A stretch of 64,000 nt of DNA from Zanthoxylum bungeanum (lineage: Eukaryota; Streptophyta; Magnoliopsida; Sapindales; Rutaceae), in assembly GCA_019454045.1 (NCBI GenBank), contig SKCR01025340.1:248001-312000 (forward strand). The letters run 5' to 3'. The notes below the pieces were generated by a model. It saw nothing but the letters and a program-made list of their open reading frames with translations. It did no database searches and was not told the origin of the DNA. Below, one piece after another: positions 1-64,000 of the stretch; position 1 is the first letter of the stretch; each line of letters starts with the position of its first letter. The position numbers and the translations under genes are program-made.

Positions 1-363
1 GTTTTCGAACTTTTAGGAAGGTTTTTTGAATTTTAGCTGGAAATAGAGTATAATGATATAAATATGTTATATTTGATTTGTTATGAGTAATAAAACTGAA
101 ATCGTTGAAAACAGACTTTATTTGGGTATTTCAGGAAGATCCTAAAGTTTGTTATAGTTGAGTCAAGAATTCTAAAAAACACCAATTCTAATCATTTCTG
201 CCATTTGTCTTGACATATTTGACTAAAATCATGAGTGATTGCTAGACGAGGTAAGTATTCATTGTGATGGATACTTGAATTTGGGTAAATTTTTTGCATG
301 TTTTGTGTTATAGTGGGTTAGAGTCTTACTTAGAAAATTCATATATAAGTTTAGTTGTATCAA
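1..363. other. Unassigned AT-rich flank
   Basis: No reading frame, primer site or repeat end that I can identify. It is the left flank of the copia element that follows; the sequence continues logically at 8630 on the other side of that insertion. Confidence 0.4.
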
Positions 364-368
364 CCACC
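364..368. repeat. Target-site duplication CCACC, left copy
   Basis: CCACC lies directly before the TGTTGG start of the copia element and is repeated at 8625-8629 directly after its CCAACA end. A perfect 5-bp duplication at these distances shows that both ends come from one insertion event. Confidence 0.9.
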
Positions 369-2392
369 TGTTGGACAGTTATAACCCATAACGTCACTAT
401 TTGTACAGATCATGGTGTTGTTGTACAAATTAACTATGTGACAAAGGAAATTACTCTTTTATCATTTGTGATTAGATCACCAAGATGTATAAATGATGAA
501 AGGTCCATATGATTAGTTCCTGGATTGAGATGATGTGAGACAATATCAATCCACGAAGGTTTAATCATTAAATATCCGTAGTATTATCGAGACTGGACAT
601 CGATAATGCGGAATAGACTAGTATTACACTTGTGCGCGTTATGAGGACATAACGACATAGTTCTTATATATTTGGGTATTGGATACTCATACAAGTGTAG
701 TATGAGGTTAAGTTTTACCGATGGTACGGAAAACAGCTTCGCTCTGGATAGACCCATCGGAATTCCATTGGTAGTATTACTATGTGTCTATGGAAGTCCG
801 AATCAGGGTAGGTGTATTTGGTCTTAACTTGAGACTTGCACCGCTAATACTTGCGACAATCAATGTACTTTGGTTTTGGTCGTCCAGGGCTTTAACAGGT
901 TTTGTGTACGCTTCTTCTGGGTATATTGAGAATCGTAGTGTATTGGGTGTGATGTCGAGATGAAAGTATCACTCCAGTAATAGTGGAGATGATGATCACG
1001 TAGTATACGAACTCTTCTCTTATATATGCTGCAACTATCGGGATATTATGACTAGGTCATGTTTATCCGATTATAGAGACTAGTTACCAGAGATCCGATA
1101 TATGCTTCGTACGGGGCAGACACATTTCCAACCCCAGGCCTTGCACGTGACATCCGATACAAGATCGAAATATGCGATACTACGTATAGTACGCCTGATA
1201 TAGATCACATATTCCTGTAAGGATATTTCTGGCGAATTGGGTAGGCATGGCGCTTTGCTAGAAGCCAACCTTGTCTTGTAAATCGGTAACAACGTAGTAC
1301 TAGTTACTTACGTGTTCGGATAGTCCGACGACCAGATTTACTGCCAACATATCCAGGGATCTCATGGGTCGCTTCCCGAAGATTCACCGATGACGTATGA
1401 CTCGCACTTTATTAATCTGGGATTAATTAAAAGAGAAAAAAATTAATCTGAGATTAATTGCGGAAATATTTTATCTGGGATAAAATATTAATTAAAAGAG
1501 AGAGAACGATTAATTTGGAATTAATCAATAAAATAATATATTCGATATATTATACGAAATTGGATTTCGATGCGGAATTAAATTTAGAATTTGATTCGGG
1601 CGAACAAGTTAATTTAGAATTAATTCGTTAGCGACGTGAATAGTAATTTTTCTAGGCAAAATTATTTAATTAAATTAGATTTAATTTCATCGCAACGGAA
1701 AATTCGTTAATTTGGAATTAGCGAACCCGAGCCCGAGAGTGTTTGCGAGCGCACTCACATTTTGAATTCAAGTGCGGCCCGCAAGTCACATCAAGTGTCA
1801 AATCACTAGTCGCATCAAGCGTCAAATCACTTGTCACTTTGAGTGATGTGATGTGACAACTTGTCACTTGATTGATTGATGGAGGTGGTTGGCATTAAAG
1901 CCTTGACTTTTTTGAAAAGCAAAAATTGGTAAATGAATTTGGAAATTCATTAAGTGTATCAGATACACAATTTTCACAAACCAACACAACCTTCTCTCTT
2001 CTCTTTCTTCTTCTCCCTCTCACGCCCAAGGGGTTGCTGTTCTTCTCCTTTTTCTGCTCAAAATCCCGAGAATGAAGAAGAAGTGCAAGGGTGATTTTTG
2101 TGGCAAAAATCACCAAGTGCTAGCACACATTCGGGGTCTTGCGAAGGTGATAGGGAAACCACGCACGTGAGCATGGAATCAACCAAATCTTGGAGCTTGA
2201 GAGATCCTTCCATGGCCGAATTTGAGGAGGGCAAAAACTGCCACTGCCGTGAGCACCAAGGGGCTTAAAACATTTTTGTTGTTCCTCGCATCGCCTCAAC
2301 CGATCATTGTGAGTGTTCCGCAACTTCTTTGATGTATTCGCACTTATGTTTCATTGCTTTAATCGATCCCGGGACCGTAGATTTTCCCAACA
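369..2392 (+). repeat. 5' LTR of copia element
   Basis: Starts TGTTGGACAG and ends TTTCCCAACA, followed at once by the primer site. It matches 6593-8624 almost throughout. It contains a series of AT-rich hairpins (1411-1725). Its distal part, around 2100-2330, resembles the distal parts of the LTRs ending at 32479 and 63781 and, inverted, those at 39906 and 52488. Confidence 0.92.
1411..1725 (+). repeat. Array of short hairpins with YTRGR five-base loops
   Basis: About ten consecutive inverted repeats, each with its own stem but nearly the same loop: ATTAAT-CTGGG-ATTAAT, TATTTTAT-CTGGG-ATAAAATA, GATTAAT-TTGGA-ATTAATC, CGAAA-TTGGA-TTTCG, then TTAGA-loop pairs and a TTGGA pair TCGTTAAT/ATTAGCGA. 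A CTAGG-loop pair TAATTTTG/CAAAATTA is clear in the 3' LTR copy; the 5' LTR copy has TAATTTTT at that place. Equivalent arrays occur in every copia LTR of this window, including copies whose stems differ but remain paired. Function unknown; I infer selection on structure, or a repeat-generating copying mechanism. Confidence 0.75.
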
Positions 2393-2393
2393 A

Positions 2394-2405
2394 TGGTATC
2401 AGAGC
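2394..2405 (+). other. Primer binding site, tRNA-iMet type
   Basis: TGGTATCAGAGC, one base after the 5' LTR. This is the standard plant copia site, complementary to the 3' end of initiator methionine tRNA, where minus-strand cDNA synthesis starts. Confidence 0.95.
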
Positions 2406-4545
2406 GAAGTTGAGCATGAAACTTGAATTTAGGGTTAAAATTAGGTAAATTGATTTTGAGCATGATTTGATAAAATTACTTGATTGAGTATGCTTAAATG
2501 ATGTTTAATTGAAGTTTAATTGGATCAATTTCATGAAAATTGGATTGGATCATTTTTCCCCAATTTTTGAGGCTTGGCCGAGAATGATGAACCCTAATTG
2601 TCATGGTGTTTTTTTGATTTTTGATTCATTAGATGAGTTGAAATCAATTGGGTAATGTTGATTTGAGAATTAATTGGATTGAATTTGAAATTGGACAAAA
2701 TACCAAAATTACCGTGAGCTTATGCATGTATATTGGGTTTGATTTTTGATTCAATTGTGTTGGACACTAATTGATGATAATGAGCATAATTAATTGTGTA
2801 AATTGATGTTTTAGAATTGTTAATTTAGGTGATTAATTATGGCATTACACTTTAAGTAATTAAATTGTGAAATTGGAATTTTGGGATTTAATTATGTTGG
2901 GCTTAAATTGGATTTGGGCTTGAAAATTTGTTATTGGGCTTAATGGACTTGGTTGTACCAAGATGGGTTTAGGCTAAATTGGTTGGATCCAATTGGGCCC
3001 AAAACCATTTCCATAAAGTCCAATTATGACTTAATGGACCTTTAATATTTTAATTGGGCCTAAATTGGTTTCTAGGCATATAAGGGTGATTCCTTTAAAT
3101 GGGCTTTAGTCTTTGGGTTTGACCCAAGTTGACCAAAATTCCATGCCTTATGAAATTAATTAAAAGCCTATTGGACTTTAAATTAAATTAACATTGGATG
3201 TTAATCGGGCTTTGAGACCCGTAACGATTAGATTTGGAATCTAAGTCGTAAAGGTTTGTTAATAAAGTGTAATATTTAATTTGGAATTAAATAAATGAAT
3301 TAGTATTAAATACATATTAAATTGGATTTAATGTTGTAGTTTAATTTAATTCAAGAATTCATACTTTGAGTACTTATTCGTAAAAACGAGTTAGACTCGC
3401 GCAAAATCAAATCGTTGTTTGAACATTGGATGGTCATTAATTATCAGATTAATTAATTGGAATAGATTGATTGATAACATGCTTGTGTGAATACATGGTT
3501 GCGATACATGAATAATGTATATCAGATGGATATTAGATGGGTGGGTTAATTTTGGAAATTGTTGTAATAAATTTAGAATTTATTAATTGGACCTGCGTGT
3601 CCAGCCTATTACCTCCTTACTCTTTGTATTTCTCTTCTCACGTATTCCCCTCAATGTAAATGAGGTTTCTTTAGAAATGTTATGTAATCGGGTAGAAGTA
3701 ATACTTGTGCTAGCGGGAGAGAGGAAAGATAGAGATTTGATCTAGGATCATTGTGTAAAGTATCCATCCGCATATCATTATTATATTTATTTATATGCGC
3801 CTTATTATGTGCTTAGAATGCATGTTTAAGGGTGTATGATGATGAGACTTTAACAAATATAATAAATTGGTTGCCAATTGCACTCGAAAAACCCTAACAA
3901 AATATTAAGCGTTTTTCCTTCCATTGAGTGATTCTTACTCAAGATCCTAGACTGGCATTGGTTTGTTGGCCAAAGTCAAGGCCTTTGTCCGTCGAGGATG
4001 TGTTTGAATCACGAAGGCTTTGTTCCATATTGGTGTCTTGTCCAAGTTGTGATTTGTTGGCCAAAGTCAAGATCACTTCTTGTCCATCGACATTGATTAC
4101 GAAGCTTTCCAAGGTCAATGGGTTCCGCTTAACTGGGATCACTAAGTGTTTTTGTGCCAAAGCCAAGGCTTAGTTGATTCAGAGGAAAAAGGTTAGGCAA
4201 TTTATTGGATATATTGGCATATATAAGATATATGTTTCGGACTTGGATGTCCACCTACTAGATCTAGGAATTGTATGGGATCCAATTGATCTTAGAGATC
4301 TACCTAGTTAATTATCATACAATTTGTTGGCCAAAGTCAAGATTGTGTGTTATTTAACGGGATACTAGCCCACTAGGAAACAAGGTTTCCCGAGTACTCA
4401 ACATAGGGTTAGAGGCTCGCCGAAAAATAGTGGGAGGCAAGTATTAAATTTGCAATATTCGTTTAGTTACTTGCCATACATGCTCATATCAAATTTTTCG
4501 TCAAATAAAGTAATATATTAGTTGGACTAATATTTAATGTTGAAG
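2406..4545 (+). other. Long untranslated leader of copia element
   Basis: About 2.1 kb between the primer site and the first recognisable coding remnant. It holds more short hairpins with TTGGA or TTAGA loops (for example at about 3190-3340 and 3565-3585) and three copies of an 18-base motif, TTGTTGGCCAAAGTCAAG, at about 3963, 4054 and 4324. The leader is shared with the elements at 45609-47880 and 57961-60273 (inverted there), so it is a family feature and not host DNA. An 80-codon frame at 3928-4173 is similar in two copies but has no ATG start. Confidence 0.7.
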
Positions 4546-4547
4546 CA

Positions 4548-6575
4548 ATAAGTTTCTCAAATACTTGAAAGAGTATAGTATTCTTTCAATGAGGACTCCT
4601 CCCGGAACACGTCAATTTGACGGTGTGTCTGAACAGAGAAACAGAATTTTGTTAGACATGATAAGGTTAATCATGAGTCGCTCTGAGCTACCATTTCCTT
4701 CAACAGATACGCATTAAACAGTGCAAGAACTTATTTAGAATAAGGTTCCATGAAAATCAGTTTGACAGACTTCATATTAGATATGAACATGAAAGAACTG
4801 GGTTTTCACATTCCTGAAGATTTGGGAATGCTGGGCATATATTGGATGATACCAAACTAAAACCCAAATCGGATAAGTGCCTAATAATGGTTATCCTAGG
4901 GAAACCGAAGTATAGTACTTATGCAACTCAAAAGAGAACAATGTAATTGTTGCTCGCCATGCGGTTTTCCTAAGAGGAATACCGATATGCAGTGGAATAG
5001 TAATACTCGATAAAAATCGGAGTAATACTATTCCAGGCACCGATTCCTAATGGAACACAAATTGTTCATCAAGGATGAAACTATATCAATAATCTTTGAA
5101 TACACAAGAACCGCGTAAGTCGGAGAGAGTCAGAAAACAACCTGGAAGGTATGGGTTTCGGATCTCACCTAATAAAGATATCAATCTTATTGAGGAATAC
5201 GAACTGACTACGTATGAGGAAGTGATAGAAGGTATCGACTCCCTATTATGGCAAAGTGCCATAAAGTCTGAAATGGATTCCATGTAAATCAACTAAGTTT
5301 GGATACTAGTTGATGTACCGAAAGGCATTGTGCCTATTGGTACTATATAAGTCTTCAAGGAAGACATACATGGAAGGCAACATACCAACGTACTAAGCTA
5401 GGCTTGTAGCGAAAAGGTATCGTTATCAATATTGTGTCGATTACGACGAAACCTTTTACCTATTGCCACAGTAAATCCATTTGGATAATGCTTGCTGACG
5501 CTGCATGTTTCATTTATGAAATATGGCAGCTGAATGCCAAAACCGCTTTCCTTTACGGAAACATTTTGGAGGATGTTTACAACATCCTGGCGGTTGTTTC
5601 GTACCAAAACAAGCAAACAAGGTTTGCAAGTTAATTTGATCCATGGATGGATTAAAGCAAGCATTGAGTTCTTGGAATTATCGTTTTGATGTAATCATAA
5701 TGGTGTATGATTTAATTCAAAACGAAAATGATTCTTGTGTATATAAGGAGGTTAGTGGGAGCGCACTGACAATGAATGTCCTATATAATGATAATATATC
5801 ATTTCTTGGAAATGATATTCCCATGATACAATCGGTGAAAGCTTGGATTTCGAGAAAATTCTCCGTAGAATTCTTGGGAGAAACAACCTTTATTCTAGGA
5901 ATAAAGATCTACTGGGATAGATTTAAAAGTTGTTTACACTCTCTGGGAAATCGTACATTGAAATCTATGTACGCGACCTGGTATCTCATACGCTTTGAGC
6001 ATATGGAGTCACAATCGGGCCAATCCAAGTGATGGTCATTGGATTGATGTTAAGAACATCCGTTAGTATCCTAGAGGAACTAAGGATGCTGTCTTATACT
6101 ATGGAGAAAGAGAACTTGAAGTGACCGGGATCACTGCTGCAAGTTTCCAAACCGATAAATAACCGACTATAAATCATAACAACGATACTATAAAGTTTGA
6201 ATAACGGAACAGTGAGCTGGAAATCTTCCGAGCAAGATACTGTTGCCGAATAAACAACAATAGTGGATTATTGCTGCAGCTGAGGCAGCAATAGAAGCCT
6301 TCTAGATTAATAATAAATCTAATTAGATTAGATATAATTCTATTAGCGGCTGAGCTAGGCTACAACGCAGGCTAAAGAATTAATGGTCTCATCAAAGATC
6401 CAGATATATACTTCGACTATTCATCTGATTCATTCGGATCATACATCGTGGCGATGTGATGATTGAATAAATCGCATTAGATGATAATCATGCAAATCCG
6501 CTGACGAAAGTCCTTTCTCAGCAATTTGAGCGAACCGTACATAGTTCAGGTGTAGGACACTTGAGTGACTGGCTA
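4548..6575 (+). pseudogene. Copia pol remnant: integrase end, reverse transcriptase, RNase H
   Basis: Begins inside the integrase core (FLKYLKEYSIL-like, then a TPPGT motif), directly joined to leader sequence, so gag to mid-integrase is deleted. Reverse transcriptase follows from about 5096: ERVRKQPGRYGF, then an AKTAFLYGN segment where the family has a conserved Asp that is Asn here, and LYNDN where the family has the YVDD catalytic box. Both catalytic positions are therefore lost. RNase H remnants run to about 6570, ending in an FERTVHSSG-like segment just before the polypurine tract. Many stops and frame changes; no product expected. Confidence 0.88.
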
Positions 6576-6581
6576 TAGGCC

Positions 6582-6592
6582 AAGTGGGAGAT
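6582..6592 (+). other. Polypurine tract
   Basis: AAGTGGGAGAT directly before the 3' LTR start at 6593. The same GGCCAAGTGGGAGAT string, inverted, follows the 3' LTRs ending at 41869 and 54515. It primes plus-strand DNA synthesis. Confidence 0.9.
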
Positions 6593-8624
6593 TGTTGGAC
6601 AGTTATGACCCATAGCGTCACTATTTGGACAAATCATGGTGTTGTTGTACAAATTAACTACGTGACAAAGGAAATTGCTCTTTTATCATTTGTGATTAGA
6701 TCACCAAGATGTATAAATGATGAAATGTCCATATGATTAGTTCCAGGATTGAGATGATATGAGACAGTATCAATCCACGAAGGTTTAATCATTAAATATC
6801 CGTAGTCGTAGTATTATCGAGACTGGACATCGATAATGCGGAATAGACTAGTATTACACTTGTGTGCGTTGTGAGGACATAACGACATAGTTCTTATATA
6901 TTGGGTATTGGATACTCATGCAAGTGTAGTAGGAGGTTGTGTTTTACCGATGGTACGGAAAACAGCTTCGCTCTGGATAGACCCCACCGAATTCCATTGG
7001 TAGTATTACTATGTGTCTATGGAATTCCGAATCAGGGTAGGTGTATTTGGTCTTAACCTGAGACTTACACCGCTAATACTTGCGATAATCAATGTACTTT
7101 GGTTTTGGTCGTCCAGGGCTTTAACAGGTTCTGTGTACGCCTCTTCTGGGTATATTGAGAATCGTAGTGTATTGGGTGTGATGTCGAGATGAAATATCAC
7201 TCCAGTAATAGTGGAGATGATGATCATGTAGGATACATAACTCGTTCTCTTATATGCTGCAGCTATCGGGATATTATGACTAGGTCATGTTTATCCGATT
7301 ATAGAGACTAGTTACCAGAGATCCGATATGTGCATCGTACGGGGCAGACACATTTCCAGCGCCAGGCCTTGCACGTGACATCCGATACAGGATCGAAATA
7401 CGCGATACTACGTATACTACGCCTGATATAGATCACATATTCTTGAAGGATATTTCTGGAGAATTGGGTAGGCATGGCGCTTTGTTAGAAGCCAACCTTG
7501 TCTTGTAAATCGATAAAAATGTAGTACTAGGTACTTACGTGTTCGGATAGTCCGACGACCGGATTTACTGCCAACATATCTGGGGATCTCATGGGTCGCT
7601 TCCCGAAGATTCGCCGATGACGTATGACTCGCACTTTATTAATCTGGGATTAATTAAAAGAGAGAGAAAAAAATTAATCTGAGATTAATTGCGGAAATAT
7701 TTTATCTGGGATAAAATATTAATTAAAAGAGAGAGAACGATTAATTTGGAATTAATCGATAAAATAATATATTCGATATATTATACGAAATTGGATTTCG
7801 ATGTGGAATTAAATTTAGAATTTGATTCCGGCGAACGAGTTAATTTAGAATTAATTCGTTAGCGACGTGAATAGTAATTTTGCTAGGCAAAATTATTTAA
7901 TTAAATTAGATTTAATTTCATCACAACGGAAAATTCATTAATTTGGAATTAACGAACTCGAGCCCGAGAGTGTTTGCGAGCGCACTCGCATTTCGAATTC
8001 AAGTGCGGCCCGCAAGTCACATCAAGTGTCAAATCACTAGTCGCATCAAACGTCAAATCACTTGTCACTTTGAGTAATGTGATGTGACAGCTTGTCACTT
8101 GATTGATTGATGGAGGTGGTTGGCATTAAAGCCTTGACTTTTTTGAAAAGCAAAAATTGGTAAATGAATTTGGAAATTCATTAAGTGTATTAGATACACA
8201 ATTTTCACCAACCAACACAACCTTATATCTTCTCTTTCTACCTCTCCCTCTCACGCCCAAAGGGCTGCTGTTCTTCTCCTTTTTATGCCCAAAATATCGA
8301 GAATGAAGAAGAAGTGCAATGGTGATTTTTGTGGCAAAAATCACCAAGTGCTAGCACACATTCGGGGTCTTGCGAAGATGATTGGGAAACCGCACACGTG
8401 AGCATGGAATCAACCAAAGCTTGGAGCTTGAGAGATCGTTCCATGGCCGAATTTGAGGAGGGCAAAAATTGCCACTGCCGTGAGCACCAATAGGCTTAAA
8501 AAGTTTTTGTTGTTCCTCGCATCGCCTCAACCGATCATTGTGAGTATTCCAAAACTTCTTTGATGTATTCACACTTATGTTTCATCGCTTTAATCGATCC
8601 TCGGGACCGTAGATTTCCCCAACA
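6593..8624 (+). repeat. 3' LTR of copia element
   Basis: TGTTGGACAG...CCCCAACA, about 2,032 bp, with the same internal order as the 5' LTR including the hairpin array at about 7638-7956. It is followed by the CCACC duplication at 8625-8629. Confidence 0.92.
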
Positions 8625-8629
8625 CCACC
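8625..8629. repeat. Target-site duplication CCACC, right copy
   Basis: Matches 364-368; marks the right end of the copia insertion. Confidence 0.9.
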
Positions 8630-8700
8630 ACAGCTTGTGTTGGTTAAAGCCCTGGGTGGTTTGGTTCAACCTCTCATAATCTTATGTTATGAATATAAAA

Positions 8701-8704
<4 letters not shown>

Positions 8705-8749
<45 letters not shown>

Positions 8750-8756
8750 GCTAGAA
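8705..8756. repeat. (AT)n microsatellite
   Basis: About 26 uninterrupted AT units in otherwise unassigned sequence. Likely length-polymorphic. Confidence 0.95.
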
Positions 8757-11089
8757 ATATGTCATTGATATGTATGTGATATGGTGATAATGTATTTTGA
8801 TGTACGTCACTTGACAATGCTTAATGAATATGAAATATTATGTGTGATGTGCCCTCCGTGTGGGCTTCTTGTCAAACGATGATGGATAAATATGTGTTTT
8901 GTGATTTACCTGACATGTGAATGGATGCCCTTGATTGTGTGTCTTTTGAAATAAGTGATATGTATGTGATTTTTGAAAAGTTTTACCTAAATAAATAAAA
9001 TATTTTGACTCCACTTTTGTTATGAAATGATTTCACTACATTATACATTCTCTGTTTTATGGGGCTTTACCTATCTAACTACGACCGTTCTGTTACCCTC
9101 TGTCGACATGGTCCTGTTTTGGACAATTTTTAGTCAGTGCATGTGATTCAGACATCGGAGATCTGTTACAATTTTTTTGATACTTGGGTTTTGAAATTTG
9201 TAGTTTAATCATAGAAGATCAATTTTATGGTATCTGTTGCATACTTCTGTTTTCCAATTCTTATGATACTATTGCTTTTATATCTTGATCCTTTGATTTA
9301 TGACTTTAAAAAGGTTCTGACAAAAGGATTTGGATATCTCGCTTTGACTATATATGATGATGATACGTTTTCACCTTGGCGTTTGATTCATATTTTTTAG
9401 TTTTAAAATCATTCATATGTTTCCACAGAGGTGCTTGATGATATGAATATATCACAGAGTCTGATGATAGTTTTAGTTTTTTTTAAAAAAAAATCTCTAT
9501 GGCACTTGCTCTACTATCCTGACCATTAGAAAATGATTGTCGACGTGGTCATGTTTGGACATTGCCCGGTCTTTACGCTCGACTTGGGTATTGGACATCT
9601 GAATAGTTTAATTATTCTGGTTTTGGGAAATTTTCTGATCTCATAAAGATTTTTTGGTATCAATTGGATTTTAAAAATATTTACTGTGTGTTTTAATTTC
9701 AGATAATGTATGAGATGACTATATATAATTTGTAATGTGAATTTCGTACGCGATGTAGAATGTGACATGTTTGTAAAGGGTCTGTGATATATTTTCGCTT
9801 CTGGTAATGAGTGTCATTATTTATATTTTTTGTTTATACTGTGTGGATGAGATTTACTTTGCAATATTTGACATAAGTGTATATACCCAAATTTGCTCAT
9901 GATAATTATGGTGTGTAGTTAAGAAGGTTTTTGAGTTTGGATATGTATATCTGTAAGTGCTGGTATTGAAAGCATTTTTCAGAAATGTTTGATGGTCATG
10001 TGAAGGATCTAAGAATTAATAGAAGTTATGTTTTCCGAATTCGTAAAGGTATATAGATGTATATGATATTTGGTTACGTAAGATTAATATGTAAAATATT
10101 TGAAGATCGATATAAGTTAAGTTTTTTAAACTTTTATAAGTAAATATATTTTGGACTTGTAAATCAAAGATTCGTAGGGTTTTCCGTATAAATGTTAACA
10201 ATGGAATTATGAGTTATAAAATATTATAAAACTTTCAGAGTGATAATAAAATTTTCGGATACCCTATAGCTGCAGTCACCTACATTTAAATTTTTTGCTC
10301 TGATTCCACTAATGTAAAAGATTATAAAAATTTTCGATTGACTGTAGCTACAAGGTCATTCTTAAACAGTTGGACTCATTTCTTCGAGACGAATAACTTT
10401 CATGTTGAAAAACTATTGGACTCTTTTTTTTAGATGAGTAACTTTCGTGTTGAACACTTTTCGAAATTTACACCACAAGAGCCTCAGAAATATAAATTAC
10501 CAAATTAGTATAGTATCAGGTACCTATATGAGAGAAATGAATGAGTTTCTTTTCCAAGGCCAGTAAGGTGATCTTTGCAAAAGCTGAAGCCATGTGTAAT
10601 AACCTCGATCAAATAAAGGAAGCCAAAGACTACCTGGGATAACAGTGGAAACAATCTGAACACCTCCCCCAGCTGGTAGAATGAAGAACAATGTCGATGT
10701 AACAACCAATTAAGAAAAATCTTGTGTAGGTCTAGGTGTGGTGATGAGGAAACATGAGAGAAAAGTGGCTCTAGCTGCAACTTAGTGGATTAACATCTTT
10801 GGAAATATAAAAAGTGCAGAAACATAAGCAATGTTGTTCGATATTCGGTGTGCTAAGTTAACAAGGTTTTTAGATTTCATTATAGAATCTAATCCTAAAA
10901 ATGTTGTTGTCTTACTTCCGGGGAAAATTAACACCTACAAAAAGATTAGCTAGATTATTTCAGATATTAGAACAAAATTTCTAGAAATAATTTATGCGAT
11001 TATATGTTAATCGCTTACCAGATCACCAAACCGACTGACCGAGATAATCGATTAATAAGATTATTTGCGATATCGGATCAGCCCACTGC
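8757..11089. other. Unassigned interval
   Basis: AT-rich, with no convincing gene. A phrase near 9100-9130 (GTCGACATGGTC, TTTTGGACA) recurs in altered form near 9540-9565, so there may be an old duplicated repeat. A minus-strand frame at 10524-10709 (about 60 codons, hydrophobic) has no family match that I know. The last bases, 11080-11093, form one arm of an inverted repeat whose other arm is at 34795-34807. Confidence 0.4.
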
Positions 11090-11094
11090 TACAA
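11090..11094. repeat. Target-site duplication TACAA, left copy
   Basis: TACAA precedes TGTAACATCCC at 11095 and is repeated at 34778-34782 after GGGGTGTTACA. This links the two outer ends of the chromovirus-like element across 23.7 kb of nested insertions. Confidence 0.8.
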
Positions 11095-11447
11095 TGTAAC
11101 ATCCCCTCTCGGAGATACTACCAGTAAGGAATAGGCTGACCTATCCCCCTTAGCCTCTGAATTTCTGACTGTGATCATCATTACTAATCGTATCTCAACA
11201 CAAACTCATACATGGGACCATTGCCCAACTCAACAAAATAATAAACATTTTAATACTCTTAACTGTGTTTTCAACAATACTTATATTTTACAACTTTGAT
11301 CACGGACACTTTTGGCACATTACAGTGACTTATACAATACTAATATACAACATGCAACTTTATATTTGACATTCTGAACCCCAGCACTCGACCAGGTGGA
11401 CTCAACACCCTAGTGATTGTAATCAGTATCCATCCTCTCGAGCTCGT
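11095..11447 (-). repeat. Chromovirus 3' LTR, distal part
   Basis: Begins TGTAACATCCC and ends in CTCGAGCTCGT where the Athila-like element is inserted. The uninterrupted version of this junction (CTCGAGCTCGTCCTCCG) is visible in the second LTR copy at about 38965-38985. That establishes the pre-insertion sequence. Confidence 0.8.
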
Positions 11448-13519
11448 TGACCGGTGCAAACACACGCGTATAACGCAAGCGCACGTATCGTTCAAGTAGT
11501 ATAAAAATATCGATCCCACGAGGACTTAATTCTTATTGTTATTAATTATTGAATCTATTTATTTACAAATATCTAATTAAATAGAGAAGAGAATGATTGT
11601 TTGATTGATTGAATGTGGTTTTGCACAATAAATAAATAAATAAAAAGACAAAAGAAAATACTAAGGAAAATAACAAAAGACACAAAGATCTAGGGTTGTA
11701 ATTTCTTTTAATATCATTTTAAAGATGAAGTGGTTATCTTACAGTTGGGTAATATATTGATTTATTAACCTGGAACACTAAATTATGTAAAAGCCTCTTC
11801 CGATGGTCAACTACAAATATCCAGTATAACTCAATTGAACCATATGTCTATGTCGACCAAATTACCTGGATTCATTAAGATTAAGTTCCAATTATGGCTA
11901 CCCCCGCCCGACAGGTATATTCCTATCCTGTAAGGAAATCTATTAAAGGGTTATCTATCCTCAAGGAAGATCGTGGGCTATTGAGTCTAAGGCTGAAACC
12001 TAAAATCCCTATGTCTAGTTCATTTTAGATTTACCAGATCAATTTTATTAATGGCCAATTAATGAAAAAGCATTAAGATTAAGACTCAATAAATAAATCT
12101 TTATATTACTCAAACTATAATTTAACCCCTTATAAACCGGTGATATTAAAAGTCATCACAACCCTAGATAAATAATTTAGTTACAACACATAATTAGGGC
12201 TAGTAAAAACTTGAAAATAAAAGACATAAAGTAAAAATGCGGTAAAGTAAATACTAAAAGTAAATTACAATAAAATAAAATGCTAAGGTAAAAGGAATTA
12301 CTTTTACTACTACTAATTTAGATATCTCCCATAATATAATATATAAACTTGTGATAACATTACCAACCAGCCATATAGGCGGTAACCTGATTAAGTCAAA
12401 TTAAGTCCAACCGGCCATTAAGGCGGTAAAAAATTTGTCCATGAACCTGCCATATAGGCTGTAAGAAAGTTTAATTACCAACCGACCAATCTGGCGGTAT
12501 CCTTGATTAGTCAGGTTAAAACCAGATTAAAATGAATTACAACCGACCATATAGCGGTATCATTTTTAAGTCAATATTTTAATAGTGAATATATTATATT
12601 TAAGGGAGATTAATCTAAATAGCAATAGTAAAAGAATTATCTTCACCCTAGTGTTGGGGAAGTTACCTCATCATTACTGAAAAGTAAAAACTGAAAAATT
12701 AAAGAAAAAAAAAAACTACTGTGCGTAAAAGTAAATTGCGGAAAGTAAAAACTGAAAAGTAAAGAAAAGAAAGTGCGAAACTGAAAAGTAATTACTGAAA
12801 ACTAAAAATAAACAAACTAGATACAATCTTCTTATTTATTCATTAAGAATTCAAAGAAGAAAGTATGAATTTTACAAATGAAATGGCTTGGTATTTATAG
12901 GCAAAATTTTGCACCATCAAATCATCAATCAATTTCTCCACCAAATCCATTAATAATTTCTCCACTAATTACTCCACCAAATCCATAATTTTTCCACTAA
13001 TTTCTTATCTTGTTTGGTGGTGATTTGATAATTTTTTTTAATTATTTATTAATTAATATTTTGCTTTGAAAATGATTGATAATGACTTTTAATAATTACA
13101 CTCCACACACTCTGGATGGTTCATCCATTTCGGTCATGAAATCATCAGAATTTGAAAATATGTTCTCTTTCAAAGTTGTAGATCTTTGAGTCTTCTTTAA
13201 TCTGGAACTTGAATCAGCTCAATCCGATATCTGAGTAAACAGTTATGCCCAAATACGACAGATGCGCAAAACTGGAATTTCCAAAACTGCACTTCGTCAA
13301 AAACGCCCTTTCAAGTTTCCAATCTCCAAAATTAATATATCAAGTCCAATAATTGCCCTTATTTGATCCACATTTCGTCCTAAATGATTTCATTGAGTCC
13401 CGATATTATTTTATCTGCAAAATAAAATAAAACATATCAAAACGTTCATCAAACCCGAGAAACTAAACAAAATATTAAGTAAAAGGGGCGGTAAATATTG
13501 ATATATTTTCCGCTCATCA
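11448..13519 (-). repeat. 3' LTR of Athila-like element 1
   Basis: About 2,072 bp. On the minus strand it starts TGATGAGCGGAAA and ends CACCGGTCA. A TATAAATAC box lies at 12891-12899 (inverted). Downstream of it, 12360-12565, are five or six degenerate repeats around GCCATATAGGCGGTAA. Matches 19197-21260. Confidence 0.93.
12360..12565 (-). repeat. Degenerate tandem repeats around GCCATATAGGCGGTAA
   Basis: Units such as CCAACCAGCCATATAGGCGGTAA, CCGGCCATTAAGGCGG and CCGACCAATCTGGCGGT recur every 35-60 bases. Equivalent blocks lie at about 20107-20312, 29385-29608 and, inverted, 49614-49805. They sit after the TATA box, so probably in the transcribed part of the LTR. Each unit can fold as a small GCC/GGC hairpin. 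Confidence 0.7.
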
Positions 13520-13536
13520 CACCCCCAAACCTAACA
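13520..13536 (-). other. Polypurine tract, Athila-like element 1
   Basis: Read on the minus strand it is TGTTAGGTTTGGGGGTG, directly before the 3' LTR. The same tract is at 24639-24655 in element 2. Confidence 0.88.
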
Positions 13537-14818
13537 TTTTGCTAGTCCTCGAGCAAAACAACAAAAAAATTAAAATTAAACTAAGCCACTTTCGTAGGGA
13601 TCACGGTTGCATTTAGCATATGCAACAAGCCTTTAACCCCTAGGTGTCCCTAGTGGACGAGTTATAGTCTCGTGAGGGCTTACAGCAACGATACCCACAA
13701 ACGTTTTACAAAAGTAAAAAGATAATAAAACTAATGCACACAAAAGCAAAAAGACAAGAGAAAAGAGAATAAAGAAGTTAGTGACTAATCAGGTGAAACT
13801 TCTACTTCAAGTCAATAGTTGTTTTGCTTCATTCTAAATTACAGAATAAGTAAATTCTCCGATTTTTACCATTCTTCATATACACAGCCAACAAAATATT
13901 AAACATCTCATTTTTTCCCACAACAGTCATAAGTGCAGTTGATAAGAGAGTAATATTTTTGTCCTAAAGTTCTATCAGATTTAACACCTTTTGGTAGCAA
14001 TGGAATAATTTTTCTCATTTTTCTGATTTTTTTCTTTGAATTTTTTTTTTATACAAATCTTCCGTCTATGTAGCGAGTGTTGGGTCGGTGACTCCCAAAC
14101 CAGTTGGCTTTAGGGCACCAGGTGTTAAGACACCCCTACGGACTTAATTACCCAGACTTCAGATATATATATTTTTTGCAGCATCTTTGATCCATGTAGC
14201 GAGCTTTGGGCCAGTGACTCCCAAACCAGTTGGCTTTAGGGCACTAGGTGTTAAAACACCCTTACAGACTAAAACTCGGATCTCAGACGTTTTTTTTTTT
14301 TTTTTTTTTTACTCCATTGCTTTTTAAGATGCTTCCTCCAATTAAACTAGAGCACTGGATATTACAAAATTTTCAATTTTAGCTCATGTCCGTATGTTAC
14401 TATATATGTTGATAATACCTGTCAACTGAGCATATGAAGATCCATTTAAGTCAATTTTATGGAGAATTTACAAATTAAATAATTCAAAAAGAAATAAACA
14501 AAAATTAACTTGTTTCGAATTAGGTTTAAGATACGTCTCAGGAGTGGAAACTCCTTACTCGGCTATCTCTTACCAATTTCACTTTTTTAGTCAAATTAAA
14601 AACACAAATATTTTTGTAATTTTTTGAAAATTTTTCAATTTTTTTGTATTTTTCGAAAAATTTTGGACTAAAAATAAAAATAACACACAAACTAAAAATA
14701 AGGTACTGATCAACTAATTCCCTCCCCCAAACCTAAATGAGACATTGTCCCCAATGTCTTAAACAGTAGAAGAAGAGTTTAGAAGATAATACCTGGTTAG
14801 CTGAAATTCTACAAGAAA
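13537..14818 (-). other. Noncoding tail between LOG-type gene and 3' LTR, element 1
   Basis: No coding sequence seen. It contains a near-exact duplicated segment of about 90 bases, at 14066-14160 and 14194-14282, sharing the phrase CCCAAACCAGTTGGCTTTAG. The copies are separated by T-rich spacer; a run of about 23 T lies at 14287-14309. The same arrangement recurs at 24656-26019 in element 2. A stretch at about 14525-14585 resembles the end of the four-cysteine gene upstream, so it may be a partial duplicate of it. Confidence 0.6.
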
Positions 14819-15474
14819 TTAAAGGTTAAGATCCAGATTAACACGACGCCTCTTACCACGATCGTCTTCGAACCAATTTATCTTTGAAAGGATAGGGTCA
14901 ACTTGTGGTTCATAGGCTATGAGTTGGTCTATTAGATCTGGAGCAGTTCTGGCAGTGAAGATGAGTTCTTTCAAAGATTTTGACACGAACCCATTTCTCC
15001 GAGCATCATCAAGAAACACACAAAAAGAAATCATAAAATCCATCAACGTTAAGCAGTCCAAGCGGTTTCTGGTGTATGTTCAGGTTCGCCCAAGATAGAA
15101 CTATAAAAATTTCCTCCAATGTGCCCAAGCCACCTGGCAAACCAATAAAAGCATCAGCACGGTTAATCTTTTCTACCAATCGTTCAGACATACCTGGCAC
15201 GATCAGTTCCTCTCGTTTGATGATCCAATAAGATTTGCCTCTGCCAAGGGTTTTGGGATGATTCCTAAAACATGACTGCCTCCTTCCTGTACAGCCTTTG
15301 AAACGATCCCCATAAGTCTAAGATTTCCTCCGCCATATATTAAGTGCATATTCCTTACAGCTAAGACTCGACCCAATTCCTGTGCGCTGCTTCTATGTAT
15401 TGTGGCTTAGTTCCAACACTAGTACCGCAAAATACACAGATATTTTCAACTTGTCTTCTTGAAGTGGCTTCCAT
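14819..15474 (-). pseudogene. LOG-type cytokinin phosphoribohydrolase pseudogene
   Basis: Aligned by eye with the intact copy at 26020-26673 along its whole length. Starts MEATSRR at 15474 and keeps the [11 protein letters not shown] active-site segment and the GKRRRVNLDLNL tail. Three small indels break it: an extra 2 bases near 15387, a missing base near 15213 and an extra base near 15029. There are no introns, whereas plant LOG genes usually have several. Substitutions relative to the other copy keep many residues, so it may have decayed after its own insertion or during earlier retrotransposition. Confidence 0.88.
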
Positions 15475-15788
15475 TTTTATGTATTTCTTTCTCAACTCTG
15501 GATGCCTTCAAAAGTGCAATGACGGGCTTGAATTTATAGTACCTGAAAAGGGTGAGTAAAAATAGCACAAGTATCTTCCAGAGGACGATTCGTAGCGAAA
15601 TAATATCGTGATAGTCAAAAAGGTCTGGATCCTGTCGGAGAAAGAAAACAACAAAACAAATTACAATATTAGAAAAGACAAAGAGATATAATATTTACAA
15701 GAAAAGTAACGGCTTGATTGACGTCTATGCGTCAGGAACAAGTTCCTATCCAATTTTCTTATAAATTGGCAAACAGGGTCGTTTTGAG
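15475..15788 (-). promoter_or_regulatory. Leader upstream of LOG pseudogene with TATA-like and acceptor-like sites
   Basis: On the minus strand there is a pyrimidine-rich TTTCTTTCTCCGACAG-type 3' splice site at about 15632. About 60 bases before the ATG lies a TATAAATT at 15531-15538. Both surroundings are conserved at 26674-26850 in element 2. The gene could be expressed from a spliced retrotransposon transcript or from a captured promoter; the sequence does not decide between these. Confidence 0.4.
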
Positions 15789-16267
15789 TCAGATTCTGAG
15801 ACTTAACAATTGTCTTTCTTTTTGGAATTGTGTATGTAATTTGCGAATGGCTATGTGAACATATCCACTGGGATACGTCTCAAGAGTTAAAGATATTTCA
15901 TCTAAAGACTCCTTACTCAAGCCATCCCTAATGAATTTAATTTTGTCTTCGCGATTATCAGACACCATTCCTAAAGAACGACAACGAGTGTTGCAATTAA
16001 ATCGTGCACATTTAAAACAAACACCCATTTGCTTAGCTCTACGTTTCTTTGCATAGGTGCTTCTTCCAAAACCAGGCAGATGTGAAATAAAATAGTCAGA
16101 AGACTCACCTGCCAATCGGACTCATGCTTCAATTACCCAACGAATATCATTAGGAACCATGGATTGTCAGTAACCTCATCCGTTCCAAGCGAGCTTTGTA
16201 AACTTTCATCAGAGATTTTGAGGGAGAGAAGGAAATTGTTGCGAAGATTTGCGAGAGCATCTTCCAT
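15789..16267 (-). pseudogene. Broken four-cysteine, arginine-rich protein gene (carlavirus CRP-like)
   Basis: Two overlapping pieces: an N-terminal part starting MEDALANLRNN at 16267, and a C-terminal part of about 108 codons ending at 15789. They are separated by a frame change and a stop near 16110-16150, so no intact product is encoded. The second part has GRSTYAKKRRAK, then a C-x2-C-x4-C-x3-C cluster, then a FIRDG segment. Order and spacing resemble the C-terminal half of the cysteine-rich nucleic-acid-binding proteins of carlaviruses, a family with nuclear-localising basic patches that often acts against host RNA silencing. The resemblance is from motif memory only and could be convergent. 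An acceptor-like TTTTTACAG lies just before it at about 16284. Confidence 0.5.
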
Positions 16268-16323
16268 TTTGAAATGACTAATCCTGTAAAAATTAACACA
16301 CAAAAATAAAACACACCAAATCA

Positions 16324-16383
16324 TAATATATACACAAATTGCATGGGTTGCCTCCCTGCTAGCGCTAAGTTTAAAGTCGTCAG
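16324..16383 (-). other. Post-integrase spacer of Athila-type elements
   Basis: Contains GCGCTAGCAGGGAGGCAACCC (inverted), a phrase commonly found just after the integrase gene of plant Ty3/gypsy elements. It is repeated at about 27130-27180 in element 2 and, in altered form, near 38700-38740. Confidence 0.6.
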
Positions 16384-16737
16384 CTAGACGTGACTTTTCG
16401 AACGTTTAGGCTGGATCTGAAAGTGTGACAGTTTCTTTTTGACGCTCCAACGGTTCTCCCCAGTAGTGCTTGACACGCTTGTTTTTAACCTGAAAGTTTT
16501 GTTAGTGTCAGGATCATGTATCTCAACGGCTCTATTTGGTAAAACTTTGGTGATCACAAATGGACCTGACAACCGTGATTTTGGCATCCATGGGAAGAAT
16601 TTCACCATTGATTTGTTTAACAGTACCTTCTGCCCTGGTTCCAGTTGCATGCGCACTAACTTCTCATCATGTCTCTTCTTGCCCTTTTCTTTGTATAATT
16701 TGGCATCCTCAAAAGGCTGATTATGAAATTCCTCCAA
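16384..16737 (-). pseudogene. Integrase C-terminal end of Athila-like element 1
   Basis: About 117 codons with DAKLYKEKGKKRHDEKL, PGQKVLLNKS and RLSGPFVITKV. This is the typical C-terminal region of plant Ty3/gypsy integrase after the catalytic core, here ending at its own stop. It follows the protease remnant with only about 75 bases between. Reverse transcriptase, RNase H and the integrase core, normally about 3 kb, are therefore missing. Confidence 0.9.
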
Positions 16738-16813
16738 TTCGTTGAGTTGGTGGAACTTTTTCTCTTATGTTGCTTGTAGTGCAAGAATTGGCTCCTTCAG
16801 TACAAAAGACGCT

Positions 16814-17738
16814 TTATCTTAGGCTCCACAGGCAATTGACATGTTTTAAGTTGTCAGTAGAACTTTGTCTTTCATCAGAGTTCTGAATGGTACTGTGTAT
16901 CACATCGAGTCTGAAACATTCCTCCTTCTTTTCATCATCTGGGAAATTCATGGCCTTGAAAACATTGAATGTTACTTCTTGGTCCTGTACCCTCATGGTT
17001 AATTCTCCTTTTTGTACATCAATAATGGTTCGACCTGTAGCCAAGAATGGTCTCCCAAGGATGATTGGTACGTCTGCGTCTTCCTCCATATCAAGGACAA
17101 TAAATCTGCTGGGAAAATGACTTTGTCAACCTTGACCAGCACATCCTCAACTACGCCTCTCGGAAATACGAGCGTTCTATCAGCAAGTTGCAGTGAGACT
17201 GAAGTTGGCATTGTTTCTCCAATCTGTAATTTCCTGAAAATAGAGAAAGGCATCAAGTTTAACACTCGCCACTAAATCACACAAAGCCTTACCAAAGTTA
17301 TGTTTCCTATTACGCAAGGAACAGTGAAACTGCCAGGATCTTTCAACTTCGGGGGAAGTTTCCTCTGAATGATGGCACTGCATTCTTCTGTTAATGCTAC
17401 TGTCTCGTAATCTCCCAATCTCCGTTTCGTGAAAGAATATCTTTCATGAATTTGGCATCGGTGGGCATTTGTTCCAACGCTTCTGCAAATGGAATGTTGA
17501 TATGCAGCTTTTTGAAGATCTCCAGGAACCGAGAAAACTTCTTGTCCAATTTGTTCTTCTGAAGACGTTGAGGAAAATGTGGAGGTGGAGTGATCTGTTC
17601 TTTTTCCTTTGCTTCTTTTTCCTCCATCTGTTGCTTTGTTTCTTTTGGAACTTCCTCAATAGTTGTTTTGGCTCCAACATCTTTGTTGATTTCAGTACTG
17701 CTTTTTAACATGATGGCATGACATTGCTCCTTCCCCAT
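16814..17738 (-). pseudogene. Gag-pol linker and aspartic protease remnant
   Basis: Starts with an acidic/lysine linker, then PPPHFPQRLQKNKLDKKF and FLEIFKKLHINIPFAEAL, the conserved linker of plant gypsy polyproteins. Then follow a CDL-x-ASV-like protease segment (the family has CDLGAS), SVSLQLADRT and PIILGRPFLATGRTIIDV, the end of the retropepsin fold. Frame changes near 17260-17390 and 17090 split it into three pieces. It ends where the large pol deletion begins. Confidence 0.9.
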
Positions 17739-18199
17739 GTTCCTTGGATTTGGCTCTGTGTTGCTAGGAAGGGTACCTGGCGGTCTCTAAATCTGAGCAT
17801 TTGCCAGTTGTCCAATTTGATTATCCAGTGATTTGATAGAGGCTGAATGGCTTTGAAATATAGTATCATATCTTACTGCTTGAGAGTCGTGTTTTGCTTC
17901 CATCTTTTTCAAGTAGGTCAACACTTCTGTTATTCCTAATTCATTTGCCTGCTCCTGGCCTTGTTCTGTTGTTGGGATTCAGGTGGTGGATAGTTCTGCT
18001 GTTGGCCTGAATTGTTGCTCCATGATAAATTAGGATGATTCCTCCACCCTGGGTTGTAGGTGTTGGAATATGGATTGTTCCCCGGTTTTGAAATTGTTGA
18101 CATAATTCACCGTCTCTTCATGTTGGTTTGGTTCTGGTGCTCCTCCATATGGTGAACTTGTGGATCCAGCGATGTTCACAACTTGCGTGCTAAGTTTTT
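17739..18199 (-). pseudogene. Gag C-terminal region remnant
   Basis: Frame-shifted remains of the gag tail. On the minus strand one reads a YNPGWRNHPN-like segment at about 18010-18060 and an IKSLDNQIGQLANAQI-like coiled segment at about 17795-17840, both usual for plant gypsy gag. A zinc-knuckle cluster is not clear. The related segment in element 2 is open and makes up the 384-codon protein at 27206-28360. Confidence 0.7.
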
Positions 18200-19065
18200 C
18201 TAGACATTGCATATCTGATCCAACCTGGTATTCACTGCTGTGTTTGCTCCAACTTCATAAATTCCTGCAATTCTTTGGATCATGCACCTTTCTGTTGGCC
18301 ACAAGGAATTGTTGTTGGCCATTTCTTCGATTAGGTCCCAGGCTTGATCTTCTCCTTTTGCCATCAAGGCTCCTCCAGCAGCAGCATCGATTGTGGTTCT
18401 CATTATTCCAGAAAGTCCATTGTAGAAGGTCTGAACATGTAGCCACTTTGGAATCTCATGGTGATGACATTTCCGGAGTAATTCTTTGTACCTTTCCCAA
18501 GCTTCGCAAAGGGATTCTGAATCTTGTTGTACAAAGGATGTGATGTCATTCCTCAATTTTCCGGTTCTGGCTGGTGAAAGTACTTTGCAACAAATTTGGT
18601 GGCTAAAGTGTTCCAAGTTGTGATAGAACCTGCTGGTAGTGAATGTAGCCAAGCTTTAGCTCTGTCCTTCAGGGAATATGGAAAAACTCGCAGTCTCATT
18701 GCTTCTTCTGATGCTCTGTTGTAGTTAAAAGTGCCGCAAACTTTCAGGAAGTTGCTGATGTGGGAATTAGGATCTTCAGTTGCATTCCCCCCGAACTGAA
18801 CTGACTGCTGAATCATCTGAATGTATGTTTTGATGTCACACGCATTTGCTGGTAAGGGAGGAAGTACAATACAGGAAATGAGTCTGTCAACCACCAGAAT
18901 GGTTCTGTCTCGAATGGGAATTGGTGGTGCAACGTTCAAAGGTTCAGGTTCCATGTTGACTAAAGCTTCTTGGCCTTCTCGCCTTTCCCTTCTCAACTGT
19001 CTGATGGTTCTTTCAATTTCTAATGGGTCAAGCGGTCGGAGTTCAAAGCTTCTGGTTCGTCTCAT
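18200..19065 (-). pseudogene. Gag capsid domain (Retrotrans_gag), frameshifted
   Basis: The natural ATG appears to be at 19065 (MRRTRSFELRPLDP), just after a TTTCAG acceptor-like string. The capsid domain follows: HISNFLKVCGTF, AMRLRVFPYSLKDRAKAWL, then after a frame change near 18565-18590 SFVQQDSESLCEAWERYKEL and VQTFYNGL. This is a standard plant Ty3/gypsy capsid. Gag would normally package the element RNA; this copy cannot make it intact. Confidence 0.92.
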
Positions 19066-19172
19066 GAAGTTTCTGAGAACCTGAAACACAAGAAAACAAA
19101 AACAATAAGTAAAAATAAATTAGATACAAGTAATGTATCTAACCTCTAAACTAATAGTAAAAGATAAATAAG

Positions 19173-19190
19173 TCCCCGGCAACGGCGCCA
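19173..19190 (-). other. Primer binding site, Asp-tRNA type
   Basis: Minus strand TGGCGCCGTTGCCGGGGA, six bases inside the 5' LTR. This is the site typical of Athila-type elements. Confidence 0.92.
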
Positions 19191-19196
19191 AAAACT

Positions 19197-21260
19197 TGAC
19201 CGGTGCAAACACACGCGTATAACGCAAGCGCACGTATCGTTCAAGTAGTAAAAAATATCGATCCCACGAGGACTTAATTCTTATTGTTATTAATTATTGA
19301 ATCTATTTATTTACAAATATCTAATTAAATAGAGAAGAGAATGATTGTTTGATTGATTGAATGTGGTTTTGCACAATAAATAAATAAATAAAAAGACAAA
19401 AGAAAATACTAAGGAAAATAACAAAAGACACAAAGATCTAGGGTTGTAATTTCTTTTTTAATCATTTTAAAGATGAAGTGGTTATCTTACAGTTGGGTAA
19501 TATATTGATTTATTAACCTGGAACACTAAATTATGAAAAGCCTCTTCCGATGGTCAACTACAAATATCCAGTATAACTCAATTGAACCATATGTCTATGT
19601 CGACCAAATTACCTGGATTCATTAAGATTAAGTTCAATTATGGCTACCCCCCCCCGACAGGTATATTCCTATCCTGTAAGGAAATCTATTAAAGGGTTAT
19701 CTATCCTCAAGGAAGATCGTGGGCTATTGAGTCTAAGGCTGAAACCTAAAATCCCTATGTCTAGTTCATTTTAGATTTACCAGATCAATTTTATTAATGG
19801 CCAATAATGAAAAAGCATTAAGATTAAGACTCAATAAATAAATCTTTATATTACTCAAACTATAATTTAACCCCTTATAAACCGGTGATATTAAAAGTCA
19901 TCACAACCCTAGATAAATAATTTAGTTACAACACATAACTAGGGCTAGTAAAAACTTGAAAATAAAAGACATAAAGTAAAATGCGGTAAAGTAAATACTA
20001 AAAGTAAATTACAATAAAATAAAAAATGCTAAGGTAAAAGGAATTACTTTTACTACTACTATTTAGATATCTCCCATAATATAATATATAAACTTGTGAT
20101 AACATTACCAACCAGCCATATAGGCGGTAACCTGATTAAGTCAAATTAAGTCCAACCGGCCATTAAGGCGGTAAAAAGATTTGTCCATGAACCTGCCATA
20201 TAGGCGGTAAGAAAGTTTAATTACCAACCGACCAATCTGGCGGTATCCTTGATTAGTCAGGTTAAAACCAGATTAAAATGAATTACCAACCGACCAATAT
20301 AGCGGTATCATTTTTAAGTCAATATTTTAAATAGTGAATATATTATATTTAAGGGAGATTAATCTAAATAGCAATAGTAAAAGAATTACCTTTCACCCTA
20401 GTTGGGGAAGTTACCTCATCATTACTGAAAAGTAAAAACTGAAAAATTAAAGAAAAAAAAGTACTGTGCGTAAAAGTAAATTGCGGAAAGTAAAAACTGA
20501 AAAGTAAAGAAAAAAGTGCGAAACTGAAAATTAATTACTGAAAACTAAAAATAAACAAACTAGATACAATCTTCTTATTTATTCATTAAGAATTTCAAAG
20601 AAGAAAGTATGAATTTTACAAATGAAATGGCTTGGTATTTATAGGCAAAATTTTGCCCCACCAATCATCAATCAATTTCTCCACCAAATCCATAATAATT
20701 CTCCACTAATTACTCCACCAAATACATAATTGCTCCACTAATTTCTTATCTGTTTTTGGTGGTGATTTGATAATTGTTTTTAATTATTTATTAATTAATA
20801 TTTGCTTTGAAAATGATTGATAATGACTTTTAATAATTACACTCCACACACTTCTGGATGTTTCGTCCATTTCGGTCATGAAATCATCCGAATTTGAAAA
20901 TATGTTCTCTTTCAAGGTTGTAGATCTTTGAGTCTTCTTTAATCTGGAACTTGAATCAGCTCAATCCGATATCTGAGTAAACAGTTATGCCCAAAATACG
21001 ACAGATGCGCAAAACTGGAATTTCCAAAACTGCACTTCGTCAAAAACGCCCTTTCAAGTTTCCAATCTCCAAAATTAATATATCAAGTCCAATAATTGCC
21101 CTTATTTGATCCACATTTCGTCCTAAATGATTTCATTGAGTCCCGATATTATTTTATCTGCAAAATAAAATAAAACATATCAAAACGTTCATCAAACCCG
21201 AGAAACTAAACAAAATATTAAGTAAAAGGGGCGGTAAATATGATATATTTCCGCTCATCA
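19197..21260 (-). repeat. 5' LTR of Athila-like element 1
   Basis: About 2,064 bp, matching 11448-13519 with only scattered single-base and small indel differences. TATA box (inverted) at 20635-20643. Followed by the CTCGT duplication at 21261-21265. Confidence 0.93.
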
Positions 21261-21265
21261 CTCGT

Positions 21266-23775
21266 CCTCCGGGTATACGTGAAAAATAAAAATACTGGGA
21301 GTGGGGGTTTAATTGTTTGAACGACTTAGTGAGTGGACAATAAAAAAACAGAAACTGAAATATTTTATGAAAATTCAATTTTTTCTGAATTAAAATCATC
21401 TTGAGGAAAGCTGATATTTTCTGAATACTCTTTCGTAGCTGAAAACCAATCTCTTTCTGTGAAACGTTTCTAGAAAATCTTTCTATCTGTAAAAGTCTTT
21501 CATAAAACCATTCCTTCTGAGAGCCTTCAATAAACTACTTCTTTTGAAACTATTTGTTAAGACCATCATTCTGAGAATATGTAGAAAACCTGACTTATGG
21601 GGTGTTACCTATCGCCGTCCTCATACGCCTAAACTAGTGGTCTTGGGGCGTTACGTATCACCGTACCCTAAGCCACTTAACTAGAGCCAGGCATTCAAAT
21701 CCATACCATTGGGGCGTTATGTATCGCCGTCCCCCAATGCTTACCACCAACCTATCCCTGAATCTAGGGTCTAGGGGGTGTTACATATCGCCGTCCCCAT
21801 AACCCTAAATCTAGTGGTCTTGCGGAGTTACATATCACCGTCCCCCAAGCCACCGAACTAGAGCCAGATGTGCTAATCAATGCTATTATCTTGACCCTGA
21901 ATCTAGGGTCTAGGGGCGTGACATATCGCCACCCCTTAGCCCTGCAATTAGGATCTATGGGCGTTACGTATCACCGTCCCCATAGCACTGCAACTAGGAT
22001 CTAGGGGCGTTATGTATCGCTGTCCCCCTAGTCATGAACTACGTATGCACGCGTAATCTGTGTCCATCAATTCCATATTCGTCAATTCCCATAAGTCACA
22101 TATGAGGTGGGTTTTTCCCTCATGCCTCCAAAAATCACAAAATCATGCTTTTCAAATCAAAAACTTTCTGAAACATGCTCATTCATAATATAACTGTAAA
22201 TCCACTTCGCTAACGTCCTATTGTGTTTAAAAAGTAAGTCTTAAATCAAATGCAATTAAGTAAAATCAATTTGAAAAAGAAAGATCCACTAATTGATTTA
22301 GAATCTGGCTGGCACTAATTCACTTCATCGAAGAAGGATTGTGGTTCCTTATGATAATATATATTGATAAACTTGATTAGAATATAAGTCGTGGAATATG
22401 TTTCGGAACTAGACTAAGTTTCTCAATTCAACTAGCTTGATCACTTCATGACGTATTATGACATAATGTGTGTATATTTGTCTATATAAAACTCCTAGGG
22501 TGGCCTCTAGCATCCTAAGATGAAATTAGAATGGCTAAATCTGATTCTGAGAAAAGATCACGCATTGCGACACCAGATGTTTTGAGTTACGACTCATACT
22601 TATCCAAACCTGAGTAAGAGAGCCTCTGCTTGTTGCGCATCGTGACACTGTGTGTTCCACGTCGTGACTCTCATAATAACATACCCAAGGTAGTGAGCCT
22701 CTGCTTATTGTATATCTCGACGCTGACTGTTGAGCATCGCGAAGCTCACACGATCAGACTCTAGGCAGAGAGTACTTTCTTGTTCAGCGTTAAGATACTA
22801 GCATAATTTTAGGGCCATACATCAACTCTTCCAATAACAAAGCTCAATGAAATCCCCACCATCATACTCACACATTTACATAGACAATTCTCTAAACTTC
22901 ACATCAATATACAAGAGCCAAATTCAATCCCTAACCTCTTATATACCATTTGAGAAAGGCATGCACATTAGGGACTTAGAAGTTAAAGCACTAAATCGAA
23001 TTCATCGCATAATACACATCATTCCAAACACACTTCATCATTAATTTCGATCATAGCAACAATTACTCATCTTCTAAAAATAGTGACATATCCGGCCACC
23101 CCTCCAACACAAGGGAAAAATTGGGCATTTAGACATAAGGCTTAATTCCATGCTAATTACTACCATGACACCCTCCAAAATACATGCTAACAACATTATC
23201 AATGTCAATTGAGCAAATCCAAGCACTGGGGTATGCAAGGTGCGAAATTAGGTTTTATTCTCTTTGCTCAAAATTGAAAAATGAGAAGATAAAAGAGAAA
23301 AGAGAGCTTACCATGCTTGGAATGAAGCTTGAATCTTCCACTAAGCGTGAGGGATGAAATCTTTTTAACAAGCAAGAATGGAGTAAAGAGAATCTTCTCC
23401 ATTTCTTTCTTCTTCACGTTTTTTCTATTGAGAGAGATGAGCGAATAATGCTCTATTTATAGGAGAAGGTGGCTGATTTTTGTAATGAAGTGGATGGCCA
23501 AGATTGTGTCACATCACCCCAAATCTAGGCCATTATTTCCACTGTAACAGCCATGAAAATCATATTTTTTTACCTATTGCTAATTCAAGTTTGGAAAAAT
23601 ATCTAACGTAGCAGTTTTAGGTATCAGTCTTAGCTTTCTGACGATATACAATTCATAAATATCGGAGATTATATGAAAATATTATGGCCTAAATACTAAG
23701 GGCTATTTGGAGTAGTACATAAGATAAATACACCATCTATAGCATAATAGTCATTGGAATTTTCGGGGTGTTATA
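21266..23775 (-). repeat. Chromovirus 3' LTR, main part
   Basis: Continues the LTR interrupted at 11447. Recognisable blocks: the hairpin array at 21596-22031; tandem repeats at about 22600-22790 with CTCTGCTTGTTGCGC and CATCGTGACACTG-type units; and an AT-rich end finishing TTTCGGGGTGTTATA. It parallels 33421-34777 (end part), and 38770-39905 with 51761-52092 (start and middle parts). Confidence 0.82.
21596..22031. repeat. Array of eight hairpins with a shared loop and variable stems
   Basis: Units have the form stem - CGTTAYGTATCRCCGT - complementary stem. The stems change between units: ATTGGGG/CCCCAAT, CTATGGG/CCCATAG, CTAGGGG/CCCCTAG, CTTGGGG/CCCTAAG, TATGGGG/CCTCATA. The loop is nearly constant and the two stem arms change together in most units. 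A second, shorter array with the same loop (TTATGTCTCGCCGT) is at about 39304-39570. Confidence 0.75.
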
Positions 23776-24318
23776 TTTTCTCCCCCCTTAAATAGAATTC
23801 GTCCTAGAATCCCTTCTGAGATTGAACTCTCAGGTCTGTTTTAAGTTAATGACATCTGTGTCTCTGCTACTCTTATCCTCTTTAACTTCATTTATGTTCT
23901 TCTACTCAAGAACTCAGTACTATGACTTCTGGAAATCTCTTATTCTGGTACACTTATTTGATTTCTTATGGCTGAAAACTAAATCTTTAGAAGTTCCTTT
24001 GGAAACCCTTTTTATCGTGTGGAAACGAAATTCATATACCATATCTTGTCTACTTAGAGGTGTAAATCCTTAATGAAGCTTATCATCCATGGAATTTATC
24101 TATATCTTATTCTACACTTTATGATATCCTGAAAGATGTGCTAGAAGTGCTCAATCTTTTATGACCCGATCTAAGGTTTTCCTCGAACTGGTGCCTAAGT
24201 GAATTACCTTTTCTGTCTGATACCATGTGACTGTATTTCACTAAATCTCATTCTTTTCTTTAAAGATTTAATAATTCTTAAGACTTCCCAAACGGTCCCA
24301 CATTTAATATTGTTTTCA
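23776..24318 (-). pseudogene. Degenerate internal end of chromovirus element with polypurine tract
   Basis: Read on the minus strand it ends GGATTCTAGGACGAATTC, then AAGGGGGGAGAAAA (inverted 23776-23789) directly before the LTR: the 3' end layout of Tekay/Del-type chromoviruses. The preceding 500 bases hold many stops; no domain can be stated with confidence. Cut at about 24319 by the truncated LTR of Athila-like element 2. Confidence 0.55.
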
Positions 24319-24638
24319 CGCAAGATAGCATGATCGGCGCATTTAGCTGGCGGCGAACGTTACCAAATTTTCTGATTGGTCCACGGCGCATGTTAGCAAG
24401 TCCGGCGCATTCTGGGCGTCGCGACGCGCAAGGCTTCAGCGTCGCGACGCTGAAATGACGATTTTGCCATTTTTGTCCATTTTTTCCTGTTTTGCTCCAA
24501 TTCACCTCCAGAATGTCCTGAAACTTTATTTATCTACAAAATAACACAAAACACATCAAAATATTCACAAAACTCAAGTAACTATACAAAATATTAGGTT
24601 AAATGAGTGGGAAATAGTGATAGATTTACAACTCATTA
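24319..24638 (-). repeat. Truncated 3' LTR of Athila-like element 2
   Basis: Matches about 30204-30531, including the GC-rich GTCGCGACGC palindromes, and ends ACTCATTA where the other LTR has ACTCATCA. The rest of this LTR is absent; the junction with degenerate chromovirus sequence is near 24319. Confidence 0.85.
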
Positions 24639-24655
24639 CACCCCCAAACCTAACA
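24639..24655 (-). other. Polypurine tract, Athila-like element 2
   Basis: Inverted TGTTAGGTTTGGGGGTG, identical to 13520-13536. Confidence 0.88.
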
Positions 24656-25307
24656 TTTTGCTAGTCCTCGAGCAAAACATAGAATAAAATAACATAATTT
24701 AAATTTAACTAAGCCACTTTCGTAGGGATCACGGTTGCATTTAGTGTATGCAACAAGCCTTTAAACCCATAGGTGTCCCTAGTGGACGAGTTGTAGTTTC
24801 GTGAGGGCTTACAGCAACGATACCCACAAACGTTTTTACAAAAGTAAAAAGTTAGTTAAAACTAATGCACACAAAAGCAAAAAGACAAGAGAAAAGAGAA
24901 GTTAGTGACTAATCAAGTGAAACTTCTACTCCAAGTTACTAGTTGTTTTGTTTCATTCTAAATTACCGAATAAGTAAATTCTCCGATTATTTTTACTATT
25001 ATTTATATACACAGCTAACAAAATATTAAACAGCTCATTTTTTCCCACAACAGTCATAAGTGCAGTTGATAAGAGAGTAATATTTTTGTCCTAAAGTTCT
25101 ATCAGATTTCACACCTTGTTGTAGCAATAGAATAATTTATTTCTCATTATTCTGATTTTTTTCTTTGCTTTTTCTGAATTTTGACTTTTTATTTATATAC
25201 AATACCTTCTGTCTATGTAGCGAGCTTTGGGTCGGTGGGTCCCAAACCAGTTGGCTTTAGGGTACCAGATGTTAAGACATCCCTACGGACTTAATTACCC
25301 AGACTTC

Positions 25308-25361
<54 letters not shown>

Positions 25362-26019
25362 TTTGTAGCACCTTCGATCCATGTAGCGAGCTTTGGGCCA
25401 GTGACTCCCAAACCAGTTGGTTTTAGGGCACTAGGTGTTAAAACACCCTTACGGACTTAATAACCCGGATCTTAGATACTTTATTTTTGTACATCAGAAT
25501 ATTTTTTTTTATTCCATTACTATTTATAGATGCTTCCTCCAATTAAACTAGAGCACGAAATATTACAAGCTTTTCAATTACAGCTCATGTCTGTATGTTA
25601 CTATGCATGTTGATAATACCTGCCAACTGAGCATATGAAGATCCATTTTAGTCAGTATTATGGAGAATTCACAAATTAAATAATTTAAAAGGAAATAAAC
25701 AAAAATTAACTTGTTTCGAAATAGGTTTGAGATACGTCTCAGGAGTGGAAATTCCTTACTCGGCTATCTTTTACCAATTTCACTCTTTTAGTCAAAATAA
25801 AAACACAAAAACGCAAAATATTTTTGTAATTTTTGAAAATTTTCCAATTTTTTTGTATTTTTCGAAAAATTTTGGACTAAAAATAAAAACACAATACAAA
25901 CAAGTACTATTAACTATACCTCACCCCCAAAACTAAATGAGACATTGTCTCCAATGTCGTAAACAGTGGAAGAAGAGTTTAGAAGATAGTACCTGATTAG
26001 TTGAAATTCTACAGGAAAA
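24656..26019 (-). other. Noncoding tail between LOG and 3' LTR, element 2
   Basis: Parallels 13537-14818. It has the same duplicated block, at about 25213-25310 and 25378-25470, here separated by an (AT)n tract (25311-25352) and a T run. The conserved AT-rich segment at about 25800-25880 and the relic-like stretch near 25725-25785 are also present. No coding sequence recognised. Confidence 0.6.
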
Positions 26020-26673
26020 TTAAAGGTTAAGATCCAGATTTATTCGACGCTTCTTACCACGATCATCATCGGACCATTTTATCTTTGAAATGATAGGGTC
26101 AACTTGTGGTTCATATGCTAAGAGTTGGTCAATTAGATCCGGAGCAGTTCTGGCAGTAAAGAGGAGTTCTTTCATAGGTTTTGACACGAACCCATTTCTC
26201 CGAGCATCATCAAGAAACACACAAAGAAAATCGTAAAACCCATCAACGTTGTACAGCCCAATTGGTTTCTGGTGTATGTTTAGGTTCGCCCAAGATACTA
26301 CAATAAAAATTTCCTCCAATGTACCCAAGCCACCTGGCAAAGCAATAAAAGCATCAGAACGGTTAATCATTTCCACCAGTCGTTCAGACATACCTGGCAC
26401 GATTAATTCCTCTCCGTTTGATGGTTCAATAAGATTTGCCTCTGCCAAGGGTTTTGGGATGATTCCCAAAACGTGACTACCTTCTTCCTGTGCAGCCTTT
26501 GAAATGATCCCCATAAGTCCAAGATTTCCTCCGCCATATATTAAGTGCATATTCCTTGCTGCTAAGACTCGACCCAATTCCTGTGCTGCTTCTATGTGTT
26601 GTGGTTTAGTACCGACAGTACTACCGCAAAACACACAAATATTTTCAACTCGTCTTCTTGAAGTGGCTTCCAT
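26020..26673 (-). CDS. LOG: LOG family cytokinin riboside 5'-monophosphate phosphoribohydrolase, retrotransposon-borne
   Basis: 217 codons, ATG to stop, no introns. LOG enzymes release active free-base cytokinin from its riboside 5'-monophosphate in the cytosol or nucleus. Visible features: CVFCGS at residues 13-18, LIYGGGNLGLMG at 44-55, a conserved Arg at 98 (MSER), [11 protein letters not shown] at 111-121 with the catalytic-type Glu, and NIHQKPIGL at 132-140. Length is usual for the family. It looks closer to the divergent LOG-like (TIGR00730) plant proteins than to the main Arabidopsis LOG set, from memory. The C-terminus GKKRRINLDLNL joins a basic patch to an LxLxL motif. It lies between a gag-like gene and the 3' LTR of an Athila-like element, on the element's sense strand. 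Its frame is open while the sister copy at 14819-15474 is broken. Expression is unproven. Confidence 0.93.
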   Translation of the reverse strand: MEATSRRRVENICVFCGSTVGTKPQHIEAAQELGRVLAARNMHLIYGGGNLGLMGIISKAAQEEGSHVLGIIPKPLAEANLIEPSNGEELIVPGMSERLVEMINRSDAFIALPGGLGTLEEIFIVVSWANLNIHQKPIGLYNVDGFYDFLCVFLDDARRNGFVSKPMKELLFTARTAPDLIDQLLAYEPQVDPIISKIKWSDDDRGKKRRINLDLNL

Positions 26674-26899
26674 TTTTTTTTATGTATTTCTTTCTCAACT
26701 ATGGATGCCTTCAAAAGTGCAATGACGGGCTGAATTTATAGTACCTGAAAAAGGGTGAGTAATAATAACACTAATATCTTCCAAAGGACAATTGTTAGCT
26801 AAACAACAAAAGAAATCGTGAAAGGTCAAAAAGTCTGGATCCTATCTACGAAAATAAAGATAATTACAACAGAAAAGCGAATCAAAGAAATAATTAAGG
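26674..26899 (-). promoter_or_regulatory. Leader upstream of LOG with TATA-like box
   Basis: Conserved with 15475-15720 of element 1. TATAAATT (inverted) lies at 26733-26740, about 60 bases before the ATG, with GTACTATAAATTCA context shared by both copies. An acceptor-like TAG followed by GATCCAGAC is near 26842. The region could be the 5' untranslated part of the captured host transcript or a small internal promoter. Confidence 0.4.
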
Positions 26900-27066
26900 C
26901 AACGAAATTGTGTATGCAATACGCCACTCGTTTGGTATAAAAATCCATTAGGATGCGTCTCAAGAATTAATTCTTTATTCATCCATTGCTAATGAATTGT
27001 TTCTCATCTTTAATTGCCAAACACCATTCCTTCTGTCTTAAAATGCTTCGTTTGTGCTTTTCCCTA
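26900..27066 (-). pseudogene. Remnant of the four-cysteine protein gene
   Basis: On the minus strand the phrase TTCTTGAGACGCATCC and the following about 50 bases match the end of the element-1 gene at about 15810-15890. The part encoding the basic patch and the cysteine cluster is not recognisable, and stops interrupt it. This shows that both elements descend from an ancestor with this gene placed before LOG. Confidence 0.5.
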
Positions 27067-27205
27067 CAAAAATAACACACAAAATTAAAAACTCCACAAT
27101 ATGTATACAAAATATGAAAACAGAAATTACAACAAATTGCATGGGTTGCCTCCCTGCTAGCGCTAAATTTTTCGTATTCAGCCAGACGTGACTGAAATTC
27201 ATCTG

Positions 27206-28360
27206 TTAAGGAGGTTTCAGCGTCGTTTTGGATGTCCGATTAAAGACAATCTCGTGTGCGTTGCTTTTGAAGGGTCTCTTCCAACGGTAAAGTGGCAAAA
27301 AGAATTTTATCTCATTCAGTGCTTGTGCCACCTTTTTTATCTTTGTTGCTCCATTGGTTCCTGAAAAGAAAGAAATAAAATTAGGAGGTCTCGTATGGTG
27401 ATTGACTTGGAATGGAAGTTCCATTCTTTCAAGTTTCTGGGTGATTTCTTTGATTTGTACTCCCCGATACAACGATGTTTTTCCTGAATGTTCTGGATCT
27501 TTAATTTGGTCTGACAATTGCTCCTTCATTTTCTCTGTTTCTTGCTCCATCTGAGGATGTAAAGATGTTTCTGACATTAGGTCTTCATCCTCTGATACGA
27601 GTAAAATGATTGGCTCAAGTAGATCTTCTTCAAACATTTGTGCAATGGAATCTCCAAGATCTTCATTTTGAGGATACAGAATTTCATCCTCAATTATTGA
27701 TGCAGTTGGTACAAACAAATCAGCTTCATCCTCGTCAGAATCTGAATAATAGAAATCAAATCGAGACTTTGCCGGTTCGGGCTCCTGAACTGATACCTCT
27801 GGTTGTTGATACTGCTCAGCCTCCTCCTCTATTGAAGTGTCATTATGAAATGATTGGTACTCAAAGGCTTCATCAGTGTCATCAGAAAATGGTATTTGAG
27901 GTATGTAGCTCTGGTTTTCTATTAATTGTCTGATCTGATCTGTCATTCTCTGTATGGATTCTGCGTTACTCGGAATTTGTGCATCAAATTGAGCTCCATG
28001 TTCTTTGAACATGTGAATCAATTGATCTTCCTCGGATGGTTCTGGTTCTTGATAAGGATCGAAGGAATATGGTGGATAAGATGGAAAATGTGATGATTCT
28101 TCGTACCATGAATGATTTTGATAGCTCTGCCACCCTGGATTGTAGTTGTACTCGCAATAATCTCTTGGGTGGTTACCATTACATATGTCACATCTCTCTA
28201 TTGCGTTCTGATGAGCAAATGTAGTATTGCTTGGTTCTGGCATCCAGTGATAATTGTTGGGCTGGACAACAGGCCTCAGAAAACATGACTGTTGCTCCCA
28301 GATGTGGGGTGTCTCTTTTTGTAAGGTTCGTAATCTCTCAATCTCCCAGTAGTGTTCCAT
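27206..28360 (-). CDS. Gag-tail-like acidic protein with CCHC-like motif, 384 codons
   Basis: Opens at ATG 28360, just after a TTTTGTTTTCAG acceptor-like string. Residues 57-69 hold CDICNGNHPRDYC (C-x2-C-x3-H-x4-C), followed by NYNPGWQSYQNHSW, both typical of the C-terminal part of plant gypsy gag. The middle is rich in Glu/Asp (for example EDEDLMSE) and Gln. The capsid domain seen in element 1 (18200-19065) is absent, so it is not a normal gag. It is the only other open gene of element 2 and could bind element RNA or be a non-functional relic. The C-terminal 80 residues match nothing I recognise. Confidence 0.7.
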   Translation of the reverse strand: MEHYWEIERLRTLQKETPHIWEQQSCFLRPVVQPNNYHWMPEPSNTTFAHQNAIERCDICNGNHPRDYCEYNYNPGWQSYQNHSWYEESSHFPSYPPYSFDPYQEPEPSEEDQLIHMFKEHGAQFDAQIPSNAESIQRMTDQIRQLIENQSYIPQIPFSDDTDEAFEYQSFHNDTSIEEEAEQYQQPEVSVQEPEPAKSRFDFYYSDSDEDEADLFVPTASIIEDEILYPQNEDLGDSIAQMFEEDLLEPIILLVSEDEDLMSETSLHPQMEQETEKMKEQLSDQIKDPEHSGKTSLYRGVQIKEITQKLERMELPFQVNHHTRPPNFISFFSGTNGATKIKKVAQALNEIKFFLPLYRWKRPFKSNAHEIVFNRTSKTTLKPP

Positions 28361-28474
28361 TTTTTTTAATCACCTGAAAACAAAAGAAAGAAATAAAAAT
28401 TACAGATAAAAATAAAGAAAATTAGATACAAGTAAATTAGATAGTTTCAAAATTAATAACTCAAGAAATATAAG

Positions 28475-28492
28475 TCCCCGGCAACGGCGCCA
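28475..28492 (-). other. Primer binding site, Asp-tRNA type, element 2
   Basis: Same TGGCGCCGTTGCCGGGGA site as element 1, six bases inside the 5' LTR. Confidence 0.92.
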
Positions 28493-28498
28493 AAAACA

Positions 28499-30531
28499 TG
28501 ACCGGCGTAAACACACACGTATAACGCAAGCGCACGTATCGTTCAAGTAGTATAAAAATATTGATCCCACGAGGACTTAATTCCTACTATTGTTATTAAT
28601 TATTGAATCTATTTATTTACAAATATCTAATTAGATGGAGAAGAGAATGATTGTTTGATTGGTTGAATGTGGTTTTGCACAATAAGTAAATAAATAAAAA
28701 GATAAAAGAAAATACTAAGGAAAATAACAAAAGACACAAAGATCTAGGGTTGTGAATCATTCTAATATCATTTAAAAGATGAAGTGATTATTTTATGTTT
28801 GTGTAATAAATCGGTTTACTAACCTGGAACACTAAATTATGCAAAAGCCTCTGTCGATGGTCAGACGCAAATACCCAGTTTAACCCAATTGAACCATATG
28901 TCTATGTCAACCAAATTATCTGGATTCATTAAGTGTAAGTTCCAATTATGGCTACCCCCGCCCGACAGGTATATTCCTATCCTGTAAGGAAATCTATTAA
29001 AGGGTTATCTATCCTCAAGGAAGATCGTGGGCTATTAAGTCTAAGGCTGAAACCTAAAATCCCTATGCCTAGTTCATTTTGGATTTACCACATCAATCTT
29101 ATTGGTGATCAGACAACAAGAAGCATTAAGCTTAATACTTAATAAGTAAACTTTTAAATTACCCAAACTATAAAATAATCCCTTATAAACCGGTGATATT
29201 ATAATTCATCACAACCCTAGATAACTAACACATAACTAGGGCTAGTAAAAACTTAAAAGTAAAAGACATAAAATAAAAGTACTGAAAAGTAAATTACAAT
29301 AAAATGCTAAGGTAAAAGGAATTAATTCTACTACTACTTATTTAGATATCTCCCATAAAATAATATATAAACTTGTGATTATTACCAACCAGGCATATAG
29401 GCGGTAACCTGATTAAGTCAATTTAAGTTAAACCAGCCATAAAGGCAGAACCAAAGTAAACCAGCCATAGAGGCGGAACCAAAATAAACCAGCCATAAAG
29501 GCGGAACCAAAATAAAATTACCAACCGACCAATCTGGCGATATCCTTTCTTAGTCAGGTTTAACCAGTTTAAATTAAATAGCCAACCGACCAATATAGCG
29601 GTATTCCTTTTTAAGTCAAATTTTAAATAGTAAATATATTATTTTTAAGGGAGATTAATCTAAATAGCAATAGTAAAAGAATTACCTTTTACTCAAGCAG
29701 GGGGAAGTTACCTCATCATGGTGAATAGTAAAACTGTAAAAAGTAAAAGGTAAAAATAAATTACTATTACTATTTAAAAGTAAAATTACTATTACTATTA
29801 CAAAACGTAATTAAAATTATTTACAAAAACAATAAAAAACTAAAAATTAAAGATTCTAGAGAGAGAAACTATCTCTTTATAAAGAATAGAAGAGAGAGGA
29901 AGGTACACCAAATTATAAAATCTCGAGCTTAATTTATAGGCGCGGATAAGGGTCCAGCGTCGTGACGCCAAGGGCTTCAGTGACACGTGTCACGAGCTGA
30001 TTTGTCGGCTCAGATTCTTATCCGATGACGTGGCACTGTTCATGACGTCATTGCTTACGTCACGCTGATGATGTGGCACTGTTCATGACGTCATTGATGA
30101 TGTCACGCTGATGTGTGGAGGGCGATTGTCGGCACCGTTAGATCGCGACACGTGTCACTAGCGTAAATTAGCAACTCTGTTGTGATGGCGACACGTGGCA
30201 GGCGCAAGATAGCTTGATCGGCGCATTTTAGCAGGCGGCGCACGTTAGCAAATTTTCTGATTGGTCCATGTGTCCACGGCGCACGTTAGCAAGTCCGGCA
30301 CATTCTGGGCGTCGCGACGCGCAAGGCTTCAGCGTCGCGACGTTGAAATGACGATTTTGCCCTTTTTGTCCATTTTTTCCTGTTTTGCTCCAATTCACCT
30401 CCAGAATGTCCTGAAACTTTATTTATCTACAAAATAACACAAAACACATCAAAATATTCACAAAACTCAAGTAACTATACAAAATATTAGGTTAAATGAG
30501 TGGGAAATAGTGATAGATTTACCACTCATCA
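28499..30531 (-). repeat. 5' LTR of Athila-like element 2
   Basis: About 2,033 bp, TGATGAGTGG...GCCGGTCA on the minus strand. The part after the TATA box is like element 1, including the GCCATATAGGCGG repeats (29385-29608). The upstream U3 part is GC-rich and unlike element 1, but matches the solo LTR at 48687-50690. Confidence 0.92.
29931..30200 (-). promoter_or_regulatory. LTR promoter with TATA box and clustered bZIP-type sites
   Basis: TATAAATT (inverted) at 29931-29938. Upstream on the minus strand are a TGACACGTGTCA palindrome at 29981-29992, TGACGTCA palindromes at 30043-30050 and 30086-30093, GACACGTGTC at 30147-30156 and GACACGTGG at 30190-30198. TGACG and ACGTG cores are the usual sites of plant bZIP (TGA and ABF/GBF type) factors. 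The same set occurs in the solo LTR near 49020-49180. Hormone or stress control is an inference. Confidence 0.6.
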
Positions 30532-32479
30532 CCTAGTCAGAGTATTATCGAGATTGGACATCGATGAATACGTAAAAGACTAGTATTACAATTGTGCGTA
30601 TTGTGGGAGCACAACAGCATAGTTCTCATATGTTTGGGTATAGGTTACTCATGCAAGTGTAATAGGAGGTTGTGTTTCACCGATGGTACGGGAAACAGCT
30701 TCGCTCTGGATAGACCCCCTCGGAATTCCATTTGTAGTATGACTACGTGTCTATGGAAGTCCGAAATCAGGGTAGGTGTATTTGGTCTTAACCTGAGACT
30801 TGCACCGCTAATGCATACGACAATCAATATACTTTGGTTGAGGTCGTCCAGGGCTTTAACCGGTTAATGTGTACGCCAATTCTGGGTATATCGAGAATCG
30901 TAGTGTGTTGGGTGTGATGTCAAGACGGAAGTGTCACTCAAGTCATATGGAGTTGATGATCTTGCAGACAAAACTGGTTCTCTATAAAGGTTGAAACCGT
31001 CGGGATAATATGACTTGGTCATGATTATCTGATTATAAAGAGACTAGTTGCTCGTTATCCGATATATGCATCGTACGGGGCAGACATTGTATCAGCCTCA
31101 GGCCTTGCATGTGATCATCTGATACAGGACAGAAATATGCAATACTACGGTATACTACGCTTGATATAGATCCTTATTCCTGTAAGGATATTTCGGAGAA
31201 TTGGGTAGGCATGGCGCTTTGCTAGAGGCCAACCTTATCTTATAATTCGGTATAAACGTAGTACGAGGTACTTACGTATTCAGATAGTCCGAAGACCGAA
31301 TTTACTACCAACATATCCGGGGATATCATGGGTCGCTTCCCAAGATTCACCGATGACGTATGACTCGCATTTTTAATTAATCTGAGATTAATTAGATGAG
31401 AGAGAAAATTAATCTGGGATTAATTGCGGAGATATTTTATCTGGGATAAAATATCAATTAAAGAGATATAACGATTAATTTGGAATTAATCGAGAAATTA
31501 ATATATTCGATATATTAAACGAAATTGGATTTCGACGCGGAATTAAAATTAGATTTTAATTCGGGCGAACGAATTAATTAGGGATAAAATATCAATTAAA
31601 GAGATATAACTATTAATTTGTAATTAATCGAGAAATTAATATATTCGATATATTAACGAAATTGGATTTCGACGCGGAATTAAAATTAGATTTTAATTCG
31701 GGCAAACGAATTAATTTAGAATTAATTTGTCATCGACGTGAATAGTAATTATGCTAGGCATGATTATTTAATTAAATTAGATTTAATCGCGACGCAACAG
31801 AAAGTTCGTTAATAGTTGCGGCAAATCAAATCAAGCGTCAAATCGCTAGTCGCATCTAACGTCACATCATTCGTCAATCAAGTGATGGATGTCTTTCACT
31901 TTGAGTGATTGACGCCAGTCACTATTCACTGATTGATGGAAGTAGATGTGACTTGATGTGTGTGGTTGGCATTTATGGATTGGTTTTTGGAGGGAAAAAT
32001 TTGGTATTGGTTTTGGAAATTATATTACCAATTTTTTGCTAACAAAAATCATAACACACAAATCTCTCTCTCTCCTCCATTTCCTCTCCATATCACGCCC
32101 TTGGGGCTACTATTTTCTTCTGGTTCTTGGCAGTTCACTGCCGTGGAAGTGAAGGAAAAGGGAAGCAAAGTGCTTGGTTTTTGCGGCAAAAAAAAATCAA
32201 TAGAGCTAGCACACCGAGAGACATGCGGAAGTGATAGGGAAGTTCAGCCATGAGCCGGGAACCATTCGACGAAGCTTGGAGCTTGACGAAGGAGACCAAA
32301 AGGCCGAACCAGTGAGCTTGAGCTGCTGTTTTTGCGTGACCAGTGCAGTGGGCAGTGAAAATTTGTTTTGCCTAAAGCGTCGCTCAACCGCTCGATGTAA
32401 GTGTTCCGCGACTTTCTCGATTGTTATTCGCACTTGTTTCATGTTGTTATTCGATCCTATGGACCTAGAAACTCCAACA
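30532..32479 (+). repeat. Copia LTR fragment, 5' end missing
   Basis: Starts inside the copia LTR (CCTAGTCAGAGTATTATCGAG, as at 61978-61998) and runs to CTCCAACA at 32479. Hairpin-array region at about 31370-31790, with one block of about 110 bases (CAATTAAAGAGATATAAC to TTTAATTCGGGC) tandemly duplicated at 31450-31700. The left part was lost at the junction with Athila-like element 2. Confidence 0.88.
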
Positions 32480-32480
32480 A

Positions 32481-32492
32481 TGGTATCAGAGT
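32481..32492 (+). other. Primer binding site, tRNA-iMet type (one change)
   Basis: TGGTATCAGAGT; the last base differs from the usual C. Confidence 0.88.
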
Positions 32493-33420
32493 GAGTAAAA
32501 GCATGAAATTTGACATAGGGTTAAAATTTGGGTAAAAATGTGTTTGAGCATGATTTGTGAAATTGGATGAATGAGTATGTTTATAACATGTTTAATTTAA
32601 GATTGATTGGATCAATTTAATGAAATGTTGTTTGGAACAAAATTTCCCCAAATTATTGTATTGGCCGATAGTTGTGCCCTTTGTGTTCTTGGTGAATTTT
32701 GATTTTTTTATTCGTTGGATGAGTTAGAATCATTTGGGAATGTGATTTAATGTCGATTGTGGATTTAATCGTATTGAAACCGAATCGGACATAATTTTCC
32801 CTTCCATTGCCAAGAACAATAAGCATGATATGGGTTTGATTTTGATTAATTTGTGTTGGACACTAATTGATTTAAATGAACATGATTAATTGTGTAAATT
32901 AATGTTTTAGAAATGTTAATTTGGGTGGTTAATTGTGTAATGCACTTTAGGGTAATTAAATTAGAAAATTGGATTTTTGAAATTTAATTGATTTGGGCCT
33001 ATTTTGTGAAATTGGGCTTAAATGTTGTAAATGGGCTTAATGGGCTTTGTTGTATAAAGTTGGGTTAAGGCAAATTGGATTGGATCCAATTGGGCGCAAA
33101 ACCGCTTCCATAAAGCCCAAATGCGACTTAATGGACCTTTAAAGTTTAATTGGGCCTAATGGGCCAAAATTGATTTAAAGGCTTATGAGGTAATTCCCGA
33201 ATTGGAATTTGGTTATCTGTTTGACCCGAGTTGACCAAAAGTCCACGCCTCAAGAAATTAATTAAAAGCCCATTGGACTTTAATTAAATTGACGTTGGAC
33301 GTTAATCGGGCTTTGAGACCCGTAACGATTAAATTTGGAATTTAAGTCGTAAATGGTTCGTTTAAATAAAGTGTGTTATTTAATTTAGAATTAAATAATG
33401 AATTAGAATTAAATGCATGT
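32493..33420 (+). other. Copia leader fragment
   Basis: Same leader sequence as 2406-3330, ending abruptly near 33420 where it joins chromovirus LTR sequence. No coding part remains. No target duplication is seen at this junction, so it is a deletion or recombination breakpoint rather than an insertion end. Confidence 0.7.
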
Positions 33421-34777
33421 TAAGATGAAATTGGAATGGCTAAATCTGATAATGAGAAAAGATCATGTGTCACATGGTTAGACATTTCGTGTCGCGACTC
33501 CCACTTGTCCAGACCTGAGGCAGAGGGCCTCTACTTGCTCCGCTTCATGAAGCTGAGTGTTCCGTGTCGCGACTCTCACAAGACAAGATCCGAGACAATG
33601 AGCTTCTGCTTGTTGCGTTTCACGATGCTAAGTGTTGAGTATCGAGATGCTCACACGATCAATATCTAGGCAGAGAGCACTTTCTTGTTCAGTGTCGCGA
33701 CACCAGCCTATTAGCTTCATGATGCTAGCCCGATTTCAGGGCCAGACATCAACTCTTCCAATAACAATGCTCAATGCAATCCCCACCATCATAATCACAA
33801 ATTTACATAGACAATTCTCTAAAATTCACATTAATATACAAGAGCCAAATTCAATCCCCAACCTCTTATATACCATTTGAGCAAGATGCACATTAAGGCC
33901 TTAGAAGTTTCAACACTAAATCAAATACATCCCATAGTATACATCAATCCAAACACACTTTATCATTAATTTCCATCATAGAAACAACGAATCATCCTCT
34001 AAAAACATTGACATATCCGGCCACCCCTCCAACACAAGGGAAAAATTGGGCATTTAGACATAAGGCTTCATTCCATGCTAATTACTACCATGACACCCTC
34101 CAAAATGTATGCTAACAACACTATCAATGTCAATTGAGCAAATCCAAGATCTAGGGTATGCAAGGTATAAATTTGAGTTTTATTCTCTTTGCTCAAAACT
34201 GAAAAATGAGAAGATAAAAGAGAAAAGAGAGCTTACCATGCTTGGAATGAAGCTTGAATCTTCCACTAGGCGTGATGGATGAAAGCTTTTTAACAAGCAA
34301 GAATAGAGTAAAGAGAAGCTCCTCCATTTCTTTCTTCTTCTTCTTCATATTTTTTCTATTGAGAGAGATGGGTGAATATTGCTCTATTTATAGGAGAAGG
34401 TGGCTGATTTTTGTAATGAAATGGGTGGCCAAGATTGTGCCACATCGCCCAAAATCTAGGCCATTCACCAATCATAATTTGTGACCTATTTCTGATTTGA
34501 TTTTGGAAACATGTCCAACGTAGAAGTTATAGGTCTCGGTCTTATATTTCCGATGATATAAAATTCATAAATATCAGAGATCGTATAAAAACGTTATGGC
34601 TCAAATACTAAGGGCTATTTGGAGTAGTATAGATGATAAATTTCATATCGGAACTACAAAGGATTTATCGAATGTTTGCAAAGCAATATCACAAGCACGT
34701 ACATGCCTGAACATGATTTATATTATGTATTACACCATCTATAGCATAGTAGTCATTGGAATTTCTGGGGTGTTACA
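33421..34777 (-). repeat. Chromovirus 5' LTR, surviving end
   Basis: From AAGATGAAATTGGAATGGC onwards it matches 22517-23775 of the 3' LTR, ending CTGGGGTGTTACA, followed by the TACAA duplication (34778-34782). The portion with the hairpin array is missing here. Confidence 0.82.
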
Positions 34778-34782
34778 TACAA

Positions 34783-37310
34783 TAACCTATGTACTGTAGC
34801 AGTGGCTAAATGTGGTAATTACAACAAATTAGCATTTTGTCCTAGTGCGGAAAATTCCGTAAACAGCACCGAAATAATTTCGAGAATATTCCTACACACT
34901 ATACACATTGCTATAGTACTATGCGTACTGTATCTCATTGACCAAAAATCCATAATTTCACTAAATTGTGATTTTGCCACTAATGCGGTTTTTCGAGAAA
35001 ATTCTCAAAACACTTCCGGAATATTTTCGATAATTATGGGTTTTTTTCTTATGCATTTTCACACATTCAATTTCATCCACAACACTTCAATTACACAAAA
35101 TCAATACTTTTAAATTAACTACATATTTAATCACATTAATACCCTAATTAATTCAAAATTGATGCAAATCCAAATATATTTTATTACCAATAGAGAATCC
35201 ACTATCATAAAGTAACTCAAGAATAATTATAGTTCATCAAGAAGTGTCTCAAGTAACTATAGAATGGAAATTTTGTGTCCAACACCCTAATGAAATCTAA
35301 TTACACTAATTAGTCTAATTAGCTTTACTCATGCAAATCTAGGCTTCCTAATTTAGTTTCATCAATCCTAATCTCATCAAACAAGAATAGATCTATTATT
35401 TCTAATTAGGATGTAATTATAAATAATTTACAATAAAAATGATAAAAGAAATTACATTAATTTTCCTACAATCCTTTGTTATAACTTCAAAATAACACAT
35501 CCATGCTTCCAATTTGATGCAGGATGAAATCAAATCAAAAACTCTATTTTTCTTTCTATCTACTTGAACCTTTCAAGTCTCATAACAAAAGCCAAAACCC
35601 TAAAATTATGGGCAATGGCTGAAACTTGAGGATATATACAAGGGAGGACATTTTGGTCATTTGACCATTATTAAAAATTTGACTAAAAATAAGCCAATAT
35701 TTTATACATATGTGTGGCTAACATTTAACGAAAGCCAAAGCTTATTTAATAAGTTCTTTTATTAATTAATTAATTAAAAAATTAAGAAAGAATATTTCAA
35801 GAATATTATTTAATAAATAATTATTAAATTAATTAACCTTTAATTAATTAAATAATTATTCATTTGACACATGTCAAAATTCTAATATTTATCTAATCAA
35901 ATTATGTATCTCATATATATACACATTAGAAATGAAAATACCTCGTCATGTATTGCGTTACGAATAATCCATATTATTCATAACTAATTTTCATAGTGCT
36001 CTACAAGTATACTTTATTTGTGAGATTCTCTAGGTTCAGGTATATCTTTCACGAAATAAATTCTGCATCCATAATTCGACCATTCATAAATTATGACGAC
36101 CGGAGATAACCACGCTAAACCATACAAATCGATATATATCGTATAGTCTCTCCATCATAGGTATTCGAATTATATCGGAGACATAGATGAAAATATCAAA
36201 TTTCTGCTATTTACATTTCATATATGTATGTTGTGACATATTTGTGATTCTCTAGATAAATACTCGGAAATAATTTTCGCAGTACACCTTGGCCAATGAT
36301 TTAAAGGATTATGAAATGGATACCTAAATCTTGCACACGGGACTAGCAGATCCTCTTTGAATACATTATAGGATATCATGGGCATCAGTCTACACCCAAC
36401 TAATTGACGAAGGTCTGGTCTAGATAGAACAGTAATGTGACTGTTGTCAAAGTGTGGATGATCACTAACACATCTACATTGGTATCTCAAGTCAAAGGAC
36501 ATGATACGGAACTCCACTCGGGAAAAATTCCTATTGATGTTGGTGTGCAATCTGTTAGGAATTCTTCCGGTGAGTCGTTCATTGCTAATCAAATGAACAC
36601 CTACATGTCTATATGAGTCTTCCCATACTCATAATTCATGGGGATAAATCATCAACCAAGTCTCAATATATGACATTTATTGGTCTCAACGGATTTTACT
36701 AACTGACCCATGTCAGCAAATCTTGACCAGAAATTTTATTTTGAGAATATACCTCCAGTAGTGACACCTCCCAATGTCAATTATAAATTTCATTGTAACT
36801 ACGCACTACTATATATATATTGGGTCTTTATCTAATAATATGCACATCACTAAAACTTATTTAGTTTCAATATAATATGAATTAGATCAAATATATATAT
36901 AAAAGACAAGAGGTGCTTTCATTAAAAGATAATATTATGGAAAACGTGACTATTCGTATTCATGGATCGGTCATAAATACGATACGGATTAGAGCTGAGA
37001 GCACCGATCTCAATAGTTAAATCTTTGAGTTCTTTTTTTAATTCAATTTAGTTTAGGCCAAGAGCTTGTAATGACACAACCATAAATTGGCTAGAAATGC
37101 TTGTAACAATCATATTTGTTGTGTGTGGATGGAAGTCTTCCCTCGAACATAGTATGTATGTTGTGATTGTTTTTGTAATAGAAAGCCTTTAATGTAAAAT
37201 AAAATTATCATTGAAATCAACCAACATTTATTATTATCTAAGAGCCAAATAATTTAATGCAGATGACGTCTAAATCATAGACATGTGATATTCTAAAAAA
37301 CTAGACATGT
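34783..37310. other. Unassigned interval with an inverted-repeat arm and LTR-like phrases
   Basis: TGTAGCAGTGGCT at 34795-34807 is the other arm of the inverted repeat at 11080-11093. TTTGTGTCCAACA at about 35272-35284 resembles a copia LTR end, but no primer site, polypurine tract or partner end was found. 35750-35880 is very AT-rich (ATTAATTAATTAA runs). A 124-codon minus-strand frame at 36218-36592 has no match that I recognise. No gene called. Confidence 0.4.
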
Positions 37311-38450
37311 GAAATTCCGTCGGTGCCATTTTTTTTAAAAAAAATGGAGACATATTTTTCATTGCTAATCCATCGCTAAATATAAACGAAATCTTTATTC
37401 CGTCGCTAAATTTCATCAAATTTCAAAAATTTCACGCCTTACGAAAATTTCAAATGTCTTAAAAATTTACAAATCTTCCTGCTTTTCTTATTTTCTTTCT
37501 CTATATATACACCATAATTTTTTTAACTCTCAACTCCAATACACCATCAAAATATTTCTTACTCAATTCCATATACCATCAAATTATTTCATACCTCAAC
37601 TCCCATTATCAATCTCTCATTTTTCTTATCTCCACTTTTAAATTTTCCTGAGCAACAAACACTAATATTTTTATTGGTTTAAGATGGCATAAATGGATGA
37701 TGGTGTGTCAAAACTTGCAGTGGACATTACGGTGTATTGTGGAATTGAAGATGCATATATAACAATTAAAAAAAAGTCACTTCTTTAAAATTTCCACCAT
37801 TCAAAAATTTAAAATTTTTTCCTTATCTAAAATTTTAAAATTTCCTCTCTCTAAAATTTAAAAATTTCTCAAATCTCTATAATTATAAAATTTCACGCCT
37901 CTCTAAAATTTTAAAATTTTTCCCTTTCTGAAATTTAAAAGTTTCTCTTATTTCTAAAATTTAAAAGTTTCACGCATCTTTAAAATTTTAAAATTTCCCG
38001 CCTCTCTAAAATTTTAAAATTTCCGATTTTTTAATTTTTTTAAAAAAATATATAGCTACGAAAATTTTGTCTTTAGTTAGCTATAGAAATTTATTTCATC
38101 GCTAAATAGCTATGGAATTTCCATCAGTATTTAGCTATGGAAATTTATTTAATCGCTAAAGGGCGACGAAATTTCCGTCGTTAAATAGAAATGAAAATTT
38201 TCATAGCTATTTAGCGACAAAATTCTATTTCCTCGCTAATTAGCTATGGAATTTATGTCGCTATATAGAGACAGAATAAAATTCCTGTAGCTAATTTTAA
38301 CGACGAATATAATATTTCTGACACTATTTTTTTTTTTGCGACCAACAAAATAGAGACAAAAGTTTTCCATCGTTATTCCGTCATTAATTAACCATTAGCG
38401 ATGGAATAACTATAAATTTTTCCGTGGCTATCAACTATTTTCTTGAAATG
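37311..38450. mobile_element. Probable non-autonomous CACTA-like DNA element
   Basis: Both ends are rich in CCGTCGCTAAAT / TTTAGCGACGGAA-type subterminal motifs in both orientations (about 37310-37410 and 38050-38420), the pattern typical of plant CACTA elements. The right edge TTTTCTTGAAATG at about 38438-38450 could be a decayed TTTTCTTGTAGTG terminus. A clear CACTACAAGAAA left terminus was not found and no transposase is present. The middle (37780-38030) is a tandem array of a CTCTAAAATTTTAAAATTTC-type unit of about 20-25 bases. Confidence 0.45.
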
Positions 38451-38769
38451 CAAACTTGAAATAAACATTGCTCTCAATATTGAAAAATAAAATAGATGGT
38501 CAAGAAATATATACTTCCAAAGTTTTACAGAGGAAATAGGTTCCTCGTTGGTTGATTAGTCCAAAAAAATGACCTCTAAACTTGTTTGGAAACCTGGATC
38601 ATCAAAAGAAAAGACACACAAAAGTAGAAACATAAATAAAAAATACAATAAAATAAAGTAAAAAATAAAAATAAAACATAAGGAAAATTCAGAAAAACTT
38701 GTGTTGCCTCCCAAGTAATGCTTAATTTATATTCCTTAACCGGACTTTCTATAAAGAACTTCCTTCAAG
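38451..38769 (-). other. Gypsy 3' tail fragment
   Basis: GTTGCCTCCCAAGTAATGCTTAA at about 38704 is an altered form of the post-integrase phrase at 16340-16370 and 27130-27170. It suggests the relic of another Athila/Tat-type element. No ends visible. Confidence 0.35.
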
Positions 38770-39905
38770 ATACACTTTAACATTCATAACTATATACTCA
38801 AAATACAACACTCTTACATCGATGTTATGGACACTTAAATTATTACACACATAAACTTAAGTATACAAATGTCAGAACTTGACTTTATTTGACTAAGACT
38901 GAATTCTATCTTTGACCTGACCTGGTCGACTCAACACCCCTAGTAACTTCCATCAATATCCATCCTCTCGAGCTCGTCCTCCGAGTATACCTGCAAAACA
39001 AAGAAACTGGGAAGGGGGGGTTAGATCGTTTGAACAATCTGGTGAGTGACTGTTTAAAACATGAACTAAATTGCTTTTTTGAAAATCCATTGTTCTAAAA
39101 CCAAAGTCATCTCAAGGAAATCATTCTTTCTTGAAATATCTTTACATATCTGAAAACAATTCTCTTTCTAGAAAACTTTTCTGAAAACTACTTTTGGTTT
39201 GTAAATCTATGAAATTCTCATAAAACAGTTTCTTTTGAAAACCCTTTCTTAAAACAATTTTTTTTGAAAATTTAACTCTCTGAAATATCTGTCTCTGGAA
39301 AACCTGACGTATGAGGGTGTTACATCTCGCCAACCCCCATACGCCTAATCTGAAAACCATATCTCTGAAAAACCTGATGTATGAGGGCATTACATTTTGT
39401 CATCTCCATATACGTCTAAACTAGTGGTCTTGGGGCGTTATGTCTCGCCGTCACCCAAGCCACTGAACATGAGCAGGGGGTGCGGATCTATGCTACCCTC
39501 CTGACTCTGAATTTGGGATCTAGGGGCGTTATGTCTCGCTGTCCCTATAGTCCTGAATCTAGGATCTATGGGCATCTATCATCCATAGTCTTGAACAACG
39601 TGTGCACACGTTCTCTGAGTCCATCAATTCCATATCTGTACCAAGTTACAACTGAGGTGAGTTTTTCTCCATGCCTCCAAAAATCATCAAAATCATGCTT
39701 TTAAAAACATCAATTTTAAAATATTTCTCAAAACATTCTTAATCAAAACATATTTGAAAGTAAACTTAGCCAACGCCATAAGTGCGGAAATGTAAGTTGC
39801 AATTCAAAACATATAAATAAATCAACTTGAGAAAATGGTCCACTCATAGATTTTAGGATCTGGACGGTATTACTTCGATTCCTTGAAGAATATTGTGGTT
39901 CCTGC
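38770..39905 (-). repeat. Second chromovirus LTR copy, first part
   Basis: Parallels 11280-11447 joined to 21266-22360, without the Athila insertion, and carries five constant-loop hairpins at about 39304-39570. Interrupted at 39906 by a minus-strand copia; the homology continues at 51761. Confidence 0.75.
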
Positions 39906-41869
39906 TGTTAGTGTTCCTAGAACATGCCAATGATCTCTAAGAGTGATTCGTGTGTGAAAATTACCAAAGAAAGTTGCGGAAAAACTTTTTCTTTGAAGAT
40001 GGAAGCTCCAAGCTTTCTTAAGTGTTTCCAACACTTGGGTGAGTTTCCCTATCACCTTCACTTGACTCCTTATGTGCTAGCAAGAACAAAAATTGAAAGA
40101 AAATTTTCCCTCCAAGAGAAGCAAGGTTTCGGCCATGGCAAGAGAGGAAAAAGAGAGAGTTTTGTTTGCTGTGAATAGTAACTTGTTACACTTCCAAAGT
40201 TGACCAAATTAATTTATACAAAGGTTGAGTGTTGGTTTTGGTTTGAGTGTTGCATAAGCAATCCAAGCCTTACTCAAGCCAACAACAACTTCCATCAAAT
40301 GTCTAACATATTGATGTAAGTGAAGTGGGTCCCACCACTTTTAAATTCCAAATTTAAGTCGGCTAACTCAACACGTAACTTCACTCGGGCTCGGATTCTT
40401 TTAATTCCGAACTAAATGAATTTTCCATCGCGACTTAATTAAATCCAATTTAATTAAATAATAATGCCTAGCAAAATTATTACGAAAGTCGCTTACGAAT
40501 TAATTCCAATTTAATTCGTTTGCTTGAATTAAAATCCAATTTTAATTCCGCTTTGAAATCTAATTTCAATTAATATATCTAATATATTATTTTAGCCTGA
40601 ATAAATAAATTAAATAGTAACATCTAATTTCAATATTAAATTCATTTTGCCGATTAATTCCAAATTAATCGCATTCTCTCTTCTCGACGAATTTAATCCC
40701 AGATAAATTCTCGACGTAATTAATCACATATTAATTATTTCTCTAATAATTAATCTCATATTAATTCTTGCAGTAATTAATCCCAGATTAATTTTATCTC
40801 TCATAATTAATCCTAGATTAATTCTGTTCGAGTCAAATGTCATCGGGGAATCTTTGGGAAACGACCCAAGAGATTTTTGGATATGTTGGCAGCAAATCCG
40901 GTCATCGGACTATCCGAACACGTGCGTACCCGGTACCACATTCTTACCGATTTACAAGACATGGTTGGCTGCAAGCAAATCACCATGCCTACCCAATTCT
41001 CCAAAAATCTTATTTAAAGGAATATATAATCTTTATCAGGCGTAGTATACTAAGTATTGTGTATTACGATCCAATATCAGATGTCACATGCTAGGCCTAG
41101 GGTTGGAATTGTGTCTGCCCTGTATGAATCATATATCGGATCACTGGCAACTAGTCTCTATAATCGGATAATCATGACCTAGTCATATTATCCCGATGAC
41201 TGCAGTACTTAAGAGTACTAGTTCCGTATCCTACATGATCATCATCTCCATATGAATGAAGTGGTACATCCATCTTGACATCACACCCAATACACTACGA
41301 TTCTCAGTATACCCAGAAGAGGTGTACACAGAACCTGCTAAAGCCCCGGATGACCAAAACCAAAGCGTACGGATTGCCGCAAGTATTAGCGATGCAAGTC
41401 TCAAGTTAAGACCAAAACACCTACCCTGATTCGGATTCCCATAGACACATAGTCAAACTACAAATGGGATTCCGAGGGGTCTATCCAGAGTGAAGTTGTT
41501 CCCGTACCATCGGTAAATATAACCCCATATCACACTTGCATAAGTATCCAGTACTTAAATATATGAGAACTATGCCGTTAAGCTTCCATAACGCGCACAA
41601 GTGCAATACTAGCCTATTCGACATTATCGATGTCCAGTCTCGATAATACTACGACTAGAGATATTTAATGATTAAACCTTTCATGGATTAATACTGTCTC
41701 ATATATTATTAATCTTGTACTAATCATATGGACTTTTATAATTTATATATCTAAGTAATCCAATTACAAAATGATAAAAGAGCAATTTCCTTTGTCACAT
41801 AGTTAATTTTGTACAAGAACACTATGTTCTTTAAAAAATAGTGATGCAATGGTTCATAATTGTCCAACA
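39906..41869 (-). repeat. 3' LTR of minus-strand copia
   Basis: Plus-strand TGTTAGTGTTCC...TTGTCCAACA, about 1,964 bp. Hairpin array, inverted, at about 40420-40825. Compared with the other LTR of the element it retains about 140 bases near 41235-41375 that are missing there. Confidence 0.9.
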
Positions 41870-41884
41870 ATCTCCCACTTGGCC
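41870..41884 (-). other. Polypurine tract
   Basis: Inverted GGCCAAGTGGGAGAT next to the LTR, as in the other copia elements. Confidence 0.88.
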
Positions 41885-43345
41885 TATAGCCAATCACTCA
41901 AGTGTCTAAGACCTGAAATATGTATGAGTCGCTCTTGCTTATGCTGAGATATCGCTTTCGTCAGCAGATTTACAAAGTTATCATCTGATGCCATATTGAC
42001 ATCGCCACGATGTATGATCTTATGAATCAGATGAAACTGTTCGAAGTACATACTTGGATCATTGATGAGAATGTAATTCCTTAGCCTGCGATGTAGCCCA
42101 GCTCAGCTGCTAACAGAACTACTCCTAATCTAATTAGGAATTTTATAGATCCAAAATGCTTCTTCTGCTGCCTCAGCTGCATTAATAAAATCCGTTTTTG
42201 TTGAATCGACAACAGTATCTTGCTTGGAAGATTTCCAGCTCACTGTTCCGTTGTTCAAACAAAATACGTACCCTGATTGCGACTCAAAGTCATCTTCATC
42301 TGTTCGGAAACTTGCAACGGTGAACCCAGTTACCTCAAGTTCTCATTCTCCATAAATTAAGAAAGCATTCTTAGTTCGTCTAAGATACTCAAGGATGTTC
42401 TTTACATCAATCCATTGACCATCACCTAGATCGGCCTGATTGTGACTCCATATGCTCAAAGCATATGAGACACCAGGTCGTGTACATGTTTGTCACAGTA
42501 CGAGTTCTCGGAGAGTGCCAACAACTTTTAGATCTACCCAATAGATCATTATTCCTAGAATAAAGGTTGCATCTCCCAAGTATTACATGGAGAATTTTAA
42601 TGAAAGCCAAGCTTTCCCCGATTGTTAACATGGGAATATTATTTCCAAGAAATAATACATCATCAATCTATAAGACATTCAATGTCAGTGCACTCCCACT
42701 AACCTTCTTATATACACAAGAATCACCTTCGTTTTGAATGAAACCATATTATAATATGATCTCATCAAAACGTTGGTTCCAAGAACACAATTCTTGCTTC
42801 AATCCTTAAATGGATCGAATTAACTTGCAAACCTTTTTTTGCATGTTTTGGTATGAAAAAACCGTCAAGCTGTTGTATAAAACATCCTCCAAAAGGTTTA
42901 CGTTAAGGAAAGTGGTTTTGACGACCATATGCCATATTTCATTATGAAATATGCTGCAATAGCAAGCATTATCCGAATGGATTTAATCATGGGAACAAGT
43001 AAAAGGTTTTGTAGTAATCGACACCATGTTGATGAAGATACCCTTTCGCTACAAGCCTAGCTTTGTACGTTTGTATGTTGCCATCCATGTTTGTCTTCAC
43101 CATGAAGACCCATCTGTTACCAATAGGCACAATACTTTCTGGTATATCAACCAGTGTCCAAACATGGTTGGTATACATGGAATCCATTTCGAACTTCATG
43201 GCACCTTGCCATATAGCAGAGTCGATACCTTGTATCGCTACCTCATACGTAGCCAGCTCATTATCCTCAATAAGATTAATATCTTTATGAGGTGAGATCA
43301 GAAACCCATACCTATAAGGTTTTTTTCTGACTCTCTCTAACCTAT
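41885..43345 (-). pseudogene. Copia reverse transcriptase and RNase H remnant
   Basis: On the minus strand, a reverse transcriptase segment runs from about 43199 (IPESIVPIGNRWVF, YKARLVAKGY), later pieces follow to about 42422, then RNase H remnants towards the polypurine tract. Interrupted by several stops and frame changes. Confidence 0.85.
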
Positions 43346-44376
43346 GTTGTTCTTGTGTATTAGAAGATTGTGGAACAGTCTCATCCTTGATGAACTGTTC
43401 GTGTTCCGTTAGGGATCGGTGCCAGGAACAGTATTACTCTTATTTTCATCGAGTTTTACTTTCCTCCCACTTACCACTGTATTTAGGAATTCCTCTAAGG
43501 AAAACCGCATGGAGAGCAACAAATATCTTGTTCTCTTTTGGGTTGTAGAAGTAATATCATTTGGTTTCCCTAGGATAACCTACAAAAAGGCACTTATCTG
43601 ATTTGGGTTCTAGTTTGGTACCATCCAAATGTTTAACATGCCCAGCATCCCCAAATCTTCAGGAATGAGAAATCTGATTTCTTTCATGTCCATATTACAT
43701 ATGGAGTCTATCCAACAGACTTTGACGGAACCTTATTCAAAATAAATATTGCACTGTTCAATGCGTATCCCTAGAAGGAAATTGGTATCTCAGAGCGACT
43801 CATCCTTGACCTTATTATGTCCAACAAGGTTCAGTTTCTCCGTTCGGACACACCACTCAATTGAGGTGTTCCGGGAGGAGTCCACTGTGAAAGAATACTA
43901 TACTCTTTCAAGTAATCGAGAAACTTATTGCTGAAGTATTTTCCACTATGGTGCAATGGTGACGTTTTAATACTTTTACCGGTCTGTTTTTCTACTTCGT
44001 GTCGAAACTCATTGATTATATCAAAAGTTTCCGACTTGTGTTTCATAATATACACATAACCATAACGCGATGCAACATCCGTAAAGGTTACGAAGTATTT
44101 ATAACCACCTCTAACTTAGCTAGACATGGGCCCACATATGTCACCATGAAAGAGAGCTAACAGCTCGATGGCATGTATACCTTTACCGCTAAAAGATGTT
44201 TTAGGCACTTTGCCTAATGAACAAGATTCGCAGACATCATTTGAATTGGGATCAAATCTGTCCATGTATCCATTCTTCAAAAGAGTGGATATACGAGTCT
44301 TGTTAATGCGTCCCAGACAACAATGCCACAAATAAGTCTCATCTGATTTACACAGTTTGAGCCTTTTGTTTGTCAT
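43346..44376 (-). pseudogene. Copia integrase remnant with HHCC domain
   Basis: 44376-44116 holds LWHCCLGRINKTRI and DVCESCSLGKVPKT, the zinc-binding pre-integrase domain (H-H-C-C), running into an HGDICGPMSS catalytic-core start with its first Asp. 44055-43831 continues with the core (YLKEYSILSQWTPPGTPQ). A stop separates the two parts. Confidence 0.88.
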
Positions 44377-44396
44377 GTTATATGTTTGGGATTCAT

Positions 44397-45608
44397 TTAT
44401 ATTAAAAAAATATAAATACTGTTATTCACATCTAATGTGTATATCTCAATATCATCTTTATAAACAAAATACCCAGTGTTCTGGAACATAAAGGTATACC
44501 CGCAACGGGTTAAACTAGATATAGAGATAATATTTCTAGTCAAACTAGGTATATTATAAAAGTTTCCTAATTTAAGTACATGCCCATAGGGCAATTCCAA
44601 AACTTAGGTTCCCACAGCCAAAACAGCGACTCCCTTCCCATTTCTGACTCGCAGGTCAATCTCATCTGAAGCCAGTATCCTGCTAATCAGTAGATGTTGC
44701 ACATCAGTACATATGTGTATACCAATTCCAGTATCAAAATCCAATTTTTAAAACCAGTAGTGTACATGTTTATAACAAACATACCTGAATCCGGAGCCTT
44801 GCCCGTCTTCACTTCCTTCATGTCTGCCTTGTCCATACGGCAGTCACGCTTCTAGTGACCCCGTTTGCCACAGTTTAGGAAAACATCTTGGGATATGTCC
44901 TTTATCTTCCCAGAAGACTGTGACGATTTTTCCTTTTCCCTTTTTCTTCACACCCCCAGAAGCCTTCGGCCAAGCCTTGGCCTTCTGGGATGTCGAAGTA
45001 AGATGTGTCTTGCGCTTCTTGCCCTTTTGGAAGCTCTGGCTCTGCCTTCTTGATCATAGTCATTAGCTCTCCAAGCGTTTTCTCTTGGTTCAAGATGAAC
45101 CCGCCCCAACATTCGGGCAGAGACTATAAGATCAAATATATGGAAGTCTCAGCCTCGTAGGTAATGCCCAGCTTACCTTAGCTGTTCGATGTCAGCAATC
45201 ATCTGCGACACCTAGCGCTCGAAAGATGTACTCTCTGATATACGCGAGCGAAAGAGCTTATTTTGCAATTCATACTTCTGAGATTTAATATTAGATCTGT
45301 GAAGATCCTTCAATTTCAACATCATACTATAAGGATCCAATCCTTTGTTCTGACGACGAAATTAAGGTGTCATTGCAGCAAGCATGACATATTGAGCACT
45401 AAAGTTATCATCACGATAAGTCTTCCCAAGCTCATGCTCTACTATTTGCTCAACTCTTGGCTCAGGCCCCGGGAGGCTTCTCTATCCAATAGAGTAATTT
45501 CTCAGCTCGCAGGACTATCCTGAGATTCATTTCCCAATCTGGAAAATTTACGCCGTTAAAGACATTATCGCCCATGATGATGTCTCTAACACTAAACTTT
45601 CCAGCCAT
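44397..45608 (-). pseudogene. Copia gag and protease remnant
   Basis: Starts MAGKFSVRDIIMGDNVFNG at 45608 and is open for about 48 codons to a stop. The KTLGELMTMIKKAEPELPKG segment (45093-44902) is the usual gag tail. A damaged zinc knuckle lies at about 44840-44890 and a DTG-x-G protease motif at about 44735. 44600-44397 is the region after the protease. Confidence 0.85.
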
Positions 45609-47880
45609 CTTGATTGCAATAGTCCAACTATTCAATCAACGATTTTGGGTACACTCAAAATGCAATGGTTACTATAGTTTCACTATATAACCAACTACAA
45701 GTGGAGTATTGTCATGTACAGTCTAACTGTTCAAAGAAAGCAATATTAAATATTAGTCCGACTCATATATTTATAACAACGATAAATTAAAATAAAAGAG
45801 CGTGTATTGGCAAGTATTTAAACAAAATTGCAAATTTAATACTTGCCTCCCACTATTTTTCGGCGAGCCTCTAACCCTCTGTTGAGTACTCGGGAAACCT
45901 AGTTTCCTAGCGGGCTAGGATCCCGTTAAATAACACACAACCTTGACTTTGGCCAACAAGTTGTATGATACTTAACTAGGTATATCTCTAAGATCAATTG
46001 GATCCCATCCAATTCCTAAATCCAGTAGGTGGACCTCCAAGTCCGAAACATATATCCAATATATGTAAATATATCCAATATATTTCCTAACATTTTTTCC
46101 TCTGAATCAACAAAGCCTGGCTTTGGCTCAACAAGCTTAATGATTCCAGTTTTCCAGTTAAGCAGGACCCATTGACAGTGGGAAAGCTTCGTAATCCACA
46201 TCGATGAACTAGAAGTGACAATGAATTTGTCCAACAAATCACAACCGCCCAAGACATGCTATATAGAACAAAGCTTTCATGGTTCAAACACATCCGCGAT
46301 GGACATTGATCTTGACTTTGGCCAACAAACCAATGCCAATCTTGGATCTTGAGAGAGAACCACTCAATGGAAGGAAAAACGCTTAATATTTGATGAGGGT
46401 TTTTCGCGTAATTGGCAACCAATTTATTATCTTTGATTAGGTCTCATCATACACCCTTAAGCATGCATTCTAAAAGCATAATAAGGCAGAAAATAAATTA
46501 ATAATGATATATGGATAAATATATAACAAATTTATTCCTAGAACAAATCTCTCCATTTCCTCTCTCCCGCTAGTACTATTCTTACTTCTTCCCAATTACA
46601 TAACACTAATAGAAACCTCATTTACATTGAGGGGAATTGGTAAGAAGAGAAATACAAAGAGAATAGAGATAATAGGCTGGACACGCATGTCCAATTTAAT
46701 AAATTCTAAATTTATTACAACAATTTCCAAAATTGCCCTCACCCTTCTAATATCCATCTGATATACATTATTCATACATATACATCCAAGTATTCACACA
46801 AAGCATGTTATTCAATCAATCTAATCCAATTAATTAATCTTTGAATTAATGACCATCCAATGTTCAAACAACAATTTTATTTGCTCGAGTCCAACTCGTT
46901 TAAGAATAAATACTCAAAGTACGTATTCTTGAATTATATCGAACTACAATCTTAAATCCAATTTAATTTGTATTCAATACTAATTCGTATTTAATTCCAA
47001 ATTAAATAATTACACTTTTAATAGTGCCTTTTAGACTTGAATTCCAAATCCAATCTTCATGGGTCTCAAAGGCCCAATTAGTATCAAATACTATTTGAAT
47101 TAAACTCCAATGGGCTTTTAATTAATTCTTAAGGCATGGGCTTTGGCTATTATTGATCAAACCCAAGATGCCAAGGCCCAATTTAGGAATCACCATATGC
47201 CACAAAATCAATTTAGGCCCATTAGGCCTAATTAAATTATTTAAAGGCCCAATTATCATATTTGGACTTTATGGAAATGGTTTTAGGCCCAATTTGATCC
47301 AACCCAATTGTCCTAAACCAAACTTGGCCCAACCAAGTCCAATTACAACAAAATTAGCCCAATCCAATTTTAATGACTAATTTATTATTAACATAATACT
47401 CTAAATATCACATTAATTTAATTAAAGTGTAATTTTCATAATTAATTAGTTAAACTAATTTTTCCAAAATATCAATTAAACTAATTAATCATGCTTTAAT
47501 TATCCAATTTATCTCCAACACAAATTGAAGCAAAACAACTCATTCCATGCTTATGGTTCACAGAATTTGGGCATAATAACAATCAATTTTTAATTTCAAT
47601 CCAATTAAACCAATCAATCAATATACATATCATGCCATAAACTCATCCAATAGTCTAATTAACAAAGAAATCACCATGAACTTTCCTAGAGTAGTATTCG
47701 GCCAAGGATAATGAATTAGGGAAAATTTGATCTAACCAATTTTCTCAATTCTAAAGATGCACAAATCTAATTTAACATCATCAAAGCTCAACCAAACAAC
47801 CAATTTGAAAAATCATGCTCCAAACATAAAATCCCAAATTAAAGTATATAAACCCTAGGTTCAAATCAAGCTTAGATCTG
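45609..47880 (-). other. Copia leader, inverted
   Basis: Same family leader as 2406-4545 in reverse. Two copies of the CTTGACTTTGGCCAACAA motif at about 45942 and 46311. TTGGA-loop hairpins at about 46860-47050. No gene. Confidence 0.65.
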
Positions 47881-47892
47881 GCTCTGATATCA
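47881..47892 (-). other. Primer binding site, tRNA-iMet type (one change)
   Basis: Minus strand TGATATCAGAGC next to the LTR; one base differs from TGGTATCAGAGC. Confidence 0.85.
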
Positions 47893-47893
47893 T

Positions 47894-48686
47894 TGTTAGT
47901 GTTCCTAGAACATGCCAAGGATCTCTAAGAGTGATTCGTGTGTGAAAATTACCAAAGAAAGTTGCGGAAAAACTTACATTGGTTGGATGAGATTTTAAAA
48001 ACTTTTTCTTTGAAGATGGAAGCTCTAAGCTTTCTCAAGTGTTTCCAACACTTGGGTGAGTTTCCTTATCACCTTCACTTGACTCCTTATGTGCTAGCAA
48101 GAACAAAAATTGAAAGAAAATTTTCCCTCCAAGAGAAGCAAGGTTTCGGCCATGGCAAGAAAGGAAGAATAGAGAGTTTTATTTGCTATGAATAGTAACT
48201 TGTTACACTTCCAAAGTTGACCAAATTAATTTATACAAAGGTTGAGTGTTGGTTTTGGGTTGAGTGTTGCATAAGCAATCCAAGCCTTACTCAAGCCAAC
48301 AACTTCCATCAAATGTCTAACATATTGATGTAAGTGAAGTGGGTCCCACCACTTTTAAATCCCAAATTTAAGTCGGCTAACTCAACACGTAACTTCGCTC
48401 GGGCCCGGTTTCATTTAATTCTGAACTAAACAAATTTTACATCGCGACGTAATAAAATCAAATTTAATTAAATAATAATTCCTAGAAAAATTATTACGAA
48501 AGTTGTTTACGAATTAATTCCAAATTAATTCGTTTTCTTGAATTAAAATCCAATTTTAATTCCGCTCTTAAATCTAATTTCAATTAATATATCTAATATA
48601 TTATTTTAGCCCGAATAAATAAATTAAATAGTAAAATATAATTTCACTATTAAATTCATTTTGCCGATTAATTCCAAATTAATCGC
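47894..48686 (-). repeat. 5' LTR of minus-strand copia, first part
   Basis: Matches 39906-40675 and stops inside the hairpin array at AATCGC, where the solo LTR is inserted. Confidence 0.88.
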
Positions 48687-50690
48687 TGATGAATGGTAAA
48701 TCTATCACTATTTCCCACTCATTTAACCTAATATTTTGTATAGTTACTTGAGTTTTGTGAATCTTTTGATATGTTTTGTGTTATTTTGTAGATAAATAAA
48801 GTTTAGGAAGCATTGGAGACAATTTCGGGGCAAAATGGACAAAATTGGACAAAAAGGGCAAAATCATCATTTCAGCGTCGCGACACTGAAGCCTTACGCG
48901 TCGTGACGCCCAGAATGCGCCGGACTTGCTAACGTGTGCCGTGGACACGTGGACCAATCAGAGAAATTTGCTAACGTGCGCCGCTGCTAACATGCGCCCA
49001 TCATGCTATCTTGCACCGTGCCACGTGTCGCCATCACAACGGAGATGCTAATGTGCGCCGGTGCCACGTGTCACGATCTAACGCTGCCGACAATCGCCCT
49101 CCACACATCAGCGTCACGTCATCAATGACGTCATGAATAGTGCCACATCATCAGCGTGACGTAAGCAATGACGTTATGAACAGTGCCACATCATCGGATA
49201 AGAATCTGAGCCGACAAATCAGCCCGTGACACGTGTCACTGTTCCAGCGTCGCGACTCTGGACCCTTGTCCGCGCCTATAAATTGAGCTCAAGATTTCAT
49301 AATTTGGTGTACCTTTCTCTCTTCTATTCTTTATAAAGAAAGAGTTTCTCTCTCTAGAATCTTTAGTTTTTAGTTTTTTTTTTAGTTTTTGTAAATAATT
49401 TTAATTACGTTTTGTAATAGTAATAGTAATTTTAATTTTGAATAGTAATAGTAATTTATTTTTACCTTTTACTTTTTACAGTTTTACTATTCACCATGAT
49501 GAGGTAACTTCCCCCTGCTTGGGTAAAAGATAATTCTCTTACTATTGCTATTTAGATTAATCTCCCTTAAAAATAATATATTTACTATTTAAAATTTGAC
49601 TTAAAAAGAATACCGCTATATTGGTCGGTTGGCTATTTAATTTAAACTGGTTAAACCTGACTAAGAAAGGTTACCGCCAGATTGGTCGGTTGGTAATTTT
49701 ATTTTGGTTCCGCCTTTATGGCTGGTTTATTTTGGTTCCGCCTTTATGGCTGGTTTAACTTAAATTGACTTAATCAGGTTACCGCCTATATGGCTGGTTG
49801 GTAATAATCACAAGTTTATATATATTTTATGGGAGATATCTAAATAAGTAGTAGTAGAATTAATTCCTTTTACTTTAGCATTTTATTGTCATTTACTTTT
49901 CAGTACTTTTATTTTATGTCTTTTACTTTTAAGTTTTTACTAGCCCTAGTTATGTTTTAGTTATCTGGGTTTGTGATGACTTCTAATATCACCGGTTTAT
50001 AAGGGATTATTTTATAGTTTGGGTAATTTAAAGGTTTATTTATTAAGTCTTAAGCTTAATGCTTCTTGTTGTCTGATCACCAATAAGATTGATGTGGTAA
50101 ATCTAAAATGAACTAGGCATAGAGATTTTAGGTTTCAGCCTTAGACTTAATAGCCCACGATCTTCCTTGAGGATAGATAACCCTTTAATAGATTTCCTTA
50201 CAGGATAGGAATATACCTGTCGGGCGGGGGTAGCCATAATTGGAACTTACACTTAATGAATCCAGATAATTTGGTTGACATAGACATATGGTTCAATTGG
50301 GTTAAACTGGGTATTTGCATCTGACCATCGACAGAGGCTTTTGCATAATTTAGTGTTCCAGGTTAGTAAACTGATTTATTACACAAACATAAAATAACCA
50401 CTTCATCTTTTAAATGATATTAGAATGATTCACAACCCTAGATCTTTGTGTCTTTTGTTATTTTCCTTAGTATTTTCTTTTGTCTTTTTATTTATTAATT
50501 TATTTACCAAAGCCACATTCAACCAAACAAACAAGCAATCTCTTTCTTCTCCATTTAATTAGATATTTGTAAATAAATAGATTCAACAATTAATAACAAC
50601 AGTAGGAATTAAGTCCTCGTGGGATCGATATTTTTATACTACTTGAAGGATACGTGCGCTTGCGTTATACGTGTGTGTTTACGCCGGTCA
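48687..50690 (+). repeat. Solo LTR of the Athila-like element 2 subfamily
   Basis: TGATGAATGG...GCCGGTCA, about 2,004 bp, flanked by perfect ATCGC duplications (48682-48686 and 50691-50695). It matches the LTR at 28499-30531 in reverse orientation, including bZIP-type sites (TGACGTCA at 49126-49133), TATAAATT at 49277-49284 and the GCC/GGC repeats. No internal sequence: unequal recombination between LTRs has removed the rest. Confidence 0.93.
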
Positions 50691-50695
50691 ATCGC

Positions 50696-51760
50696 ATTCT
50701 CTCTTCTCGACAAATTTAATCCCAGATAAATTCTCGACGTAATTAATCCCAGATTAATTCTTTCTCTGATAATTAATCCCAGATTAATTCTTTCCGTAAT
50801 TAATCCCAGATTAAGTTTCTCTCTCATAATTAATCATAGATTAATTCTGTTCGAGTCAAATGTCATCGGTGAATCTTTGGGAATTGACCCAAGAGATTCC
50901 TGGATATGTTGGCAGTAAATCCGGTCATCGGACTATCCAAACACGTGTGTACCCGGTACCACGTTCTTACCGATTTACAATACATGGTTGGCTTCTAGCA
51001 AAGCACCATGTCTACCCAATTCTCCAAAAATATTCTTTAAAGGAATATATAATCTTTATCGGGCGTAGTATTCTAAGTATTGCGTATTACGATCCAGTAT
51101 CAGATGTCCATGCTAGGCCTAGGGCTGGAATTGTGTCTGCCCCGTACGAAGAATATATCGGATCATTGGCTACTAGTCTCTTTAATCGGATAATCATGAC
51201 CTAGTCATATTATCCCGATGACTACAGTACTTAAGAGTACTAGTTCCGTATCCTACGTACGGATTTTCACAAGTATTAGCGATACAAGTCTCAAGTTAAG
51301 ACCAAATACACCTACCCTGATTCGGATTCCCATAGACACATAGTAAAACTACAAATGGGATTCTGAGGGGTCTATCCAGAGCGAAGCTGTTCCTGTACCA
51401 TCGGCAAACAGAACCCCCTATCACACTTGCATAAGTATCCACTACTTAAATATATGAGAACTATGCCGTTAAGCTTCCATAACGCGCACAAGTTCAATAC
51501 TAGCCTATTTCACATTATCGATGTCCAGTCTCGATAATACTACCACTATGGATATTTAATGATTAAACATTTCATGGATTAATATTGTCTCATATCTTAT
51601 TAATCGGGTACTAATCATATGTACTTTTATCATTTATATATCTAAGTAATCAAATTACAAAATGATAAAAGTGTAATTTCATTTGTCACATAGTGAATTT
51701 TGTACAAGAACACCATGTTCTTTACAAAATAGCGATGCTATGGGTCATAATTGTCCAACA
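50696..51760 (-). repeat. 5' LTR of minus-strand copia, second part
   Basis: Resumes in the hairpin array and runs to TTGTCCAACA. About 140 bases present in the partner LTR (near 41235-41375) are missing at about 51257, between short TACG-type matches. Confidence 0.88.
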
Positions 51761-52092
51761 TATGTGATGATCGATATTTGAGAAAATTGATTAGAATATA
51801 AGGTGTGAAACATTCTTCGAAATTAGACTAAACTTTTTAATTCCACTAATCCATCAAGACCACATGATGTATTATGCTTGCAACTTGTCATATTACGTGT
51901 ATGTGCCTCGATATGAAGCTCTTAGGGTGGGCCTTAACATCCTAAGTTGAAACTGAAATGGTATGGAATTGTTTATGTATCGCGTCGCGACGTCAGGTCA
52001 GGCGACGATGCCCATGCAAGTAGGGCTAGGCAAAGTGCATGCACTATTTCGAGTCGCGGCGCCAAACGAGATACGCGTCACGACGCTCATAA
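51761..52092 (-). repeat. Second chromovirus LTR copy, continuation
   Basis: GATCGATATTTGAGAAAATTG and the following sequence parallel about 22350-22700 of the first copy, with GTCGCGACG-type repeats at about 51985-52085. Cut at 52093 by copia LTR sequence. Confidence 0.65.
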
Positions 52093-52487
52093 TATTAGAA
52101 AATTATGACCCATAACATCACTATTTGTAAAAGACATTGTGGTTTTTGTACAAATTAACTATGTGACAAAGGAAATTGCTATTTTATCATTTTGTAATTG
52201 GATTACTTGAATATATAAATGATAAAAGACCTTATGATTAGTCCCAGATTAATAAGATATGAGACAATATTAATCCACGAACGGTTTAATCATTAAATAT
52301 CCCTAGTCGTAATATTATCGAGACCAGACATCGATAATGTGGAATAGACTAGTATTACACTTGTGCGCGTTATGAAAGCTTAACGACATAGTTCTCATAT
52401 ATTTGAGTATTGGATACTTATGCAAGTGTGATAGGAGGTTCTGTTAGCCGTTGGACTGGGAACAGCTTCGCTCTGGATAGACCCCTC
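52093..52487 (+). repeat. Copia LTR fragment, plus orientation
   Basis: Starts with a decayed TGTTGGACAATTATGACCC (TATTAGAAAATTATGACCC) and ends at GACCCCTC, where the next copia is inserted. It matches the first 400 bases of the other copia LTRs. Its continuation should lie beyond the window end. Confidence 0.8.
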
Positions 52488-54515
52488 TGTTGGTTTCTAT
52501 TAAGGTCCCAAGATCAATAATAAGCATGAAATATGTGCGAATAACAATGACGAAGTTACGGAATACTTACATCGAGCGGTTGAGCGACGCGGGAGGTAAA
52601 AAAACTTCAAATTTTGCTCGGCAGTGGACTGCTCACATGTCACAGATTCTGCCTCCTCCATTGTTGGTTTTTGAGCTCCTTCGTCAAGCTCCAAACTTCG
52701 TCGAATGATTCCCAGCTCATGGGTAGACTTTCCTATCACCTTCGCATGTCTCGTAAGTGTGCTAGCACTTGTGATTTTTGCCACAAAAATCACACTCTTG
52801 TGCTTCCCATTGCTCTCGGTTTTGAGCAAAACCAGTGAGCATTTTTGCCCATACATGGGCGTGAATAAGAGAGAGATGAGAAGAGGAGAGAGTTGTGTGA
52901 GAGAGATGAAAAAGTGTAATAATAAATGATTTCTAAAATCCATTTACCATATACAACTTTTTGATTTACAAAAAGTCAAGCAATTAATGCTTTCCATCAA
53001 CTCACATCAACTCACATGACTCAATCAAGTTGTCAAGTCACATCACTCAAAGTGACATTTGATTTGAAACTTGATGTGACTAATGATTTGACGCTTGATT
53101 TGACTTGCGTACCGCATTCGAATTCGAAATGCGAATGCGCTCGCAAATAATCTCGGCCTCGGGTTCACTAATTCCAAATTAACGAATTTTCCGTTGCGTC
53201 GTAATTAAACGATTACACCTAGCGAAATCACTATTCAAGTCGCTAACGAATTAATTCTAAATTAATTCGTTCGCCCGAATTAAAATCTAATTTTAATTCC
53301 GCGTCGAAATCCAATTTCGTTTAATATATCAAATATATTAATTTCTCGATTAATTCCAAATTAACGTTTTTCTCTCTTTTAATGATGTTTTATCCCAGAT
53401 AAAATATCTCCGCAATTAATCCCAAATTAATTTTCTCTCTCTTCTAATTAATCCCAGATTAATATAGAGTGCGAGTAATACGTCATCGGTGAATCTTCGG
53501 GAAGCGACCCATGAGATCCTCGGATATGTTGGTAGTAAATTCGGTCGTCGGACTATCCGAACATGTAAGTACCAAGTATTACGTTTTACCGATTTACAAG
53601 ACAAGGTTGGCTTCTAGCAAAGCGCCATGCCTTCCCAATTCTCCTGAAATATCCTTACAAGAATAAAGGATCTATATCAGGCGTAGTATACGTAGTATTG
53701 CGTATTTCTGTCCAGTATCGGATGATCACGTGCTAGGCCTGAGGCTGGAATTATGTCTGCCCCGTACGAAGCACATGTCGGATTTCTGGTAACTAGCCTC
53801 TATAATCGGATAAACATGACCTTGTCATTTTATCCCGATGACTGCAGTACTTAAGAGTACTAGTACCGTATCTTACGTGACTATCATCTCCATATGACTG
53901 GAGTGACACTTCCGTCTTGACATCATACCAAACACACTACGATTCTCAATATACCCAGCATTGGCGTACACAGAACCTGTTAAAGCCCTGGACGACGCAA
54001 CCAAAGTACATTGATTGTCGCAAGTATTAGCGGTGCAAGTCTCAGGTTAAAACCAAATACACCTACCCTGATTTCAGATTTCCATAGACACATAGTCATA
54101 CTACCAATGGAATTCCGAGGGGTCTATCCAGAGCGAAGCTGTTTCCCGTACCATCGGTAAAATACAACCTCCTATTACACTTGCATGAGTATCATATACC
54201 CAAATATATGAGAACTATGCCGTTGTGCCCTCACAAACGCGCACAAGTGCAATACTAGTCTTTTACGTATTTATCGATGTCCAATCTCGATAATACTCTG
54301 ACTAGGGATATTTAATGATTTATCCTTCGTGGACTGATACTGTCTCATATCATTCTCCATCCAGGAACAAATCATAGGGACCTCTCATCATTTATACATC
54401 TAGGTGATATAATCACAAATGATAAGAGTGCAATCTCATTTGTCACATAGTTAATTTGTACAACAACACCATGATCTGTACAAATAGTGACGCTATGGGT
54501 CATAATTGTCCAACA
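52488..54515 (-). repeat. 3' LTR of second minus-strand copia
   Basis: Plus-strand TGTTGGTTTCTATTAAGG...TTGTCCAACA, about 2,028 bp, with the inverted hairpin array at about 53160-53465. Matches 60288-61768 over its first 1.5 kb. Confidence 0.9.
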
Positions 54516-57300
54516 ATCTCCCACTTGGCCTATAGCCAGTCACTCGAGTGTCTTACACCCGAACTATGTACGGTTGGCTCAAATTGCTGAGAAAAGACTT
54601 TCGTCAGCGGATTTTCATGATTATCGTCTGATGCGATTTATTCGATCATCATATTGCCACGATGTATGATCCGAACGAATCAGATGAATATCGAAGTATG
54701 TATCTGGATCGTTGATGAGACCATTAATTCTTTAGCCTGTGCTGACGCCTAGCTCAGCTGCTAACAGAATTATATCTAATCTAATTAGATTTGTTATCGA
54801 CCCAAATGGCTTATATTGCTGCCTCAGCTGCAGCAATAACCCGCATTTGTTGTTTATTCGGTAACAATATCTTGCTTGGAAGATTTCTAGCCCACTGTTC
54901 CGTTATTCAAACTGTATAGTACCGTTTGCGACTTATAGTCGTTTTATCGGTTTAGGAAACTTGCAGTAGTGATCCCAGTCACTTCAAGTTATCATTCTCC
55001 TCAGATTAAGACAGCATCCTTAGTTCTTTAAGATACTAACGGATATTCTTAACATCAATCCAGTGACTATCACTTGGATTGGCCTGTTTGTGAATCCATA
55101 TGCTCAAAGCGTATGAGACACCAGGTAACATACATTTTTCAATGTACGAATTCCACGGAGAGTTTTCTCGAAAGCCAAGCTTTCACCGATTATTTTTATG
55201 GGAATATCATTTCCAAGAAATGATATATTATCATTATTTATAGGACATCGATTGTCAGTGCTCTCCCACTAACCTTCTTATATACACAAGAATCATTTAC
55301 GTTTTGAATTAAATCATAAGCCATTATGATTACATCAAAACGATAATTCCAAGAACCTATGCTTTCTTCAATCCAAACATGGATCGAATAACCCGCAAAC
55401 CTTGTTTGCTAGTTTTGGTACGACAAAACCGACAAGATGTTGTAAACATCCTCCAAATGGTTTCCTTTTCAGGAAAGCGATTTTGCCATTCAGCTGTCAT
55501 ATTTCATAAATGAAACATGCAGTTTTAGCAATCATTATCCAAATGGATTTACCGTGGCAACAGGTAAAAGGTTGAATCGAAATCAACACAATGTTGATAA
55601 CGATACCTTTCCGCTAAAAGCCTAGCTTTATATGTTGGTATGTTGCCTTCCATGTATGTCTTCCTTGAAGACTTATACAGTACCAATAGGCACAATGCCT
55701 TTGCGGTGCATCAACTAGTATCCAAACATAGTTGATATACATGGAATCCATTTCGGACTCATGACACTTTGTAATAATAGGGAGTCGATACCTTGTATCA
55801 CTTCCTCATTCGTAGTCAGTTGGAATACCTCAATAAGATAGACATCTTTATGAGGTGAGATCAGAAACCCATACCCCAGGTTGTTTTCTGACTCTCTCCG
55901 ACATACGTGGTTCTTGTGTATTTGAAGATTAATGGTAATAGTTTCATCCTTGATGAACTATTCATGTTGCATTAAGGAATGGGTGCCGTGAATAGTATTA
56001 CTCTGATTTTCATCGAGTTTTACTATCCTCCCATTTACAACTGCATATCGGTATTCCTCTTAGGAAAACCGCATGGTGAGCAACAATTACATTGTTCTCT
56101 GGTGAGATGTATAAGTACTATACTTATGGTATCCCTAGGATAACCTACAATTGGCACTTATCCAATTTGGGTTTTAGTTTGGTATCATCCAAACATATGC
56201 CTAGCATACCCAAATAATCAGGAATGAGAAACCCAGTTTCTTTCCCGTTCATATCTAATATGATATCTATCAAACATATTTTTATGGAACCTTATTCAAA
56301 ATAAGTTCTTGCACTGTTTAAAACTTATCCGTTGAAGGAAATGGTAGCTCAGAGCGACTTATGATTAACCTTATAATGTCTAACAAGATTCGGTTACTTA
56401 GTTCGGACACACCGTCAAACTGACGTGTTCGGGAGGAGTCCTCATTTAAAGAATACTATACTCTTTCAAGTATATTAGAAACTTATTGCTTAAGTATTTT
56501 CCATTACGGTCTTACCGTGACGGTTTAATACTTTAGCCGATCTGTTTGTCTATTTCGTGTCGAAACTATAAAAGTTTCCGATTTGTGTTTCAAAAGAAAC
56601 ACATAACCATAACGCGATGCCACATCCGTAAAGGTCACGAAATATTCATATCCACCTCTAGCCTAGCTAGACATGGGCCCACTTGCTTCACTATGAACTA
56701 GGGCTAACAGATCGGTGGCTTTTACAATTTTACCAAGTAAATAGTGTTTTAGGCACTTTGCCCAATAAACTAGATTCGTATACTTTATTTGAATGGAATC
56801 AAATTAGTCCGAGTACCCACTCTTCAAAAGTGTGGATATACGATTCTTGTTTAATTGTGTCCCAGACGACAATGCCACAAATTAGTTTCTTCTGATCAAA
56901 TCAGTTTGAGCTATTTGTTTGTCATGTTATATATTTGAGATTCTATTTATATTCAAAATATAAATGCTGTTATTCACATCTAATATGTTTATCTCAATAT
57001 CATCTTTATATAATAAAACACTTTAGTGTTCTAGAATATAAAGGTCAATCCGCAACGGATTAAACACTGATATGAGATAATGTATCTAGTCAAACTAGTT
57101 ATATTATAACAGTTGCCAAATTTAGGTACACACCCGAATGGTAGTTCCTAAATTAGGTATCTACGGTTGAAACAACGACTTTCGTCCCGTTTCCATCCTG
57201 TTCAAAACAGATTCTGAACATCAATGTATATATATATCAAACTAAGTATCTAAAATCCAATTTTAATACTAGTAGTGAATATATTTATGACAAACATATT
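54516..57300 (-). pseudogene. Copia pol remnant: integrase, reverse transcriptase, RNase H
   Basis: Begins after the inverted polypurine tract (54516-54530). On the minus strand, nucleotide-level parallels to 41885-44376 run throughout: RNase H about 54560-55060, reverse transcriptase about 55080-55930, integrase about 56290-56940. More decayed than the neighbouring copy; frames longer than 60 codons are rare. Confidence 0.75.
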
Positions 57301-57960
57301 TAAAGTCAGAGCCTTGCTCGTCTTTAATTCCTTCATGTCTGCTTTGTCCAAATAGCAGTCACGCTTCCGCGATCCCGTTTGCCATAATTTAAGCAGACAT
57401 TTAGGGATATGTCATTTATCTTCCCAAAAGATTATAATGATTTTTCCTTTGCCAGTTTCAACTCTCCAGAAGCCTTTGGCCAAGCCTTGGCCTTCTAGAA
57501 TATCGAAGTAAGGTGCACCTTGCGCTACTTGCCTAATTGCAAACTTTGACTTTATCTCCTTGAGAATGGTCATTAACTCTCCAAGAGTTATGTATTTCAA
57601 TTTTAGTACTTCTAAAATCTAAATATAGATTTATGAAGATCCTTCAATTTCTTTATCATAATTTAAGGATCTAATCCTTAGTTCTGATTCAGAAATTAAG
57701 GAGTCTACTACGACAAGCTTAATGGATTAAGCACTAAAGTTATCATTGCATAAATCTTCCAAAGATTATGCTCTACTATTTGCTTAACTCCAGGCTTAGG
57801 CATAATATGTTACTTTATCAAATAAATTAACTTATTATTTTCCAGGACCATCCTGAAACTTATTCCCAATTTGAAAATTAAACCATTTAAATACAATTTC
57901 CCTAGGATTATGTTTTAAATGTCAATCTTTCATTTTTATCTTGATTTTAATAGTCCAACT
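57301..57960 (-). pseudogene. Copia gag remnant
   Basis: 57600-57412 reads LGELMTILKEIKSKFAIRQ and LEGQGLAKGFWRVETGKGK, the same gag tail as at 45093-44902. The rest is full of stops. Confidence 0.75.
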
Positions 57961-60273
57961 ATTTAATCAAAGATTTAGGTACTATTTATTATAATGATTA
58001 CAATAGTCCAACTATTTAATCAACTATAATTTAATAGATTAAAATCAATTATATTGATTACTATAATCCAATTATAAAATCAACTATAAATGAATAGTTT
58101 GAATATAGTCCAACTATTTATTAAAACAACAATTAAATATTAGTCCAACTAACATTTAATATATTTGATGAATGATATTTGTTTGAGCGCGTTATGGCAA
58201 GTAATTAAACGAGTATTCCAAATTCAATTCTTGCCTCCCACTATTTTTCGGCGAGCCTCTAACCCTCTGTCGAGTACTCGGGAAACCGTGTTTCCTAGTG
58301 GGCTAGGATCCCGTTAAATATCACACAATCTTGACTTTGGCCAACAAATTGTATGATAATTAACTAGGTAGATCTCTAAGATCGATTGGATCCAATCCAA
58401 TTCCTAGATCTGGTAGGGGACATCCAATTCCGAAACATATATCTTATATATGCCAATACATCCAATGTATTACCTAACCTTTTTCCTCTGAATCAACTAA
58501 GCCTTGGCTTTGGCACAACAAACTTAGTGATCCCAGTTAAGCGCGACCCACTGACCATGGAAAGCTTCGTAATCAATGTTGATGGATAAGAAGTGGTCTT
58601 GACTTTGGCCAACAAACCAAAACTTGGACAAGACACTGATATGGAACAAAGCCTTCGTGATTCAAACACATCTTCGGCGGACAAAGGCCTTGACTTTGGC
58701 CAACAAGCCAATGCCAGTCTCGGATCTTGAGTGAGAATCACTCAATGGAAGGAAAGACGTTGAATATTTTGCGAGGGTTTTTCGAGTGCAAATTGGAAAC
58801 TAATTTATTATCTTTGTTAAGGTCTCATCATCATACACCCTTAAACATGCATTCTAAACACATAATAAAGTGCGTATAAATAAAGTAATAATGATATGCG
58901 AATGGATACTTTACACATTGATCCTAGATCAAATCTTTCCTTTCTCTCTCTCGCTAACACATGTATTTACTTCTACCTGTTACACTACACTTCTAAAGAA
59001 ACCATATTTACATTGAGGGGAATAGGTGAGAAGAGAATACAAAGAATAAGGAGGTAATAAGGCTGGACACACAGGTCCAATTAATAAATCAAATTTATTA
59101 CAACATTTTCTAAAATTGTCCTACCCATCTAATATCCATCTGATATACATTATTCATGCATCGCAACCATGTATTCACACAAGAATGTTATCAATCAATC
59201 TAATCAAATTAATTAATCTGAAAATTAGTGACCATCCAATGTTCAAACAACGATTTGATTTTGTGCGAGTCAAACTCATTTTGCGAATAAGTACTTAAAG
59301 TACGAATTCTAGAGTTGAATTAAACTACATAAATAAATCCAATTTAACATGTATTTAATTCTAATTCGCTATATAATTCCAAATTAAATATTACACTTTA
59401 TTCAACGAACCTTTAGGACTTAAATTCCAAATTTAATCGCTACGGGTCTCAAAGCCCGATTAACATCAAACGTCAATTTAATTAAAGTTCAATGGGCTTT
59501 TAATTAATTTCTTAAGGCGTGGACTTTTGGTCAACTCGGGTCAAACCGAATAACCAAAATCCAATCCGGGAATTACCCCATAAGCCCAGAAATCAATTTT
59601 GGCCCATTAGGCCCAATTAAACTTTAAAGGTCAATTAAGTCGCATTTGGGCTTTATGGATGTGGTTTTGGGCCCAATTGGATCCAACCAATTTTGCCTAA
59701 ACCCTACTTTGTACAACAAAGCCCAATAAGCCCATTTACAACATTAAAGCTCAAATCGAATTTTAAGGGCCAATTAATTAAATACAAAAAAATCCAATTT
59801 CACATTTAATTAACCTAAAGTGTATATCATGATTAATCACCCAAATTAACATTTCTAAAACATCAATTTATACAATTAATCATGCTCATTTTCATCATGA
59901 CATGTCCAACACATTTTGATTAAAGTCAAACCCAATTTTACATGCTACATGTCTCGGCAATATATGGCATTTTATGTCTGATTCGAATTCAATCAAATTA
60001 AATCCAATTCGACATTAAATCAATATCCCCAAATGATTCCAATTTATCCAATGAACAAAAAATCAAAAAATTCCAAGACAATTAGGGCACCAAACTCTCG
60101 GCCAACATAAAATTTTTGGGAAAAAATGAACCAATCACCATTTCATGAAATTGATCCAATCAATCTTCAATTCAACATGTTTTAAGCATACTCAATCATA
60201 CAATTCAACCAAATCATGCTTGAAAACATTTAACCCAAATTTTAACCCTAAATCAATTTCATGCTCAAACCTT
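57961..60273 (-). other. Copia leader, inverted
   Basis: Family leader. Three CTTGACTTTGGCCAACAA motifs at about 58330, 58598 and 58689. The frame at 58741-58493 parallels 3928-4173. A CAACTATTTAATCAA-type short repeat lies at about 57955-58115. No gene. Confidence 0.65.
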
Positions 60274-60286
60274 GCTCTAGATGCCA
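60274..60286 (-). other. Primer binding site, degenerate
   Basis: Minus strand TGGCATCTAGAGC, differing from TGGTATCAGAGC by a substitution and an inserted base. Confidence 0.75.
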
Positions 60287-60287
60287 T

Positions 60288-61768
60288 TGTTGGTTTCTAT
60301 TAAGGTCCTAAGATCAATAATAAGCATGAAATATGTGTGAATAACAACGACAAAGTTGTGGAATACTTACATCGAGCGGTTGAGCGAGGCGGGAGGCAAC
60401 AAAACTTCAAATTCTGCTCGGCAGGGGACTGCTCACAGGTCACAGATTCGGCCTCCTCCATTGTTGGTTTTTGAGCTCCTTCGTCAAGCTCCAAGCTTCG
60501 TCGAATGATTCCCGGCTCATGGGTAGACTTCCCTATCACCTTCGCATGTCTCGTAAGTGTGCTAGCACTTGTGATTTTTGCCACAAAATCACACTCGTGT
60601 GCTTCCCATTGCTCTCAGTTTTGAGCAAAACCAGTGAGCAGTTTTGCCCTTCCATGGGCGTGAAGAAGAGAGAGATGAGAGGAGGAGAGAGTTGTGTGAG
60701 AGAGATGAAAAAGTGTAATAATAAATGATTTCTAAAATCCATTTACCATATGCAACTTTTTGATTTACAAAAAGTCAAGCAATTAATGCTTTCCATCAAC
60801 TCACATCAAGTCACATCACTCAATCAAGTTGTCAAGTCACATCACTCAAAGTGACATTTGATTTGACGTTTGATGTGACTAATGATTTGACGCTTGATTT
60901 GACTTACGTGCCGCATTCGAATTTGAAATGCGAATGCGCTCGCAAATAATCTCGGGCTCGGGTTTGCTAATTCCAAATTAACGAATTTTCCTTTGAGTCG
61001 TAATTAAATGATTACACCTAGCGAAATCACTATAACGTCACAACGAATTAATTCAAAATTAATTCGTTCGTCCGAATTAAAATCTAATTTTAATTCCGCG
61101 TTGAAATCCAATTTCGTTTAATATATCAAATATATTAATTTCTCGATTATTCCAAATTAACCGTTTTCTCTTTTTAATGATGTTTTATCCCAGATAAAAT
61201 ATCTCCGCAATTAATCCCAGATTAATTTTCTCTCTCTTCTAATTAATCCCAGATTAATATAGAGTGCGAGTCATACGTCATCGGTGAATCTTCGGGAAGC
61301 GACCCATGAGATCCCCGGATATGTTGGCAGTAAATTCGGCCGTCGGACTTTTCGAACACGTAAGTACCAAGTATTACATTTTACCGATTTACATGACAAG
61401 GTTGGCTTCTAGCAAAGCGCCATGCCTTCCCAATTCTCCAGAAATATCCTTACAGGAATAAAGGATCTATATCAGGCGTAGTATACATAGTATTGTGTAT
61501 TTCTGTCCAGTATCAGATGATCACGTGCTAGGCCTGGGACTGGAATTATGTCTGCCCCGTACGATGCACATGTCGGATGTCTGGTAACTAGTCTCTATAA
61601 TCGGATAAACATGACCTTGTCATTTTATCCCGATGACTGTAGTACTTAAGAGTACTAGTACCGTATCCAATGTTACCATCATCTCCATATGACTAGAGTG
61701 ACACTTCCGTCTTGACATCACACCCAACACACTACGATTCTCAATATACCCAGCATTGGCGTAGACTG
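60288..61768 (-). repeat. 5' LTR of second minus-strand copia, interrupted
   Basis: Matches 52488-53965 closely, including the inverted hairpin array at about 60980-61262. Broken at 61768 by the plus-strand copia. Confidence 0.88.
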
Positions 61769-63781
61769 TGTTGGACAATTATGACCCATAATGTCACTAT
61801 TTGTACAGATCACGGTGTTGTTGTACAAATTAACTATGTGACAACGGAGATTGCACTCTTATCATTTGTGATTAGATCACCTAGATATATAAATGATGAG
61901 AGGTCCTTATGATTTGTTCCTGGATTGAGAATGATATGAGACAATATCAATCCACGAAGGATAAATCATTAAATATCCCTAGTCAGAGTATTATCGAGAT
62001 TGGACATCGATGAATACGTAAAAGACTAGTATTACACTTGTCCGTGTTGTGGGAGCACAACGACATAGTTCTCATATGTTTGGGTATAGGATACTCATGC
62101 AAGTGTAATAGGAGGTTGTGTTTCACCGATGGTACGGGAAACAACTTTGCTCTGGATAGACCCCATCGGAATTCCATTGGTAGTATGACTACGTGTCTAT
62201 GGAAGTCCGAAATCAGGGTAGGTTTATTTGGTCTTAACCTGAGACTTGCACCGCTAATGCATACGACAATCAATATACTTTGGTTGAGGTCGTCCAGGGC
62301 TTTAATCGGTTCCTGTGTATGCCAATTCTGGGTATATCGAGAATCGTAGTGTGTTGGGTGTGATGTCAAGACGGAAGTGTCACTCCAGTCATATGGAGTT
62401 GATGATCGCGCAGGGATACATAACTGGTTCTCTATAAAGGTTGCAATCGTTGGGATGATATGACTTTGTCATGATTATCCGATTATAAAGAGACTAGTTG
62501 CTCGTTATCCGATATATGCATCGTACGGGGCAGACACTGTACCAGCCCCAGGCCTTGCATGTGATCATCTGATACTGGACAGAAATACGCAATACTATGT
62601 ATACTACACCTGATACAGATCATTTATTCCTGTAAGGATATTTCCGGAGAATTGGGAAGGCATGGCGCTTTGCTAGAGGCCAACCTTGTCTTGTGAATCG
62701 GTAAAACGTAGTACGAGGTACTTATGTGTTCGGATAGTCCGACGATCGAATTTACTGCCAACATATCTGAGGATCTCATGGGTTGCTTCCCAAAGATTCA
62801 TCGATGACGTATGACTCGTACTTTTAATTAATCTGGGATTAATTAGATGAGAGAGAAAATTAATCAGGGATTAATTGCGGAGATATTTTATCTGGGATAA
62901 AATATCAATTAAAGAGAGAGAACGATTAATTTGGAATTAATCGAGGAATTAATATATTCGATATATTAAACGAAATTGGATTTCGACGCGGAATTAAAAT
63001 TAGATTTTAATTCGGGCTAACGAATTAATTTAGAATTAATTCGTTAGCGACGTGAATAGTGACTTCATTATGCGTAATCATTTAATTACGACGCAATGGA
63101 AAATTCGTTAATTTGGAATTATAGAACCCGAGCCTGAGATTATTTGCGAGTGCATTCGCATTTTGAATTCGAGTGCGGCACGTCAAATCAAGCGTCAAAT
63201 CGCTAGTCGCATCAAGCGTCAAATCACTTGTCACTTTGAGTGATGTGACTTCACAACTTGATTGAAAGATGTGACTTGATGTGACTTGATGGAAAGCTTT
63301 TGAAAGCTTGAATGACATATATTATTATTATAATATTTGGTATATGTTATTGATTTTGGAAATCAATTGCCATTACAACATTTTCTCTCTTTCTTCTTCA
63401 TCCATCTCTCACGCCATTTTCTTCTTCTTGTGAGGCAGTGAACTGCCGAAAGTTTGAAGGAAAAAGGGAACCACAAGTGCTTGATTTTGTGACAAAATCA
63501 AGAGAGCTAGCACTCCGAGAGACATGTGAAGGTGATAGGGAAGTTCACCGATGAGTCGGGAACCATTCGACGAAGCTTGGAGCTCGAAGATGATCCTCCA
63601 ATGGCGCCAAACCAGTGAGCTGGGCTGCTCACTGCCGAGCAGTGAAGTGAGGTAGTAAGTTCGTTTTTGTTTCCTCCGCGTCGCTCAACCGATCGATGTG
63701 AGTATTCCACGACTTTCTCGATTTGTATTTGCACATATTTCATTGCTTTTATTCGATTCTATGGACCTAGAAACTCCAACA
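61769..63781 (+). repeat. 5' LTR of plus-strand copia
   Basis: TGTTGGACAATTATGACCC...GAAACTCCAACA, about 2,013 bp, hairpin array at about 62825-63120. Very similar to the LTR fragment at 30532-32479. Confidence 0.9.
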
Positions 63782-63782
63782 A

Positions 63783-63794
63783 TGGTATCAGAGC
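63783..63794 (+). other. Primer binding site, tRNA-iMet type
   Basis: Perfect TGGTATCAGAGC, one base after the LTR. Confidence 0.93.
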
Positions 63795-64000
63795 GAGTAA
63801 AAGCATGAAATACGAATAGGGCTTAAAATTTGGGTAAAATGTGTTTGAGCATGAATTAATGAAATTGGATGATTTAGTATGTTTATAACATGTTCAATTT
63901 AAGATTGATTGGATCATCCAAATGGATTTCCCCAAAATCTTGAGCTTGGCCGAGAGTTATTCCTTATGTAGTCTTGGTGATTTTTGTTTCGTTGATCATT
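63795..64000 (+). other. Copia leader, cut by window end
   Basis: Parallels 2406-2640 and 32493-32710. No gene. Confidence 0.7.

Follow-up and report, generated by a model that had tools for sequence, protein, structure and literature searches.

Organization of the locus

The window analysed here, a 64,000-nucleotide stretch of the Zanthoxylum bungeanum genome, contains two LTR retrotransposons on the minus strand, referred to below as elements A and B, each of which carries a LOG gene in its 3' part. The features of element A, listed from its 5' end, are:

28499–30531, minus strand: 5' LTR of A, 2033 bp with TG..CA ends, matching both the 3' LTR fragment at 24319–24638 and the solo LTR at 48687–50690
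28475–28492, minus strand: primer site, 18 nt
27206–28360, minus strand: gag-like open reading frame (ORF), 384 aa, with a CX2CX3HX4C zinc-knuckle-like stretch and a YNPGW motif
26674–26745, minus strand: LOG leader, from a putative 3' splice site (CCCTTTTTCAG) to the LOG start codon
26020–26673, minus strand: LOG ORF, 217 aa, intact from ATG to stop
24639–24650, minus strand: polypurine tract, identical in B
24319–24638, minus strand: 3' LTR of A, first ~320 bp only, with other repeat sequence beyond

Because element A also lies on the minus strand, its LOG ORF is in sense within the element and, as no pol was recognised, sits between the gag-like ORF and the 3' LTR. The first-pass annotation had described a LOG gene on the sense strand between a gag-like gene and the polypurine tract of an element with primer site and LTR, and this placement holds, with the qualifications that the 3' LTR is truncated and that Pfam yields no match for the gag-like ORF. 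Owing to this truncation, A has no testable target duplication. The YNPGW motif of the gag-like ORF is typical of Athila gag. The best match to this ORF elsewhere in the window is a stretch of 25 residues in the gag region of B (48% identity, E 0.015), and its database relatives number six among 1480 candidates, all on contigs of 1.0–2.1 kb. No reverse transcriptase was found in A among eight of the nine interior minus-strand ORFs of at least 55 aa, which were scanned against Pfam and of which only LOG matched. The 3' LTR fragment and the 5' LTR of A diverge by a K2P distance of 0.032, measured over 321 bases only.

Two smaller repeats were also observed in A. A 126-nt direct repeat (25187–25312 and 25353–25478; 79% identical) lies in the non-coding sequence between LOG and the polypurine tract, with parts that match B too, and palindromes (GCGTCGCGACGC) occur in the LTRs at 24417–24450 and 30309–30342.

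Element B is the more complete of the two at its ends, and is composed as follows:

11448–21260, minus strand: element B, both ends complete, with target duplication CTCGT at 11443–11447 and 21261–21265
19197–21260, minus strand: 5' LTR
18200–19119, minus strand: gag in two frames (PF03732, E 2e-7 and 4.9e-10)
16384–17272, minus strand: pol remains, resembling a protease and an integrase C-terminus in stretches identified only by visual inspection, with no convincing Pfam match
15740–16267, minus strand: carlavirus-type nucleic-acid-binding-protein-like ORF, frameshifted, directly upstream of LOG; longest open piece 15789–16121
14819–15474, minus strand: LOG copy with three small frame-shifting indels, 90.6% identical in DNA to the LOG of A
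11448–13519, minus strand: 3' LTR, which by substitutions is 98.6% identical to its 5' counterpart

The hallmarks of an LTR retrotransposon (paired LTRs, TG..CA ends and a target duplication) are complete in B. Its two LTRs differ by a K2P distance of 0.014 and 24 indel events, and B is probably a younger insertion than A. Reverse transcriptase was not found among the 22 of 25 interior minus-strand ORFs of at least 55 aa that were scanned against Pfam, the other three being pieces of LOG; a set of 20 ORFs scanned for pol domains matched no Pfam family up to E 0.01, and part of the B gag had no match in the PDB up to E 0.1. The features that point to the Athila lineage are a primer site complementary to tRNA-Asp and, in B, a gag of the Ty3/Gypsy type (PF03732), whereas neither copy has a recognised reverse transcriptase. 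The primer site was identified by comparison with the tRNA-Asp sequence; no tRNA genes were found in the window.

The two LOG copies lie about 11 kb apart, and the alignment of A with B is continuous between the LOG leader and the polypurine tract. Since LOG is found at the same place and with the same flanks in a second, complete element, it belongs to the element, as had been proposed from the first copy alone. The first-pass annotation would have been refuted had the gene been absent from all other element copies; this refutation fails, as B has the gene too, in frameshifted form. LOG is, in short, the cargo of at least two elements.

A third member of the LTR family is present without an interior:

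48687–50690, plus strand: solo LTR belonging to the family of A (94.6% identity by substitutions), flanked by the target duplication ATCGC

This solo LTR sits inside another repeat, of which a second copy at ~40.67 kb is free of the insertion. Elsewhere in the window, a repeat of up to ~2 kb occurs in many direct and inverted copies (369–2392, 6593–8624, 30532–31579, 40384–41869, 52501–54515 and 61769–63916). The first two of these copies are 94.6% identical, and the repeats are perhaps nested LTRs of another family. An imperfect array of short repeats (21585–22043) is built of ~44-nt units that are 64–84% alike, with motifs like GGGGCGTTACGTATCGCCGTCCCC.

Identity of the LOG gene

The ORF of element A carries what identifies a type-I LOG, namely a PF03641 match above the curated cut-off, a PGGxGTxEE motif and, in the modelled structure, the LOG fold. 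PF03641 matches across its whole profile (E 1.3e-35; 122.8 bits against a cut-off of 27), and Arabidopsis At2g37210 (PDB 2a33) aligns without gaps over residues 4–202 (E 5.7e-57). YGGGNLGLMG occupies residues 46–55 and PGGLGTLEE residues 113–121. These results bear out the earlier description of a complete 217-codon LOG frame with both motifs, and a chance open frame at 26020–26673 is excluded. An AlphaFold model, for which 13 aligned sequences served as input (mean pLDDT 80.8), has 2a33 as its best PDB match (TM 0.94 by target length, rmsd 1.4), and plant and bacterial LOG structures rank first among its structural matches. The closest solved structures are plant LOG3 and LOG8 and bacterial type-I LOGs, at 36–48% identity; the nucleosidase PpnN and carrier proteins of the molybdenum cofactor are also among the structural matches. 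At2g37210 is LOG3 and At5g11950 is LOG8. These two proteins share with the LOG of A both the fold and a PGGxGTxEE-type motif, at 48% and 42–43% identity in structural alignment, and differ from it in being encoded by cellular genes rather than by an element.

The ungapped alignment to LOG3 also supports the earlier claim that the gene is intronless, and on this evidence the LOG ORF of A is free of introns. Peanut LOG genes have 3–7 exons, mostly seven exons and six introns (PMC13257298).

A database search scored the 7998 candidates with the most words in common; 7824 of them matched, and 120 were listed. Among these 120, the best full-length relatives are 88% identical to the LOG of A and lie on short contigs, and the plant relatives that carry an organism name are 50–57% identical to it. 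Of the 89 listed relatives that are 210–260 aa long, 83 keep PGGxGTxEE. A tree of 98 rows, rooted at the midpoint, was made from A, two Arabidopsis proteins and the 95 listed hits of 195–260 aa (25 listed hits were left out for length). In this tree a supported clade of 21 rows unites A with 20 database proteins, and the Populus rows lie outside it. The LOG alignment also found three loci in viral_contigs, at 35–41% identity.

A conserved leader upstream of LOG

In both A and B, the LOG ATG is preceded, at a distance of ~70 nt, by a T-rich run that terminates in CAG. Between this acceptor-like site and the ATG, 65 of 66 aligned bases are identical in the two elements, with four more gapped; directly upstream of the leader, the figure is 126 of 188. 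Acceptor-like sites are also found before the gag-like ORF of A and before the second extra ORF of B. About 4–9.4% of positions score as high by a simple in-house score, and because equal scores are so common at other positions, the sites are suggestive only. The site before LOG is a candidate splice site for a subgenomic RNA; alternatively, the leader contains a TATAAA-like sequence that could act as a promoter.

Signature of selection between the two LOG copies

The LOG copies of A and B differ at 58 bases and 28 residues. Over the 215 of 217 codons that are free of indels, the Nei-Gojobori method counts 29 synonymous and 29 nonsynonymous changes (dS 0.226, dN 0.061). The resulting dN/dS is 0.27 (bootstrap 95% 0.15–0.47), well below 1, for a comparison of only two copies at the DNA level; the first-pass annotation had called for just such an estimate. 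Under neutrality, 40–42 residue changes would be expected. As few as 28 occurred in none of 5000 simulations with a mutation spectrum taken from the 3' flank, in none of 5000 with a spectrum from the LTRs, and in one of 4000 in each of two sets with CpG/CHG-dependent rates. Flank and LTR spectra and context-dependent rates were used because methylated elements mutate unevenly. The 215 aligned codons contain no premature stop, against at least one in 89.7–95.4% of neutral simulations. LOG has therefore probably been under selection while in the element, as far as can be read from the divergence between these two sequences, in which the purifying signal resides.

Some observations weigh on the other side. 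The non-coding 3' flank differs between A and B at 104 of 1281 aligned bases (8.1%), which is below the synonymous divergence, so that either the flank is under constraint or mutation is faster at coding sites. Between A and B, LTR identity is 84% across the alignable 1.3–1.4 kb and 73% in a forced end-to-end alignment, and for this reason element families may have exchanged the LOG module.

It had further been suggested that LOG was kept open in A while the surrounding viral genes were lost. The intact frame of A in itself proves little, because the chance of its survival without selection is about 0.01–0.23, depending on the indel rate assumed (with an LTR divergence of 0.032 over 321 bases). 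We have accordingly dropped it as proof of selection.

A carlavirus-type ORF next to LOG in element B

The longest open piece of the second extra ORF of B (15789–16121) matches PF01623 (E 2.4e-7; 31.1 bits against a curated cut-off of 20.9) and PF05515 (E 1.2e-5; 25.9 bits against 23), and shares its zinc-finger stretch with the cysteine-rich nucleic-acid-binding protein of carlaviruses. The version in B differs from the carlavirus protein in being borne by an element and in belonging to a family with clusters of tens to hundreds of members. Among 220 candidates, 219 database relatives were found with E up to 0.001. Of the 120 that were listed, 47 are exactly 182 aa long and 110 keep the four-cysteine pattern; organisms named among them are Xanthoceras, Populus, Rhamnella and Orobanche, and the clusters include one of 566 members, the largest, as well as one of 74 from Populus alba and one of 47 from Xanthoceras. 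In A, no more than 65 nt of a counterpart are left, at 74% identity. A comparison with PHROGs gave nothing better than E 0.036, and the nucleic-acid-binding alignment found no loci in viral_contigs.

A literature search, largely of the main text of open papers, found nothing that ties the carlavirus nucleic-acid-binding domain (PF01623) to LTR elements. The papers found to name PF01623 apparently concern methylglyoxal enzymes, and a flexivirus replicase-like sequence described in cucumber is a different protein from that of the second ORF (PMC3136472).

Discussion

Two Athila-like elements similar to LOGL4 were reportedly described by Steinbauerova et al. in 2011, with LOG in the 3' part of the element, as here. 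In Citrus sinensis and C. clementina, Ty3/Gypsy consensus sequences have likewise been recorded with a YgdH/LONELY GUY domain, and so have those of Populus trichocarpa when the filter was relaxed (PMC9289625). Because LOG-bearing Gypsy elements of Citrus and Populus are thus in print, elements of this kind are already known, and the earlier view of LOG as an unusual cargo is fair, although such a cargo is not new. What is added here is this member of the group, from another host and with two copies whose ends can be described, together with the selection test and the companion carlavirus-type ORF.

In Athila, Calypso and Diaspora elements, too, the LTR is followed within a few bases by a primer site for tRNA-Asp (PMC1142308, PMC6317226), and this primer is given specifically for Diaspora and Calypso (PMC1142308). 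The present copies differ from them in that LOG replaces the env-like or Athila ORF1 gene, and in their want of a recognised reverse transcriptase. Extra ORFs in plant LTR elements have been reviewed or surveyed (PMC7264820, PMC6317226). A host-type enzyme domain is similarly carried by certain Gypsy elements of orchids, although their cargo is an m6A RNA demethylase and not a hormone enzyme (PMC9289625).

We consider it likely that the ORF is a type-I LOG serving as an accessory 3' gene of an Athila-type LTR retrotransposon family, captured from the host and acting through cytokinin. In this scenario, a copy of a spliced plant LOG transcript would have entered the element at a point between pol and the polypurine tract, and the LOG modules of A and B would have diverged afterwards. 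Today A is a copy without recognisable pol and with an intact LOG, and B one with complete ends and a broken LOG. LOG may be translated from the element transcript, perhaps from a subgenomic RNA spliced ~70 nt before the ATG, in a position that could be likened to that of env in retroviruses.

LOG enzymes are cytokinin riboside 5'-monophosphate phosphoribohydrolases. The predicted enzyme would release active cytokinin in any cell where the element is expressed, and this may promote division or a meristem-like state of that cell, from which new insertions can pass to the next generation.

Other explanations must be weighed against this one. Perhaps LOG, once captured, is a passive passenger of no use to the element, its low dN/dS being an accident of having only two copies, of mutation bias or of recombination. 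The broken LOG of B would fit such a history, as would the chance, not a small one, that the frame of A stayed open unaided, and a dS above the flank divergence is a sign of unusual mutation patterns. Neutral simulations, however, two of the four sets context-dependent, almost never gave so few residue changes (0/5000, 0/5000, 1/4000 and 1/4000), and conservation of PGGxGTxEE among the listed relatives argues in the same direction, even though most of these cannot be placed in elements or in host genes. We regard a passenger as unlikely. It is somewhat easier to imagine, but still doubtful, that what is selected in LOG is not its effect on cytokinin but another nucleotide-hydrolase activity, such as the removal of nucleoside monophosphates from the particle or the cell. 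The fold does reach beyond LOG, as the structural matches to PpnN and the molybdenum-cofactor carrier proteins indicate, but the closest solved relatives are LOG3, LOG8 and bacterial type-I LOGs.

That a single intronless host LOG locus was instead hit by unrelated LTRs might be suggested by a window so dense with nested repeats. Two copies sharing the same flanks through to the polypurine tract speak against it, and chance LTRs around one host locus are ruled out by B, with its intact ends, target duplication and LOG in the same place, unless the LOG of B arrived by gene conversion; we consider this origin extremely improbable.

The carlavirus-type ORF is, in our opinion, the more novel part of the finding and merits a study of its own. 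Cysteine-rich nucleic-acid-binding proteins of carlaviruses are RNA-silencing suppressors. It is tempting to speculate, and we do so tentatively, since we think it rather less probable than not, that Athila-type elements of this sort carry, between pol and the 3' LTR, a two-gene accessory module of nucleic-acid-binding protein and LOG, which would jointly counter silencing and push division. If so, such an element would resemble a plant virus or a gall-forming microbe without ever leaving the genome. The many copies of the nucleic-acid-binding family in plants would also imply that RNA viruses have a gene in common with an entire class of endogenous elements, and an ORF found in both raises the question of whether the virus gene came from the elements, or the reverse.

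The selection signal of LOG renders the idea of hormone hijacking directly testable. If the enzyme is made and active, these would be transposable elements that alter a host hormone to their own ends, and every new insertion would spread a growth-promoting gene.
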